Positions 1 through 64,000 of a stretch of 64,000 bases of DNA are shown here, one piece after another. The notes under the pieces are model-generated. The model did no database searches, was not told the origin of the DNA, and saw only the letters and a program-made list of their open reading frames with translations. The translations under genes were made by a program, and so were the position numbers. Numbering within the stretch: position 1 is the first letter of the stretch; the number at the start of each line of letters is the position of its first letter. This stretch comes from Lycium barbarum (lineage: Eukaryota; Streptophyta; Magnoliopsida; Solanales; Solanaceae): the NCBI RefSeq assembly GCF_019175385.1, contig NC_083339.1, positions 45,351,330-45,415,329 of the forward strand. Reading direction: 5' to 3'.

Positions 1-343
1 TTGGTATATATCTTCTGTTCTTCCGTATGTTCTGTATGTATGGAAATTCTGGGTATGGCGGGGCCCTGTCCCGTCATATGATTCTGTATGTCTGTAGAGG
101 CCTGTAGATAGATGTGTGGGTTACGGGTTTCGTCAGTATGTTAGCCTTATCGGCTTATATGTAAATGTCTGTATGTTCAGGTATGTATATATATGTATGT
201 TTGCGCGCGTGCCGTATTTGTATCGACCTACTTCTGTAACTTCTGTTAAAAAAAAATCCGTATGATTCGAAAATCGGTCCGGTAGGTATGTACGGGTACC
301 CAGTTAGGGTACCAGTCGCGGCCCACGGGGTTGGGTCGTGACA
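1..343 (+). mobile_element. 3' end of an LTR (element L), truncated by the window edge
   Basis: The block ends in GGGTCGTGACA, the same LTR terminus seen on the other plus-strand gypsy LTRs here. It also carries their GGGCCCTGTCCCGTC-like inverted repeat near 58-75. The sequence abruptly becomes D1 interior at 344. The uninterrupted D2 copy reads straight through this point near 22275 and contains GTACT once, so GTACT (344-348) is the probable target duplication. Whether it is a solo LTR or the 3' LTR of a full element cannot be seen. Confidence 0.7.
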
Positions 344-1658
344 GTACTAGTCACATCTTAGGATTCGTCGTTTCAATCTCTACACTTATGCTTTCTTACC
401 TGTTTCTCCCCTTTTAGAGTCTTACTTATATTATTCACAAATCCATTACCTCACCTCCAATCTTGCATTCATGTATCCTTTTTCGCAATTCCCTTATTGT
501 ACTGCACCATATTCATGCCATTTCCCATAATTTATAGTTGCAGTACTTTATGTGCGAAGTCTTAACATACTCATCTTACAGTAGCGTAATTCAGTAGTAC
601 AGCCAATGTAGCAATCCAAACAAAGGATATATTTTTACTTAGCTCAACCGTGAATTATGAGCCAATGTTTACCTCCGCTCTAATTAACAAATCTGTCCCA
701 TGGGAATACTCAACACACTAGTACGTCTAACCATCTGTGTCATCCATGTAGTGTCACTTATCCCATTCTTCAATAGTCATCATTCACTAGTAGCGTAATC
801 TTCCTTTTTTTTTTTCGAGTTGACTTCCCCCTTCATCATCCTTGCTATCAATCCTGCCATTGCAAAACCTCTTTAGTCGTTTCCTCGCTGTACTTTACTT
901 ACTTTGTATTGTAGTTTTTGCTACGTTCTCATTATATCCCAATCATAATCAACTCTATAGAGTACCATTTCTTGATCTCATTCGTAACACTGCTTATAAA
1001 ACAGAATAAAGCTCGTGGAGTAAGCTTACTTAACCGGTAACTCTTTCTAATTGACCCTATTACACTTACCACATAAGTTGTCTTACCAAGTTGTTCACAT
1101 TCATTACAAACCTTAGTATTCTATGCCCCTGTCCTCGTCACGCTGTTACTTCATTTTACTAATAGACTCGTCGCAAGGCCTAAGCGTTCTTTCTCTTACT
1201 TCACGTTCCTTGTCATGGTCACTATTCTTTTAGCCCCACTTATTTAAATCGGTTCTCGAATCCCACACGTTCCTCTTTTATTTCATTTTACCACACTGTA
1301 CCCCTTTCACATGCCTACTTTCAAATTTTTATTCAACTAGTCTCGTGCCTTGCCTGTAGTTTCTCTCGGGGGCTTCACTCACTGAGGTTTCTTACCTTTC
1401 ACCTTTTTCCGACATTTTGATCTCCTTACCTTCTATCTATTCACTTTCCTTCCTTTCCAAATGTCATTGTATTAGGACTTTCGAATCTTAACCGGTAGTG
1501 GATATAACATCAACTTACCTTGTAACACTTGTACCGTTTATTTTTCTGTTGTCACTTGAGCTTCGGTACCCTTACTCGATTGATGTCTTCTCTACCGCAG
1601 CACCGGTTGCTGGGACTCACATGTCCACCGATACAATCACATATGAGATATCATACAC

Positions 1659-1661
<3 letters not shown>

Positions 1662-1707
<46 letters not shown>
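1662..1707. repeat. (TA)n microsatellite
   Basis: About 23 uninterrupted TA dinucleotides lie inside the D1 interior. D2 lacks the microsatellite and its immediate flank at the matching point (near 23556), so this is a private change of D1 or a private loss in D2. Confidence 0.95.
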
Positions 1708-1708
<1 letters not shown>

Positions 1709-1923
1709 CTACTATCAACTAGCCCACAAAATACTTCTAAACGCTATTCAAGCCTATCTTAATTCCAGAGCTGTGATGCACTTTCTGTTTCTCCACCAGT
1801 CTAGTCTGCCTCGTCCTACGCGTCCTCTTATGGTCTTCAACCATCCCGTATACTCTAGTTTCCCTTAGGCTACTCTAACTTCTCATTTGTCTTTCATGCC
1901 CACATGTATGGAACTTTTAGTAC

Positions 1924-2027
1924 ACTTCCCAGGGGGGTCACCCATCCTAAAATTTCTCCCACCTTAGCACGCTTAACCCCGAAACTTCGATGGAATCCGG
2001 TGCCTTAATGCTGATATAATCGCGTCC
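1924..2027 (-). pseudogene. 5S rRNA-derived sequence inside D1
   Basis: Read on the minus strand, the block aligns with nucleotides 1-103 of plant 5S rRNA as I recall it, with one extra C in the C-box region. GTTAAGCGTGCT (A-box region) is exact and GGATGGGTGACC (C-box region) is retained. The last ~17 nt of 5S, which would close helix I, are absent. It lies about 900 nt from the D1 PBS in the sense orientation of the element. It is probably an ancient co-opted 5S copy rather than a functional rRNA gene. Confidence 0.8.
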
Positions 2028-2912
2028 GCTTCCTCACATGACCTTTATTACATGATCTAGAGCAAATTGAAGTCTTACAGATTCCGAGGCATTTTCATAA
2101 CACGTCCTTCCCTTTACAATTACTATTTTACCCTTTTCAATCCTCAATATTCACCTTCGTGTATAACTACCTTTCGTCCTAGATTCCCAGATTCCTGATG
2201 GTAGCGAATTTACCTTCGTCGCCGTGACTTATAATTACTCGGGTATCAGCCTCTTTGAACTTCCGCTCGCTGCTCCTACATAATAATCCACAGCAGGACC
2301 CATAATCGACTTTCTCTGAATCCTCCAACAGAGCTTGCCCTTACTAAACCTCAGATGCAACCCATTTTAGTCCTTCCGACTGCTAATCGTCTTCCTCGCA
2401 ATTTTTTTTTCTTCATGCCATGCCCAAATCCATAGCTCCTCTAAAATATCACATCCCACTTATTATCTATTTACAATATTTCCTTTCCACGTTTCCTCCT
2501 GTTGGGCGTACCCATCTAAATGATCTGATTTTGAACAATTCTGGCAGAATCTCTTTTACAATTCTTACTATTCAAAATCTGTATGCAGCAAATATCAACA
2601 ATGCCTCACAGAGCATACGGCTATATAGCTCATTCCAGCCATCCAGAGCTTCTAATTTCAAGTAAAGAACAAAATATAAATACTTAGCCCTGTGGCTTTC
2701 CATATCGCCATTCACCTTCTTCCGTCGTGTGTAAGGCTTATATAAGGGATCTCATTTTCCTATGACTTGGCTCTATCGCACGATCTAAGACAGAAAGAAG
2801 GTCAACAATCCCTAGATGCCCCGCAGCCTCCTGTTTATAAATGTGGCTGGCTTCACACCCATAAACAGGACTCTGCGGGACACGACTTTGCAGACAACCC
2901 TTAGGACAACCT

Positions 2913-2924
2913 GCTTTGATACCA
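2913..2924 (-). other. PBS of D1 (first copy)
   Basis: The reverse complement is TGGTATCAAAGC, one mismatch from TGGTATCAGAGC, the sequence complementary to the 3' end of plant initiator Met tRNA. It lies 3 nt from the LTR start at 2928. Confidence 0.8.
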
Positions 2925-2927
2925 CTT

Positions 2928-3953
2928 TGTCACACCCTAATCTCACTAGGGTGTGATGGGCACCCGACCCTTATTTAGGGCTGAGCGAACCCTCTGACTC
3001 TTAGTACACACATAATCTCTTCGGACTTTTAAATCAAATCAGAATGAAACACATAGGAAAGTCTTTCAGAAACATTCTCTTCATCGTTCTTAAGTTAAGT
3101 ACAATCTATTATCACATGGAATCTATAACATAAAGCATATTAGTACATCGGCTTACAGAGCCGCTTACAAGACTGACTTTCTATACCCACGACTCTGTCT
3201 GCAAAGTCTCTAACATTAATCAGAAATCATAACATATGTACTCTGACTCGGCAACACTCCGAAAGGAAGTGAAGCTCGCCAATCCAGCTGAAGCATCTTC
3301 TAGCAATGTCCTTTACTCATCTAGGTGTACCTACGTGGCATGAAACGCAGCCCCCGAAGAAAGGGGGTCAGTACGGAATATGTACTGAGCATGTAAGGCA
3401 TGGAATACAGAAAGCGGAAACATAACCGGAACAACGATACTAAAAGTAAGTACATTAGCCAGAATACCAAGGTGCATTGTTTTCCGAACGTAAATCATGC
3501 ATACCGATGTCATATGTCAGAAGAAGTACAAAAAATGAGTAAATCCTCCAGAGTACCAAAATACTTACTTTCCAAACACAGATCATGCGTGCCGACATCA
3601 TATGTCATCATATACATATACATACAACAGATCCCGGCCCTCTAGTGAGGGACGCGGAGAATGGAGTCATCATATATGTCGACATCATATATCATACATG
3701 CATATAACTGATAGTGCTGTGGGACGTACAGCCCGATCCATAAATCAATATAATAGTGCCGAGGAACGTACGGCCCAATCCACAAATATAATATATTAGT
3801 GCCGAGGAACGTTCGGCCCGATCCATAAATATAATATATTAGTGCCGAGGAACGTTCGGCCCGATCCATAAATATAATAAATTAGTGCCGAGGAACGTTC
3901 GGCCCGATCCATAAATATATTGCTGCGGAACGTGCAGCCCGATCCATATATAT
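2928..3953 (-). mobile_element. Duplicated partial 5' LTR of D1
   Basis: The segment starts with TGTCACACCC, as do 4434, 18710 and 24767. It stops within the LTR minisatellite, where the tandem duplication restarts interior sequence at 3954. The terminal hairpin CACACCCT...AGGGTGTG is present. The LTR-wide TCAGTAC/GTACTGA-type module lies near 3368-3390. Confidence 0.8.
3713..3945. repeat. 43-44 bp minisatellite in the D LTR
   Basis: AGTGCCGAGGAACG starts at 3754, 3798, 3841 and 3884. Each unit continues with a TCGGCCCGATCCATAAAT-like tail, and a related TGCTGCGGAACGTGCAGCCC unit follows. Shorter arrays of the same units are seen at 5215-5360 and 19500-19798. Confidence 0.9.
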
Positions 3954-4418
3954 ATCACATCCCACTTATTGTCTATTTACAATATTTCCTTTCCACGTTT
4001 CCTCCTGTTGGGCGTACCCATCTAAATGATCTTATTTTGAACAATTCTGGCAGAATCACTTTTACAATTCTTACTATTCATAATCTGTATGCAGCAAATA
4101 TCAACAATGCCTCACAGAGCATACGGCTATATAGCACATTCCAGCCATCTAGAGCTTCTAATTTCAAGTAAAGAACAAAATATCAATACTTACCCCTGTG
4201 GCTTTCCATATCGCCATTCACCTTCTTCCGTCGTGTGTAAGGCTTATATAAGGGATCTCATTTTCCTATGACTTGGCTCTATCGCACAATCTAAGACATA
4301 AAGAAGGTCAACAATACCTAGATGCCCCGCATCCTCCTGTTTATAAATGTGGCCGGATTCACACCCATAAACAGGACTCTGCTGGACACGACTTTGCAGA
4401 CAACCCCTAGGACAACCT

Positions 4419-4430
4419 GCTCTGATACCA
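4419..4430 (-). other. PBS of D1 (second copy)
   Basis: The reverse complement is TGGTATCAGAGC, a perfect match to the initiator-Met-tRNA type PBS, 3 nt from the LTR start at 4434. Confidence 0.85.
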
Positions 4431-5214
4431 CTTTGTCACACCCTAATCTCACTAGGGTGTGATGGGCACCCGACCCTTATATAGGGCCGAGTGAACCCTC
4501 TGACTCTTAGTACACACATAATCTCTTCGGACTTTTAAATCAAATCAGAATGAACCACATAGGAAAGTCTTTCAGAAACATTCTCTTCATCGTTCTTAAG
4601 TTAAGTACAATCTGTTATCACATGGAATCTGTAACATAAAGCATATTAGTACATCGGCTTACAGAGCCTCTTACAAGACTGACTTTCTATACCCACGACT
4701 CTGTCTGCAAAGTCTCTAACATTAATCAGAAATCATAACATATGTACTCTGACTCGGCAACACTCCGAAAGGAAGTGGAGCTCGCCAATCCAGCTGAAGC
4801 ATCTTCTAGCAATGTCCTTTACTCATCTGGGTGTACCTGCGTGGCATGAAACGCAGTCCCCGAAGAAAGGGGGTCAGTACGGAATATGTACTGAGCATGT
4901 AAGGCATGGAATACAGAAAGCGAAAACATAACCGGAACAACGGTACAAAAAGTAAGTACATTAGCCAGAATACCAAGGTGAATTATTTTCAGAACGTAAA
5001 TCATGCATACCGATGTCATATGTCAGAAGAAGTACAGAAAATGAGTAAATCCTCCAGAGTACCAAAATACTTACTTTCCAAACACAGATCATGCGTGCCG
5101 ACATCATATGTCATCATATACATATACATATAACAAATCCCGGCCCTCTAGTGAGGGACACGGTGAATGGAGTCATCATATATGTCGACATCATATATCA
5201 TACATGCATATAAC

Positions 5215-5360
5215 TGATAGTGCTGTGGGATGTACAGCCCGATCCACAAATCAATATAATAGTGCCGAGGAACATATGGCCCGATCTATTGTTGCGGAAC
5301 GTGCAGCCCGATCCATATATATTGCTGCGGAACGTGCAGCCCGATCCATATATCAATATA
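5215..5360. repeat. D LTR minisatellite, second duplication copy
   Basis: The array has the same GAGGAAC and TGCGGAACGTGCAGCCCGAT units as 3713-3945, but fewer of them. The two duplicated copies have therefore diverged in unit number since they formed. Confidence 0.85.
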
Positions 5361-7137
5361 ATGTCGAGTATAACATAGTGCGCACAATGACATAACCGGC
5401 CCGGGACTCGGCAAACGATATAATAGTAGTACGCACGAGCAGAGTAGTGAGAAACCATATGCATATAAATCAATTCTAAGACTCGATGGACAAGTATACT
5501 TACCGACACCTGAAGGCTCAGAAACAAGTTTTGGGTCAATCCGATAGTATAAGAAAGTTATGAGCGTTTGAAGTACAAAACCTTCTACGAACGTTTCAGA
5601 AGCCATTTTTGGAAAATCAAAGCAACAATCATGTTAGGTACCTTTCGAATATCGTTATGGATCAAATCAGAAAGAGCTTTCGGAACCGTATGTACGTATC
5701 AAAATATATCAAAGACTCAATGGAATAATCAAACGTACCATCACTTGGAAATCAAAACATTAGCCATATCAATTGTCTCTTGAGTGCCATTCGGAAACAT
5801 ATCAAATAGAACTTCGGACAGCATAGATACACATCAAACCATATGAAACAGCTTATGGAAATCAAGAACGTTGGCCATCCTAGTGGCTCTAAGAATGGGA
5901 GTTTCTTTGAAATCATACATATACCTTGCCATGTTGGTTTCACAAAGATCATGCCAAAAGAAAGAAAGGGTAAGCCTTGCATACCTTGCCCGCTTCCTTA
6001 GCTAATCCAAACTTAAGTCTTGGCCTTTCCGAAATCTATAACAACGTTAGTGAATAACAAACATTAGCTATTGATATCCAAGAATCTCATCCTAAACTAA
6101 CACTTTGTCTATAGAAATTTCGGCAGCATTTCCCCCGTAAATACACCATCCCCGAGAATCCAACTCGGCCATATCATCAACAACAAATTCGAGAATTTAA
6201 CTCGGCCAAATTATCAACAACAATCCGAGAATTCAACTCGGCCAAATTATCAACAACAATACCAATAGTATTAACATCATTTCCAATACCAACGTATGCC
6301 ATAGAACAACCCACACACTGTTTTCTAAATTTCTCAACCAACCAATTTGCGGTATAACTATTTAGTAATTTTATTTCCGTAGAGAAGCTGAAATCAATAC
6401 CGTATAACTATATTTTATCCAAAGTTCTCCTCAAACTCAAACGATAATTCAACAACATCAACAAACAAATTTATATCGCTATTTTTTCCGTTCTAATCCG
6501 TTAAAACTTTAAATAAACTTGTTAACAATGAAAAGGGATCGTAATCTTACCCCAAGTGTGCAGCCATCACGTCCATCCTCTTTTTCTTGATTGATTTTTA
6601 GCTCATATTGAAGAAAACGCAGCGTACAACACTTTTCCCTTCACGGGCTTCGGGTTTCGGGGCTCAGAGTTTGGTCAAAATTGGTTTTTCTTCTCTCCAA
6701 GGCTCCTCTTTCTCTTTTTCCAGAATTTTCTGGTGTTTTGGTATGAAAATTGAGGATAAAAGGGCTGAAGTTTCACTTAAATAAACATGGGTCATGGGCC
6801 TAACCCGGTTGGGCTCGGATTGGGCCTAGCCCACTAACCTTTCTGCCTTAAAACGTCCATATCTCCTTATTCCGACGTCACCTGTGGACGCACGACCTAT
6901 GGTTGGAAAGATAATTCAATTATCTACAACTTCTATTACCTGGTATTTGTCCAAATTCCAAACTTGTAATACCGTTTTTGCCCCTCGAATACAGATCACC
7001 CGAAAACGTTACTTAAAAATATGTGTTTGGAGGACTTCCACTTTGATTCGGCTCAACGGTCCTTCTTGAGTTGTGTTCAACTTCACGTATGTGCTTCATA
7101 TAACTTGTCACGTTTCCTAAAAAAATTTCGACGTGTG

Positions 7138-7142
7138 GGCCC
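7138..7142. repeat. Target site duplication of E, left
   Basis: GGCCC occurs at 7138-7142 and again at 10984-10988, directly flanking E. D2 has a single copy at the corresponding point near 21618. Confidence 0.9.
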
Positions 7143-7658
7143 TGTCACACCCCGACCTTACTAGGGTGTGATGGGCACCCGACCCTATACTTAGAGCCGA
7201 GCGAACCCGCTGACTCTTATTACATATATAAACTCTGGAATCAATTCAGAATAAAATACATAGTAAGCTCTCAATATTTATTTTTTCTTTTTATAAGTAA
7301 AGTCGATCATCATATAGGACCCGTGACGTGAAACATAATACCATATCGACGGGCTAAGCCGTCTACAAAGCTGACACTCTATACCCACGACTCTGTCTGC
7401 AAAGTCTGTAACATAGAACAAAACATCATAGCATAGTACGCTGACTCGGCTACACTCCAGGGCCAAATGGAGCTCGCCAACTTCGCTGGAACATCTTCTA
7501 TAATGGCTTCGGCTCATCTGGGTGTACCTGCGCGGCATGAAACGCAGCCCCCGAAGAAGAGGGGTCAGTACGAGCAATGTACTGAGTATGTAAGGCATGA
7601 ACGACAACACAATGAGAGATATCAGTAGAGATAATCACAAAGGAATCATATGGCATCT

Positions 7659-7875
7659 CATAGGGTACATGTCATGTCATGTCATATCGTATCATATCAT
7701 ATCATATCATGTCATATCATGTCATACCATAGCATATCTTGCCGTATCATATCATAGCATGTCATATCATATCATATCATAGGGAGACATATAGCATATC
7801 ATAGGCTGACTGAGATACGTGTACATGTGAGTGCCACTTAGGGCGGAAACCATGCATGCTTATCGGGTCATATCA
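7659..7875. repeat. TATCA/TGTCA pentanucleotide microsatellite
   Basis: The tract is an imperfect run of CATAT, CATGT and CATAG pentamers within E. Open frames across it are translations of the repeat and not genes. Confidence 0.9.
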
Positions 7876-7940
7876 TATCATAGCACCGAACAAGTCGGCT
7901 CGCCCACATAGCGCCGAAATATGTCGGCTCACCCATATAT

Positions 7941-7998
7941 CCCGCGTCCGGGCATCCCGCGTCCGGGCATCCCGCGTCCGGGCATCCCGCGTCCGGGA
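7941..7998. repeat. GC-rich 15-bp tandem repeat, four copies
   Basis: CCCGCGTCCGGGCAT is repeated at 7941, 7956, 7971 and 7986; the last copy ends differently. The reverse complement CCCGGACGCGGG occurs once or twice in the LTRs of A, B, C, G and K in the same relative position, so E has amplified a shared LTR module. Confidence 0.95.
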
Positions 7999-9208
7999 TG
8001 ATAATGCCAGCTGACCAGGTGGCGATGAAACATGTTTCCCTTCCCCATATCCCCATATACATGTATCCCTTCCCCCCTCCCATATACATATATAGCATGC
8101 ATGAGAGCCCAAGAAAAGTCATGTGTCTATCGGAGTGACGTAAGGTCGGTAACCTCCGATTGTATTATGGAATCATCATGGTCGTCATGTCACGCCTTGA
8201 AGGAACAATTATAAGGCGAGACTATCAATGAAGAACACTATCTTGGGAAAACATAAAACAGGATCATAACATATTACCTCGTGTACTTTAAAACCTTTAA
8301 AATAGTCATTATCCAAAAGTAGCTTAGCTTTTCATATCGTCGTATTCATGTTAAGAACATATCCTTGTCATATTCGTCATAGACACCTTCTCATGTCTGG
8401 CTTCTTTATTATCATCATAACTTCGTAGTCGTTGTTTTAGCTATAAAAACTTTCAAAATTGTAAAACTCGGATTTTGGAGAAAACTGTATATTTTGGAAA
8501 ACATTTATAACTTTTGGAAAGGAAATCATGTTTTGAATTCACAGCTTCTAGCTTTTGAAAACAAGGACATTACGGGGAACATTTATAAGACCGTGGTCGC
8601 TTGTCTCACCCTGAAGGAACGATAATCATAAGGGGAGACTAACAACGAATAGCAATGTTAAGACTCAATAGGTACGTACATAATTTGACATATGAAGACT
8701 CAGAAACATGTTTCGGGTCAATCGGAATTAGTACACGAAAGTTATGAGCGTTTGAAGTTCAGAACCTTTCATGAACATTTCAGAAGTCATTTTTGGAAAA
8801 TCATTCTTATCATAATCATCATAGAACATTCTCAACCTTGACATCATCATTGTCATCGTGAAACATATCCATCGCCATTGCCATAAGAGCTTACGACACC
8901 ATAACCTTTATTTTGGAGAAATACGAACATTTTGGAAAACATTGACGGGTTATCGGGAAAGTAAGCATACCTTTGAATCATAGACATCTAACTTTCAAAA
9001 CAAGGACGATATGGAAACAATTACAAAATTATAACATCGGGATCATGCCATAGAAAGAAAGGGACGAGCCTTAACATACCTGTGCCGCGACCAACTTGTT
9101 ACGCTCACCCATCCAAACTTGCTAGTCTACATTCAAAAGAGTTCGTGCATTCATTTAGATCCTTGGTCATATACTTGCCTTAACCTCTCAAGCACAATCA
9201 TTTATATT

Positions 9209-9226
9209 CTGCCGAAATTTCGGCAG
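9209..9226. promoter_or_regulatory. Perfect 18-bp palindrome beside a TATA-like box (E)
   Basis: CTGCCGAAATTTCGGCAG is a perfect palindrome. On the minus strand it follows GTATTTACAGGGGAGATG. The same arrangement (TATAAATA, purine-rich spacer, GCTGCC hairpin) recurs in the LTRs of D, F, G and K. I infer the core promoter and start region of the LTR. Confidence 0.5.
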
Positions 9227-10373
9227 CATCTCCCCTGTAAATACACCAACCCCGAGAATGTGGCTCGGCCCCAAATCAACAACATCAATCCGAGAATTTA
9301 ACCCGGCCAAATCAACAACAATACTTAACAATTATTCTAGCAATATTCCAACATTCAATTTAATTCGATTTAATTCACACAATGTTCCAACAACTTAATC
9401 AACATACTATTTCATCCGAAACCTTCAACGTCAATCCCAACCATACATCTACTTATTATTCGTATAAATTAACTTCGACGACACCCTTCATTCAATATCA
9501 CATAATTCATAACGGCGACGGCTAGAATATCAAATTACATCAATTTACCTTATCCTACCAAAACACCCGCTATTCAACCACAACCATTTTCTTACATATT
9601 TTCATACATTTTTATCCATCTTTACATATCACAACAACTACACAACATACTATATAAAATTCCTTCATTCTTCCCCATGCAATACAACACAACACAACAC
9701 GACATAACACAACCCACACACACACGGCTCAACACAAACATACACGGCCACAACCATGCAAGTCACGGCCACCACCATGCTTCTATCACAAATGGATTTC
9801 ATCCATTTTCATACATTACAACAACAACCAATACACCACATAAATTTAATTCATTCTTTCTTACACAACACCTCATACTTACGGCCAATACCATGCATAT
9901 ACAACTACAACTTCAACATGCATAATTTCCTACTTTTCATTCACTTTTACACATTACAACAACAACCAAAGACTAAATAAAACTTGTTCATCATCATTAC
10001 ACAATAATACATATACTCGGCCATAACATAAATTCCATATTCTCATGAATTTCATTCACTCCTCCATACTACAATGCTCACAACCATCCATAACACATGA
10101 AAGAGGATGAATCCTTACCTTTCCTTCTTAGCTCCTTACTTGGCTATGGTTGGTAACTTGCAAGGATATGTGCTCTTCTTGCTCCAACAACTACTCCATG
10201 TTAAAGAGGACCCTCCAATTGCTTAGAATACTAGGAGAAAATATTTTTCTTGCTCAATTCCCATGACCCCAAATTTGGCCATGGTGGCCGAACCTAGCTC
10301 CCTCTCCTCTTCTCCTCTTCTTTTATTTTTTTTGTTCTTTCTTTCTAAAAGTCTTGAATTAAAAGATGACTTC

Positions 10374-10376
<3 letters not shown>

Positions 10377-10406
<30 letters not shown>
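10377..10406. repeat. (TA)n microsatellite in E
   Basis: About 15 TA dinucleotides lie in the U3-side part of the E LTR. F has a shorter, interrupted TA tract near 62384-62402. Confidence 0.9.
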
Positions 10407-10407
<1 letters not shown>

Positions 10408-10983
10408 CCATGGTCATGTGAGGGGCACATACCCTGTCTAGAATTTTCTTGTATTTTCTTGGAAATAAATCAAGAAGACCACTTGGCTTGTCTTATAAGC
10501 TTGGTCCATATGTTTTCTTCTAATTCATGATTAGCCCCCCATTAAATATGAAATAGCCACATTTCTCCCTTTCTTTCCTTTCCTAGAGTTTTCTTCTCTT
10601 TTTCTTGAATTTTTCTACAAAGTAAATCAAGAAGACCAATTGTCTTCTCTTGCAAGCTTCATCCATGCACATTCACAATTTCCCTTATGAATTAAAATAT
10701 GGCATACACCACACATACTACACGGCCATGTGGCCTTTTCTTGAGTTTTTATGAACTTTGTGAAATTCCCATTCTACCCCTAGCTTTCCACAATATTATC
10801 ATAGACCACTTTGCGAATATCCCTTTTTACCCTTAACCTTTCTCAATATTTTCATGCAATAATATTCATAAATAATATTTATAACCAACTCGTACGTTGA
10901 AATACATTTGGAAAGTGGTCATTCCCTTAACTTTACCACGACGACCTTGAAATATCCAAACGTATAAAATACGGGATATAACA

Positions 10984-10988
10984 GGCCC
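10984..10988. repeat. Target site duplication of E, right
   Basis: This is the second copy of GGCCC. D1 LTR sequence resumes directly after it. Confidence 0.9.
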
Positions 10989-11132
10989 CACCTCAGCTTA
11001 TGAATAATCCGACGTACAAAAGTACGGAATACAACATTGTCAACGTGAGTTTAAATTATGTGGCAACAACATGATTGTCAATTTTGAGGAAGCGCGTGTC
11101 ACGTTCATGCTCTGAAAAGGCCAGGTATAACA

Positions 11133-12900
11133 ATCTTCTTCAAGAAATTCCAAAAGAGGTGAAGAAGGGTTTTAGTGTTAGAGGAGTATTCCTATTCAAA
11201 GCTTGTTCAACCATCATCTAAGGTAAGTTTCATGACTTTATCATGTTTTTTAAAGCATTAGAAGACTAAGACACTTGAATTGTGGTAAGACATAGAAAAT
11301 GGACCATTACTGAGTGAATACTGTCACTACGAAATGATAGTTGAATGAAATCATGAAAGTTGATATGTTATGATTACAAATACGTTATAAATGACGGATA
11401 GGCCATGGAATAGGTGTGAAGTAAGCAAAATTACGATGATAAGCGAAAAACCATTAAATGTGGAGAAATTGGAGGAAGGTGGTGGATTTTGCTTAAGGTA
11501 TATGAATTATGATTGTTGTTTGCCATATTATGAGTGTTGTTGTAAATGTTTAGGAGTTGGAATAGAATGGGGAAAAGGTAGTAGAAACAAAGGAAATGCC
11601 GCTTAATTTTCTTTAGAGATAACGATGCGTTTTTATAGTCGGTTAACTAATGTTAATACGATTCTCTCGTGAAGGTAACGTCGTGACTTCAAAGGAAGAC
11701 AAGTGAGCGATAACGTAGCTAAACGACAAAGGTATGTGAGGCTAGTCCTTTCTTTCCAATGGCATGAATCCTATGGTATAAGTTCTTTCCTCTTCATGAG
11801 TTCATGTATCCCGAGAAGCTAAAAGCCTATATTCCTATATATCGATATAAGATAAGAGATAGGATATGATGATGCCATATTGACAATGATGTCCTGGATT
11901 GCTTACACTCACCTTATGTACTAATTCCTTCAAGGTGAGGCAGAATGTCAATAATTGCTCCATAATGAAATCTGGGGATCACGACCTTACGTCACCCCGA
12001 TAGAGTATGTATGATCTTGAGTCTTATGCATGTATTATGTTAAGAGAAGCATATTTTGATAATCATATTATTCTAAGTATTTTATAAAGAGCATGTCATG
12101 ATTGCATCACACCATGCCAAGTTGGCCGGGCAGTCACCGCTACGGCGCGCAGCTATACGGATACACCACGACCTTCGAGCGTGGGAAGACACCACTAGTG
12201 GGGGCATGAGATGGTACCCCGGACGCGGGAGGCCTGGACGCGGGCTTATATTATTGGTTATCACACCGTTAAGGTAAGGACGGGAAGCTTGCATGTCATG
12301 CATACTTGATTTGATGATAAGTATGAGTAAGATAGCCTGTATCACTTCTTTCATGATTATCGTTCAGAATCAGATGTTCATATGGATGCTCTCATTATAT
12401 TATTGTTTTCCTTCTTCATTGTTTATGCCTCTCATACTCGGTACAATATTCGTACTGACGTCCTTTTCTTTGGACACTGTGTTCATGCCCACAGGTAGAC
12501 AGGAAGGCGAGCTTGATCAAGATTCATAGGAGCTGTCAGCGGACTGAAAGCACTCCATTGTTCGGAGGTGCTTATGATTATTCCTTTGGTATATATACAT
12601 TTTGGGCACGACGGAGTCTTGTTCCGTCTATATGTACAGCATGCCAGTAGAGGCTCGTAGATGCGCAGTATGGGTAGTACGGTCTCACATTTTTCATGTA
12701 TATGTGTACTTATTATTTTGATATACTAAAGATCCATATATAAGTAAAAGTATTTATGTTTCCCTATAAACTATGATTTTTCCATGCTTTGAGTGAAAAG
12801 AAATAAAAAGGACATTAATCGAGTAAAGCGAGTAATAGAGCGAGCGGTGCTCGGTGGTTAGCCCTGGGTACCCGTCGCGGCCCCTAGCTGGGTCGTGACA
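11133..12900 (+). mobile_element. 5' LTR of A, portion right of the D1 insertion
   Basis: The segment is homologous to the 3' LTR part at 25157-26661, and more distantly to the B LTRs (for example GCTTGTTCAACCATCATC near 11197). It ends GGGTCGTGACA just before the PBS. Modules in order are a donor-like AGGTATGT (11730-11737), CTCACCTT/AAGGTGAG (11908-11939), GACCTTACGTCACC (11983-11996), GGACGCGGG twice (12217-12244), the GTAC inverted-repeat block (about 12437-12460) and a GTTCATGCCCACAGG acceptor-like site (12481-12495). No gene is seen. Confidence 0.85.
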
Positions 12901-12904
12901 AAAG

Positions 12905-12916
12905 TAGTATCAGAGC
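12905..12916 (+). other. PBS of A
   Basis: TAGTATCAGAGC differs by one base from TGGTATCAGAGC, the initiator-Met-tRNA type PBS. It starts 5 nt after the LTR end at 12900. Confidence 0.85.
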
Positions 12917-13105
12917 AATTTGTCCTAGGAAGTGTCTACGAGCCGTGTCTAGTAGAGTCTTGTTTATGGTGTGTTGCGCGCCACGCTAATAAACAAGAGG
13001 CTACAGGGCATTTAGGAAGAATGACCATCTTTCTTCTTATGAGATCGTGCGATATAGCCATGCCTAAGATTTTATCCTCCCCTAAAAGTGCGTTGTGATT
13101 TCAGA

Positions 13106-13342
13106 ATGCCGCCGAAAGGAAAAGCTACAGCTGCCCAGAAAAGCAAAGCTACGACGAAGAATTGGGCAGAAAGGGAGCCTCCGGCGAATGTAGAGGAAAG
13201 TGAATCGCAGAATGAGGCCTCGCCTAATGTAGGAGAGCAGGGAGGAGCCTCAGTCCTAATTCCTCCACCAGTTACTTCGGGTCAACAAGTGACCAGGGCC
13301 ATACACTTACTGACGCAATTGGTTGCCACCCAGGCACAATGA
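13106..13342 (+). CDS. gag: Gag N-terminal fragment (A)
   Basis: The segment starts MPPKGKATAAQK, a basic N-terminus also seen in C and, without its ATG, in B. A low-complexity Glu/Pro-rich stretch follows, then a region ending LLTQLVATQAQ before an in-frame TGA at 13340, where the paralogues continue. After the stop the same frame runs on to 13828. Gag would form the virus-like particle that packages element RNA. This fragment is too short to do so. Confidence 0.75.
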   Translation: MPPKGKATAAQKSKATTKNWAEREPPANVEESESQNEASPNVGEQGGASVLIPPPVTSGQQVTRAIHLLTQLVATQAQ

Positions 13343-13462
13343 CAGAATGCGGGCCCGAGTGATCGTTCCGCCAGTACGAGAGCCCGTGACTTCCTGACTT
13401 TAAATACTCTGAAATTTTTCGGGTCGAAGCCGGATGAGGACCCACAAGGCTTTGTTGATGAG

Positions 13463-13828
13463 ATGTTGAGGATGCTAAAACTTATGCATGCTTCTGAGAC
13501 CGAGTCAGTAGAGTTGGCTTCTTATAGACTCCGCGATGTGGCGGTATTGTGGTATAACAACTGGATAGCGTCAAGAGCAGCAAATGCACCTCCTCCTGTC
13601 TGGCAAGAGTTTGTCGACGCTTTTATTCGTCATTATTTGCCACCCCAGGTCCGCCGAGCTAGAGCGGACAGGTTCTTGAATCTAAAGCAAGGAAGTATGA
13701 GTGCCCGAGAGTATAGTATGCAATTCAATTCTCTGGCCAGGTATGCCCCGACTATGGTGGCTGATATGGGCGATCGCGTACACAGATTTGTGAGTGGTTT
13801 AGGTCCACATTTTTTAGAGATTGTCTGA
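13463..13828 (+). CDS. gag: Gag core fragment (A)
   Basis: The segment matches the retrotransposon gag core: ASYRLRDVAVLWYNNW, then VDAFIRHYLPPQVRRARADR and SAREYSMQFNSLARYAP, with GDRVHRFVSGLGPH near the end. It lies in the same frame as 13106-13342. A lost base near 13808 shifts the frame, giving the stop at 13826. The start at 13463 is internal and not a real initiation site. Confidence 0.85.
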   Translation: MLRMLKLMHASETESVELASYRLRDVAVLWYNNWIASRAANAPPPVWQEFVDAFIRHYLPPQVRRARADRFLNLKQGSMSAREYSMQFNSLARYAPTMVADMGDRVHRFVSGLGPHFLEIV

Positions 13829-13956
13829 CGGCCTCTTTGCAAGACGGGATGGATATTTCTCGAATACAGGCACATGCTCAGAATCTTGAGGAACGACAAT
13901 AGCAGCAAAGAAGTGACCATGATAATGACAGAAGGCAAGGTAAGAGAGCTAGGTCT

Positions 13957-15540
13957 ATGGGAGCGAGCAGTGAATATAGAGGGGGACCGAGACAGATGCA
14001 TTCTAGGCACTCAGGTCAATCGGCGACTAGTGCACCTCCCAGATTCCCGGATAGAAGAGTTGACCATTCTTTTCAGTCAGGACAGGGCCAGAGTTCGAGG
14101 GCCTCAGATTTTCAGTCTAGGGGAGATTTTGGTCAGCGGAGACCTTTAGTACCGCGGTGCTGCCAGTGCGGTAGATTGCATTTCGGGCAGTGCCGACAGG
14201 GTTCCGATGCTTGTTATGCCTGCGGGCAAGTCGGCCATATGATGAGAGATTGCCCCTCAGCGAGAGGTAGAGCTGGGACTCAGCCTACTGGATCAGCAAT
14301 TGGGTCTTCTTCAGTACGCCCGACAGCGCAGACTTCTCAGACTACAGCAGGTAGAGGTAGAGGCAGAGGCAGAGGGGGAGCATCTACTTCAGGTGTTGTT
14401 CCGCCCCGCGTATATGCTTTGGCAGGGCGACAGGATCTTGAGTCCTCCCCAGATGTTGTCACAGGTACCTTGACTATATTTTCCCGTGACGTATATGCTT
14501 TGATTAATCCAGGTTCTACCTTCTCATATATTACTCCATATATTGCTGATTGTATTGGAGTGAGACCAGAGCCAATTAAACCTTTCACGGTGTTCACTCC
14601 GGTTGGTGATCCCGTAATAGCGAGGCATGTATATAAGAATTGTGTAGTCGTTATATGTGACCGACAGACAAGGGCCGAATTGATTGAACTGGAAATGATA
14701 GACTTTGACGTAATAATGGGTATGGATTGGTTAGCGTCGTGTTACACAAATGTTGATTGCCGAACTAAAATGGTTCGATTCCAGTTTCCAGGAGAGCCCG
14801 TACTTGAATGGAAGGGTAATACAGCATCCCCAAAGGGTAGGTTTATTTCCTATCTCAAGGTGAGGAAGATGATAGCCAAGGGCTACATTTACCATCTAGT
14901 TCGAGTTCACGACACGGAGGCAAGGCCACAAGTTTTCCAATCTGTCTTGGTAGTAAATGAATTCCCAGATGTATTTCCAGATGAACTTCCGGGTCTTCCT
15001 CCAGAAAGGAAAATTGATTTTCCTATTGACGTATTACCAGACACCGAGCCTATTTCTATCCCTCCGTATCGAATGGCTCCGGCAGAATTAAAAGAGTTAA
15101 AGGCACAGCTAAAAGATTTACTTGAGAAGGGGTTTAAAAGGCCCAGTTCTTCGCCGTGGGGAGCACCGGTATTGTTTGTAAAAAAGAAAGACGGATCTCT
15201 ACGAATGTGTATCGACTACAGGCAATTGAATAAGGTGACAATAAAGAATAAATATCTTCTTCCCGGGATCGATGATTTATTTGATCAGCTGCAGGGTGCC
15301 AAATGGTTCTCAAAAATAGATTTGCGATCGGGTTACCATCAAATGAGGGTTAGAGAAGCGGATATCCCTAAGACTGACTTCAGGACAAGATATGGTCACT
15401 ACGAGTTCCGAGTGATGTCGTTCGGGTTGACAAATGCCCCAGCGGTGTTCATGAATTTAATGAATAATGTGTTCAGCCCATTCTTGGATCTCTTCGTGAT
15501 AGTATTTATCGACGATATTCTGGTATATTCTCGCACATAA
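13957..15540 (+). CDS. pol: Gag C-terminus, protease and reverse transcriptase segment (A), 527 aa
   Basis: Domains in order: basic Gag tail; CCHC knuckle with C86, C89, H94 and C99 intact; Gly/Arg-rich linker (131-141); retroviral-type aspartic protease near 178-260, where ALINPGST has N184 in place of the catalytic Asp; linker; and reverse transcriptase from about 370, with [10 protein letters not shown] (D455) and the FIDD box (D519, D520). The frame is open further upstream to a TAG near 13901, so the methionine at 13957 is not an initiation codon. It ends at a TAA (15538) inside RT where C and B keep Glu. The missing protease Asp means no processing even if it were translated. Confidence 0.9.
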
Positions 15541-15636
15541 TCAGAACATGCAGACCACCTAAGAATTGTTCTTGGCATTCTCCGAGCCCGAGAATTATAT
15601 GCGAAGTTCTCAAAGTGCGAGTTTTGGCTAAATTCT

Positions 15637-16017
15637 GTGGCATTTCTAGGCCATGTTATTTCAGATGATGGCATCCGAGTCGACACTCAGAAAATAGAAG
15701 CTGTGAAGACTTGGCCAAGGCCTACGACGCCTACAGAAGTTCGTAGTTTTCTGGGTTTGGAAAGTTATTATCGAAGATTCGTAGATGGCTTTTCATCTAT
15801 TTCATCCCCATTAACGAAGCTAACCCAGAAGTCGGCGAAATTTCAGTGGAATGATGCTTGTAAGCGTAGTTTCCAAGAGCTAAAAGACAGATTGACCTCA
15901 GCTCCAGTGTTAATGCTTCCAGAAGGGCCGGATGGTTATGTGGTGTATTGTGATGCTTCCGGTGTGGGTCTAGGATGTGTACTGATGCCGCATAGGAGAG
16001 TTATTGCCTACGCTTAG
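15637..16017 (+). CDS. pol: RT thumb and RNase H N-terminal fragment (A)
   Basis: The segment continues the 13957 frame after the TAA at 15538. It carries [13 protein letters not shown] and [12 protein letters not shown], typical of the gypsy RT-RNase H boundary, and [12 protein letters not shown] with the first RNase H Asp at residue 106. It ends at a TAG (16015) where B reads Ser. In-frame sequence between 15541 and 15636 belongs to the same domain. Confidence 0.85.
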
Positions 16018-16023
16018 AGACAG

Positions 16024-16809
16024 TTGCGAAAACATGAACAGAATTATCCAACTCATGATCTTGAATTGGCTGCAGTCATTCATGCATTAAAGATATGGAG
16101 ACATTATTTATATGGTGTGCACGTCGATATCTATACAGATCACAAGAGTCTCCAACATATTTTCAAGCAGAAGGAGTTGAATCTACGGCAGAGGCAGTGG
16201 TTAGAATTGTTAAAGGATTATGATGTGGATATTTTATACCACCCCGGGAAGGCGAATGTGGTACCAGACGCGCTTAGCCGTCGATCAATGGGCAGTTTAA
16301 GTGAAGTCCCTTCAGAAAAGAAAGAAATGGCTTCTGAGCTCTATCAACTAGCAAATCATGGGGTACGTGTAATTGATTCGGGTAAGATAGGAATTAGTGT
16401 TAGTGATCCTACAGTCTCGCCCTTGAATGCGGAGATAAAAGAACACCAGTATGAAAATCCACAAATGCGTCATCACAAGGATGTATCCTGTGGAAAAGAG
16501 AAGTGTCCATTTGAAGTTTCCATAGACGGAGTTCTTAGATGCCGAGACAGACTGTGTGTACCGAATATGGCAGGATTACGCCGACGGATTCTAGAGGAAG
16601 CACACCATTCTCGGTATTCCATTCATCCAGGTGCAACCAAGATGTATCGTGATCTCAAATTGTTGTATTGGTGGGATGGCATGAAACGAAACATAGCAGC
16701 ATTCGTGGCACAATGCCCAAATTGCCAACAAGTGAAAGCCGAACATCAAAAGCCAAGAGGCTTATTGCAAGCAATGGAAATTCCTACATGGAAAATGGGA
16801 AGAAATTAA
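16024..16809 (+). CDS. pol: RNase H C-terminal part and integrase zinc-binding domain (A), 261 aa
   Basis: The frame is unchanged from the preceding segment. RNase H residues E14 ([12 protein letters not shown]), D39 (YTDHKSLQ) and D82 (VPDALSR) are present. The integrase HHCC zinc finger follows, with H195, H201, C231 and C234 (CPNC). A 1-nt insertion in the TGGAAAATGG run near 16793 shifts the frame just before the integrase core and produces the TAA at 16807. Confidence 0.88.
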
Positions 16810-16810
16810 T

Positions 16811-17119
16811 ATGGATTTCGTTGTAGATTTACCTCGCTCGCAAGGCAAATACAATTCTATATGGGTGATCGTGGACAGACTCACGAAGGCAGCTCATTTC
16901 CTCCCAGTTAAAACCACGTACGCAGCAGAGGATTATGCAAGGCTGTATCTTAAAGAAATCGTGCGACTTCATGGTATTCCATTGTCTATTATCACTGACA
17001 GGGGAGCACAGTTTACAGCAAAGTTTTGGAAGTCCTTCCAAGAAGGGTTGGGTACCCAAGTTAAGTTCAGCATGGCATTTCACCCACAAACTGACGGGCA
17101 AGCCGAGCGTACTATTTAG
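16811..17119 (+). CDS. pol: Integrase catalytic core fragment (A)
   Basis: The DDE triad is complete in this segment: D2 (MDFVVDLP), D63 (ITDRGAQF) and E99 (GQAERTI), with 35 residues between D63 and E99 as expected for retroviral integrases. The frame is +1 relative to the RNase H segment. It ends at a TAG (17117) where B reads Gln. Integrase would insert element cDNA in the nucleus. Confidence 0.88.
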   Translation: MDFVVDLPRSQGKYNSIWVIVDRLTKAAHFLPVKTTYAAEDYARLYLKEIVRLHGIPLSIITDRGAQFTAKFWKSFQEGLGTQVKFSMAFHPQTDGQAERTI

Positions 17120-17249
17120 ACCTTGGAAGATATGCTACGAGCGTGCATGTTGGATTTTGGTGGTATTTGGGATGAGCATTTACCACTCATTGAATTTTCT
17201 TACAACAACAGCTATCATTCTGGTATTCAAATTGCCCCGTATGAAGCAC

Positions 17250-17870
17250 AGATCTCCAATTGGATGGTTTGAAATCGGAGAAGTACAATTGATAGGCCCC
17301 GACCTGATTCAACAAGCAGTCGAAAAAGTCAAAGTCATTCGAGACCGACTGTTAACAGCCCAAAGTTGCCAAAAGTCTTATGCGGAAAACCGCCGACGAC
17401 ATTTGGAATTTCAGGTAAATGATTGGGTATTTCTGAATGTATCGCCGATGAAAGGGGTGATGAGATTTGGCAAGAAAGGGATGTTGAGTCCTAGATACAT
17501 CGGACCTTATAAAATTATTCGTAAGGTGGGTCAGGTAGCATATGAATTGGATTTACCTTCGAAGCTTGAATCAGTTCACCCGGTATTCCATGTTTCGATG
17601 CTTCGCAAGTGTATTAGGGATCCTACAAGAATAGTCCCGGTTGATGATGTGCAGGTGACAGAGAAGCTGACGTATGAAGAAATACCTATTGCTATTTTAG
17701 ACAGACAAGTGCAGAGACTTCGGAATAAAGAAGTCGCTTCAGTCAAAGTTCGATGGCGAAACAACAACAGGGAAGAAATGACTTGGGAAGCGGAAGAGAA
17801 GATGAAAGCCAAGTACCCCCATTTATTCCAATCTCCAGAAGAGGTTCATGATGACACGCCGAGGTTGTAA
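17250..17870 (+). CDS. pol: Integrase C-terminus and chromodomain-like tail (A)
   Basis: After a short deletion near 17248 removes part of the EALYGRKC region found in B, the reading continues with [23 protein letters not shown] and [11 protein letters not shown]. It then runs through the GPY/F-like region to a tail containing [21 protein letters not shown] and [16 protein letters not shown]. That tail is the Del/Tekay chromovirus C-terminal (chromodomain-like) module, thought to bias integration toward heterochromatin. It ends at TAA 17868. The longer frame extending back to 16935 is out of register. Confidence 0.85.
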
Positions 17871-18037
17871 GTTATGTATGCTTTATCTTCATGTTTTGGT
17901 CGTGTGTAGCCATAGATATGTTGCTATTGTGATGTAGCCCTGTGAGGCGAAGATATTATGGGTTGTTGTGGCTGGTAGGTAGTGTCAAATTACAAAGGAA
18001 ACTCTGGAAAAATATTTCTAAGATTCCTAGGTATTTT
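17871..18037 (+). other. 3' untranslated part of A before the PPT
   Basis: This is a short non-coding spacer between the gag-pol stop and the PPT palindrome. B has the homologous spacer at about 32064-32230 on the minus strand. No further ORF is supported. Confidence 0.6.
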
Positions 18038-18075
18038 AACATTCGAGGACGAATGTTCCAAAAGGGGGGGAAGAA
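18038..18075 (+). other. PPT of A with upstream 20-bp palindrome
   Basis: AACATTCGAGGACGAATGTT (18038-18057) is nearly self-complementary. It is followed by the A3-4/G7 purine tract at 18060-18075, which abuts the 3' LTR start TGTTACACC at 18076. The PPT primes plus-strand DNA synthesis. The same palindrome sits beside the PPT of B, D2, G and K. Confidence 0.88.
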
Positions 18076-18225
18076 TGTTACACCTCGGAAAAGTCCCCGT
18101 ACATGTATAAGGAATTGACCAACGAAGGGTGTGAGTGTGTGGTGTTTTACTAAGTAAGGGGTGATGATTCATGAATTTTTGGAAATACGAAAGTGGTAGA
18201 ATTTTATCCAGCCCAGTGGTCGTAA

Positions 18226-18490
18226 AGTGATTTACGGCCCATAAAGTGATTTACGGACCGTAAATCACCATCGTCCTCCAGCCTTCCAAAATCTCAACTT
18301 TCTGTTAAGTGTGGATATCGTTAAATACGACTTGGTATACGGCCCCGTAAACTGGTTTACGGACCGTAAATCTCGATCGTAAACTACCATGATAACTAGC
18401 CAACCTTTCTGTTTTGGACATGCTTAAATACGACAACACTATACGGTCCGTAAACTGGTTTACGGTCCGTAAACTGTGGTTTACGACCGC
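18226..18490. promoter_or_regulatory. Cluster of TTTACGGNCCGTAAA palindromes in U3 of A
   Basis: Complete palindromes lie at 18250-18264, 18356-18370 and 18459-18473, with partial ones between. B has diverged clusters at 31686-31960 and 39143-39405. C has a TATACGGNCCGTATA version at 49411-49563. The U3 position suggests a protein-binding or structural role, but none is demonstrated. Confidence 0.6.
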
Positions 18491-18704
18491 TGTTCACCCC
18501 GACAATTGTTCATTAAAAAACATATTTTGAGTTATTAAAAAGGGACCCAAGCCTCATGTTATTTCATTAGTCATCCATACCATTCAAGCAAACTCTAGAA
18601 CTCTCTCAACACTTCATCCCTAGAAATTCGAGTGAATCAAAGGAAAACTAAGATCATGAACACCAAATCCAAGCAACAAAGTGTATGAAACCTAGTTGGA
18701 GGTC

Positions 18705-18709
18705 ATCTT
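18705..18709. repeat. Target site duplication of D2, left (ATCTT)
   Basis: ATCTT precedes the D2 LTR here and follows the D1 LTR at 11133-11137. This indicates that D occupies the same position in both LTRs of A. Confidence 0.8.
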
Positions 18710-21700
18710 TGTCACACCCTAATCTCACTAGGGTGTGATGGGCACCCGACCCTTATTTAGGGCCGAGCGAACCCTCTGACTCGTAGATACACACATAATC
18801 TCTTCGGAATTTTAAATCAAATCAGAATGAAACACATAGGAAAGTCTTTCAGAAACATTCTCTTCATCGTTCTTAAGTTAAGTACAATCTATTATCACAT
18901 GGAATCTGTAATAGAAAGCATATTAGTACATTGGATTACAGAGCCGCTTACAAGACTGACTTTCTATACCCACGACTCTGTCTGCAAAGTCTCTAACATT
19001 AATCAGAAATCATAACATATGTACTCTGACTCGGCAACACTCCGAAAGGAAGTGGAGCTCGCCAATCCAGCTGAAGCATTTTCTAACAATGTCCTTTACT
19101 CATCTGGGTGTACCTGCGTGGCATGAAACGCAGCCCTTGAAGAAAGGGGGTCAGTACGGAAAATGTACTGAGCATGTAAGGCATGGAATACAGAAAGCGG
19201 AAACATAACCGGATCAACGGTACAAAAAGTAAGTACATTAGCCAGAATACCAAGGTGCATTATTTTCCGAACGTAAATCATGCATACCGATGTCATATGT
19301 CAGAAGAAGTACAAAAAATGAGTAAATCCTCTAGAGTACCAAAATACTTACTTTCCAAACACAGATCATTCGTGCCGACATCATATGTCATCATATACGT
19401 ATACATATAACAGATCCCGGCCCTCTAGTGAGGGACGCGGTGAATGGAGTCATCATATATGTCGACATCATATATCATACATGCATATAACTGATAGTGC
19501 TGTGGGACGTACAACCCGATCCATAAATCAATATAATAGTGCCGAGGAACGTACGACCCGATCCATAAATATAATATATTAGTGCCGAGGAACGTTCGGC
19601 CCGATCCATAAATATAATATATTAGTGCCGAGGAACGTTCGGCCCGATCCATAAATATATTGCTGCGGAACGTGCAGCCCGATCCATATATATATATTGC
19701 TGCGGAACGTGCAGCCCGATCCATATATATATTGCTGCGGAACGTGCAGCCCGATCCATATATATATTGCTGCGGAACGTGCAGCCCGATCCATATATCA
19801 ATATAATGCCGAGTATAACATAGTGCGCACAATGACATAACCGGCCCGGGACTCGGCGAACGATATAATAGTTGTACGCACGAGCAGAGTAGTGAGAAAC
19901 CATATGCATATAAATCAATTCTAAGACTCGATGGACAAGTATACTAACCGACACCTGAAGGCTCAGAAACAAGTTTCGGGTCAATCCGATTTAGTATAAG
20001 AAATTTATGAGCGTTTGAAGTACAGAACCTTCTACGAACGTTTCAGAAGCCATTTTTGGAAAATCGAAGCAACAATCATGTTAGGTACCTTTCGAATATC
20101 GTTATGGATCAAATCAGATAGAGCTTTCAGAACCGTATGTACGTATAAAAATATATCGAAGACTCAATGGAATAATCAAACGTACCATCACTTGGAAATC
20201 AAAACATTAGCCATATCAATTGTCTCTCGAGTGCCATTCGGAAACATATCAAATAGAACTTCGGACATCATAGATACGCATCAAACCATATGAAACAACT
20301 TATGGAAATCAAGAACGTTGGCCATCCTAGTGGCTCTAAGAATGGGAGTTTCTTTGAAATCATACATATACCTTGTCATGTTGGTTTCACAAAGATCATG
20401 CAAAAAGAAAGAAAGGGTAAGCCTTACATACCTTGCACGCTTCCTTAGCTAATCCAAACTTAAGTCTTGGCCTTTCCAAAATCTATAACAACGTTAGTGA
20501 ATAACAAACATTAGCTATAGATATCCAAGAATATCATCCTAAACTAACACTTTGTCTACAGAAATTTCGGCAGCATTTCCCCTATAAATACACCATCCCC
20601 GAGAATCCAACTCGGCCATATCATCAACAACAAATCCGAGAATTTAACTCGGCCAAATTATCAAAAACAATCCGAGAATTCAACTCGGCCAAATTATCAA
20701 CAACAATACCAATAGTATTAACATCATTTCCAATACCAACGTATGCCATAGAACAGCCCACACACTGTTTTCTAAATTTCTCAACCAACCAATTTGCGGT
20801 ATAACTATTTAGTAATTTTATTTCCGTAGAGAAGCTGAAATCAATACCAATAACATTAATAACAACATCCTACAAGAAATATATATATATATTTTATCCA
20901 AAGTTCTCCTCAAACTCAAACCATAATTCAACAACATCAACAAACGAATTTATATCGCTATTTTCTCCGTTCTAATCCGTTAAAACTTTAAATAAACTTG
21001 TTAACAATGAAAAGGGATCGTAATCTTACCCCAAGTGTGCAGCCATCACGTCCATCTTCTTTTTATTGATTGATTTTTAGCTCATATTGAAGACAACACA
21101 GCGTACAACACTTTTCCCTTCATGGGCTTCGGGATTCGGGGCTCAGATTTTGGTCAAAATTGGGTTTTCTTCTCTCCAAGGCTCCTCTTTCTCTTTTTCC
21201 AGAATTTTCTGATGTTTTGGTATGAAAATTGAGGAGAAAAGGGCTGAAGTTTCACTTAAATAAACATGGGTCATGGGCCTAACCCGGTTGGGCTCGGATT
21301 GGGCCTAGCCCACTAACCTTTCTGCCTTAAAACGTCCATATCTCCTTATTCCGACGTCACCTGTGGACGCACGACCTATGGTTGGAAAGATAATTCAATT
21401 ATCTACAACTTCTATTTCCTGGTATTTGTCCAAATTCCAAACTTGTAATACCGTTTTTGCCCCTCGAATGCAGATCACCCAAAAACGTTACTTAAAAATA
21501 TTTGTTTGGAGGACTTCCACTTTGATTCGGCTCAAGGGTCATTCTTGAGTTGTGTTTAAATTCACATGTTTGCTTCATATAACTTGTCACGTTTCCTAAA
21601 AAAATCTCGACGTGTGGGCCCCACCTCAGCTTATGAATAATCCGACGTACAAAAGTACGGAATACACCATTGTCAACGTGAGTTTAAATTATGTGGCAAC

Positions 21701-21765
21701 AACATGATTGTCAATTTTGAGGAAGCGCGTATCACGCTCATGCTCTGAAAATGCGGGGTATAACA
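18710..21765 (-). mobile_element. 3' LTR of D2 (3056 bp)
   Basis: This is the complete LTR from TGTCACACCC to GGTATAACA. It has a terminal hairpin (CACACCCT...AGGGTGTG), a GGGGGTCAGTAC-type module near 19147, a minisatellite at 19500-19798 and a TATA/hairpin block near 20568-20592 on the minus strand. A TGGACGCACGACC stretch near 21363-21380 lies toward the 5' side. No coding is supported. Confidence 0.9.
19500..19798. repeat. D LTR minisatellite (about 43 and 35-37 bp units)
   Basis: GAGGAACGT(A/T)CG units are followed by four TGCTGCGGAACGTGCAGCCC units. Minus-strand open frames through it are repeat translations and not genes. Confidence 0.9.
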
Positions 21766-21802
21766 TCCTCCCCCATTTTAAAAACATTCGTCCTCGAATG
21801 TT
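21766..21802 (-). other. PPT of D2 with adjacent palindrome
   Basis: On the minus strand AACATTCGAGGACGAATGTT (21802-21783) is followed by TAAAATGGGGGAGGA, which abuts the LTR end at 21765. Confidence 0.85.
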
Positions 21803-23757
21803 GAGGTAGATTTCGCTCCGAGGTAGATATCGACGTTCTTACCTGTATTTGTCTGTATCTACTTTACTTACTTGCAGTCTTACTTGCTCGTTAAAACTGA
21901 ACTTATCTGAACCATGCAGTCTATTCTTCCTCTTTAATAGCCAAAATTTATGCCTGTACTCAAGGTCATCCCTTTTTCTTATTATTTGTCTTTCCACTAA
22001 CTCTCCATGCTTTATCGCTTTCATTGTCTCTTCAGCCTTTGTTGTTTACATTCTTGTATGCCCCTTTCATGCCGTACTTCCCACATACTTTTCCCTAATT
22101 TTTGATCTCATCTTCTTTTTATTCAGGAATCCTTGTGCTCTTCGACCTTCAATCCTTAATTTCAATTTTAATTCTAATACGTTTCTTTCATTGATTCACT
22201 TAATGTCCATACTGAAATGTATAACGATAACAACTATATCATTTCCGTGTAATGCTCACTTTTGGTTCAGGGTCTGTACTAGTCAGATCTTAGGATTCGT
22301 CGTTTCAATCTCTACACTTATGCTTTCTTACCTATTTCTCCCCTTTTAGAGTCTTACTTATATCATTCACAAATCCATTACCTCACCCCCAATCTTGCAT
22401 TCATGCATCCCTTTTCGCAATTCCCTTATTGTACTGCACCATATTCATGCCATTTACCATAATTTATAGTTGCAGTACTTTATGTGCGAAGTCTTACAAT
22501 ACTCATCTTGCAGTAGCGTAATTCACTAGTACAGCCAATGTAGCAATCCAAACAAAGGATATATTTTTACTTAGCTCAACCGTGAATTATGAGCCAATGT
22601 TTACCTCCGCTCTAATTAACAAATCTGTCCCATGGGAATACTCAACACACTAGTACGTCTAACAGTCTGTGTCATCCATGTAGTGTCACTTATCCCATTC
22701 TTCAATAGTCAGCATTCACTAGTAACGTCATCTTCCTTTTTTTTTTCGAGTTGACTTCCCCCTTCATCATGCTTGCTATCAGTCCTGCCATTGCAAAACC
22801 TCTTTAGTCGTTTCCTCGCTGTACTATACTTACTTTGTATTGTAGTTCTTGCTACGTTCTCATTATATCCAAATCACAATCAACTCTATAGAGTACCATT
22901 TCTTGATCTCATTCGTAACACTGCTTATAAAACAGAATAAAGCTCGTGGAGTAAGCTTACTTAACCGGTAACTCTTTCTAATTGACCCTATTACACTTAC
23001 CACATAAGTTGTCTTACCAAGTTGTTCATATTCATTACAAACCTTAGTATTCTATGCCCCTGTCCCCGTCACGCTGTTACTTCATTTTACTAATAGACTC
23101 GTCGCAAGGCCTAAGCGTTCTTTCTATTACTTCACGCTCCTTGTCATGGTCACTATTCTTTTAGCCCCACTTATTTAAATCAGTTCTCGAATCCCACACG
23201 TTCCTCTTTTATTTCATTTTACCACACTGTACCCCTTTCACATGCCTACTTTCAAATTTTTACTCAACTAGTCTCGTGCCTTGCCTGTAGTTTCTCTCGG
23301 GGGCTTCACTCACTGAGGTTTCTTACCTTTCACCTTTTTCTGACATTTTGATCTCCTTACCTTCTATCTACTCACTGTCCTTCTTTTCCAAATGTCGTTG
23401 TATTAGGACTTTCCAATCTTAATCGGTACTGGATATAACATCAGCTTACCTTGTAACACTTGTACCGTTTATTTTTCTGTTGTCACTTGAGCTTCGGTAC
23501 CCTTACTCGATTGATGTCTTCTCTACCGCAGCGCCGGTTGCTGGGACTCACATGTCCCCACAAAATTCTTCTAAACGCTATTCAAGCCTATCTTAATTCC
23601 AGAGCTGTGATGCACTTTCTGTCTCTCCACCAGTCTAGTCTGCCTCGTCCTACACGTCCTCTGATGGTCTTCAACCATCCCGTATACTCTAGTTTCCCTT
23701 AGGCTACTCTAACTTCTCATTTGTCTCTCATGCCCACATTTATGGAACTTTTAGTAC

Positions 23758-23861
23758 ACTTCCCAGGGGGGTCACCCATCCTAAAATTTCTCCCACCTTA
23801 GCACACTTAACCCCGAAACTACGATGGAATCTGGTGCCTTAATGCTGATATAATCGCGTGC
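23758..23861 (-). pseudogene. 5S rRNA-derived sequence inside D2
   Basis: This copy has the same position and orientation as the D1 copy, about 905 nt from the PBS. The A-box region reads GTTAAGTGTGCT (one change). The C-box region keeps GGATGGGTGACC with the extra C shared with D1. The 3' end of 5S is missing. Confidence 0.8.
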
Positions 23862-24751
23862 GCTTCCTCACATGACCTTTATTACATGATCTAGAGCAAA
23901 TTGAAGTCTTACAGATTCCGAGGCATTTTAATAACACGTCCTTCCCTTTACAATTACTATTTTACCCTTTTCAATCCTCAATATTCACCTTTCACCTTCG
24001 TGTATAACTACCTTTCGTCCTAGATTCCCAGATTCCTGATGGTAGCGAATTTACCTTCGTCGCCGTGACTTATAATTACTCGGGTATCAACCTCTTTGAA
24101 CTTCCGCTCGCTGCTCCTACATAATAATCCACAGCAGGACCCATCATCGACTTTCTCTGAATCCTCCAACAGACCTTGCCCTTACTAAACCTCAGATGCA
24201 ACCCATTTTAGTCCTTCCGACTACTAATCGTCTTCCTCGCAATTTTTTTTTCTTCATGCCATGCCCAAATCTGTAGCTCCTCTAAAATATCACATCCCAC
24301 TTATTGTCTATTTACAATTTCCTTTCCACGTTTCCTCCTGTTGGGCGTACCCATCTAAATGATCTGATTTTGAACAATTCTGGCAGAATCTCTTTTACAA
24401 TTCTTACTATTCAAAATCTGTATGCAGCAAATATCAACAATGCCTCACAGATCATACGGCTATATAGCACATTCCAGCCATCCAGAGCTTCTAATTTCAA
24501 GTAAAGAACAAAATATCAATACTTACCCCTGTGGCTTTCCATATCGCCATTCACCTTCTTCCGTCGTGTGTAAGACTTATATAAGGGATCTCATTTTCCT
24601 ATGACTTGGCTCTATCGCACGATCTAAAACAGAAAGAAGGTCAATAATCCCTAGATGCCCCACAGCCTCCTGTTTATAAATGTGGCCGGCTTCACACCCA
24701 TAAACAGGACTCTGCTGGAAACGACTTTGCAGACAACCCCTAGGACAACCT

Positions 24752-24763
24752 GCTCTGATACCA
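24752..24763 (-). other. PBS of D2
   Basis: The reverse complement is TGGTATCAGAGC, a perfect initiator-Met-tRNA type PBS, 3 nt from the LTR at 24767. Confidence 0.88.
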
Positions 24764-24766
24764 CTT

Positions 24767-25162
24767 TGTCACACCCTAATCTCACGAGGCTGTGATGGGC
24801 ACCTGACCCTTATTTAGGGCCGAGCGAACCCTCTGACTCTTAGTACACACATAATATCTTCATCGTTCTTAAGTTGAGTACAATCTGTTATCACATGGAA
24901 TTTGTAACATAAAGCATATTAGTACATCGGCTTATAGAGCCTCTTACAAGACTGACTTTCTATACCCACGACTCTGTCTGCAAAGTCTCTACCATTAATC
25001 AGAAATCATAACATATGTACTCTGACTCGGCAACACTCCGAAAGGAAGTGGAGCTCGCCAATCCAGCTGAAGCATCTTCTAGCGATGTGCTTTACTCATC
25101 TGGGTGTACTTGCGTGGCATGAAACGCAGCCCCCGAAGAAAGGGGGTCAGTACAGAATATGT
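24767..25162 (-). mobile_element. 5' LTR of D2, truncated
   Basis: The first ~395 bp of the LTR, with an internal loss near 24857 relative to D1, end in CAGTACAGAATATGT, where A LTR sequence takes over. Confidence 0.82.
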
Positions 25163-26661
25163 TATGATTACAAATACGTTATAAATGACGGATAGGCCAT
25201 GGAATAGGTGTGAAGTAAGCAAAATAACGATGATAAGCAAAAAACCATTAAATGTGGAGAAATTGGAGGAAGGTGGTGGATTTTGCTTAAGGTATATGAA
25301 TGAAGATTGTTGCTTGCAATATTATGAGTGTTGTTGTAAATGTTTAGGAGTTGGAATAGAACGGGGAAAAAGGTAGTAGAAACAAAGGAAATGCCGCTTA
25401 ATTTTCTTTAGAGATAACGATGCGTTTTTATAGTCGGTTAACTAATGTTAATACGATTGTCTCGTGAAGGTAACGTCGTGACTTCGAAGGAAGACAAGTG
25501 AATGATAACGTAGCTAAACGACAAAGGTATGTGAGGCTAGTCCTTTCTTTCCAATGGCATGAATCCTATGGTATAAGTTCTTTCCTCTTCATGAGTTCAT
25601 GTATCCCGAGAAGCTAAAAGCCTATATTCCTATATATCGATATAAGATAAGAGATAGGATATGATGATGCCATATTGACGATGATGTCCTGGATTGCTTA
25701 CACTCACCTTATGTACTAATTCCTTCAAGGTGAGGCAGAATGTCAATAATTGCTCCATAATGAAATCGGGGGATCACGACCTTACGTCACCCCGATAGAG
25801 TATGTATGATCTTGAGCCTTATGCATGTATTATGTTAAGAGAAGCATATTTTGATAATCATATTATTCTAAGTATTTTATATTGAGCATGTCATGATTAC
25901 ATCACACCGCGCCTAGTTGGCCGGGCAGTCACCGCTACGGCGGGCAGCTATACGGATACACCACGACCTTCGGGCGTGGGCAGACACCACTAGTGGGCGG
26001 CATGAGATGGTACCCCAGACGCGGGCGGCCTGGACGCGGGCTTATATTATTGGTTATCACACCGTTCCGGTAAGGATGGGCAGCTTGGATGTCATGCATA
26101 CATGATTTGATGATGAGTATGAGTAAGACAGCCCGTATCACTTCTTTCATGATTATCGTTCATAATCAGATGTTCATATGGATGCTCTCATTATATTATT
26201 GTTGTCTTTCTTCATTGTTTATGCCTCTCATACTCGGTACAATATTCGTACTGACGTCCTTTTCTTTAGACGCTGTGTTCATGCCCACAGGTAGACAGGG
26301 AGGCGAGCTTGATCCAGATTATTCGGAGGTGCTTATGATTATTCCTTTGGTATATATACATTTTGGGCACGACGGAGTCTTTTTTCGTCTATATGTACAG
26401 CATGCCAGTAGAGGCTCGTAGATGCACAGTGTGGGTAGTATGGTCTCACATTTTTCATGTATATGTGTACTTATTATTTTGATATACTAAAGATCTATAT
26501 ATATGTAAAAGTATTTATGTTTCCCTATAAACTATGACTTTTCCATGCTTTGAGTGAAAAGAAATAAAAAGGGCATTAATTGAGTAAAGCGAGTAATAGA
26601 GCGAGCGGTGCTCGGTGGTTAGCCCCGGGTACCAGTCGCGGCCCCTAGCTGGGTCGTGACA
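25157..26661 (+). mobile_element. 3' LTR of A, portion right of D2
   Basis: The segment aligns with 11361-12900 of the 5' LTR, differing by scattered substitutions and a deletion of about 36 bp near 26321. It ends GGGTCGTGACA at 26661. The shared module order is CTCACCTT/AAGGTGAG, TTACGTCACC, GGACGCGGG, the GTAC inverted repeat (about 26221-26260) and GTTCATGCCCACAGG. No gene is seen. Confidence 0.85.
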
Positions 26662-27366
26662 ATAACCATCTGGCCCTTCTGGAAGTATCAACACTGGGGC
26701 AGAAGTCAGTCTGTCCTTCAATTCTTGGAAACTGTGTTCACAAGCATCAGTCCATTGAAATTTCGTTAATCTCTGAGTTAGCTTTGTCAATGGTGTTGAA
26801 ATAGAGGAAAACCCTTCCACAAATCTTCTATAGTAACCTGCCAATCCCAGGAAACTACGAACTTCTGTAGGTGTTGTGGGCCTTGGCCAAGTCTTCACAG
26901 CTTCAATTTTCTGAGTATTAACTCGAATGCCACCAACTAAAATAACATGGCCCAGAAAAGTCACAGAACTCAACCATAACTCAGATTTTGAAAATTTTGC
27001 ATACAATTCACGAGTACGAAGAATCCCAAGGACAATGCGTAAATGGTCTGCATGCTCGGATTCTATCCGAGAATATATCAAAATATCGTCAATAAACACG
27101 ATCACGAACAGATCGAAGAGTGGCCTGAATACATTATTCATCAAATTCATAAACACTGCCGGAGCATTTGTCAACCCAAATGACATTACCCGAAATTCAT
27201 AATGGCCATATCTTGTTCTGAAGGCTGTTTTGGAAATTTCTTCTTCTCTAACTCTCACTTGGTGATAACATGACCTCAGGTCTATTTTGGAAAACCACTT
27301 GACACCCAATAATTGGTCAAACAAATCATCGATTCTTAGTAGCGGATCTTTATTCTTTATCGTCAC
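26662..27366 (-). CDS. pol: Reverse transcriptase fragment (C)
   Basis: From residue 1 (MTIKNKDP) the segment contains [10 protein letters not shown] (D29), the FIDDILIYS box (D93, D94), FLGHVI and [12 protein letters not shown], then LPEGPDGY where element A begins. The open frame continues antisense into A's LTR to 26515, but that part is not C. A stop directly upstream separates it from the rest of RT. Confidence 0.88.
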
Positions 27367-27566
27367 CTTATTCAGCTATCTATAATCAATACACATCCGT
27401 AGGGAACCATCTTTATTTCTCACAAATAGGACGGGTGCTCCCCACGGTGATGAACTAGGCCTAATAAACCCCTTCTCAAGCAAATCCTTCAGGTGTGACT
27501 TTTGCTCTTTCACCTAGGCGGGAGCCATTCGGTAAGGAGGAACAGAAATAGGCTTGGTGTCTGGTA

Positions 27567-27869
27567 CTACATCAATAGCAAATCAATCTCTCTTTTCGGA
27601 GGACGGCTTGGAAGTTCATCTGGATATACATCCGAAAATTCGTTCACTACTGGGACGGATTGAAAAGTCGGCGGCTTTGCTTCGGTGTCACGAACTCGGA
27701 CTAGGTGATAAATATAGCCTTTAGCTATCATCTTCTTCGCCTTAAGGTAGTAAATAAACCTAACTCTAAGAGACACTATATTACCTTTCCATTCAAGCAC
27801 GGGCTCTCCCGGAAACTGAAATCGAACTACTTTCATTCGGCAATCGACATTGGCATAACAAGAGGCCAA
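27567..27869 (-). CDS. pol: Protease to RT linker fragment (C)
   Basis: The segment carries ASCYANVDCRMKVVRFQ, LEWKGNIVS and [15 protein letters not shown], colinear with residues 259-318 of the A segment at 13957. It ends in a frameshifted stretch before the RT start. Confidence 0.8.
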   Translation of the reverse strand: MASCYANVDCRMKVVRFQFPGEPVLEWKGNIVSLRVRFIYYLKAKKMIAKGYIYHLVRVRDTEAKPPTFQSVPVVNEFSDVYPDELPSRPPKREIDLLLM

Positions 27870-27874
27870 CCAAT

Positions 27875-28144
27875 CTATACCATAATCACATCAAAATCTA
27901 GCATTTCTGGCTCAACTAGGTCAACTTTAGTCTGACGATCACATACCACAATTATACAATTCTTATATACTTGTCTAGCTATCACGGGATCACCAATCGG
28001 GGTAGATACCTCTAAAGGTTTAATTGGCTCGGGTCTCACCCCAATACGACCAGCAATATAAGGAGTAATGTAAGATAGCGTAGAACCCAGATCTATCAAT
28101 GCATAAACCTCATGAGAGAATATAGATAGCATACCGGTAACCAC
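27875..28144 (-). CDS. pol: Aspartic protease fragment (C)
   Basis: HEVYALIDLGSTLSY keeps the catalytic Asp at residue 18, in the position where A has Asn. DFDVIM near the end precedes a frameshift at the GMDW motif, giving the stop at 27875. Confidence 0.82.
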   Translation of the reverse strand: MVTGMLSIFSHEVYALIDLGSTLSYITPYIAGRIGVRPEPIKPLEVSTPIGDPVIARQVYKNCIIVVCDRQTKVDLVEPEMLDFDVIMV

Positions 28145-28549
28145 ATCCGGGGAGGACTCGAGATCCTGTCGTCCGGCTAAAGCATAGATACGTGGCTACG
28201 TGCCACTTGAACTGGACGCTCCCCCTCTGCCTCTATCTCTACCCGCTGGGATCTGGGGAGTCTGCCCTATCAGGCGCACAGACGAAGAACCAGCCGCTGA
28301 TTCTGTGGGCTCAACCCCAACTCTACCACTCATCGAGGGGAAATCTTACATCATATGTCCAACCTGGCCACAGGCATATCAAGCATCTGAACCTCGGCGA
28401 CACTGACCGGAATGCAACTTACCGCACTGACTACATCGCGGTACTGGTGGTCTCCGCTGGCTAAAATAACCCCCAAACTGAGAACCTGAGGCTCTCGAAC
28501 TCTGACCCTGTCCTGAATGAATGGAGCGATCAAATCCCCTTCCTGTAAA

Positions 28550-29200
28550 CTAAGGAGGTGCACTAGTCGCTGACCGGCCTGAATATCTGGAATGCGACTG
28601 CCTCGATCCCCCTCTATAGTCGCTACCGGCACCCATAGATCTGGCCCTCTTACTCTGCCTTCTATCAATAACGCGCTCACCCCTTTGTGGATGTTGCTGC
28701 TCTTCTAAATTCTGGGCATGGACCTGAATACGAGAAATATCCATCCTCTCCCATAATGAAGCTGTCAAGCAATCTTTGAACAAATGTGGCCCTAGGCCTC
28801 TTACGAACCTATGCACTCTATCTCCCATATCGGATACCATGGTCGAAACATATCTAGCCAATGAGTTAAAGTGAAGGCTATACTCCTGGGCACTCATATT
28901 TTCTTGCTTCAAATTTAAGAATTTATCCGCTCTAGCCTGACGAACCTCGGGTGGAAAATAGTGGCAGATGAAGGCATCTACAAATTCTTGCCAAATCGGG
29001 GGAGGTGCATTTTCTTTTCTTAAAGATATCCAATTATTATACCAATGAGCCGCCATATCCCGGAGTCTATAAGTTGCCAACTCCACATATTCGATTTTGG
29101 AGGCAAGAATAATTTTCAACGTTCTCAACATCTCATCAATAAAACCTTGCAGGTCTTCATCTGGCTTTGACCTGAAAAACTCTGGAGGGTTTAAACTCAT
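28550..29200 (-). CDS. gag: Gag core fragment (C)
   Basis: The segment contains MSLNPPEFFRSKPDED, ATYRLRDMAAHWYNNW, VDAFICHYFPPEVRQARAD, SAQEYSLHFNSLARY and GDRVHRFVRGLGPH, all matching Gag of A and B. It is in frame with 29276-29524 but separated from it by the TAG at 29276. A basic GKRARSM-like tail follows before the stop. Confidence 0.87.
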   Translation of the reverse strand: MSLNPPEFFRSKPDEDLQGFIDEMLRTLKIILASKIEYVELATYRLRDMAAHWYNNWISLRKENAPPPIWQEFVDAFICHYFPPEVRQARADKFLNLKQENMSAQEYSLHFNSLARYVSTMVSDMGDRVHRFVRGLGPHLFKDCLTASLWERMDISRIQVHAQNLEEQQHPQRGERVIDRRQSKRARSMGAGSDYRGGSRQSHSRYSGRSATSAPP

Positions 29201-29275
29201 GAAATCTCGAGCTCGAGTGCTAGTCGCCCTGTCATCTGAACTTGCACTCTACTGTTGTGCCTGAGCGGCAACTAA

Positions 29276-29524
29276 CTATGTCAATAGCTGAATAGCATCG
29301 ATCATTTGTAACCTGAAAACAGCCGGTGGAGGGACTGGAGGCATAGGAGCTGGAATTGAAGCCCACTCTTGTTCTTCTATAATAGGTGGAGTATGAGAGG
29401 TGTTTGATAGTGCCTCATTATGTGATTCACCTTCCTCTACATTAGTTGGCGGCTCCCTTTCTATCCGCCTTTCTGTCATAGCCTTGCCCTTCGGGGCAGC
29501 TGTAGCTTTTCTCTTTGGCAGCAT
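29276..29524 (-). CDS. gag: Gag N-terminal fragment (C)
   Basis: The segment starts MLPKRKATAAPKGKAM, followed by a Glu-rich and Pro-rich stretch ending in DAIQLLT. An upstream extension to 29545 has only a non-ATG start, so the methionine aligned with A is preferred. Confidence 0.75.
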   Translation of the reverse strand: MLPKRKATAAPKGKAMTERRIEREPPTNVEEGESHNEALSNTSHTPPIIEEQEWASIPAPMPPVPPPAVFRLQMIDAIQLLT

Positions 29525-29716
29525 CACTGATATCATAACGCACAATTAAGAAGGAGAAAATCTTATAACGTGGCATATGCACGAAATAGTAAGGAGAAGA
29601 ATGGTCTTTTTTTTTTCTAAATGTCTTGTAGCCTCTTGTTTATAGATATGGCACGCAACACATCATAAACAAGAATCTACTAGACACGGCTCGTAGACAC
29701 TTCCTAGGACTGAACT

Positions 29717-29728
29717 GCTCTGATACCA
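29717..29728 (-). other. PBS of C
   Basis: The reverse complement is TGGTATCAGAGC, perfect, 4 nt from the LTR start at 29733. Confidence 0.88.
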
Positions 29729-29732
29729 CTTT

Positions 29733-30611
29733 TGTCACGACCTGACGAGGGGACATGACAGGTACCCGGAGCTAACTACCGAGCACCACTCATTATAATA
29801 CTCATCAAACTTATCCTGCATACATTTATTGTCCTCACACATCTAATCATAAGGAAACCATTTTCAATTTCAAGCATATCTGCCTTTATATACATAAGCC
29901 CTTTGGCTGTCAAAATAATATATATACAATGAGGGAAATCATGAGACCATATCACCCACACATATGTATCTACGAGCTTCTACTAGAGTACTAGACATAA
30001 GGACGGGACAGGACCCCGCCGTGCCCAAATATGTACACAAAATAATAAATCAAACAGCACCTCCAGAATAATAGAGTGCTCTCGTAAATCTGCTGGTCAG
30101 TTCCTATGAATCTGGGTTGCCTCCCTGTCTACCTGTGGGCATGAACACAGTGTCCAAAGAAAAGGACGTCAGTACGAACATTGTACTGAGTATGTAAGGC
30201 ATAAGCAATAACGACATCTCAATAATTAAGGAGACATCATCTGGAGAACAACCTGTAACTGACTGTCACTTAAGAAGGAAATAATACATGCTAACTCACT
30301 TCATAAACATCCTCATGTCATGTATGCATATACATATATAAGTTGCCCGACCATATAGGTATAGTGTGATAATCATTAGCTCGCGTCCAGGCCTCCCGCG
30401 TCCGGGTTAACCATCTCATGCAACCCACTAGTGGCGTTTGCCCATGCCATCGACACATGGTGTATACGCTGCCCGCCTTAGCGGTGTCTGCCCGGCCATA
30501 TAGGCGCGGTGTAATATCATCATCATGTACTCATCATAATGCATGCATAGGAACTCAAAGATAACTATACTTTATCGGGGTGACGTAAGGTCGTGAACCC
30601 CCGATTCATTT
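29733..30611 (-). mobile_element. 5' LTR of C, U5-side piece
   Basis: The piece begins TGTCACGACCTGACG and resembles the B LTR throughout. It holds the inverted repeat TCAGTAC/GTACTGA (30169-30189), GCGTCC-type GC repeats (30385-30409) and a GTGACGTAAGGTC box near 30580. It stops at CATTT (30607-30611), where B inserted. Confidence 0.85.
30607..30611. repeat. Target site duplication of B, left (CATTT)
   Basis: CATTT occurs at 30607-30611 and at 39468-39472, exactly flanking B. Confidence 0.92.
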
Positions 30612-32026
30612 TGTCACGACCCAGCTAGGGGCCGCGACGGGTACCCGGGGCTAACCACCGAGCACCACTCGTTCTGTCGCTCATTTTAGTCATTTAATGC
30701 TCTTTTTATCATCTTTATACTCATAGCGTAAGAAATCATTTTTCGTATGAAAACATAAGGTACTTTCATGTACATGTGCTCTTAGGCTATCAAAATAATA
30801 TATATATACAGTAGCGATCTCGTGAGACCATCTAACCTGCACTGCGTATCTACGAGCTTCTACTGGAGTGCTGAACATAGGGACAGGACAAGACCCCGTC
30901 GTGTCCAAAAATACATATACATGGCTATATATATATACACACAAAAGAATAATCAAAAGCACCTCCGGGACAATGGAGGGCTTCCAATCAGCTGACAGCT
31001 ACTACGGAAATTGGGCAACACTTCCCTCATTTATACTACTTTTCCCATGTTCAATATCAACTCCCAAACGCTCACAACAATATTCACAATATCGTAATCA
31101 ACAATCATCGTTTACATACATTGACCACAATCCACCATTCCTTTTCAATTTCTCCACATTCATAGTTATAGCTTACTATCGCGTTTTCTCATGTGTAATA
31201 CTTATTTCATGGTCTAAGCGTCATTTATAACGTATTCATGATTTCAACACATCAACATTCATGATTCCATTCAACTACCATTCAACCATGTCACTATTCA
31301 CTCATTTATGACCCATTTGCTATACTTTTCTACAATTCGGGTATCTTAACCTTTCAACACCTTAAACAACATCAGATGGTCATGAAACTTACCTTCGATG
31401 ATGGTTGAACAAGCCTTGAGTGGAGTTCCTCCTCTAGCACCAAAACCCTAATTCACTTCTTTTGGGTTTTCTTGAGAAAGATAAGCTTTAGTGTGATTCT
31501 TACACTTGATTTCGTGGGTTTCATGTAGTTGATCACTAATTTCCTTTGGTTTTCTTGTGATGAAGAGTAGTGAGTATTCTAGGAGTTTCTAGAGAGAAAT
31601 ATCGTGAAGGTGAAAAGATTTGAATGAGCTTGGGTCTCTTTTTAATGTCTTAAAATCTAATCCGGAATGAACAATGACTGAAGTGTACAGTGGTCGTAAA
31701 CCCACTTTACGGGCCGTATTATGGTTTACGGTCCGTGCTCCGCGACCGTATTTAAACATAACAGAACCAAAAAGGTTTGCTAGAGTCGTGGTGGTTTACG
31801 GCCACAGTTTACGAGCCGTATTTCGATTTACGGTTCGTGTTCTAGGTCGTATTTAACCATTTAGACATTTGGCAGAAAGTTGAAATTTTTGAAAGGTTGG
31901 AGGACGATAGCAGTTTACGGTCCGTAAATCATTTTACGGGCCGTATTCCACTTTACGACCAACTGGGTCAAGGCAAACCTGCAACTTTTCACTGTACGTT
32001 CACGGGGAAATTTCTGAGGTGTAACA
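30612..32026 (-). mobile_element. 3' LTR of B (1415 bp, internally deleted)
   Basis: Compared with the 5' LTR, sequence matching about 37634-38458 is absent. The join shares a GGA microhomology (31006-31008). The lost part holds the GTAC inverted repeat, GC repeats, TGACGTAAGGTC box and CTCACCTT repeat. A TATAAATG-like box (31029-31035, minus) and TTTACGG palindromes (31686-31960) remain. Confidence 0.9.
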
Positions 32027-32063
32027 CTCTTCCCCCCTTTTGGAACATTCGTCCTCGAATGTT
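32027..32063 (-). other. PPT of B with adjacent palindrome
   Basis: On the minus strand AACATTCGAGGACGAATGTT (32063-32044) is followed by AAAAGGGGGGAAGAG, which abuts the LTR edge at 32026. Confidence 0.88.
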
Positions 32064-32313
32064 AAACACTCAGAATTCTATGAAAATTTCGCCAGAGTTT
32101 CCCCTGTAATTTGGTACTACCAACCTGTCACAACAACCCATAATGTCATCGCCTCACAGGGATACATCACAATATCAACATATTTATGGCCACACACGAC
32201 CAAGAGCATAAAGATAAAGAATACATACCTTATATTGTTGGTGTTTCATCTTGGATCTCTCCTGGGGGTTGGAATAAGTGTGGGTACTTGGACTCCATAG
32301 TCTCTTCCGCTTC

Positions 32314-32574
32314 CTAAGTCATTTCTTCCCGATTGTTGTTTCGCCACAATACTTTGATCGACGCTACCTCTTTATTTCGAAGCTTCCGCACTTGCCTATC
32401 TAGGATGGCAATAGGCACTTCTTCATAGGTTAGCTTTTCCATTACTTGCACATCGTTTATCGGAACAATCTTTGTGGGATCTCCAACACATTTGCGGAGC
32501 ATCGAAACATGAATGACTGGATGGACTAATTTAAGCTCCGAAGGCAAATCCAATTCATAGGGTACCTGACCCAT
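32314..32574 (-). CDS. pol: Chromodomain-like tail fragment (B)
   Basis: The segment contains [45 protein letters not shown] and [12 protein letters not shown]. It stops where A continues with TWEAEE. After the TAG the same frame runs on through a KYPHLF-like end to a stop near 32231. It aligns with the last third of A's 17250-17870 segment. Confidence 0.82.
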   Translation of the reverse strand: MGQVPYELDLPSELKLVHPVIHVSMLRKCVGDPTKIVPINDVQVMEKLTYEEVPIAILDRQVRKLRNKEVASIKVLWRNNNREEMT

Positions 32575-32601
32575 CTTGCGGATGATTCTGTAGGGTCCAA
32601 T

Positions 32602-33393
32602 TTATCTGGGACTTAGCTTCCCTTTCTTACCAAATCTCATCACCCCTTTCATTGGTGACACTTTCAAGAACACCCAATCACCGACTTGAAATTCCAAGTC
32701 TCGTCGGCGGTTGTCCGCATAGGATTTTTGGCAACTTTGGGCTGTCAACAACCGATCTTGGATCACCTTGACTTTTTCTATCGCTTGTTGGATCAATTCA
32801 GGGCCCACTGATTGTGCTTCTCCTATTTCGAACCATCCGATTGGAGATCTACATTTCCTTCCATATAAAGCTTCATACGGAGCCATTTGGATACTGGAAT
32901 GGTAGCTATTATTGTATGTGAATTCGATTAGCGGCAAATGGTCATCCCAACTTCCACCAAATTCCAGCACGCATGCTCGTACCATGTCTTCCAAAGTCTG
33001 AATGGTACGCTCGTCTTGCCCATCGGTCTGTGGGTGGAATGTTGTGCTAATCTTCACTTGAGTGCCTAAACCTTCTTGGAAGGACTTCCAGAACTTAGCG
33101 GTAAACTGTGCTCCTCTGTCTGTGATAATAGATAATGGGATACCATGAAGGCGCACAATTGCTTTGAGATACAACTTTGCATAATCTTCGGCTGAGTATG
33201 TAGTCTTGACTGGGAGAAAATGGGCTGCTTTCGTCAATCTATCCACGATCACCCATATCGAATCATACTTGCCACGGGAACGAGGTAATCCCACGATAAA
33301 ATCCATGTTGATCACTTCCCACTTCCAAGTAGGTATTTCTATGGCTTGCAACAAGCCTCCTGGCTTTTGATGTTCAACTTTTATTTGTTTCAC
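32602..33393 (-). CDS. pol: Integrase core and C-terminus (B), 263 aa
   Basis: The full DDE triad is present: D31 (INMDFIVGLP), D92 (ITDRGAQF) and E128 (GQDERTIQ), with 35 residues between the last two. [16 protein letters not shown] and SYADNRRRDLEFQ follow. The segment ends at SPR, where a TAA replaces the next Tyr codon. The methionine start is internal; the zinc finger lies upstream past a frameshift. Confidence 0.9.
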   Translation of the reverse strand: MKQIKVEHQKPGGLLQAIEIPTWKWEVINMDFIVGLPRSRGKYDSIWVIVDRLTKAAHFLPVKTTYSAEDYAKLYLKAIVRLHGIPLSIITDRGAQFTAKFWKSFQEGLGTQVKISTTFHPQTDGQDERTIQTLEDMVRACVLEFGGSWDDHLPLIEFTYNNSYHSSIQMAPYEALYGRKCRSPIGWFEIGEAQSVGPELIQQAIEKVKVIQDRLLTAQSCQKSYADNRRRDLEFQVGDWVFLKVSPMKGVMRFGKKGKLSPR

Positions 33394-33522
33394 AATTTGG
33401 GCACTGTGCTACAAATTCTGCTACGTCCCTCTTCATGCCATCCCACCAATATACTAACTTGAGATCATGATACATTTTGGTTGCACCTGGGTGTATGGAA
33501 TACCGAGAACAATGTGCTTCTT

Positions 33523-34416
33523 CTAGAATTCGTCAGTGTAATTCCGCCACATTCGGCGCGCATAGACTGCCTCGTTATCTAAGAATTCCATCCATAAGGA
33601 CCTCAAATGAAGATTTCTCTTTTCCATAAGATGTGTCTCTATAACGACATAGTTGAGAATCTTCATTTGTCGTTCTTTCACTTCCATGTCCAAGGATGAA
33701 ATTGTGGGATCATTGATACTAATCCCCACATTACCCGAATTGATTACACGTACTCCAAGATTAGCTAATTGGTGGAGCTCATGAACTATCTCTTTCTTTT
33801 CCGGAGGGACTTCACATAAAGTGCCCATTGACCGGCGGCTAAGCGCATCAGCTACTACATTCTCTTTTCTGGGGTGGTACAAAATATTCACATCATAATC
33901 TTTTAACAATTCTAACCACCGCCTCTGCCATAGGTTCAACTCCTTTTGCTTGAAAATGTATTGGAGGCTCTTGTGATCCGTATAGATATCAACATGCACA
34001 CCATACAAATAATGCCTCCATATTTTTAGGGCATGAATAACCGCAGCCAATTCGAGATCATGAGTTGGATAATTCTTCTCATGTTTCCTTAATTGTCTCG
34101 AAGCATATGCAATAACCTTACAATGCTGCATCAATACGCATCCCAATCCGACACCGGAAGCGTCACAATACACCACGTAGCCATCTGGCCCTTCTGGAAG
34201 TGTTAAGATCAGTGCTGAGGTCAAGCGGCCATTCAACTCCTGGAAGCTGCGCTCACAAGCATCGCTCCATTGAAACTTTGCTGACTTCTGGGTTAGCTTC
34301 GTCAATGGGGCCGAAATAGACGAAAATCCCCCTACGAATCTTCGATAATAACCTACCAAACCCAGAAAATTACGAGCTTCTGTAGGCGTCGTGGGCCTTG
34401 GCCAAGTCTTCACCAC
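33523..34416 (-). CDS. pol: RT thumb and RNase H (B), 297 aa
   Basis: [12 protein letters not shown] (D85), [12 protein letters not shown] (E122), YTDHKSLQ (D147) and [10 protein letters not shown] (D190) form an intact RNase H tetrad. After about residue 243 a frameshift makes the rest of the frame nonsense relative to A. It follows the RT segment in the same frame, separated only by the TAG at 34426. Confidence 0.88.
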
Positions 34417-34425
34417 TTCAATTTT

Positions 34426-35043
34426 CTAAGTGTCAACTCGAATGCCGTCATTTGAAATAACATGGCCCAGAAATGTCACTGAATTTAGCCAAAAATCGCA
34501 CTTTGAAACCTTCGCATACAATTCTCGGGCTCGGAGAATGCCAAGTACAATTCGCAAGTGATCTGCATGTTCTGATTCTGTACGAGAATACACCAGAATA
34601 TCATCGATAAACACTATCACGAATAAATCCAAGAGTGGCCTGAATACATTGTTCATCAGATTCATAAACACGGCCGGAGCGTTAGTCAACCCAACCGACA
34701 TCACTCGGAACTCATAGTGGCCATATCTCGTTCGGAAAGCTGTTTTGGGAATATCAGATTCCCTAACTCTCACTTGATGACAACCCGACCTCATATCTAC
34801 TTTTGAAAACCACTTAGCACCTTGCAGCTGGTCAAATAAATCATCAATCCTCGGAAGAGGATATTTTTTCTTTATCGTCATTTTATTCAATTGCCTATAG
34901 TCGATACACATTCGTAGAGATCCGTCTTTCTTTCTTACAAACAAGACCGATGCTCCCCACAGTGATGAACTAGGCATAATAAACCCCTTTTCCAGCAAGT
35001 CTTTCAACTGCGCCTTTAGCTCTTTTAGTTCTGCCGGAGCCAT
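34426..35043 (-). CDS. pol: Reverse transcriptase core (B), 205 aa
   Basis: The segment contains [30 protein letters not shown] (D83), [10 protein letters not shown] and FIDDILVYS (D147, D148), then [15 protein letters not shown] and a TAG. A TGA directly before MAPAEL replaces an Arg codon found in A ([10 protein letters not shown]). Confidence 0.88.
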
Positions 35044-35205
35044 TCAATAAGGAGGAATAGAAATAGGCTTGGTGTCCGGCAACACGTCAATAGAAAAATC
35101 TATTTCTCGTTCTGGAGGAAGACCTGGAAGCTCATCAGGAAATACATCTGAGAATTCATTCACGACCGGAACTGATTGGAAAGTTGGCGGCTTTGCCTCG
35201 GTGTT

Positions 35206-35949
35206 CTAAACCCGAACTAAATGATAAATATATCCCTTGGCTATCATCTTCCTCGCTTTAAGGTAGGAAATAAACCTACCCTTCGGAGATGCTACGTTAC
35301 CCTTCCATTCAAGCACGGGCTCTCCCAGAAATTGGAATCGAACCACTTTCGTGTGGCAATCAACATTTGCATAACACGAAGCCAACCAATCCATACCCAC
35401 AATTACATCGAAATCTATCATTTTTAGCTCAATCAAATCAGCTTTGGTCTGACGATCACATATCAGGATGACACAATTTTTGTACACTTGCCTTGCTATC
35501 ACGGGATCACCAACCGGAGTGAGTACCTCAAAGGGTCTAATTGACTCGGGTTTCACCCCAATACAACCAACAACATATGGAGTAATATAAGAGAATGTAG
35601 AACCCGGATCTATCAATACATACACATCACGGGAGAATATAGACAATATACCTGTAACTACATCCAGAGAGGACTCGAGATCCTGTCGTCCGGCTAAAGC
35701 ATATACGCGGGGCTGAGTGGCACCTGAAGTAGATGTTGGCCCTCGGCCTGCTGTCATCTGGGAAGTCTGCCCTACCGGGCGTACTGATGAAGAACCAGCT
35801 GCTGAACCTGTAGGCTGAAGTCCCACTCTGCCACTCATCGACAGGAAATCTCTCATCATATTCCCCACTTGACCACAAGTGTAACAGGCATCCGAACCCT
35901 GATGACACTGTCCGGCATGTAATCTGCTGCATTGATTGCATCGCGGCAC
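35206..35949 (-). CDS. pol: Zinc knuckle remnant and protease (B), 247 aa
   Basis: The CCHC knuckle is degenerate: C22 and C25 remain, but the His is N30 and the last Cys is F35. The protease motif VLIDPGSTFSY keeps D114. [16 protein letters not shown] and [11 protein letters not shown] follow, then a stop. The apparent start at 35949 is a GTG and is not an initiation site; the upstream Gag is in another frame. Confidence 0.86.
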   Translation of the reverse strand: MPRCNQCSRLHAGQCHQGSDACYTCGQVGNMMRDFLSMSGRVGLQPTGSAAGSSSVRPVGQTSQMTAGRGPTSTSGATQPRVYALAGRQDLESSLDVVTGILSIFSRDVYVLIDPGSTFSYITPYVVGCIGVKPESIRPFEVLTPVGDPVIARQVYKNCVILICDRQTKADLIELKMIDFDVIVGMDWLASCYANVDCHTKVVRFQFLGEPVLEWKGNVASPKGRFISYLKARKMIAKGYIYHLVRV

Positions 35950-36086
35950 TGGGGTCTCCTCTGACTATAATCTTCCCTTAACTGGGAATCTGAAGCCCTC
36001 GAACTCTGGCTCTGTCTTGAACGGAAGGAGCGATCGAATCTCCTACCTGCGAATCGAGGAGGTGCACTCGTCACTGACTGGCCTGA

Positions 36087-37013
36087 TTACCCAGAATATG
36101 TCTGCCTTGATCCCCCTCTGTGATCACTGCTAGCTCTCATGGATCTGGCCCTCTTGCCTTGCCTTCTATCAATATCACGGTCACCCCTTTGTTGTTGTTG
36201 TCTCCCCTCCAAATTCTGAGCATGGGCCTGTATTCGGGAAATATCCATCCCGTCTTGCAAGGAAGCCGTCAAACAATCTCTAAACAAATGTGGCCCTAGG
36301 CCACTTACAAATCTATGCACCCGGTCTCCCTTGTCGGCCACCATAGCCAGGGCATACCTTGCCAAGGAATTAAATTGCATGCTATACTCCCGGGCACTCA
36401 TATTTCCTTGCCTCAGATTTAGAAACCTGTCCGCTCTAGCTCGACGGACCTCGGGTAGCAGGTAGTGACGAATAAAGGCATCTACGAACACTTGGCAAAC
36501 CGGAGGAGGCGCATTCTCTCCTCTTGATAATACCCAGTTGTTGTACCATAACACCGCCACATCCCGGAGTCTATAAGATGCCAACTCCATGGATTCGGTT
36601 TCGGAGGCATAGACAATCTTCAATGTCCTCAACATTTCATCAATAAAACCTTGAGGGTCTTCCTCCGGCATTGACCCGGAGAACTTCGGAGGATTTAAGC
36701 TCATAAAATCACGGGCTTTGGTACTTGCTGCCCAATCGCTTGAACCCACATTCTGTCGTTGCGCCTGTGCGGCAACCAATTGCGTCAATAACTGGATGGC
36801 CTCAGTCAATTGTTGACCCGAAGCAACTGGTGGAGGAATTGGAGCTGAGGCCCCTCCTTGGTCTTCCACATTAGGCGGGGTGGAAGAGGTATTAGACAGG
36901 ACCTCATTATGCGATTTGCCTTCATCTATGTTCATCGGAGGCTCTCTTTTTACCCGCCTCTTTGTCGTAGCCTTGCCCTTCTGGGCGGCTGTAGCCTTTC
37001 CCTTTGGCGGCTT
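36087..37013 (-). CDS. gag: Gag (B)
   Basis: The segment aligns with Gag of A and C from the KPPKGKATAAQKGK N-terminus, where the initiator codon has become AAG. It runs through LLTQLVAAQAQRQ, SLNPPKFSGSMPEED, ASYRLRDVAVLWYNNW and GDRVHRFVSGLGPH to a basic GKRARSM tail and a TAA. An upstream in-frame methionine at 37097 lies in the leader. The same frame continues after the TAA to about 35950. Confidence 0.85.
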   Translation of the reverse strand, partial: KPPKGKATAAQKGKATTKRRVKREPPMNIDEGKSHNEVLSNTSSTPPNVEDQGGASAPIPPPVASGQQLTEAIQLLTQLVAAQAQRQNVGSSDWAASTKARDFMSLNPPKFSGSMPEEDPQGFIDEMLRTLKIVYASETESMELASYRLRDVAVLWYNNWVLSRGENAPPPVCQVFVDAFIRHYLLPEVRRARADRFLNLRQGNMSAREYSMQFNSLARYALAMVADKGDRVHRFVSGLGPHLFRDCLTASLQDGMDISRIQAHAQNLEGRQQQQRGDRDIDRRQGKRARSMRASSDHRGGSRQTYSG

Positions 37014-37202
37014 TCTGAAATCATAAAACACTATTAGCGAGGATAAAATCTTAAACATGGATCTATCGCACGATCTCATGAGAAGAAGGATGGTCATTTT
37101 TCCTAAATGCCCTGTAGTCTCTTGTTTATTGATGTGGCGCGCTACGCACCATATACAAGACTCTACTAGACACGGCTCGTAGAAACTTCCCAGGACTGAA
37201 CC

Positions 37203-37214
37203 GCTCTAATACAA
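37203..37214 (-). other. PBS of B, mutated
   Basis: The reverse complement TTGTATTAGAGC differs at two positions from TGGTATCAGAGC. It lies 4 nt from the LTR at 37219. Confidence 0.8.
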
Positions 37215-37218
37215 CTTT

Positions 37219-39467
37219 TGTCACGACCCAGCTAGGGGCCGTGATGGGTACCCAAGGCTAACCACCAAGCACCACTCGTTCTGTCGCTCATTTAACTCAT
37301 TTAATGCTCTTTTTTTCATCTTTATACTCATAGCGTAAGAAATCATATTTCGTATGAAAACATAAGGTACTTTCATGTACATGTGCCGTTAGGCTATCAA
37401 AATAATATATATATATATATATATATATACAGTAGCGATCTCTTGAGACCATCTAACCCGCACCGCGTATCTATGAGCCTCTACTGGAGTGCTGAACATA
37501 GGGACGGGACAAGACCCCGTCGTGCCCAAAAATAAATATACATGGCTATATATATATATATATACACAAAAGAATAATCAAAAGCACCTCTGGGACAATG
37601 GAGGGCTTCCAATCAGCTGACAGCTACTACGGATCTGGATCGAGCTCTCCTCCCTGTCTACCTGTGGGCATGAACACAGCGTCCAAACAAAACGGACGTC
37701 AGTACGAACATTGTACTGAGTATGAGAGGCATAAACAACGAAATAAGACAATGATGTAAAGAAAACAAGTCATGTTGTCTTACTTATGCTCATCATCATA
37801 TCATATATGCATCATGTATAAACTGCCCGTCCATATCGGATCGGTGTGATAATCATAACATGAGCCTGCGTCCAGGCCTCCCGCGTCCCGGGTAACATCT
37901 CATGCCGCCCACTAGTGGTGTCTGCCCATGCCATCTGGCCATGGTGTATCGCATAGCTGCCCGTCTTGGCGGTGACTGCCCGGCCAAATAGGCGCGGTGT
38001 AATAGTAATATCATCACAATATTCTTAACTTATCATAATACATGCATAAGGCTCAAGATCAACCATATTTTATCGGGGTGACGTAAGGTCGTGATCCCCC
38101 GATTGCATTATGGAGCAATCATTGACATTCTGCCTCACCTTGAAAGGATTAGCATATAAGGTGAGTGTAAGCAATAAATAACATCATTAGAATCATTATA
38201 CTTTAACTCATTACCTTGTGTAGCTAATTATAGACATAGGCTCATATCTTTCGGGACTTAAGAAGTTCATGGACAAGAAAGAAAGTACACCACAGGATTC
38301 ATGCCATTAGAAAGAAAGGACTAGCCTCACATACCTTTGATGTTTAACTAAGCTATCATTCGCTTGTTCTCCTTTGATATCACGTCTCTACCTTCAAGAG
38401 GGAATTCGTACTAACGTTAGTTAATCGACTATAAAAAACGTGCTACCATTTCTAGAGGAAATTGGGCAGCACTTCCCTTATTTATACTACTTTTCCCGTG
38501 TTCTATATCAACTCCCAAACGCTGACAACAATATTCACAATATCACAATCAACAATCATCGTTTATATACATTGACAACAATCCACCATTCCTTTTCAAT
38601 TTCTCCACATTCATAGTTGTAGCTTACTATCGCGTTTTGTCATGTGTAATACTTATTTCATGGTCTAAGCGTCATTTATAACGTATTCATGATTTCAACA
38701 CATCAACATTCATGATTCCATTCAACTACCATTCAACCATGACACTATTCACTCATTTATGACCCATTTGCTATACTTTTCTACAATTCGGGTATCTTAA
38801 CCTTTCAACACCTTAAACAACATAAGATAGTCATGAAACGTACCTTGGATGATGGTTGAACAAGCCTTGAGTGGAGTTCCTCCTCTAGCACCAAAACCCT
38901 AATTCACTTCTTTTGGGTTTTCTTGAGAAAGATAAACTTTAGTGTGATTCTTACACTTGATTTTGTGGGTTTCATGTAGTTGATCACTAATTTCCTTTGG
39001 TTTTCTTGTGATGAAGAGTAGAGAGTATTCTAGGAGTTTCTAGAGAGAAATATCGTGAAGGTGAAAAGATTTGAATGAGCTTGGGTCTCTTTTTAATGAC
39101 TTAAAATCTAATCCGGAATGAACAATGACTGAAGTGTACAGTGGTCGTAAACCCACTTTACGGGCCGTATTATGGTTTACGGTCCGTCCTCCGTGATCGT
39201 ATTTAAACATAACAGAACCAGAAAGGTTTGCTAGAGTCGTGGTGGTTTACGGGCCGTATTTCGATTTACGGTTCGTATTCTGGGTCGTATTTAACCATTT
39301 AGACATTTGGCAGAAAGTTGAAATTTTTGAAAGGTTGGAGGACGATAGCAGTTTACGGTCCGTAAATCACTTTACGGGCCCGTATTCCACTTTACGACCA
39401 ACTGGGTCAAAGTGCAAACCTGCAACTTTTCACTGTACGTTCACGGGGAAATTTCCGAGGTGTAACA
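37219..39467 (-). mobile_element. 5' LTR of B (2249 bp)
   Basis: This is a complete LTR from TGTCACGACC to GTGTAACA. Minus-strand module order is TTTACGG palindromes (39405-39143), TATAAATA (38486-38479) and purine-rich GTGCTGCCC. CTCACCTT/AAGGTGAG (about 38164-38134), GTGACGTAAGGTC (about 38090), GC repeats (37893-37867) and TCAGTAC/GTACTGA near 37699-37719 follow. No gene is seen. Confidence 0.9.
37405..37429. repeat. (AT)n microsatellite in the B 5' LTR
   Basis: About 12 AT dinucleotides. The other B LTR has only about 6 at 30799-30811. Confidence 0.9.
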
Positions 39468-39472
39468 CATTT
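39468..39472. repeat. Target site duplication of B, right (CATTT)
   Basis: This is the second copy of CATTT, directly followed by the continuation of the C LTR. Confidence 0.92.
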
Positions 39473-39860
39473 ATGGAGTTTCATAAGCATTCTTCCTCAC
39501 CTAGACGGAATTAGCATATAAGGTGAGTGTAGCACAAAGAACGACATCAATTAATCATAATTAGGGTCATTAGCTTGTAGGAGCAGAAATATCATGAACT
39601 TTAGGATCTTTAGACTTAAGCTCATCATCATCATTGTCATACTCATAACATATCTCTTATCTTTATCTCATATGAGGCTCTTCGTGGACATAGACTCATA
39701 ATTTCCAGAATGTAAGAAGCTCATGGAGAATAAGGGAAAAATCATGTCATAAGATTCATGCCTTAGAAACGAAGGGCTTAGCCTCACATACCTTTTCGTT
39801 TAACTACTCTATCACTTGAACGTTCCTCTCCAATATTCACGTTTCTACCTCACATACAAA
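39473..39860 (-). mobile_element. 5' LTR of C, middle piece
   Basis: The piece continues the C LTR after B, with a CTCACCT/AGGTGAG inverted repeat (39496-39527) matching B near 38134-38164. It ends abruptly at G sequence. About 500 bp of C LTR expected before 49208 is missing. Confidence 0.78.
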
Positions 39861-40776
39861 GTGACCCGACCCGAATTTGACCCTTATATAAAGGGTAATA
39901 ACCCCCTTTTTTCATCAGATTTTCCTAGAAAATTCCAGAAATTGGTAGAGGGAAAGTGAGGGAATCAAAAGTGAGCAATTTTTAAGTCGCGAAGTAGTGG
40001 TCTAGGTCCGGGTAACGCAAGGTTGTGATTCTAGTATTGTTTTGCGGTGGAATTTAGCGTGGATATTAAGGATATTTCTGTATTAACAAGAAAAAAGGTA
40101 TGAATCTTTCTCTTTTGGTAATATTTAAGGCTTATTTACGGAGATAAAGTCGCTAAATAATTGTATAATGGGTTGATTAGTTATGGAAGTTGGAAAAACA
40201 GCGTGTGGGCTGTTCTATGGAATACTTTGGTGTTGGAAATGATGTTATGGATGTTGGTATTGTTATTGTCGTTGTTGGTTGTTGAATTGAGAATTCGAGC
40301 TAGGATAAAATGCTACAGTGACCCGACCCGAATTTTACCCTTATATAAAGGGTAATAACCCCTTTTTTTCATCAGATTTTCCTAGAAAATTCCAGAAATT
40401 GGAAGAGAGAAAGTGAGGGAATCAAAAGTGAGCAATTTTTAAGTCGCGAAGTAGTGGTCTAGGTCTAGGTAACGCATGGTTGTGATTCTAGTATTGTTTT
40501 GCGGTGGAATTTAGCGTGGATATTGACGATATTGCTGTATTAACAAGAAAAAAGGTATGAATCTTTCTCTTTTGGTATTATTTAAGGCTAATTTACGGAG
40601 ATAAAGTCGCTAAATAATTGTATAATGGGTTGATTAGTTATGGAAGTTGGAAAACAGCGTGTGGGTTGTTCTATGGAATACTTTGGTGTTGGAAATGATG
40701 TTATGGATGTTGGTATTGTTATTATTGTTGTTAGTTGTTGAATTGAGAATTCGGGCTAGGCATATAAATAGGGAAA
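39861..40776. repeat. 458-bp tandem duplication in the G 5' LTR
   Basis: GTGACCCGACCCGAATTT starts at 39861 and again at 40319. Copy 1 stops at GCTAGGATAAAATGCTACA, before the TATA box, so only copy 2 leads into a promoter. The 3' LTR has a single copy. Confidence 0.88.
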
Positions 40777-42332
40777 ATGCTGCCCGATTTTCGGCAAAAT
40801 ATAGAATAGTTTGATTTGAAACTTGGAACAAGTGTGCGATAAAGAGGCTAACATTAGTGTAAATCCTCTTAAATGTAGACTTGTGAGCTCGGACGAATAA
40901 ACGTAGCTAATAGGAGGTCGAACAGGTATGTTAAGGCTCGTCCCTTTCTTTCAGAGGCATGATTCATATGTTATGACTTCATAAATGTTTCCATGTCTTC
41001 CTTATTTTCAAAAGTTAGATGTTTATGACTCCAAGGCATAATTCCTTTCCTAATAATTCATAATGTTTTTCCAAAATTCTCATATTTTCCAAACCAAAGG
41101 TTGTGATTATGTGAGCTCTTATGATAACAACGATGCATATATTTTTCAATGACAACGATGATGTCAAAAATGAGAATATTATTATGACAAATATGATGAG
41201 AACGATTTTTTGTTTAAAGGTTCCAAGTTTATGATTTCGATGACGATATGAGAATATTGAGCTATCTTTTGACCTTTCTTAATTTTATTCGTTGTTGTTG
41301 GCCTCACCTTAAAATAATTGTTCCTTCAAGGTGAGATAGAGCGATGATTATTCCATAATATAATCGGAGGGTACTGACCTTACGTCACTCCAATGTATTT
41401 ATAGCTTTTCTTGGGCTCTCACACATGCTGCTTATATGATATATGTATATGTATATTGGAAATATGGGAAAAGGGGCTAGGCGCTATAGACGCATGGCCA
41501 CCTTTTCAGCTGGTACCATATCACATGTTATCATCCTGGACACGGGATGCCCGGACGCGGGACATATGTGGTTACATGAATTGGAGCTGACGTTCCTCGA
41601 CAATATGATATGTTCTATTTTCTGTATACATGAACAAGAAATGTTTTTCAAAGAAAGCTAAGCGTGCATGGCATCCGCCCTAAGAGGCACTCATATGTAC
41701 AGGTTACTATTTTATCTTATGATATGCTCTATATTTCCATTCTGTTATTATTCATACTTTACATCCCTTACTATGTTATTATTCATACCTTACATACTCG
41801 GTACATTACTCTTACTGACGTCCCTTCTTGTGGATGCTGCGTTCATGCCTACAGGATCAGGTAGACAGTCGGACGATCATTCGCAATAGGACCTCCCCTC
41901 TGCAGCAGTCAGTACGCTCCATCGATCCGGAGCTACAGCCCTTTTGGTATGCTATTCGGTTACGTACATATATGGGTATGGCAGGGCCTTGTCCTGTCAT
42001 TTCTAAAGTTTGTACTCCATAGAGGTTTTTAGACAGTGATATGTAGTCGTGATGTTATGCAGCCTCATCGGCGTTTATTTTGTTGTACAGTATATATATT
42101 TAGCGGCCAAATCGGCTTGCACTGTTACTCTCAGTGTTTATGTTTATATGTATGCGTTGGCCGTGAGTTCCCGGTACGGTGTCTTTTGAGTTGATATTTC
42201 GGGAGACAGTATAGCTCAGTTGTAGATTGTATATAGGCCCAGGATAGTCAGTGAGATGTAAATGCAAGCACAGGAGTGTTTGGCCAGTAGTGGTCGGGCA
42301 TTTGTTACGACCCATCGGTTTGGGTCGTGACA
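39861..42332 (+). mobile_element. 5' LTR of G, left-truncated
   Basis: Relative to the 3' LTR, the first ~450 bp (TGTTACACC to the GCTACAG cluster) are missing, and a 458-bp stretch is tandemly duplicated at the left. The TATA box is TATAAATA (40763-40770) with hairpin GCTGCCCGATTTTCGGC (40779-40795). Then come donor-like AGGTATGT (40924-40931), CTCACCTT/AAGGTGAG (41303-41335), GACCTTACGTCAC (41376-41388), CCCGGACGCGGG (41550-41561) and the GTAC module (41786-41855). It ends GTCGTGACA. Confidence 0.85.
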
Positions 42333-42336
42333 AAAG

Positions 42337-42348
42337 TGGTATCAGAGC
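42337..42348 (+). other. PBS of G
   Basis: TGGTATCAGAGC is a perfect initiator-Met-tRNA type PBS, 5 nt after the LTR end at 42332. Confidence 0.9.
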
Positions 42349-42553
42349 AGTTCGTCCTAGGGATTGTCTATAGATCGTGTCGGTAGAGTCCTGTTTATGG
42401 ATATGAAGCCGGCCACACTTATAAACAGGAGGCTGCAGGGCATCTAAGAATCATTGACTTTTCCTTCTATCTTAGATCGTGCGATAGAGCCAGAGTCTAG
42501 GAAATATCGCTTTTGACCTATTTTTCCTATAGGAAGGTGCAGACTAACGAAAG

Positions 42554-42892
42554 ATGAAGAGATCAGCCTCGGACAGTGGAGGTGTTAAGAAGACCCCCAG
42601 ATCAGATCTTGGACCCCAGGCTCCAGGACTGAATCGGAGGAGCCTCAGTTATTCTATTGAGACTGATCCTTCGGAGGACCCAGCGACGATTCCTCCAGAG
42701 TTTTTGTCTTCCAGGGAGGAGGACCCCCCTGAGGGCAGTTATGACACAGATCCGTCCGAGTATTCGACTGGGACACCGGAGGAGGAGATTTCCGAGGCCG
42801 TACTAGCTACTCTTATGGTAGAGCACTACGTCAGACCAGCCTCCCCGGTGAGTGTTAGGAATACTCTAGCCCTCTATCCTGGCCGTCGGTAA
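42554..42892 (+). CDS. Small acidic, Pro-rich ORF of G, frameshifted
   Basis: This 112-aa frame starts at an ATG (MKRSASDSGG) about 220 nt after the LTR. It contains RRSLSYSIETDPSEDPA, PPEF and AEHY-like motifs (VEHYVRPAS), with many Asp, Glu, Pro and Ser residues and no zinc knuckle or known domain. K has the same ORF in longer form (164 codons). A 1-nt deletion near 42862 in G shifts the frame, and similarity to K continues beyond it in another frame. It occupies the Gag position, but I cannot assign it to Gag. Function unknown. Confidence 0.6.
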   Translation: MKRSASDSGGVKKTPRSDLGPQAPGLNRRSLSYSIETDPSEDPATIPPEFLSSREEDPPEGSYDTDPSEYSTGTPEEEISEAVLATLMVEHYVRPASPVSVRNTLALYPGRR

Positions 42893-45800
42893 GCCAGGAG
42901 TTACCCGGTTATCTATATCCTTTGGACTCAGATGAGAGAGATGACGAAGGCCAGACAAGTGGATGGTGGGTAGACGATGATGAGGAGTACACTTCACCTT
43001 GTAGTTCACCAGATCAGATAGAGACCGATCGACTACAGGTATATTAGTCCTTTTTGGAATTTTCTATGTATGTGCATTTGCTGTATATTATTATTTAATA
43101 GTGGCGAGCGGAAACCTAAAGAGGCCGATAACCGAGTATTTATAAGTAACGGCGACCAAGGTGTGTTCGCTACCATTGGGAATCTGGAAATCTAGGACGG
43201 AAAGCAGTCATAAATACATATGAAAGGTGAATATTGAGAATTAAAAAGGCCAAAGTAGTAATTGTGTAGTCGGAAGAGTAAGAGACCCTTTCTAATTCGG
43301 AGGCAGATGCGTTACGAGAACGTTTTGGAATCTATCAAGATTTCAATTTGCTTTAGATTCTGTGGTGAAGGTTATGCGGTGAGGTGGATACGATTATACC
43401 AGCATTAACGCACCAGATTTCATCTGCATTTCGAGGTTAAGCGTGCTGGGGTGAGAGAAATACTAGGGTGGGTGACCCCCTGGGAAGTGTACAAAAGGTC
43501 CTATAAATTTAGATATAAGAGGCAAATCAGTAGCTAGAGCAGACTAAGGGAGATTGGAGTATGCGGAGTGGTTGGAGACAATAAGAGGTCGCGTAGAATG
43601 AGGCGGACTAGACCGGTGAAGAGAAAAAAGGTGCATCACAGCTCTAGAATTAGGGTGAGTTTGAATAGCATTTGGAAATATTTTGTAAGCGAGATGGTAG
43701 TAATTATATATATATACGTATGCATATGATATCCCATACGTTTCTATATCAGCGGGTATGTGTATCCTGGCAACTAACGTTGCGGTATATAGAAGGCATT
43801 AATCGAATAGGGTAACGAAGTTCAAGTGAAAACAAAATGGTACAAATGTTACAAGGTAAGCTGATGCTATTTTCACTACAGGTTAGGCTTGGAGAGTTTT
43901 GATGTAATGACATCTGGAAAGGAAAAAAAGTGAGTAGATGGAAGGTACGGAGATCAAAATGTCGGAAAAAGTGAAAAGTAAGAAACATGAGTGAGTGAAG
44001 CATCCAAGAGGGACAACGGGCAAGCACGGGACTTTTTGGGGTCAGAGAATAGGCTTCGATAAGTAGGGATAAAAGGATAGTGACCATGACGAGGAATGTG
44101 AAGTAAGAGAAAGAATGGTTAGGCCTTGCGACGATGTTAAGAGATTTCCAGCCCTTGAAAGGTATATAAAGGGATAAGTGTGCGGTCAAATTAACACGAT
44201 TGCCTCGGACATGGACAAGCTTTCCAAAAAGATGACTTAAGAATAGAACGGATTTGCACTTTTAAAGGAATATTTGACGAATTTCAGAGCCGATACTACA
44301 AATAACAAGAGAAGAAAGGTACTCGAGGAGAAAGAAACCCAAGGAAGGTTAAGGATGAAAGTACGAAAGGTATACTAATGGGTTGGTCGAAGGAAGATGA
44401 GAGCGTTTAAGAGTAAAGTAACTGGAAATTTTTAACCATGGGAGTAAGAAGGATACTTTAATGAGCTGGCGGTAGGAAACCGATTACTCATCGAGGAAAG
44501 AACAAGGATGATGAGTCGACACAATTGATTAGAAAATTAATTACATGGAATAAGAATTCATGTGAAGATCGAGAGATTCGATCATAGAGGAAATGGAATG
44601 AAATGTAAGGAACGTGCATGGAAGACCACCCGGCCGTAGCATTAGAAAGATAGATAAAGGTTCGATGAACGAGGATAGAGAGAGTGTAAATTGTAAGAAT
44701 TCTGTGCTGAGAGAAAAAGTAGCAGGACACTCGAAAAACTTGGATGCACAGCTACAACACAAACGCGTAGTTAAGAAGGATTATGAGTAAGTGAGGTAAG
44801 TGGGCGAAAGGACTAGTAATGGATGAAAGGGTATGGAAATGTTGAAAAAAAAATGATGATACAGACATAAAGGGAAGAAGAACTCAGGGAAAGAAGTTTT
44901 AGATATGTTATAAGCAAATTCGGGAAGAAAAATGAGGAGTAAGGTATAATCGAAGACTCCATAAAGGACGTGGTGAATCTCGATGTCCCCATTAACTAGC
45001 GAGTCCGGAAAACCGTTAGTCATAAAAGACAGAGGTGTGAAAAGACGGAAAAGAAGGCATCGAAATTGGATCTAACCCTTATAAGTATTCTGATTGGATA
45101 CAAGACTGTAACTAGCAAGAAGATAGACAAGTCAGATCATACGATAACGGAACCCCGGCCCTAAGAAGATCGTGAAGGGCGGCAGATAATTATCGAAGAC
45201 GACGGTTACTCGAAGGCTATGGGCGTATCAGGACCTCCTTAATAAGGGGGGGGAGAAAATACTAGGCTTGAAAGGAACTATGACGTTTCAAACTCCAAAA
45301 AAGGAGATTTATTATCTCGGGGCCAGAATTCGACACGTATTGGCACATCGGGAAGGTAACAGAAAGAAGTAGAAACATATTGACAATATGTGTACCATGA
45401 GGCAGACATAGGGAGAAAGTATGGAAGATAACCCAAGAGAGCACTTTACAGCAAGATAAACTACGATATTTTTAGACCATGATTTGAATCCCTCGTATGG
45501 GGCAAAAAAAAAAAGCGTCGTACCTAAGTATGCAGTGACATGCCCTAAAAGGTAATGAAAAGAGCAAGAAAGGTCTCTAAGATAAATTTACAAAGGGTGT
45601 TAGAGAGGATGACAAACCCAAAGAACCCTTGGGATGACAATGACAATTGTAATAAAAAGGAACAACGATTGGTAGTTTGGAAATTTTTGAAGGAAAGAAA
45701 CAACACTGCTCCTATAAATGGAAATAAAAGAGTTCACCGGATATTGGAAAATAGTTCATGGACCACTAATTATACTGAACATGAGATCATATGCTATGGA

Positions 45801-46709
45801 ATTATATGAACCGTCAACGTGAAGCTATGCCCAACTAAAATTGTAAGAAGGCCATACCGGAAAGCCAACAAGGAATAACGACTGACGAAACGATCGCCGA
45901 TACAAGGAAATCGAAGATAAGTATACTTGCATTGCAAGAGAGTCATAATAGAAGAATTGTCGTAGTCCTACGCTTCTGGGATTGTATTAATAGATGTGAG
46001 GGAAGGAAGTAAAGAAAAAGTTGTAGCAGGAGCTCAAAGATGTTGCGAGTTATGAAATTAGTTGAACTCGGATTATAAGTTTTCCATAAGTTTAACTGGA
46101 CTGCGAAGGATAATAAACGACGAAGAAACATTATGTATAGATGTATTTCGGATAATGATATAACTGTCCTTAGAAAGGAACATAACCATTAGGTTCACTA
46201 GCAACACAGTTATGCTGGGTAAACATTTGGCATGTAAGGGTAAAAGAGATGGCGACAAGGAGGTAAGCATTAGAGAGCCTAAATAATGGGCTACAAAAAA
46301 ATCGGTACAGTGTGTATCTAAGATCAACGGGTACAAAAAGGATAGCCCGAGATGGCACCGAAGGAGTAAACGCAAAGAGGGCGCCGTAAAGAGAGAAAGG
46401 AAGCTGCCCACTAACAAGGAAACACGGAGCGAAAAAAAAAAAGAGTACTTACAGCACGATGAATAGTTATGGCACGGCAAGTCAAGACTACCATAATGGA
46501 GAAAGAACAAGAGAAAGATGCTAGTTAATTTCTGATCATGTACACAAGGACAAAGAAGTGAAAGAAGATGACTATAGTCAATAAAAGAGTTAAGAAAGAA
46601 TGAGAAGAGACTGATCCAAGTTATAGTTTAAGCAAATGGTAATCGAACCCTAAAGGAAAAATAATTGTTCTAACGAATCAAAGATGGTGTCGTGGGTTGG
46701 TAATACTGC
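42893..46709 (+). mobile_element. G interior downstream of the ORF, non-coding
   Basis: The segment is purine-rich on the plus strand, without pol domains. Minus-strand open frames (up to 146 codons) have counterparts in K but are hydrophobic low-information translations of the purine-rich strand. It contains the 5S-like block, a TA-rich tract near 43708 and an internal PPT-like G7 tract at 45244-45256. It is homologous to D in reverse complement. Confidence 0.7.
43386..43488 (+). pseudogene. 5S rRNA-derived sequence inside G
   Basis: This is a gap-free match to nucleotides 1-103 of plant 5S rRNA as I recall it, with about 19 differences by eye. GTTAAGCGTGCT (A-box region) is exact, and GGTGGGTGACC and CCTGGGAAGT (C-box region) are kept. 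The last ~17 nt of 5S are replaced by element sequence, so helix I cannot form. It lies about 1.05 kb after the 5' LTR, in the sense orientation. Confidence 0.85.
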
Positions 46710-46745
46710 AACGTTCGAGGACGAATGTTTCTAAGGGGGGAAGGA
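46710..46745 (+). other. PPT of G with adjacent palindrome
   Basis: AACGTTCGAGGACGAATGTT (46710-46729) is followed by AAGGGGGGAAGGA (46733-46745), which abuts the 3' LTR TGTTACACC at 46746. Confidence 0.88.
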
Positions 46746-49207
46746 TGTTACACCCTGTATCTTCGAAGAGCACTTATCAAATGTGAAACCTAAGTACGTT
46801 GAGTTAGGGTTAAGTAAAACCACTTTGGAATATAAGGAGCAAGCATTATTAAGTTTATTTAATGAGTGAAGGATGTATATAAGGTATACCGGAAGGTTTT
46901 ATAAGGAAATGGGTGGAGGATTGGAGAAAGGATAGGTAATGTTTTGTGTGAGAATTTTGGTCCAACTTGAGGGACAAATATCTCTTAGCATATAAAGTTT
47001 TTTGAAGTGAAACAAAACCCTAAAATGAAGTTTGTCGAGTCTAGTTTCCAACGCAAGAAATATCTAATCGATAGGACATCGGAGTAGAGAATTATGGACG
47101 TTACAAGTTCAGCTGACGGAGCAGAAACGCGTGCTACAGTAATTCTACAGTAAAGGACCTGCTACAGTGCTGCTATAGTAAAATGCTACAGTGTACCCCG
47201 ACCCGAATTTGACCCTTATATAAAGGGTAATTACCCCCTTTTTTCATCAGATTTTCCTAGAAAATTCCAGAAATTGGAAGAGGGAAAGTGAGGGAATCAA
47301 AAGTGAGCAATTTTTAAGTCGCGAAGTAGTGGTCTTGGTCCGGGTAACGCATGGTTGTGATTCTAGTATTGTTTTGCGGTGGAATTTAGCGTGGATATTG
47401 ACGATATTGCTGTATTAACAAGAAAAAAGGTATGAATCTTTCTCTTTTGGTATTATTTAAGGCTAATTTACGGAGATAAAGTCGCTAAATAATTGTATAA
47501 TGGGTTGATTAGTTATGGAAGTTGGAAAACAGCGTGTGGGTTGTTCTATGGAATACTTTGGTGTTGGAAATGATGTTATGGATGTTGGTATTGTTATTAT
47601 TGTTGTTAGTTGTTGAATTGAGAATTCGGGCTAGGCATATAAATAGGGAAAATGCTGCCCGATTTTCGGCAAAATATAGAATAGTTTGATTTGAAACTTG
47701 GAACAAGTGTGTGATAAAGAGGCTAACGTTAGTGTAAATCCTCTTAAATGTAGACTTGCGAGCTCGGACGAATAAGCGTAACTAATAGGAGGTCGAACAG
47801 GTATGTTAAGGCTCGTCCCTTTCTTTCAGAGGCATGATTCCTATGTTATGACTTCATAAATGTTTCCATATCTTCCTTATTTTCAAAAGTTAGATGTTTA
47901 TGACTCCAAGGCATAATTCCTTTCCTAATAATTCATAAATATTTTCCAAAATGCTCGTATTTTCCAAACCAAAGGTTGTGATTATGTGAGCTCTTATGAT
48001 AACAATGATGGATATGTTGTTCAATGACAACGATGATGTCAAAAATAAGAATATTATTATGATGACTATGATGAGAACGATTTTATGTTTAAAGGTTCCA
48101 AGTTTATGATTTCGATGACGATATGAGAATATTGAGCTATCTTTTGACCTTTCTTAATTTTATTCGTTGTTTTTGGCCTCACCTTAAAATAATTGTTCCT
48201 TCTAGGAGAGATAGAGCGATGATTATTCCATAATATAATCGGAGGGTACCGACCTCACGTCACTCCGATGTATTTATAGCTTTTCTTGGGCTCTCACGCA
48301 TGATGCTTATATGATATATGTATATGTATATGGGGAATATGGGAAAAAGGGCTAGGCGCTATAGACACATGGCCACCTGATCAGCTGGTATCATATGACA
48401 TGTTATCATCCCGGACGCGGGATGCCCGGACGAGGGACATATGTGGTTACATGAATCGGAGCCGACGTTCCTCGGTAATATGATATGTTTTATTTTCTGT
48501 ATAAATGAACAAGAAATGTTTTTAAAAGAAAGCTAAGCATGTATGGCATCCGCTCTAAGAGGCACTCATATGTACAGGTCACTCTTTTATCTTACGATAT
48601 GCTCTATATTTCCATTCTGTTATTATTCATACTTTACATCCCTTACTATGTTATTATTCATACCTTACATACTCGGTACATTACTCGAACTGCCGTCTCT
48701 TCTTGTGGACGCTGCGTTCATGCTCGCAGGATCAGGTAGACAGTCGGACGATCCATCGCAGTAGGACCTCTCCTCAGCAACAGTCAGTACGCTCCATCGA
48801 TCCAGAGCTACAACCCTTTTGGTATGCTATTCGGTTACGTACATATATGGGTACGGAAGGGCCTTGTCCTGTCATTTCTACAGTTTGTACTCCACAGAGG
48901 TCTATAGACAGTGATATGTAGTCGTGATGTTATGCAGCCTCGTCGGCGTTTATTTTGTTGTACAGTATATATGTGTAGCAGCCATATTGGCTTGCGCTGT
49001 TACTCTCAGTGTTTAGGTTTATATGTCTGTGTTGGCCTTGAGTTCCTGGTACGGTTTCTTTTGTGTTGATTGTTCGGGAGACAGTATAGCTCAGTTATAG
49101 ATTGTATATAGGCCCAGGATAGTCAGTGAGAAGTAAATGAAAGCACATGAGTGTTTGTCCAGTAGCGGTCGGGCACTTGTTACGGCCCATCGGTTTGGGT
49201 CGTGACA
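46746..49207 (+). mobile_element. 3' LTR of G (2462 bp)
   Basis: The LTR runs complete from TGTTACACCCTG to GGGTCGTGACA. It has a GCTACAG cluster (47131-47200), TATAAATA (47638-47645), TTACGTCAC-type and CACGTCACT boxes near 48250-48265, CCCGGACGCGGG (about 48411-48422) and the GTAC module (about 48660-48730). The large antisense frames are not genes. Confidence 0.9.
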
Positions 49208-49908
49208 GATTTCTTGGCTTGGATGAACCCTAGTGAGCTTCTTGCACTTGATTCACTTGAATTTATGATATAAACCTTTGATTTCCTTTGTATTCTTGAA
49301 GATGAAATGTGTAGAATCCTCTAGAAGTCTTGAGAGAGATAGGGAAGTGGAAAGAATGAGAAAATAAGAGTGGGAACATGTATTTATACTTGCAACTTAT
49401 TCAGCCCGTCGGGTATTATACGGACCACTTATACGGTCCATATAACATTGTACGGTCCGTATAAGTGTCCGTGGTTCACCATCAGGGAAAACATCTTCCT
49501 GTTAGGTGTTATACGGACCCTTATATGGACCGTATAATGTTATACGGACTGTATAAGTGGTGGTATAATCCCAAGTCTCATAAATTGTTTCTGTCGTTCG
49601 TTTGATCTCCAATCCTTATGGAACCTTCTTGACACTTGTTTAACACTTCATTACCAATCTAAGGAGCATTATAACTTTTCTTTAAGACATCATCAAGTCG
49701 ACATTAACTCGATACTTTACAGATCTTTCTTCAAAATACAACTTGCGCTCAACATTCTTTAACGAACTTTTTTCTCTTCCTTCCAACGTCTTTGGAATCT
49801 TAATTAAAATCATTAATAACCTTTCTTACTTATAGAAACATCGTGTACTCCTTACCCTGCGTTAGCCTATTCACTAGGCAACGACATGAAATTTTTCGAG
49901 GTGTAACA
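49208..49908 (-). mobile_element. 5' LTR of C, U3-side piece
   Basis: The piece resumes C LTR sequence after G, resembling B LTR near 38905-39467. It holds TATACGG(T/A)CCGTATA-type palindromes (49411-49563) and ends GAGGTGTAACA at 49908, the outer edge of element C. Confidence 0.82.
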
Positions 49909-50621
49909 CTAAGTATCTTGATATTGTGCTGTTTAGCTGTTAGATGACAGAGGCAGGTAAGTATAGCTAGATTCTTTATTGACTCTTCAGTTTATCTTGT
50001 AATTCAGTTTAGTATCAGTTTTAGTCACCTTACATATTTGGTACATTATTTCATACTGACGTTCATTTGCTAGGGACGCTGTGTTTATGCCCGCAGGTTC
50101 AGATAAGTAGTTGGAGGGACCTCCATAGTAGATTGCTGAGTACCAGCTAGTGTGGTAAGCTCCATGACATTCGAAGTTTCCAAGTCCCGAGTTTTGTGTA
50201 TATACAGATGATGGCTAGGTCGGGGCCTTGTCCTGAACATAGTACATTCACTACTCTTTAGAGGCCTATAGACGTATTCTGTATGTCCAATATTGTCAGT
50301 ATGGCGGCCTTGTCGGCCCTTGTATATATTACCTTTTGGCTTTTGCTGGTTGTAGACTTAAAGGATGGCCTTGTTGACCTGCATAGCGATACTTGTGTTC
50401 TACATGACGGGATGATCCCGCTTTTAGTTGAGTTGATTGTTGTTCACAGATATGTTAGCGTATGGCCTTGTCGGCGTAAGTTATGATACCACACTTATAG
50501 ATCGGCTTTATTGGCCTAAGCTAGTCATTGAGACACAGGTTATACAAGTTACAAATTGGTATGCTCAGACCTGGTGAGGCACCGGATGTCGGCCACGCCT
50601 CCTCAGATTTGGGGCGTGACA
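49909..50621 (+). mobile_element. LTR of element H, part right of the C insertion
   Basis: The segment ends GGGCGTGACA. It carries the shared GTAC module (about 50028-50096), a donor-like CAGGTAAGT (49954-49962) and the GGGCCTTGTCC repeat near 50222. It starts directly at the C edge, so C inserted into this LTR; CTAAG (49909-49913) is the likely TSD copy. To the right it abuts integrase sequence, implying H inserted into element I. The rest of H is off-window. Confidence 0.75.
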
Positions 50622-51380
50622 ATCAGAAACCTAGCGGATTGGTGCAAAATATAGATATCCCAATGTGGAAATGGGAGATGATTAATGTGGACTTCGTTAA
50701 GGGTTTTCCTCATTCCAATCGTAAGTTTGATACTATATGGGTGATCAGGGATAGGCTGACAAAATCAGCTCATTTCTTACCGGTCAAGACTACATATACG
50801 GCCGAGGGCTATGCAAAGCTGTTCGATTACATGGTATTCCCGTCTCTATATTATCTGATAGAGGTGCTCAGTTCACAGCTAACTTTTGGAGGTCCTTCCA
50901 AAGGTTTTTAGGTATGCAGGGTAATCTTAGCAGAACCTTTCATCCACAAACGGACGGGCAAAGCAGAACGCACAATATAGCCGCTCAAAGATATGTTGCG
51001 AGCTTGTGTGCTAGACTTTAAAGGAAGTTGGGATGATGATCTACCGCTTATTGAATTTTCATATAAAAATAGTTACCATGCCAGCATCAAGATGGCCCCT
51101 AATGAGGCTTTATATAGGAGGAGATGTAGATCTCCTATAGGGTGGTTCGAGGTCGGCAAAATGGAGTTATTCGGTCCTGACTTGGTACATCAAGCTATAG
51201 AGAAAGTCAAGCTTATTTAGGAGCGTTTGTTGACTACTCGAAGTCATCAAAAGTCGTATTCAGATGTACGACGACGAGACTTAGAGTTCAAAGCCGATGA
51301 TTGGGTCTTTTTGAAGATTTTTCCTATGAAGGGCGTGATAATACTGGGAAATAAAGGCATTTTTAGCCCGAGATACATTA
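50622..51380 (+). pseudogene. pol: Integrase fragment of element I, broken at both ends
   Basis: The fragment starts inside the integrase after the zinc finger (QKPSGLVQNIDIP). It has MINVDFVKGFP with the first Asp, IWVIRDRLTKSAHFLPVKTT, then a frameshift before the SDRGAQFT motif and another near the HPQTDGQ motif. Further pieces are [34 protein letters not shown] and DVRRRDLEFKADDWVFLK, and it ends at SPRYI where K begins. A TAG lies at 51218. It is more divergent from A, B and C than they are from each other. It was cut by H on the left and K on the right. Confidence 0.85.
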
Positions 51381-54067
51381 TGTTACACCTCGTCTCTTCG
51401 AAGAGCACTTATCAAATTTGAAACATAAGTACGTTGAGTTAGGGTTAAGTAAAACCACTTTGGAATATAAGGAGCAAGCATTATTAATTATATTTAATGA
51501 GTGAAGGATGTATATAGGGTATACCGGAAGGTTTTATAAGGCAATGAGTGGAAAAAATGCAGTAGTACGACTTTGGAGAAAGGATGGGTAATGTTTTGTG
51601 TGAAAACTTTGATCCAACTTGGGGGACGAATAACTCTTAGCATATGAAGTGTTTTAAGGTGAAACAAAAGCCCAAAATGAATATCGTCAAGTCTAGTTTC
51701 CAACGCAACAAACCGCTCATCGATAAGACATTGGAGTCGGGAATTATGGACATTACATGTTCAGCTGACAGAGCAGAAACGCGTGCTACAGTACTGCTGC
51801 AGTAACCGACTGCTACCGTAAAATGCTACAGTACCCCCTACCCGAATTTGACCCTTACAAAAAGGGTAAGAACCCCTTTTGTTTTCACCAGATTTTGCTA
51901 GAAAATTCTAGAAATTGAAGAGGGAGAGTGAGGAAAACAAAAGGTGAGCAATTTTCAAGTATTGGAGTAGTGGTTTAGGTCCGGGTATCGCATGGTTGTG
52001 ATTCTAGTATTGTTTTGTGGTGGATTTTAGCGTGGATATTGAGGGTATTGCTGTCTTAACAAGAAAAGAGGAATGAATCTTTCTCTTTTGCTATTATTTA
52101 AGGTTTATTTACGGAGATAAAGTCGTTAAATAATTGTGTAGTAAGTTGGTTAGTTATGGAAGATGGAAAATAGCGTGTGGGCTGTTTTATGGTACATATT
52201 GGTGTTGGAAATGATGTTGTTGATGTTGGTGTTGTTGTTGTGTTGTTGGTTGTTGGATTATGATTTCGGGCTAGGCATATAAATAGGGGAGATGCTGCCC
52301 GATTTTCGGCAGAATATAAAGTAGTTTAAATTGAAAGCTTAGTGCACGTATGCAACGATGAGTCTAACGATAGTGTGAATTCTCTCAAATGTAGATTTAC
52401 GAGTACGGACGGATAAGTGTAGAAAATAGGAGGCCGAACACGTATGTTAAGGCTTGCCCCTTTCTTTCAAAGGCATGATTCTGATGTTATGGCTTCATAA
52501 ATGTTTCCATATCATCCTTGTTTTCAAAAGTTAGATGTTTATGACTCCATGGCATAATTCCTTTCCTAATAATTCATAAATTGTTTTTCAAAATGTTCGT
52601 ATTTTCTAAGTCAGAGATTTATGGCTCCGTGAGCTCTTATGATAACAACGATGAGCCTGTTTTCACAATCATAATGATGATGTCAAAGATGAGCATATTT
52701 TCCTACGATGATTATGATGATGATGATTCCGTGTTTAAAGGTTCCAAGTTTACGATTTCAATGACGATATAAGAATGTTGAGTTATTTCTTGACTTCTCA
52801 ATTTTATTCATGAATGATGACTACTTTTAAAGATTCCAAAATATATGAATTGACGCCTTATGAGATTTATGACCTTATTCTATGTTCTCTCTTGATGTTG
52901 TTTTTCATTGATAGTCTCACCTCATAATAATTGTTCCTTTAAGGTGAGACAAAGAGACCATGATTATTCCATAATATAATCGACCGACCTTACGCCACTC
53001 CAATAGAGACATAACTTTCCTTGGGCTCTCATGCATGCTACTTATATAATATATGTATATACATATGGGGAATATGGGAAAAAGGGCTAGAGCGTTATAT
53101 ATGCATAACCACCTAATCAATTGGTATTATATAGACGCGTAACCACTTGATCAGTTGGTATTATATGGGAAAGAGGGATAGAGCACTATAGATGCGTAAC
53201 CACCTGATCAGTTGGTATTATATGACATGATACCATCCCGGACGCGGGACATGTGTGGCTAAATGGATTGGAGCCGACGCCTCGGCAACATGATATGTTC
53301 TATTTTATGTATACATGAACAAAAAATGTTTTTCAAATAAAGCATTACTATGGATATATGTATATATGTGGATCGAGCGCCACGTTCCGCAGCACTAAGC
53401 ATGCAGGGTACCCGCCTAAAAGGCACTCATATGTACAGGTTACTCTTTTATCTTACGATATGCTCTATATTTCCATTATGTTATTATCCTTGCTTGTATC
53501 CCTTATTATATTATCGTTCATGCCTTACATACTCGGTACATTACTCGTACTGACGTCCCTTCTTGTGGACGCTGCGTTCATGCCCGCAGGATCAGGTAGC
53601 GAGTCGGATGATTCACAACAGTAGGACCTCTCCTCAGCAACAGTCGGTACGCTCCATTGATCTGGAGCTTCAGTCCGTTTGGTATTCCATCTTGTTACGT
53701 ACATATATGGGTACGGCAGGGCCTTGTCCTGTCCCTTCCACAGTTTGTATTCTATAGAGGTCTGTAGACAGTGATATGTAGTCGTGTTGTTATGCAGCCT
53801 CGGCGGCGTGTATTTTGTTGTACAGTATATATGTATGGCGGCCAAATCGGCTCACGCTGTTATTCTCAGTGTTTATGTTTATATGTATGCGTTGGCCGTG
53901 AGTTCCCGGTACGGTTTCTTTTATGTTGAATGTTCGGGAGACAGTATATCACAGTTACAGATTATATATGGGCCCAGGATAGTCAGTGAGAAGTAAATGC
54001 AAGCACAGGAGTGCTTGGCCAGTAGTGGTCAAGCACTTGTTACGGCCTATCGGTTTGGGTCGTGACA
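51381..54067 (+). mobile_element. 5' LTR of K (2687 bp)
   Basis: The LTR runs from TGTTACACCTCG to GGGTCGTGACA. It has a GCTACAG cluster (51783-51835), TATAAATA (52278-52285) with hairpin GCTGCCCGATTTTCGGC (52294-52310), a GTATGT site (52442-52447) and CTCACCT/AAGGTGAG (52916-52948). CGACCTTACGCCAC (near 52985), CCCGGACGCGGG (53238-53249) and the GTAC module (53521-53590) follow. Confidence 0.9.
53063..53225. repeat. Imperfect triplication in the K 5' LTR
   Basis: Three copies of a unit containing CGTAACCACCTGATCAGTTG or close variants, each followed by GTATTATAT, start near 53104, 53138 and 53194. The G LTRs have one copy (near 41490 and 48367). Confidence 0.8.
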
Positions 54068-54071
54068 AAAG

Positions 54072-54083
54072 TGGTATCAGAGC
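54072..54083 (+). other. PBS of K
   Basis: TGGTATCAGAGC, perfect, 5 nt after the LTR end at 54067. Confidence 0.9.
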
Positions 54084-54287
54084 AGTTCGTCCTAGGGATT
54101 GTCTACAGACCGTGTCCGGTAGAGTCCTGTTTATGGGTGTGAAGCCGGCCACACTTATAAATAGGAAGCTGCAGGGCATTTAGGAATCATTGACCTTCCT
54201 TCTGTCTTTGATCATGCGATAGAGCCAGAGTCTAGGAAAGATCGCTTCTGATCCTTTTTCCTGTAGGTAGGCGCAGACTGACGAGAG

Positions 54288-54782
54288 GTGAATAGATCAG
54301 CTTCAGATGGTGGGGGTGCTAAGATGGCCCCTAGAGTATCTCCAGGACCCCAGTCTCCCGGACCGAGCAGAAGGAGCCTCAGTTATTCTATTGAGACTGA
54401 TCCCTCAGAGGACCCAGCGATGGTTCCTCCAGAGTTCTTGACTCCCAGGGAGGAGGACCCCCCAGAGGACAGCTATGACACAAATCCGTCCGAGTATTCG
54501 TCTGGGACACCGGAGGAGGATATTCCCGAGGCCGTGCCAGCTGCTCCTATGGCAGAGCACTACGTTAGACCAGCCCCGCTGGTGAGTGTTACGGATTACT
54601 CCAGTCCCCTATTCTGGCCGTCAGTAAACCAGGAGTTACCCGGTTATGTATATCCCTCGGATTTCGATGAGAGAGATGACGAAGGCCAGACGAGCAGATG
54701 GTGGGTAGACGATGATGAGGAGCACACTTCACCTTATAGTCCACCAGATCATACTAGGGACCGATCGGCTACCGATATATGA
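54288..54782 (+). CDS. Small acidic, Pro-rich ORF of K (164 codons), start codon lost
   Basis: This is the full-length relative of the G ORF. The first codon, aligned with G's ATG, is GTG here, so normal plant initiation is lost; the next ATG lies about 12 codons in. It contains RRSLSYSIETDPSEDPA, EEDPPEDSYDT, EHYVRPAP and a C-terminal RWWVDDDEEHTSPYS segment. No domain, signal peptide or membrane segment is recognised. Over about 100 codons shared with G, I count roughly 26 replacement and 14 silent codon differences by hand, a weak hint of past constraint. Function unknown; a divergent Gag-like protein is possible. Confidence 0.55.
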   Translation: MNRSASDGGGAKMAPRVSPGPQSPGPSRRSLSYSIETDPSEDPAMVPPEFLTPREEDPPEDSYDTNPSEYSSGTPEEDIPEAVPAAPMAEHYVRPAPLVSVTDYSSPLFWPSVNQELPGYVYPSDFDERDDEGQTSRWWVDDDEEHTSPYSPPDHTRDRSATDI

Positions 54783-57700
54783 GTCCATATTGGAATTTTC
54801 TATGTATGTGCATTTGCTGTAGATTATTATTCAATAGCGGCGAGCAAAAATCCAAGGGCCGATAACCATGTATTTACAAGTAACGGCGACCAAGGTGTTT
54901 TCGCCACCTTTGGAAATCTGGAAATCTAGGACGGAAAGTAGTCATACATACAGATAAAAGGTGAATATTGAGAATTAAAAAGGACAAAATAGTAATTGTG
55001 TAGTCAGAAGAGTGAGAGACCCTTTCTAATTCGGAGGGAGATGTGTTACGAGAATGTTTTGGAATCTGTCACGACTTCAACTTACTTTAGATTATGTGAT
55101 GAAGGTCATGCGGTGAGGTGGATACGATTATACTAGCATTAACGCACCGGATTTCATCAGAGTTTCGAGGTTAAGCATGCTGAGGTGAGAGAAATACTAA
55201 GATGGGTGACCCCATGGGAAGTGTACAAAAGCTCCTATAAATTTAGATAAAAGAGGCAAATGAGAAGCTAGAGCAGCCTAAGGGAGATTGGAGTATGCAG
55301 AGTGGTTGGAAACCTTAAGAGGTCGCGTAGGACGAGGCAGACTAGACCGGTGAAGAGAAAGAAGGTGAGTCACAGCTCTAGAATTAGGGTAAGTTTGAAT
55401 AGCATTTGGAAATATTCTGTAAGCGAGATGATAGTAATTATATATATACGTATGCATATGGTATCCCATACGTAGCTATATCAGCGGGTATGTGTATCCC
55501 GGCAACCAACATTGCGGTATATGGAAGGCATTAATTGAACAGGGTAACGAAGTTCAAGTGACAAAAAAAAAATAAGTGGCACAAATGTTACACGGTAAGC
55601 TGATGATATTTTCACTACAGGTTAGGCCTGGAGAGCTTTAATGTAATGATATTTGGAAAAGAAAGAAAGTGAATAGATGGAAAGTAAGGAGATCAAAATG
55701 TCGAAAAAGGTGAAAGAGTAAGAAACATAAGAGAGTGAAGCCTCCAAGAGAGACGACGGGCAAAGCACGAGACTATTTGGGTAAAAAAAAATATTCGAAG
55801 GTAGGCGTGTGAAAGGGATAAAGTGTGGTAGTATGGAACAAAATAGGAATGTGTGGGGTTCGAGAACAGAATTTGATAAGTGGGGCTAAGAGGATAGTGA
55901 CCACGACGAGGAATGAGAAGTAAGAGAAAGAATGGTTAGGCCGTGCGACGATGTTAAGAGATTTCCAACTCTCGAAAGATATATTTACAAAGGGATAAAT
56001 GTGTAGCCATATTGGTATGATTGCCTTGGACATAGAGAAGCTTGCCTAAAAGATGACTTAAGAATAGAATGGATTTGCACGTTTAAAGGAATGTACGTTT
56101 AAAGAAATGTTTCACGAACTTCAGAGCCGATACTAAAAATAATAACAAAGAGGAGAAGGGCGCTCGAGAAGAAAGGAACCTAAGGAGAATTAAGGGTGAA
56201 AATAGGGAAGGTATACTAACAGGCTGACCGAAGGAAGAGGAGAGCATTTAGGAGTAAAGTAACTAGAAATATTTAACCACGGGAGCAAGAAGGATACTTT
56301 AACGAGTTGGCGGTAGGAAACCGATTACTCGTCGAGGAAAGAACAAGGATGATGAGTCGACACAATTGATTAGAAAATTAATGACATGGAATAAGAATTC
56401 ATGTGAAGACCAAGAGATACGATCATAGAGGAAATAGAATGAAATGTAAGGAACGTGCATCGAAGACCACCCGGCCGTAGCATAAAAAAGATAGATAAAG
56501 GTTCGATGAACGAGGATAGAGATAAAGGCTCGACGAATGAGGATGGAGAGAGAGTACATTGTAAGGATTCTGTGCTAAGAGTAAGAAGTAGCAGGACACT
56601 CGGGAAACTTGGATGCGCAGCTGCAACACAAATGCGTAGTTAAGAAGAATTATGAGTGAATGAGCTAAATGAGTGAAAAGACTAGTAGTGGATGGAAGGG
56701 TATGGAAATGTTGAAAAAAATGATGATATAGACATAAATGGAAGAAGAACTCAGGGAGAGAAGTTTCAGATATGTTATAAGCAAAATCGGGAAGAAAAAT
56801 GAGGAGTAAGGTATAATCGAAGACTTCATAAAGGACGTGGTGAATCTCGATGTCCCCATTAACTTTCGGGTCCGGAAAACCGTTATTCAAAAAAAATAGA
56901 GGTGTGAAAAGACAGAAAAGAAGGCATCGGAATTGGATCTAACCCTTATAAGTATTTCGATTGGATACAAGATTGTAACTAGCAAGAAGATAGACAAGTC
57001 AGACCATACGATGACGGAACCCCGACCCTAATAAGATCGTGAAGGGCAGCAGATAATTATCGAAGACGACGGTTACTCAAAGGCTATGGGCGTATAAGGA
57101 CCTCCTTATTAAGGGGGGAAGAACATACTAGACTCGAAAGGAGCTATGATGTTTCAAGCCCCAGAAAAGGAGATTTATTAGCTCAGGGCCAGAGTTCGAG
57201 GCGTATTGGCATATCGGGAAGGTAACAGAACGAAGTACAAACGAATTGACAATAAGTGTACCATGAGGCAGACATAGGGAGAAAGTATGGAAGATAACAA
57301 AAGAGAGCACTTTACGCCAAGATGAACTACGATATTTTTAGGCCATGATTTGAATCCCCCGTATCGGGCAAAAATTGCGCCGTACTTAAGTATGCAGTGA
57401 CATGCCCAAAAAGGGTAATGAAAAGAGCAGGAAATGTCTCTAAGATAATTTACAAAGGGTGTTAGAGAGGATGACCAACCCAAAGGACACTTTGGATGAC
57501 AATGACAATTGTAATAAAAGGAACAATGATTGGTAGTTTGGTAATTTTTGAAGGAAAGAAAGAACACTGCTCCTATGAATGGAAATAAAAGAGTTCACCG
57601 GATATTAGAAAATAGTTAGTGGGCCACTAATTATACTGAACATAAAAGCATATGCTATGGAATTATATGAACCGTCAACGTGAAGCTATGCCCAACTACA

Positions 57701-58583
57701 ATTGTAAGAAGGCCACACCAGAAAGCCAACAAGGAATAACAACTGACGAAACAATCGTTGATACAAGGAAATCGAAGATAAGTATACTTGTGTTGCAAGA
57801 GAGCCATAATAGAATAATTACCGTAGTCCTATGCTTCTGGGATTGTATTGATAGATGTGAGGGAAGAAAGTAAAGAAAAAGTTGTAGCAGGAGCTCAAAG
57901 ATGTTGCGAGTTATGAAATTAGTTGAACTCGGATTATAAGTTTGCCATAAGTGTAACTGGACTGCGAAGGATATCAAATGGCGAAGAAGCATTACGTATA
58001 TACGTATTTCGGATAATGATATAACTGGCCTTAGAAAGGAACAGAACCATTAGGTTCACCAGCGACACAGTTATGCCGGGTAAACATTTGGAATGGAAGG
58101 GTAAAAGAGGTGGTGCCAAGGATGTAAGGATTAGAGAGCCTGACTAATGGACTACAAAAACAAAAATCGGTATAGTGTATAACTAAGATTAACGGGTACA
58201 AAAAGGATAGCCCGAGATGGCACCGAAGGAGTAAATGCAAAGAGGGCACCGTAGAGAGAGAAAGGTAGCTGCCCACTAACAAGCAAAAAAAAGGAGCGAG
58301 AAAAAAACAAGAGTACTTACAGGACGAGGAATAGCTATGGCATGGCAAGTCAAGACTACCATAATGGAGAAAGAACAAGAGTGAGAAGCTAGTTAATTTC
58401 CGATCATGTACATGAGGACAAAGAAGTGAAAGAACATGACTGAAGGCAATAAAAGAGTTAAGAAGGAATGAGCAGAAACTGACCCAAGTTATAGTTTAAG
58501 CAAATGGTAATCGAACCCTAAAGGGAAACAAAAAATATTTGTTCTAACGAATCAAATATGGTGTCGTGGGTTGGCAATACTGT
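54783..58583 (+). mobile_element. K interior downstream of the ORF, non-coding
   Basis: The segment is colinear with G 42893-46709 with small indels. It holds the 5S-like block (55120-55222), a TA tract near 55438 and a PPT-like purine tract (57111-57124). Antisense frames of up to 155 codons are not supported as genes. Confidence 0.7.
55120..55222 (+). pseudogene. 5S rRNA-derived sequence inside K
   Basis: The copy is 103 nt and gap-free against plant 5S nucleotides 1-103, like the copy in G. It has GTTAAGCATGCT (one change in the A-box region), GATGGGTGACCCCATGGGAA and CACCGGATTTCATCAGA. It lies 1053 nt after the 5' LTR. The 3' end of 5S is missing. Confidence 0.85.
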
Positions 58584-58619
58584 AACATTCGAGGACGAAT
58601 GTTTTTAAGGGGGGAAGGA
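58584..58619 (+). other. PPT of K with adjacent palindrome
   Basis: AACATTCGAGGACGAATGTT (58584-58603) is followed by AAGGGGGGAAGGA (58607-58619), which abuts the 3' LTR. Confidence 0.88.
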
Positions 58620-58761
58620 CGTTACACCCCGTATCTTCGAAGAGCACTTATCAAATTTGAAACATAAGTACATTGAGTTAGGGTTAAGTAAAACCACTTT
58701 GTAATATAAAGAGCAAGCATTATTAAGTTTATTTAATGAGTGAAGGATGTATATAAGGTAT

Positions 58762-58766
58762 ACCGG
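58762..58766. repeat. Target site duplication of F, left (ACCGG)
   Basis: ACCGG at 58762-58766 and 62834-62838 flanks F. The K 5' LTR has it once near 51521. Confidence 0.92.
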
Positions 58767-59534
58767 TGTCACACCCCGACCTTACTAGGGTGTGATGGGC
58801 ACCCGACCCTTACTTAGGGCCGAGCGAACCCTCAGACTCTTGCTGCACATAAAGTTATGTCAAACTTTTAAATCAAATCACATAAAATACATAGTAAAAT
58901 TTTTTTTCTTTCTTTCAGAAATGTTCTTTCTCGAAGCTTCCAAGCGAACAAATCAATAGTCATACAAAATTCAATACATAACACAGACCGACATATCGGC
59001 TGACGGAGCCGCTTACAGACTGACATACTATACCCACGACGCTGTCTGCAAAGTCTCTAATACCATACAGAAACCATAACACATATACCATACCCTGACT
59101 TGGCAGTCCTCCAGGAGCAAATGGAGTTCGCCACCACTGCTGAAATATCTTCTATAGTGTCCTCATCTCGTCTGGGAGTACCTGCGCGGCATGAAACGCA
59201 GCCCCCAAAGAACCGGGGGTCAGTACGGAATATGTACTGAGTATGTAAGACATAGAATACAGAAAGCAGAACCATAATTGAAACAAACAGTACCAGGGTG
59301 AGCATATTATCCAGATTACCAAATTACTTGCTTCTCAGACATAGTTCATACAGACCAATACCGACCATACAGACCGACACAGACCATACCGACCAATACA
59401 GATCATAAAGACCGTACAAATCACACAAAGCATAACAAAATCATGCAGAGCATACAGAATGCCGACATACTTACTTTCCAGACACAGATCGCACATACCG
59501 ACACCAGATGTCAGAAGGAGTGTGGCACGTACAG

Positions 59535-59870
59535 AACGCACAGATAAGGTCATACGTCAAACGGAGTACAGAACGTACTGAATACTCAGATGATGTCATA
59601 TATCGGACGGTATACAGAACGTACGGATTACTCAGATGATGTCATATATCCGACGGAATACAGAACGTACGGATTACTCAGATGATGTCATATATTAGAC
59701 GGAATACAGAACGTACGGATTACTCAGATGATGTCATATATCGGACGGAATACAGAACGTACAGATGATGTCATATACCGGACGGAATGCAGAACATACA
59801 GAATACTCAGAGGATGTCAGAACATACAGAACACTCAGATGATGTCAGAACATACAGAATACTCAGAATC
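59535..59870. repeat. 46-bp minisatellite in F
   Basis: ACTCAGATGATG starts at 59584, 59630, 59676 and 59722, a 46-bp period. Units contain CATATATCGGACGGAATACA, and degenerate units continue to about 59870. Confidence 0.92.
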
Positions 59871-60628
59871 GTATGTCACATATGCGTATAACAGAACCCG
59901 ACCCTGTGATAAGGGACGCGGTAAACAGAATCATCATATATTAATTTCATGTATCATGTATGCATATATCAGAACCCGACCCTCCAGTGTGGGGTGCGGT
60001 AACAGAGCCCGGCCCTCTAGTACGGGGCGTGGTGAACAGACAGATCATATGCCATCCTGGCCACCACCCCATATCATTATATCATCATACCATATAACAG
60101 AGCCCGGCCCGCCTATGAGGGACGCGGTGAACAATGCAGGGTAATGCGCACGATAACAGAACCTGGCCCGGGACGCAGTGAATCATATCGTAGCGGACAC
60201 ACGAGGACATAGCAGAACCTGGCCCGGGACGCAGTGAAAGATACATTGAGTCATGCACGAGCAGAGTCGTGAGAAACCACATGCATAGACATCAAGACTC
60301 AACAGACCAGTGTACTTACCGATACCTGGAGGCTCGGAACAGATTTCAGGTCAATCCGGCGTAGTATGAGGAAGTTACGAGCGTTTGAAGGACAGAGCGC
60401 TTTATAAGCGTTTCAGAAGCCTTTTTCGGAGAATCAGAGTCATAGTCATATCAGGCACCTTCGGATGTCCTTACGAATCAAATCAAATAGAGATTTTGGA
60501 ACCATACTTACGTATAAGAAAATTATGGACGTCTTGATACAGAAACCTCTTCGAACATTTCAGAGCGATCCGAGATCGTATACGGAAGTTAGGGACATTA
60601 AATCTTACAGAAGTTCTCGCACCAGAAT

Positions 60629-60903
60629 AAACATATCAGAATGCTCTTACCAGGATACTGATTTCGGAATTCTCATATCAGGATACTCATATCGGAATAC
60701 TTATATCAGCATACTTACATCAGAATACTTATATCAAAATACTCATATCGAAACACTTATATCAGAAGACTGATATCAAAATGCTTATATCAAGACACTT
60801 ATATCAAAATACTTATATCAGAATACTTATATCAAAATACGTATATCAGAATACTTGTACCAAAATACTTATATCAAAATACTTATATCAAATACTTATA
60901 TCA
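60629..60903. repeat. 14-bp minisatellite in F
   Basis: ATCAAAATACTTAT and close variants repeat about 19 times. The open frame through part of it is repeat translation. Confidence 0.9.
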
Positions 60904-61187
60904 AGGGATGAACTAGGATCACAAACTCAGGTCAAGAAGTGAATTAGAATCATAATCAGACTCAGAATCACAGAACAGAGTTACCCCAAGGCAGCATATC
61001 ACATTATACCTTACTTGGCTCTAGGACATGCCAAAGAAAGAAAGGGTAAGCCTTACATACCTGTGCCGCGACCAACTAGTTACGCTTGTTCATCCAACTT
61101 GTCAATCTACATTCAAAAGGATTCATCCATTCATTAGATTCGTTGTCACATACTTGCCTTAACCTTTCAAACACGTTTGCTTATATT

Positions 61188-61205
61188 CTGCCGGAATTTC
61201 GGCAG
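61188..61205. promoter_or_regulatory. Palindrome beside a TATA-like box (F)
   Basis: CTGCCGGAATTTCGGCAG differs by one base from the perfect palindrome in E. Adjacent CATCTCCCCTGTAAATA is the reverse complement of the TATTTACAGGGGAGATG block. Confidence 0.5.
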
Positions 61206-62833
61206 CATCTCCCCTGTAAATATACCAACCCCGAGAATATGGCTCGGCCCAATTCAACAACAACCCAACCAACAACCAAGCTACAACATCAATAAGAGGT
61301 TCAAAACACATTCTAACATTAGTGACCCTTTTCTATACAATTCGACGACATTCCACTTTCATTCAAATCAACCGCATGCAATCAAACCAACATCCATCTT
61401 CATGCATTCAAGTACTAATCAAAACTATTTAAACAAGATTCAAGAACGCCTCGGACAAATCACAAAATATTCAAACAACCCAACAATGCACCATGGAACC
61501 CAAAATCTTCCAACTTCCATAGGAACCATCACAACACATTTCTTTCTTCAAAATTCACAATCTACACCAACAAACCACACTTTTACAACATTATTATCAT
61601 GATTACAAAAAACTACCTTTGATTCAAATTGGCTTCCAAAAACAGCCCGCAACAATTACGACACCATCTTAGATCATTAAGCTCTCATTTACATCACATA
61701 ATCCTCAACACAACAACCCAAACATACTAAATAAAATTAGTTCATTCTGTGACATGCAAAACAGTCCATTTTCGGCCAGCCCTTCAACACACACATTCCA
61801 TAATTTTCATCCATTTTTTTGCACATCACAACAACACATAATCATGCTAAATACACTTAATTCATCATTTCTACACACCACACACACACACGGCTACACA
61901 CACTAATCTCAACTCCAACTTGAATCATTAAGTTCTCATTTTCATCATAGGATACTTATCAACAACAATCAAATTACCATATAAAAATTATTCCATTTTT
62001 TTTCCTACACAACATGTACACACACGGCCAAGCTTCCAACCATGCATGTTTGCATGCTTCTCTTCCATTTCCACATACCACAACATACACAAACTATTTA
62101 TAACATATAAAATAGGATTAATTCTTACCTTTGCCTCCCAACTTCTTTACTCAACCAAAGTGCGGAAAACAATGAAACGGATGGCCTATCTTCCGAAACA
62201 ATTACACCACGTTGTAGAGGGCCCTTGAATTAGTAGGAATACCATAAGAAAATAATTTTTGGGGCAAGATTTCATGGAGCCAATTTTCCATGGCTAGGGC
62301 CGAACCCTCACCTTTCCATTCTCTTCATCTTTTTTTTTTTGTTTTGTTCTCCTCTTCTTGTCTTGAATTAAAAGAAGACTCATTTATATATATACATATA
62401 TTTTCAAGTATGTGAGGGGCACATGCCCCTCTATAGAAAACTCTTCCATTTTCTTGATTTTTCTTTTTTTTTTTTTTTTTTTTTGAATTGCTTTATTTGG
62501 TCAAAGAAGACCAAATGTTTTCCTTGGTACACTTTAGCCCCCAAAGCAATGTGGGCATATACTTATGCCACACAACCAACATGGAAATTTTATAAACTTT
62601 CAAGACTTTTGTGAAATTCCCATTTTGCCCCTCGATTTTTCTCAATATTACCACAAGCCATTTTGTGAATTTTCATTTTTACCCTTAACCTTTCTCAATA
62701 TTTCCATGCAATAATATTCATAACTAATTTTTATAACCACTTGCACATTCCAACCCTTTTTAAAAATAGTCCCGTTCTTAACTTTCCACGAAGACTTTAG
62801 AATTTCCAAACGTACAATATACGGGCTATAACA

Positions 62834-62838
62834 ACCGG
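62834..62838. repeat. Target site duplication of F, right (ACCGG)
   Basis: Second copy of ACCGG. K LTR sequence continues with AAGGTTTTATAAGG, as in the 5' LTR. Confidence 0.92.
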
Positions 62839-64000
62839 AAGGTTTTATAAGGAAATGAGTGGAAGAAATGAAGTAGTACGACTTTGGAGAAACGATGCGT
62901 AATGTTTTGTGTGAAAACTTTGATCCAACTTGGGGGACGAATATCTCTTAGCATATGAAGTGTTTTAAGGTGAAACAAAATCCTAAAATGAATTTTGTGG
63001 AGTCTAGTTTCCAATGCAACAAACTGCTCATCGATAGGACATTGGAGTAGGGAATTAAGCACATTACAAGTTCAGCTGACAGAGCAGAAACGCTACAGTG
63101 CTGCTACAGTACCCCCGAATTTGACTCTTATAAAAAGGGTAAGAACCCCTTTTTTTCACCAGATTTTGCTGGAAAATTCCAGAAATTGAAGAGGGAGAGT
63201 GAGGAAAACACAAAGTGAGCAATTGTCAAGTATCGGAGTAGTGGTTTAGGTCCAGGTAACGCAGGGTTGTGATTCTAGTATTGTTTTGTGGTGGATTTTA
63301 GCGTGGATATTGAGGGTATTGCCGCCTTAACAAGAAAAGAGGAATGAATCTTTCTCTTTTGGTATTATTTAAGGTTTATTTATGGAGATAAAGTCGTTAA
63401 ATAATTGTGTAGTAAGTTGGTTAGTTATGGAAGATGGAAAAGAGCGTGTGGGCTGTTTTATGGTACATATTGGTGTTGGAAATGATGTTGTTCATGTTGG
63501 TATTGTTTTTGTGTTGTTGGTTGTTGGATTATGATTTCGGACTAGGCATATAAATAGGGGAGATGCTGTCGATTTTCGGCAGAATATAAAGTAGTTTAAA
63601 TTGAAAGCTTAGTGCACGTATGCAACAATGAGTCTAACGATAGTGTGAATTCTCTCAAATGTAGATTTACGAGTACTGACGGATAAGCGTAGAAAATAGG
63701 AGGCCGAACAGGTATGTTAAGGCTTGCCCCTTTCTTTCAAAGGCATTATTCCAATGTTATGGCTTCATAAATGTTTCCATATCTTCCTCGTTTTCAAAAG
63801 TTAGATGTTTATGACTCCATGGAATAATCCCTTTCCTAATAATTCGTAAATGTTTTCCAAAATGTTCGTATTTTATAAGTCAGAGATTTATGGCTCCGTG
63901 AGCTCTTATGATAACAACGTTGAACCTGTTTTCATAATCATAATGATGATGTCAAAGATGAGTATATTTTCCTACGATGATTATGATGATGATGATTCCG

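Follow-up and report, generated by a model that had tools for sequence, protein, structure and literature searches.

The window, i.e., the whole stretch of 64,000 nucleotides that was analysed, contains two members of one family of LTR retrotransposons, elements A and B, each with a single 5S rRNA-derived block in its interior. The features of both elements are the following:

40306..42332, plus strand, 5' LTR of A (94.6% identical to the 3' LTR; 5' end rearranged)
42333..42504, plus strand, primer binding site (TGGTATCAGAGC) and leader of A
42554..42892, plus strand, ORF1 of A (112 aa, no Pfam match)
43079..44033, plus strand, module around the block, common to A and subfamily C (73-80% in self-BLAST)
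43386..43488, plus strand, 5S rRNA-derived block of A (5S positions 1-103; matched by Rfam and by the genome's own 5S genes)
46746..49207, plus strand, 3' LTR of A (TGTTACACCC...GTCGTGACA, polypurine tract just before it)
51381..54067, plus strand, 5' LTR of B
54288-54782, ORF1 of B (164 aa, no Pfam match)
55120..55222, plus strand, 5S block of B (Rfam RF00001 match at 55120-55236, 56.5 bits, E 3.8e-9)
58620..64000, plus strand, 3' LTR of B (broken by another repeat at about 58767-62833 and truncated by the window end)

The LTRs of this family run TGTTACACCC...GTCGTGACA and are about 2.5-2.7 kb long, the interior is about 4.4 kb and the element about 9-10 kb. The initial annotation had called the element pol-less, and indeed neither of the two short ORFs has a Pfam match and the roughly 3.7 kb of interior past ORF1 contains no plus-strand frame of at least 130 aa in A or B. 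The leader of A shares 76-81% identity with its counterparts in those elements of the window that bear gag-pol, and 84-86% with the leaders of subfamily C. With the gag-pol-bearing element at 11133-18100 the identity is 79-81% over the primer binding site plus about 170 nt of leader; the ORF of that element at 13903-15537 matches zinc knuckle, protease and RT in Pfam, and we take the element to be a Tekay-type chromovirus (chromodomain by eye). The host element of the block is probably Tekay-related, but unlike that chromovirus the 5S-bearing interiors show no recognised gag, protease, RT or integrase. The LTR pairs of six fetched copies, aligned over more than 700 bp, were 92.0-96.9% identical (a seventh pair, that of L031 with 298 bp and 75.8%, was excluded from the age range), and LTR divergence dates the insertions to about 1.2-6.5 million years ago, assuming 1.3e-8 or 6.5e-9 substitutions per site per year. 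A 5-bp target-site duplication, identified by eye, flanks the block-bearing copy L036.

Several other observations concern the anatomy of the two elements. A direct duplication of about 445 nt lies at 39860-40304, within the 5' LTR of A. The repeat at 58767-62833 in the 3' LTR of B has relatives at 2928, 7143 and 18710 and contains tandem arrays of 46-nt (59505-59766) and 14-nt (60595-60906) units. By eye, ORF1 of B is proline-rich and acidic, and the plus strand of 43500-46640 and 55230-58600 appears purine-rich. A frame resembling an integrase remnant (50528-51380; by eye, without Pfam match, 66% identical to the pol end at 16745-17500) passes directly into the 5' LTR of B, as in a recombinant or tandem LTR arrangement, and this pol-LTR junction at 51381 was found in one of 39 other best matches, at 79%. 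The junction had been considered as proof of an autonomous partner that may mobilise the family in trans, a candidate role to which the leader shared with gag-pol-bearing elements also relates, but its rarity does not provide that proof.

The genome's own 5S genes are arrayed in tandem, one about every 391 bp. BLAST against this array aligned the block of A without gaps over 103 nt to gene positions 1-103 (84.466% identity), so the coordinates, length, sense orientation and gap-free match given by the initial annotation were all correct, and its distance of about 1.05 kb agrees with the 1,054 nt between the end of the 5' LTR (42332) and the start of the block. The match stops at both block ends: neither the spacer before the gene nor the final 16 of its 119 nt are matched. 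The Rfam search that had been proposed as a check was significant, RF00001 matching 43389-43504 on the plus strand with 53.7 bits and E 2e-8 (gathering cut-off 38). Beyond the interiors of A and B, no Rfam 5S match was found at the gathering score in the whole window or at E up to 5 in 39000-64000, and at those thresholds the LTRs of A and B are thus without 5S-derived sequence. All three 5S promoter boxes are recognisable in the block; in the 5S numbering, we take the A-box to be 50-64, the intermediate element (IE) 67-72 and the C-box 80-97, which places them as follows:

43435..43449, plus strand, A-box
43452..43457, plus strand, IE
43465..43482, plus strand, C-box

Two other ideas about this part of the interior were rejected. 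The stretch 43100-43150, in which GGCGAGCGGAAAC and TAACGGCGACC resemble 25S rRNA, gave no LSU match in Rfam at a lax threshold. An intron enclosing the block (donor at about 43038, acceptor at about 43881) is contradicted by the lack of the donor in B and of the acceptor in C1 and C2, as judged by eye. C1 and C2 are minus-strand elements in the window which belong to another subfamily than A and B, and their blocks lie here:

1924..2027, minus strand, 5S block of relative C1 (by alignment; below the Rfam gathering score)
23758..23861, minus strand, 5S block of relative C2 (by alignment; below the Rfam gathering score)

Since C1 and C2 have the counterpart of 43079-44033 including the block and differ from A on either side of it, the block belongs to a module that has undergone shuffling between non-autonomous elements. 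Further C-type copies were fetched by guessed position, and 3 of 18 such stretches contained the block. There is also a block-less subfamily (L019, L020, L028 and part of L021), in which a replacement of about 700 bp, 90-97% alike among them and with a common breakpoint at A position 44384, takes the place of the 5S module. No Rfam match near a gathering score and no tRNA was found in these four loci or in L031 and L037, all of them block-less or doubtful. L019 is a clean insertion with LTRs 95.2% identical and a 5-bp target-site duplication (by eye), and such copies indicate that relatives multiply without the block.

The block is frequent in this genome. An element-specific pattern of 25 places from the IE to the C-box, four of them with two letters allowed, had 779 exact matches and its reversed control none, which argues that the resemblance to 5S is not due to chance; one pattern had no match in viral contigs. 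With a probe 1.5 kb downstream of the block, 20 loci were taken from the 38 listed matches other than A and B; 13 of the 20 carry the block, and 11 of these 13 reach the Rfam gathering score. Seven-letter words flanking the C-box at the right distance anchored 1,668 sites (reversed control, 14), and the exact 14-nt C-box core TAGGATGGGTGACC was present in 978 of them. For the first-ranked of the 154 usable flank windows, those with insertion columns being unusable, 208 sites were anchored, and 91 of them retained the core of that window. After subtraction of the control counts the comparison was 59% vs 46% (p 3.5e-4), in which the flank core is a rough control because its anchors, which include CpG, differ in kind. 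In the median flank window (682 sites in total), 46 family strings of the 50 shown, four having been excluded as chance matches, contained three haplotypes with 7 of 46 each, i.e., 15% for the commonest (by eye, from the strings shown). The C-box change G86A was counted by eye in 12 of about 100 listed strings, mostly with the same neighbouring letters, which indicates that an altered C-box has also spread. A lineage with an altered C-box that has spread, GGGATGAGTG (e.g., G000:C1:64316761), is a natural experiment on whether TFIIIA binding is needed. The 5S block in the element interior is real, abundant and common to several subfamilies, and the proposal of the initial annotation, a 5S-derived block inside a non-autonomous LTR element of gypsy type, is supported.

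For the analysis of conservation, copies were picked by probes that lie outside the block, to avoid a bias towards it. Forty loci were fetched, ten were dropped because the region was absent or too short, and the 30 usable ones together with A and B gave 32 rows. Pairs of these rows differed on average by 0.102 within the block, as compared to 0.133 over 43079-44040. With divergence corrected for base and methylation context, the observed-to-expected ratio (O/E) of the block was 0.72, and none of 655 flank windows was as low. The C-box had an O/E of 0.34, which none of 825 windows matched, the IE 0.33 and the A-box 0.72, with 133 of 831 windows as low as the A-box. The suggestion that the A-box and C-box are the best-kept parts therefore holds for the C-box, and not for the A-box, whose O/E is the same as that of the whole block.

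A tree of 42 rows was built from these 32 rows, C1, C2, three copies found with a C probe and five chosen by block similarity; the p values from the trees assume independent sites. Internal branches carried 0.311 changes per site in the block and 0.645 in the flanks (Fisher 1.7e-5 for the internal/terminal contrast), and terminal branches carried about equal numbers, 1.660 and 1.529. Without the five picked rows, the block had 28 internal and 169 terminal changes and the flanks 520 and 1,156 (p 3.3e-7), the boxes 4 and 46 (p 2.3e-4) and the C-box 0 and 15 (p 0.008). When each window was left out of its own tree, none of 39 flank windows had fewer internal changes per site and one of 39 had a lower ratio; as the windows overlap, this rank test has few independent units. 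The C-box showed no internal-branch change in its 18 sites, and none of 801 flank windows of 18 nt was as low. Its canonical 10-mer, which carries one change in element A, was exact in 32 of 37 copies, with none of 840 flank 10-mers as uniform, and in 37 of 42 copies. The comparison of block and flanks proposed in the initial annotation has thus yielded fewer internal-branch changes in the block, about half of those in the local flanks, with none in the C-box and equal terminal change, and this suggests purifying selection on the block in its local context. Neither this comparison nor the Rfam search has refuted the initial proposal.

A rather unlikely alternative is that the block is a functionless captured piece of 5S, a passive fossil, and that its conservation stems from the mosaic history of the subfamilies or from a larger cis region, e.g., 43386-43640. 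Several results are in line with it or limit the case for selection, besides the multiplication of the block-less relatives and the altered-C-box lineages. Over the whole interior of 15 copies, neither the block (O/E 0.84, with an equal or lower value in 978 of 3,716 windows) nor the C-box (O/E 0.60; 445 of 3,971) was exceptional. Thirteen of these 15 copies came from a probe located at 44900, near and past which the element is more conserved, so the baselines differ along the element; the result still counts against a strong claim. The proportion of singletons to variants present in at least three copies did not differ between block and flanks (p 1.0), nor, with terminal changes as the reference, did the boxes differ from the remainder of the block (p 0.17). 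The adjacent 43538-43640, just 3' of the block, is nearly as constrained, with few internal and many terminal changes, and may be a cis element of its own. Moreover, the mean terminal branch (0.057) exceeds half the LTR divergences (0.016-0.042), which implies that terminal changes are partly older than the insertions; these branches are too long for post-insertion change alone, and the internal/terminal contrast is not a clean comparison of before and after. Against a passive fossil, however, stand the depletion of internal-branch changes relative to the local flanks, found in two row sets and in the jackknifed trees, and the exact C-box core in 59% of anchored sites as compared to the divided haplotypes of the median flank window.

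If the block is functional, it may act as DNA or as RNA. The P5SM exon of the TFIIIA gene acts in splicing as a 5S mimic, and the block could likewise be a 5S mimic in the genomic RNA that binds uL18/L5 or TFIIIA and serves export, splicing or packaging. It lies between ORF1 and the long non-coding interior, like a leader element, and the near-fixed stem changes at 20, 34 and 46, all three within the 103 nt, retain a standard pair in 40-42 of 42 copies. However, the kept base pairs (846 of 1,007) were no more than expected (null 824, sd 29; 391 of 2,000 shuffles reach 846). Loop E G75 is A in all aligned copies and positions 77-78 are variable, in helix III the pair 29-48 is disrupted in 15 of 42 copies and 30-47 in 9 of 42, and helix I is gone, as the match ends at position 103. 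We consider such an RNA-level element distinctly unlikely, and the recruitment of 5S-RNA-binding proteins raised by the initial annotation has become less likely with the change in loop E and the often broken pairs of helix III. We consider it very unlikely that the block goes back to an inserted Cassandra LTR or SINE3, a 5S-headed SINE, and not directly to 5S rRNA. Cassandra, Ajax and SINE3 do bear 5S-derived stretches with promoter boxes (PMC10853983, PMC10886601), but no tail or target-site duplication was seen by eye around the block.

The C-box is the main DNA contact of TFIIIA. As it is the best-kept part and loop E and helix III have decayed, the pattern favours a DNA-level over an RNA-level role, and the suggested selection would probably act on the binding of TFIIIA to DNA. 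That the block recruits Pol III factors, the other role suggested at the outset, fits the pattern of the C-box as a putative function for which there is also counter-evidence. Plant 5S genes have a TATA-like element at -28 and a C at -1, and inspection of the sequence upstream of the block found no recognisable 5S-type TATA or -1 C. No TTTT occurs within about 170 nt of the block in 42 copies, within the stretch seen of each; the first one lies 170-197 nt past the block in 26 of the 42 and 362-417 nt in 10, and there is none within the stretch seen in 6. The block is therefore no functional 5S gene, having neither a complete 5S with helix I nor a near T-run terminator.

We tentatively favour, as quite a plausible account, that a 5S fragment was captured before the subfamilies split, was spread in a shuffling module and has been kept because its DNA binds TFIIIA via the C-box. 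A fragment of 5S rRNA (positions 1-103) would have been captured by a non-autonomous gypsy-type element before the present subfamilies separated, and would then have been inherited inside the shuffling interior module. The 5' border falls exactly at gene position 1, which suggests that the fragment came from 5S RNA through template switching and not from 5S DNA. The block may owe its retention to its C-box DNA, which would still bind TFIIIA, and TFIIIA could bring TFIIIC, perhaps also Pol III, to the middle of the element. The outcome might be a short transcript, or the chromatin of master copies might be held open for the LTR-driven Pol II transcript. A putative TFIIIA or Pol III site is the best reading of the function, and the necessity of the block is called into question since the block-less subfamily and altered-C-box lineages have multiplied. 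It is possible, if somewhat unlikely, that the interior holds a working 5S-type internal control region and that two polymerase systems act on one element. In that case Pol II would make the genomic RNA from the LTR, TFIIIA and TFIIIC, with or without Pol III, would act at the interior C-box, and this C-box would be a short-RNA promoter or an anti-silencing site.

The 5S-bearing LTR elements described in the papers cited here are miniature, and their 5S piece lies in the LTR, from which it can drive the entire element. Inside an element of 9-10 kb it can hardly do so, and it would need another role if functional; chromatin opening, a regulatory small RNA and factor capture are possible. A full-length Pol III transcript is also disfavoured by the weak processivity of Pol III, to which PMC10886601 relates the small size of TRIMp3. 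If the block is functional, some thousand 5S-like C-boxes, or more, scattered over a single plant genome may compete for TFIIIA, and 5S annotation and FISH of genomes of this kind can be led astray. If two polymerase systems do serve the element, this would be the third use of the 5S promoter by retroelements, after SINEs and TRIMp3 elements.

The nearest kin of the block-bearing family are Cassandra and Ajax, and the interior position of the 5S sequence is what is new within the known 5S-bearing non-autonomous LTR retrotransposons. No description of an interior 5S in a gypsy element was recognised among the matches listed from the open-licence literature, which is weak evidence of absence. 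Cassandra is a TRIM (PMC10853983, PMC7215508) of 565-860 bp in total (PMC10886601), in which the 5S sequence is always found roughly halfway along the LTR, its core measuring about 70 bp and its canonical C-box reading AGGATGGGTG, and Cassandra-like elements lacking the 5S stretch exist (PMC10853983). Like Cassandra, the family described here shows the 5S promoter boxes; unlike this miniature element with almost no interior, it has LTRs of about 2.5 kb, about 4.4 kb of interior and the 5S sequence once, in that interior, within a total of about 9-10 kb. Ajax, Helenus and TRIMp3 are all small and carry their small-RNA sequence in the LTR (PMC10886601). Ajax and TRIMp3 are, like our family, LTR elements with a partial 5S containing the promoter region, but Ajax is a nemertean element of 421-434 bp with the 5S in its LTR, whereas ours is large with the 5S in its interior (PMC10886601). 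SINE3 also has a 5S-derived sequence with an internal promoter, but is a non-LTR element, while the present family has LTRs, a primer binding site and a polypurine tract (PMC10886601). Our family agrees with the LARDs, large non-autonomous LTR elements encoding no retroelement protein (PMC7215508), in that the interior ORFs of A and B have no Pfam match and no other plus-strand frame reaches at least 130 aa. It differs from the LARD definition, as given in PMC7215508, in carrying a piece of 5S and an ORF1 of unknown kind.
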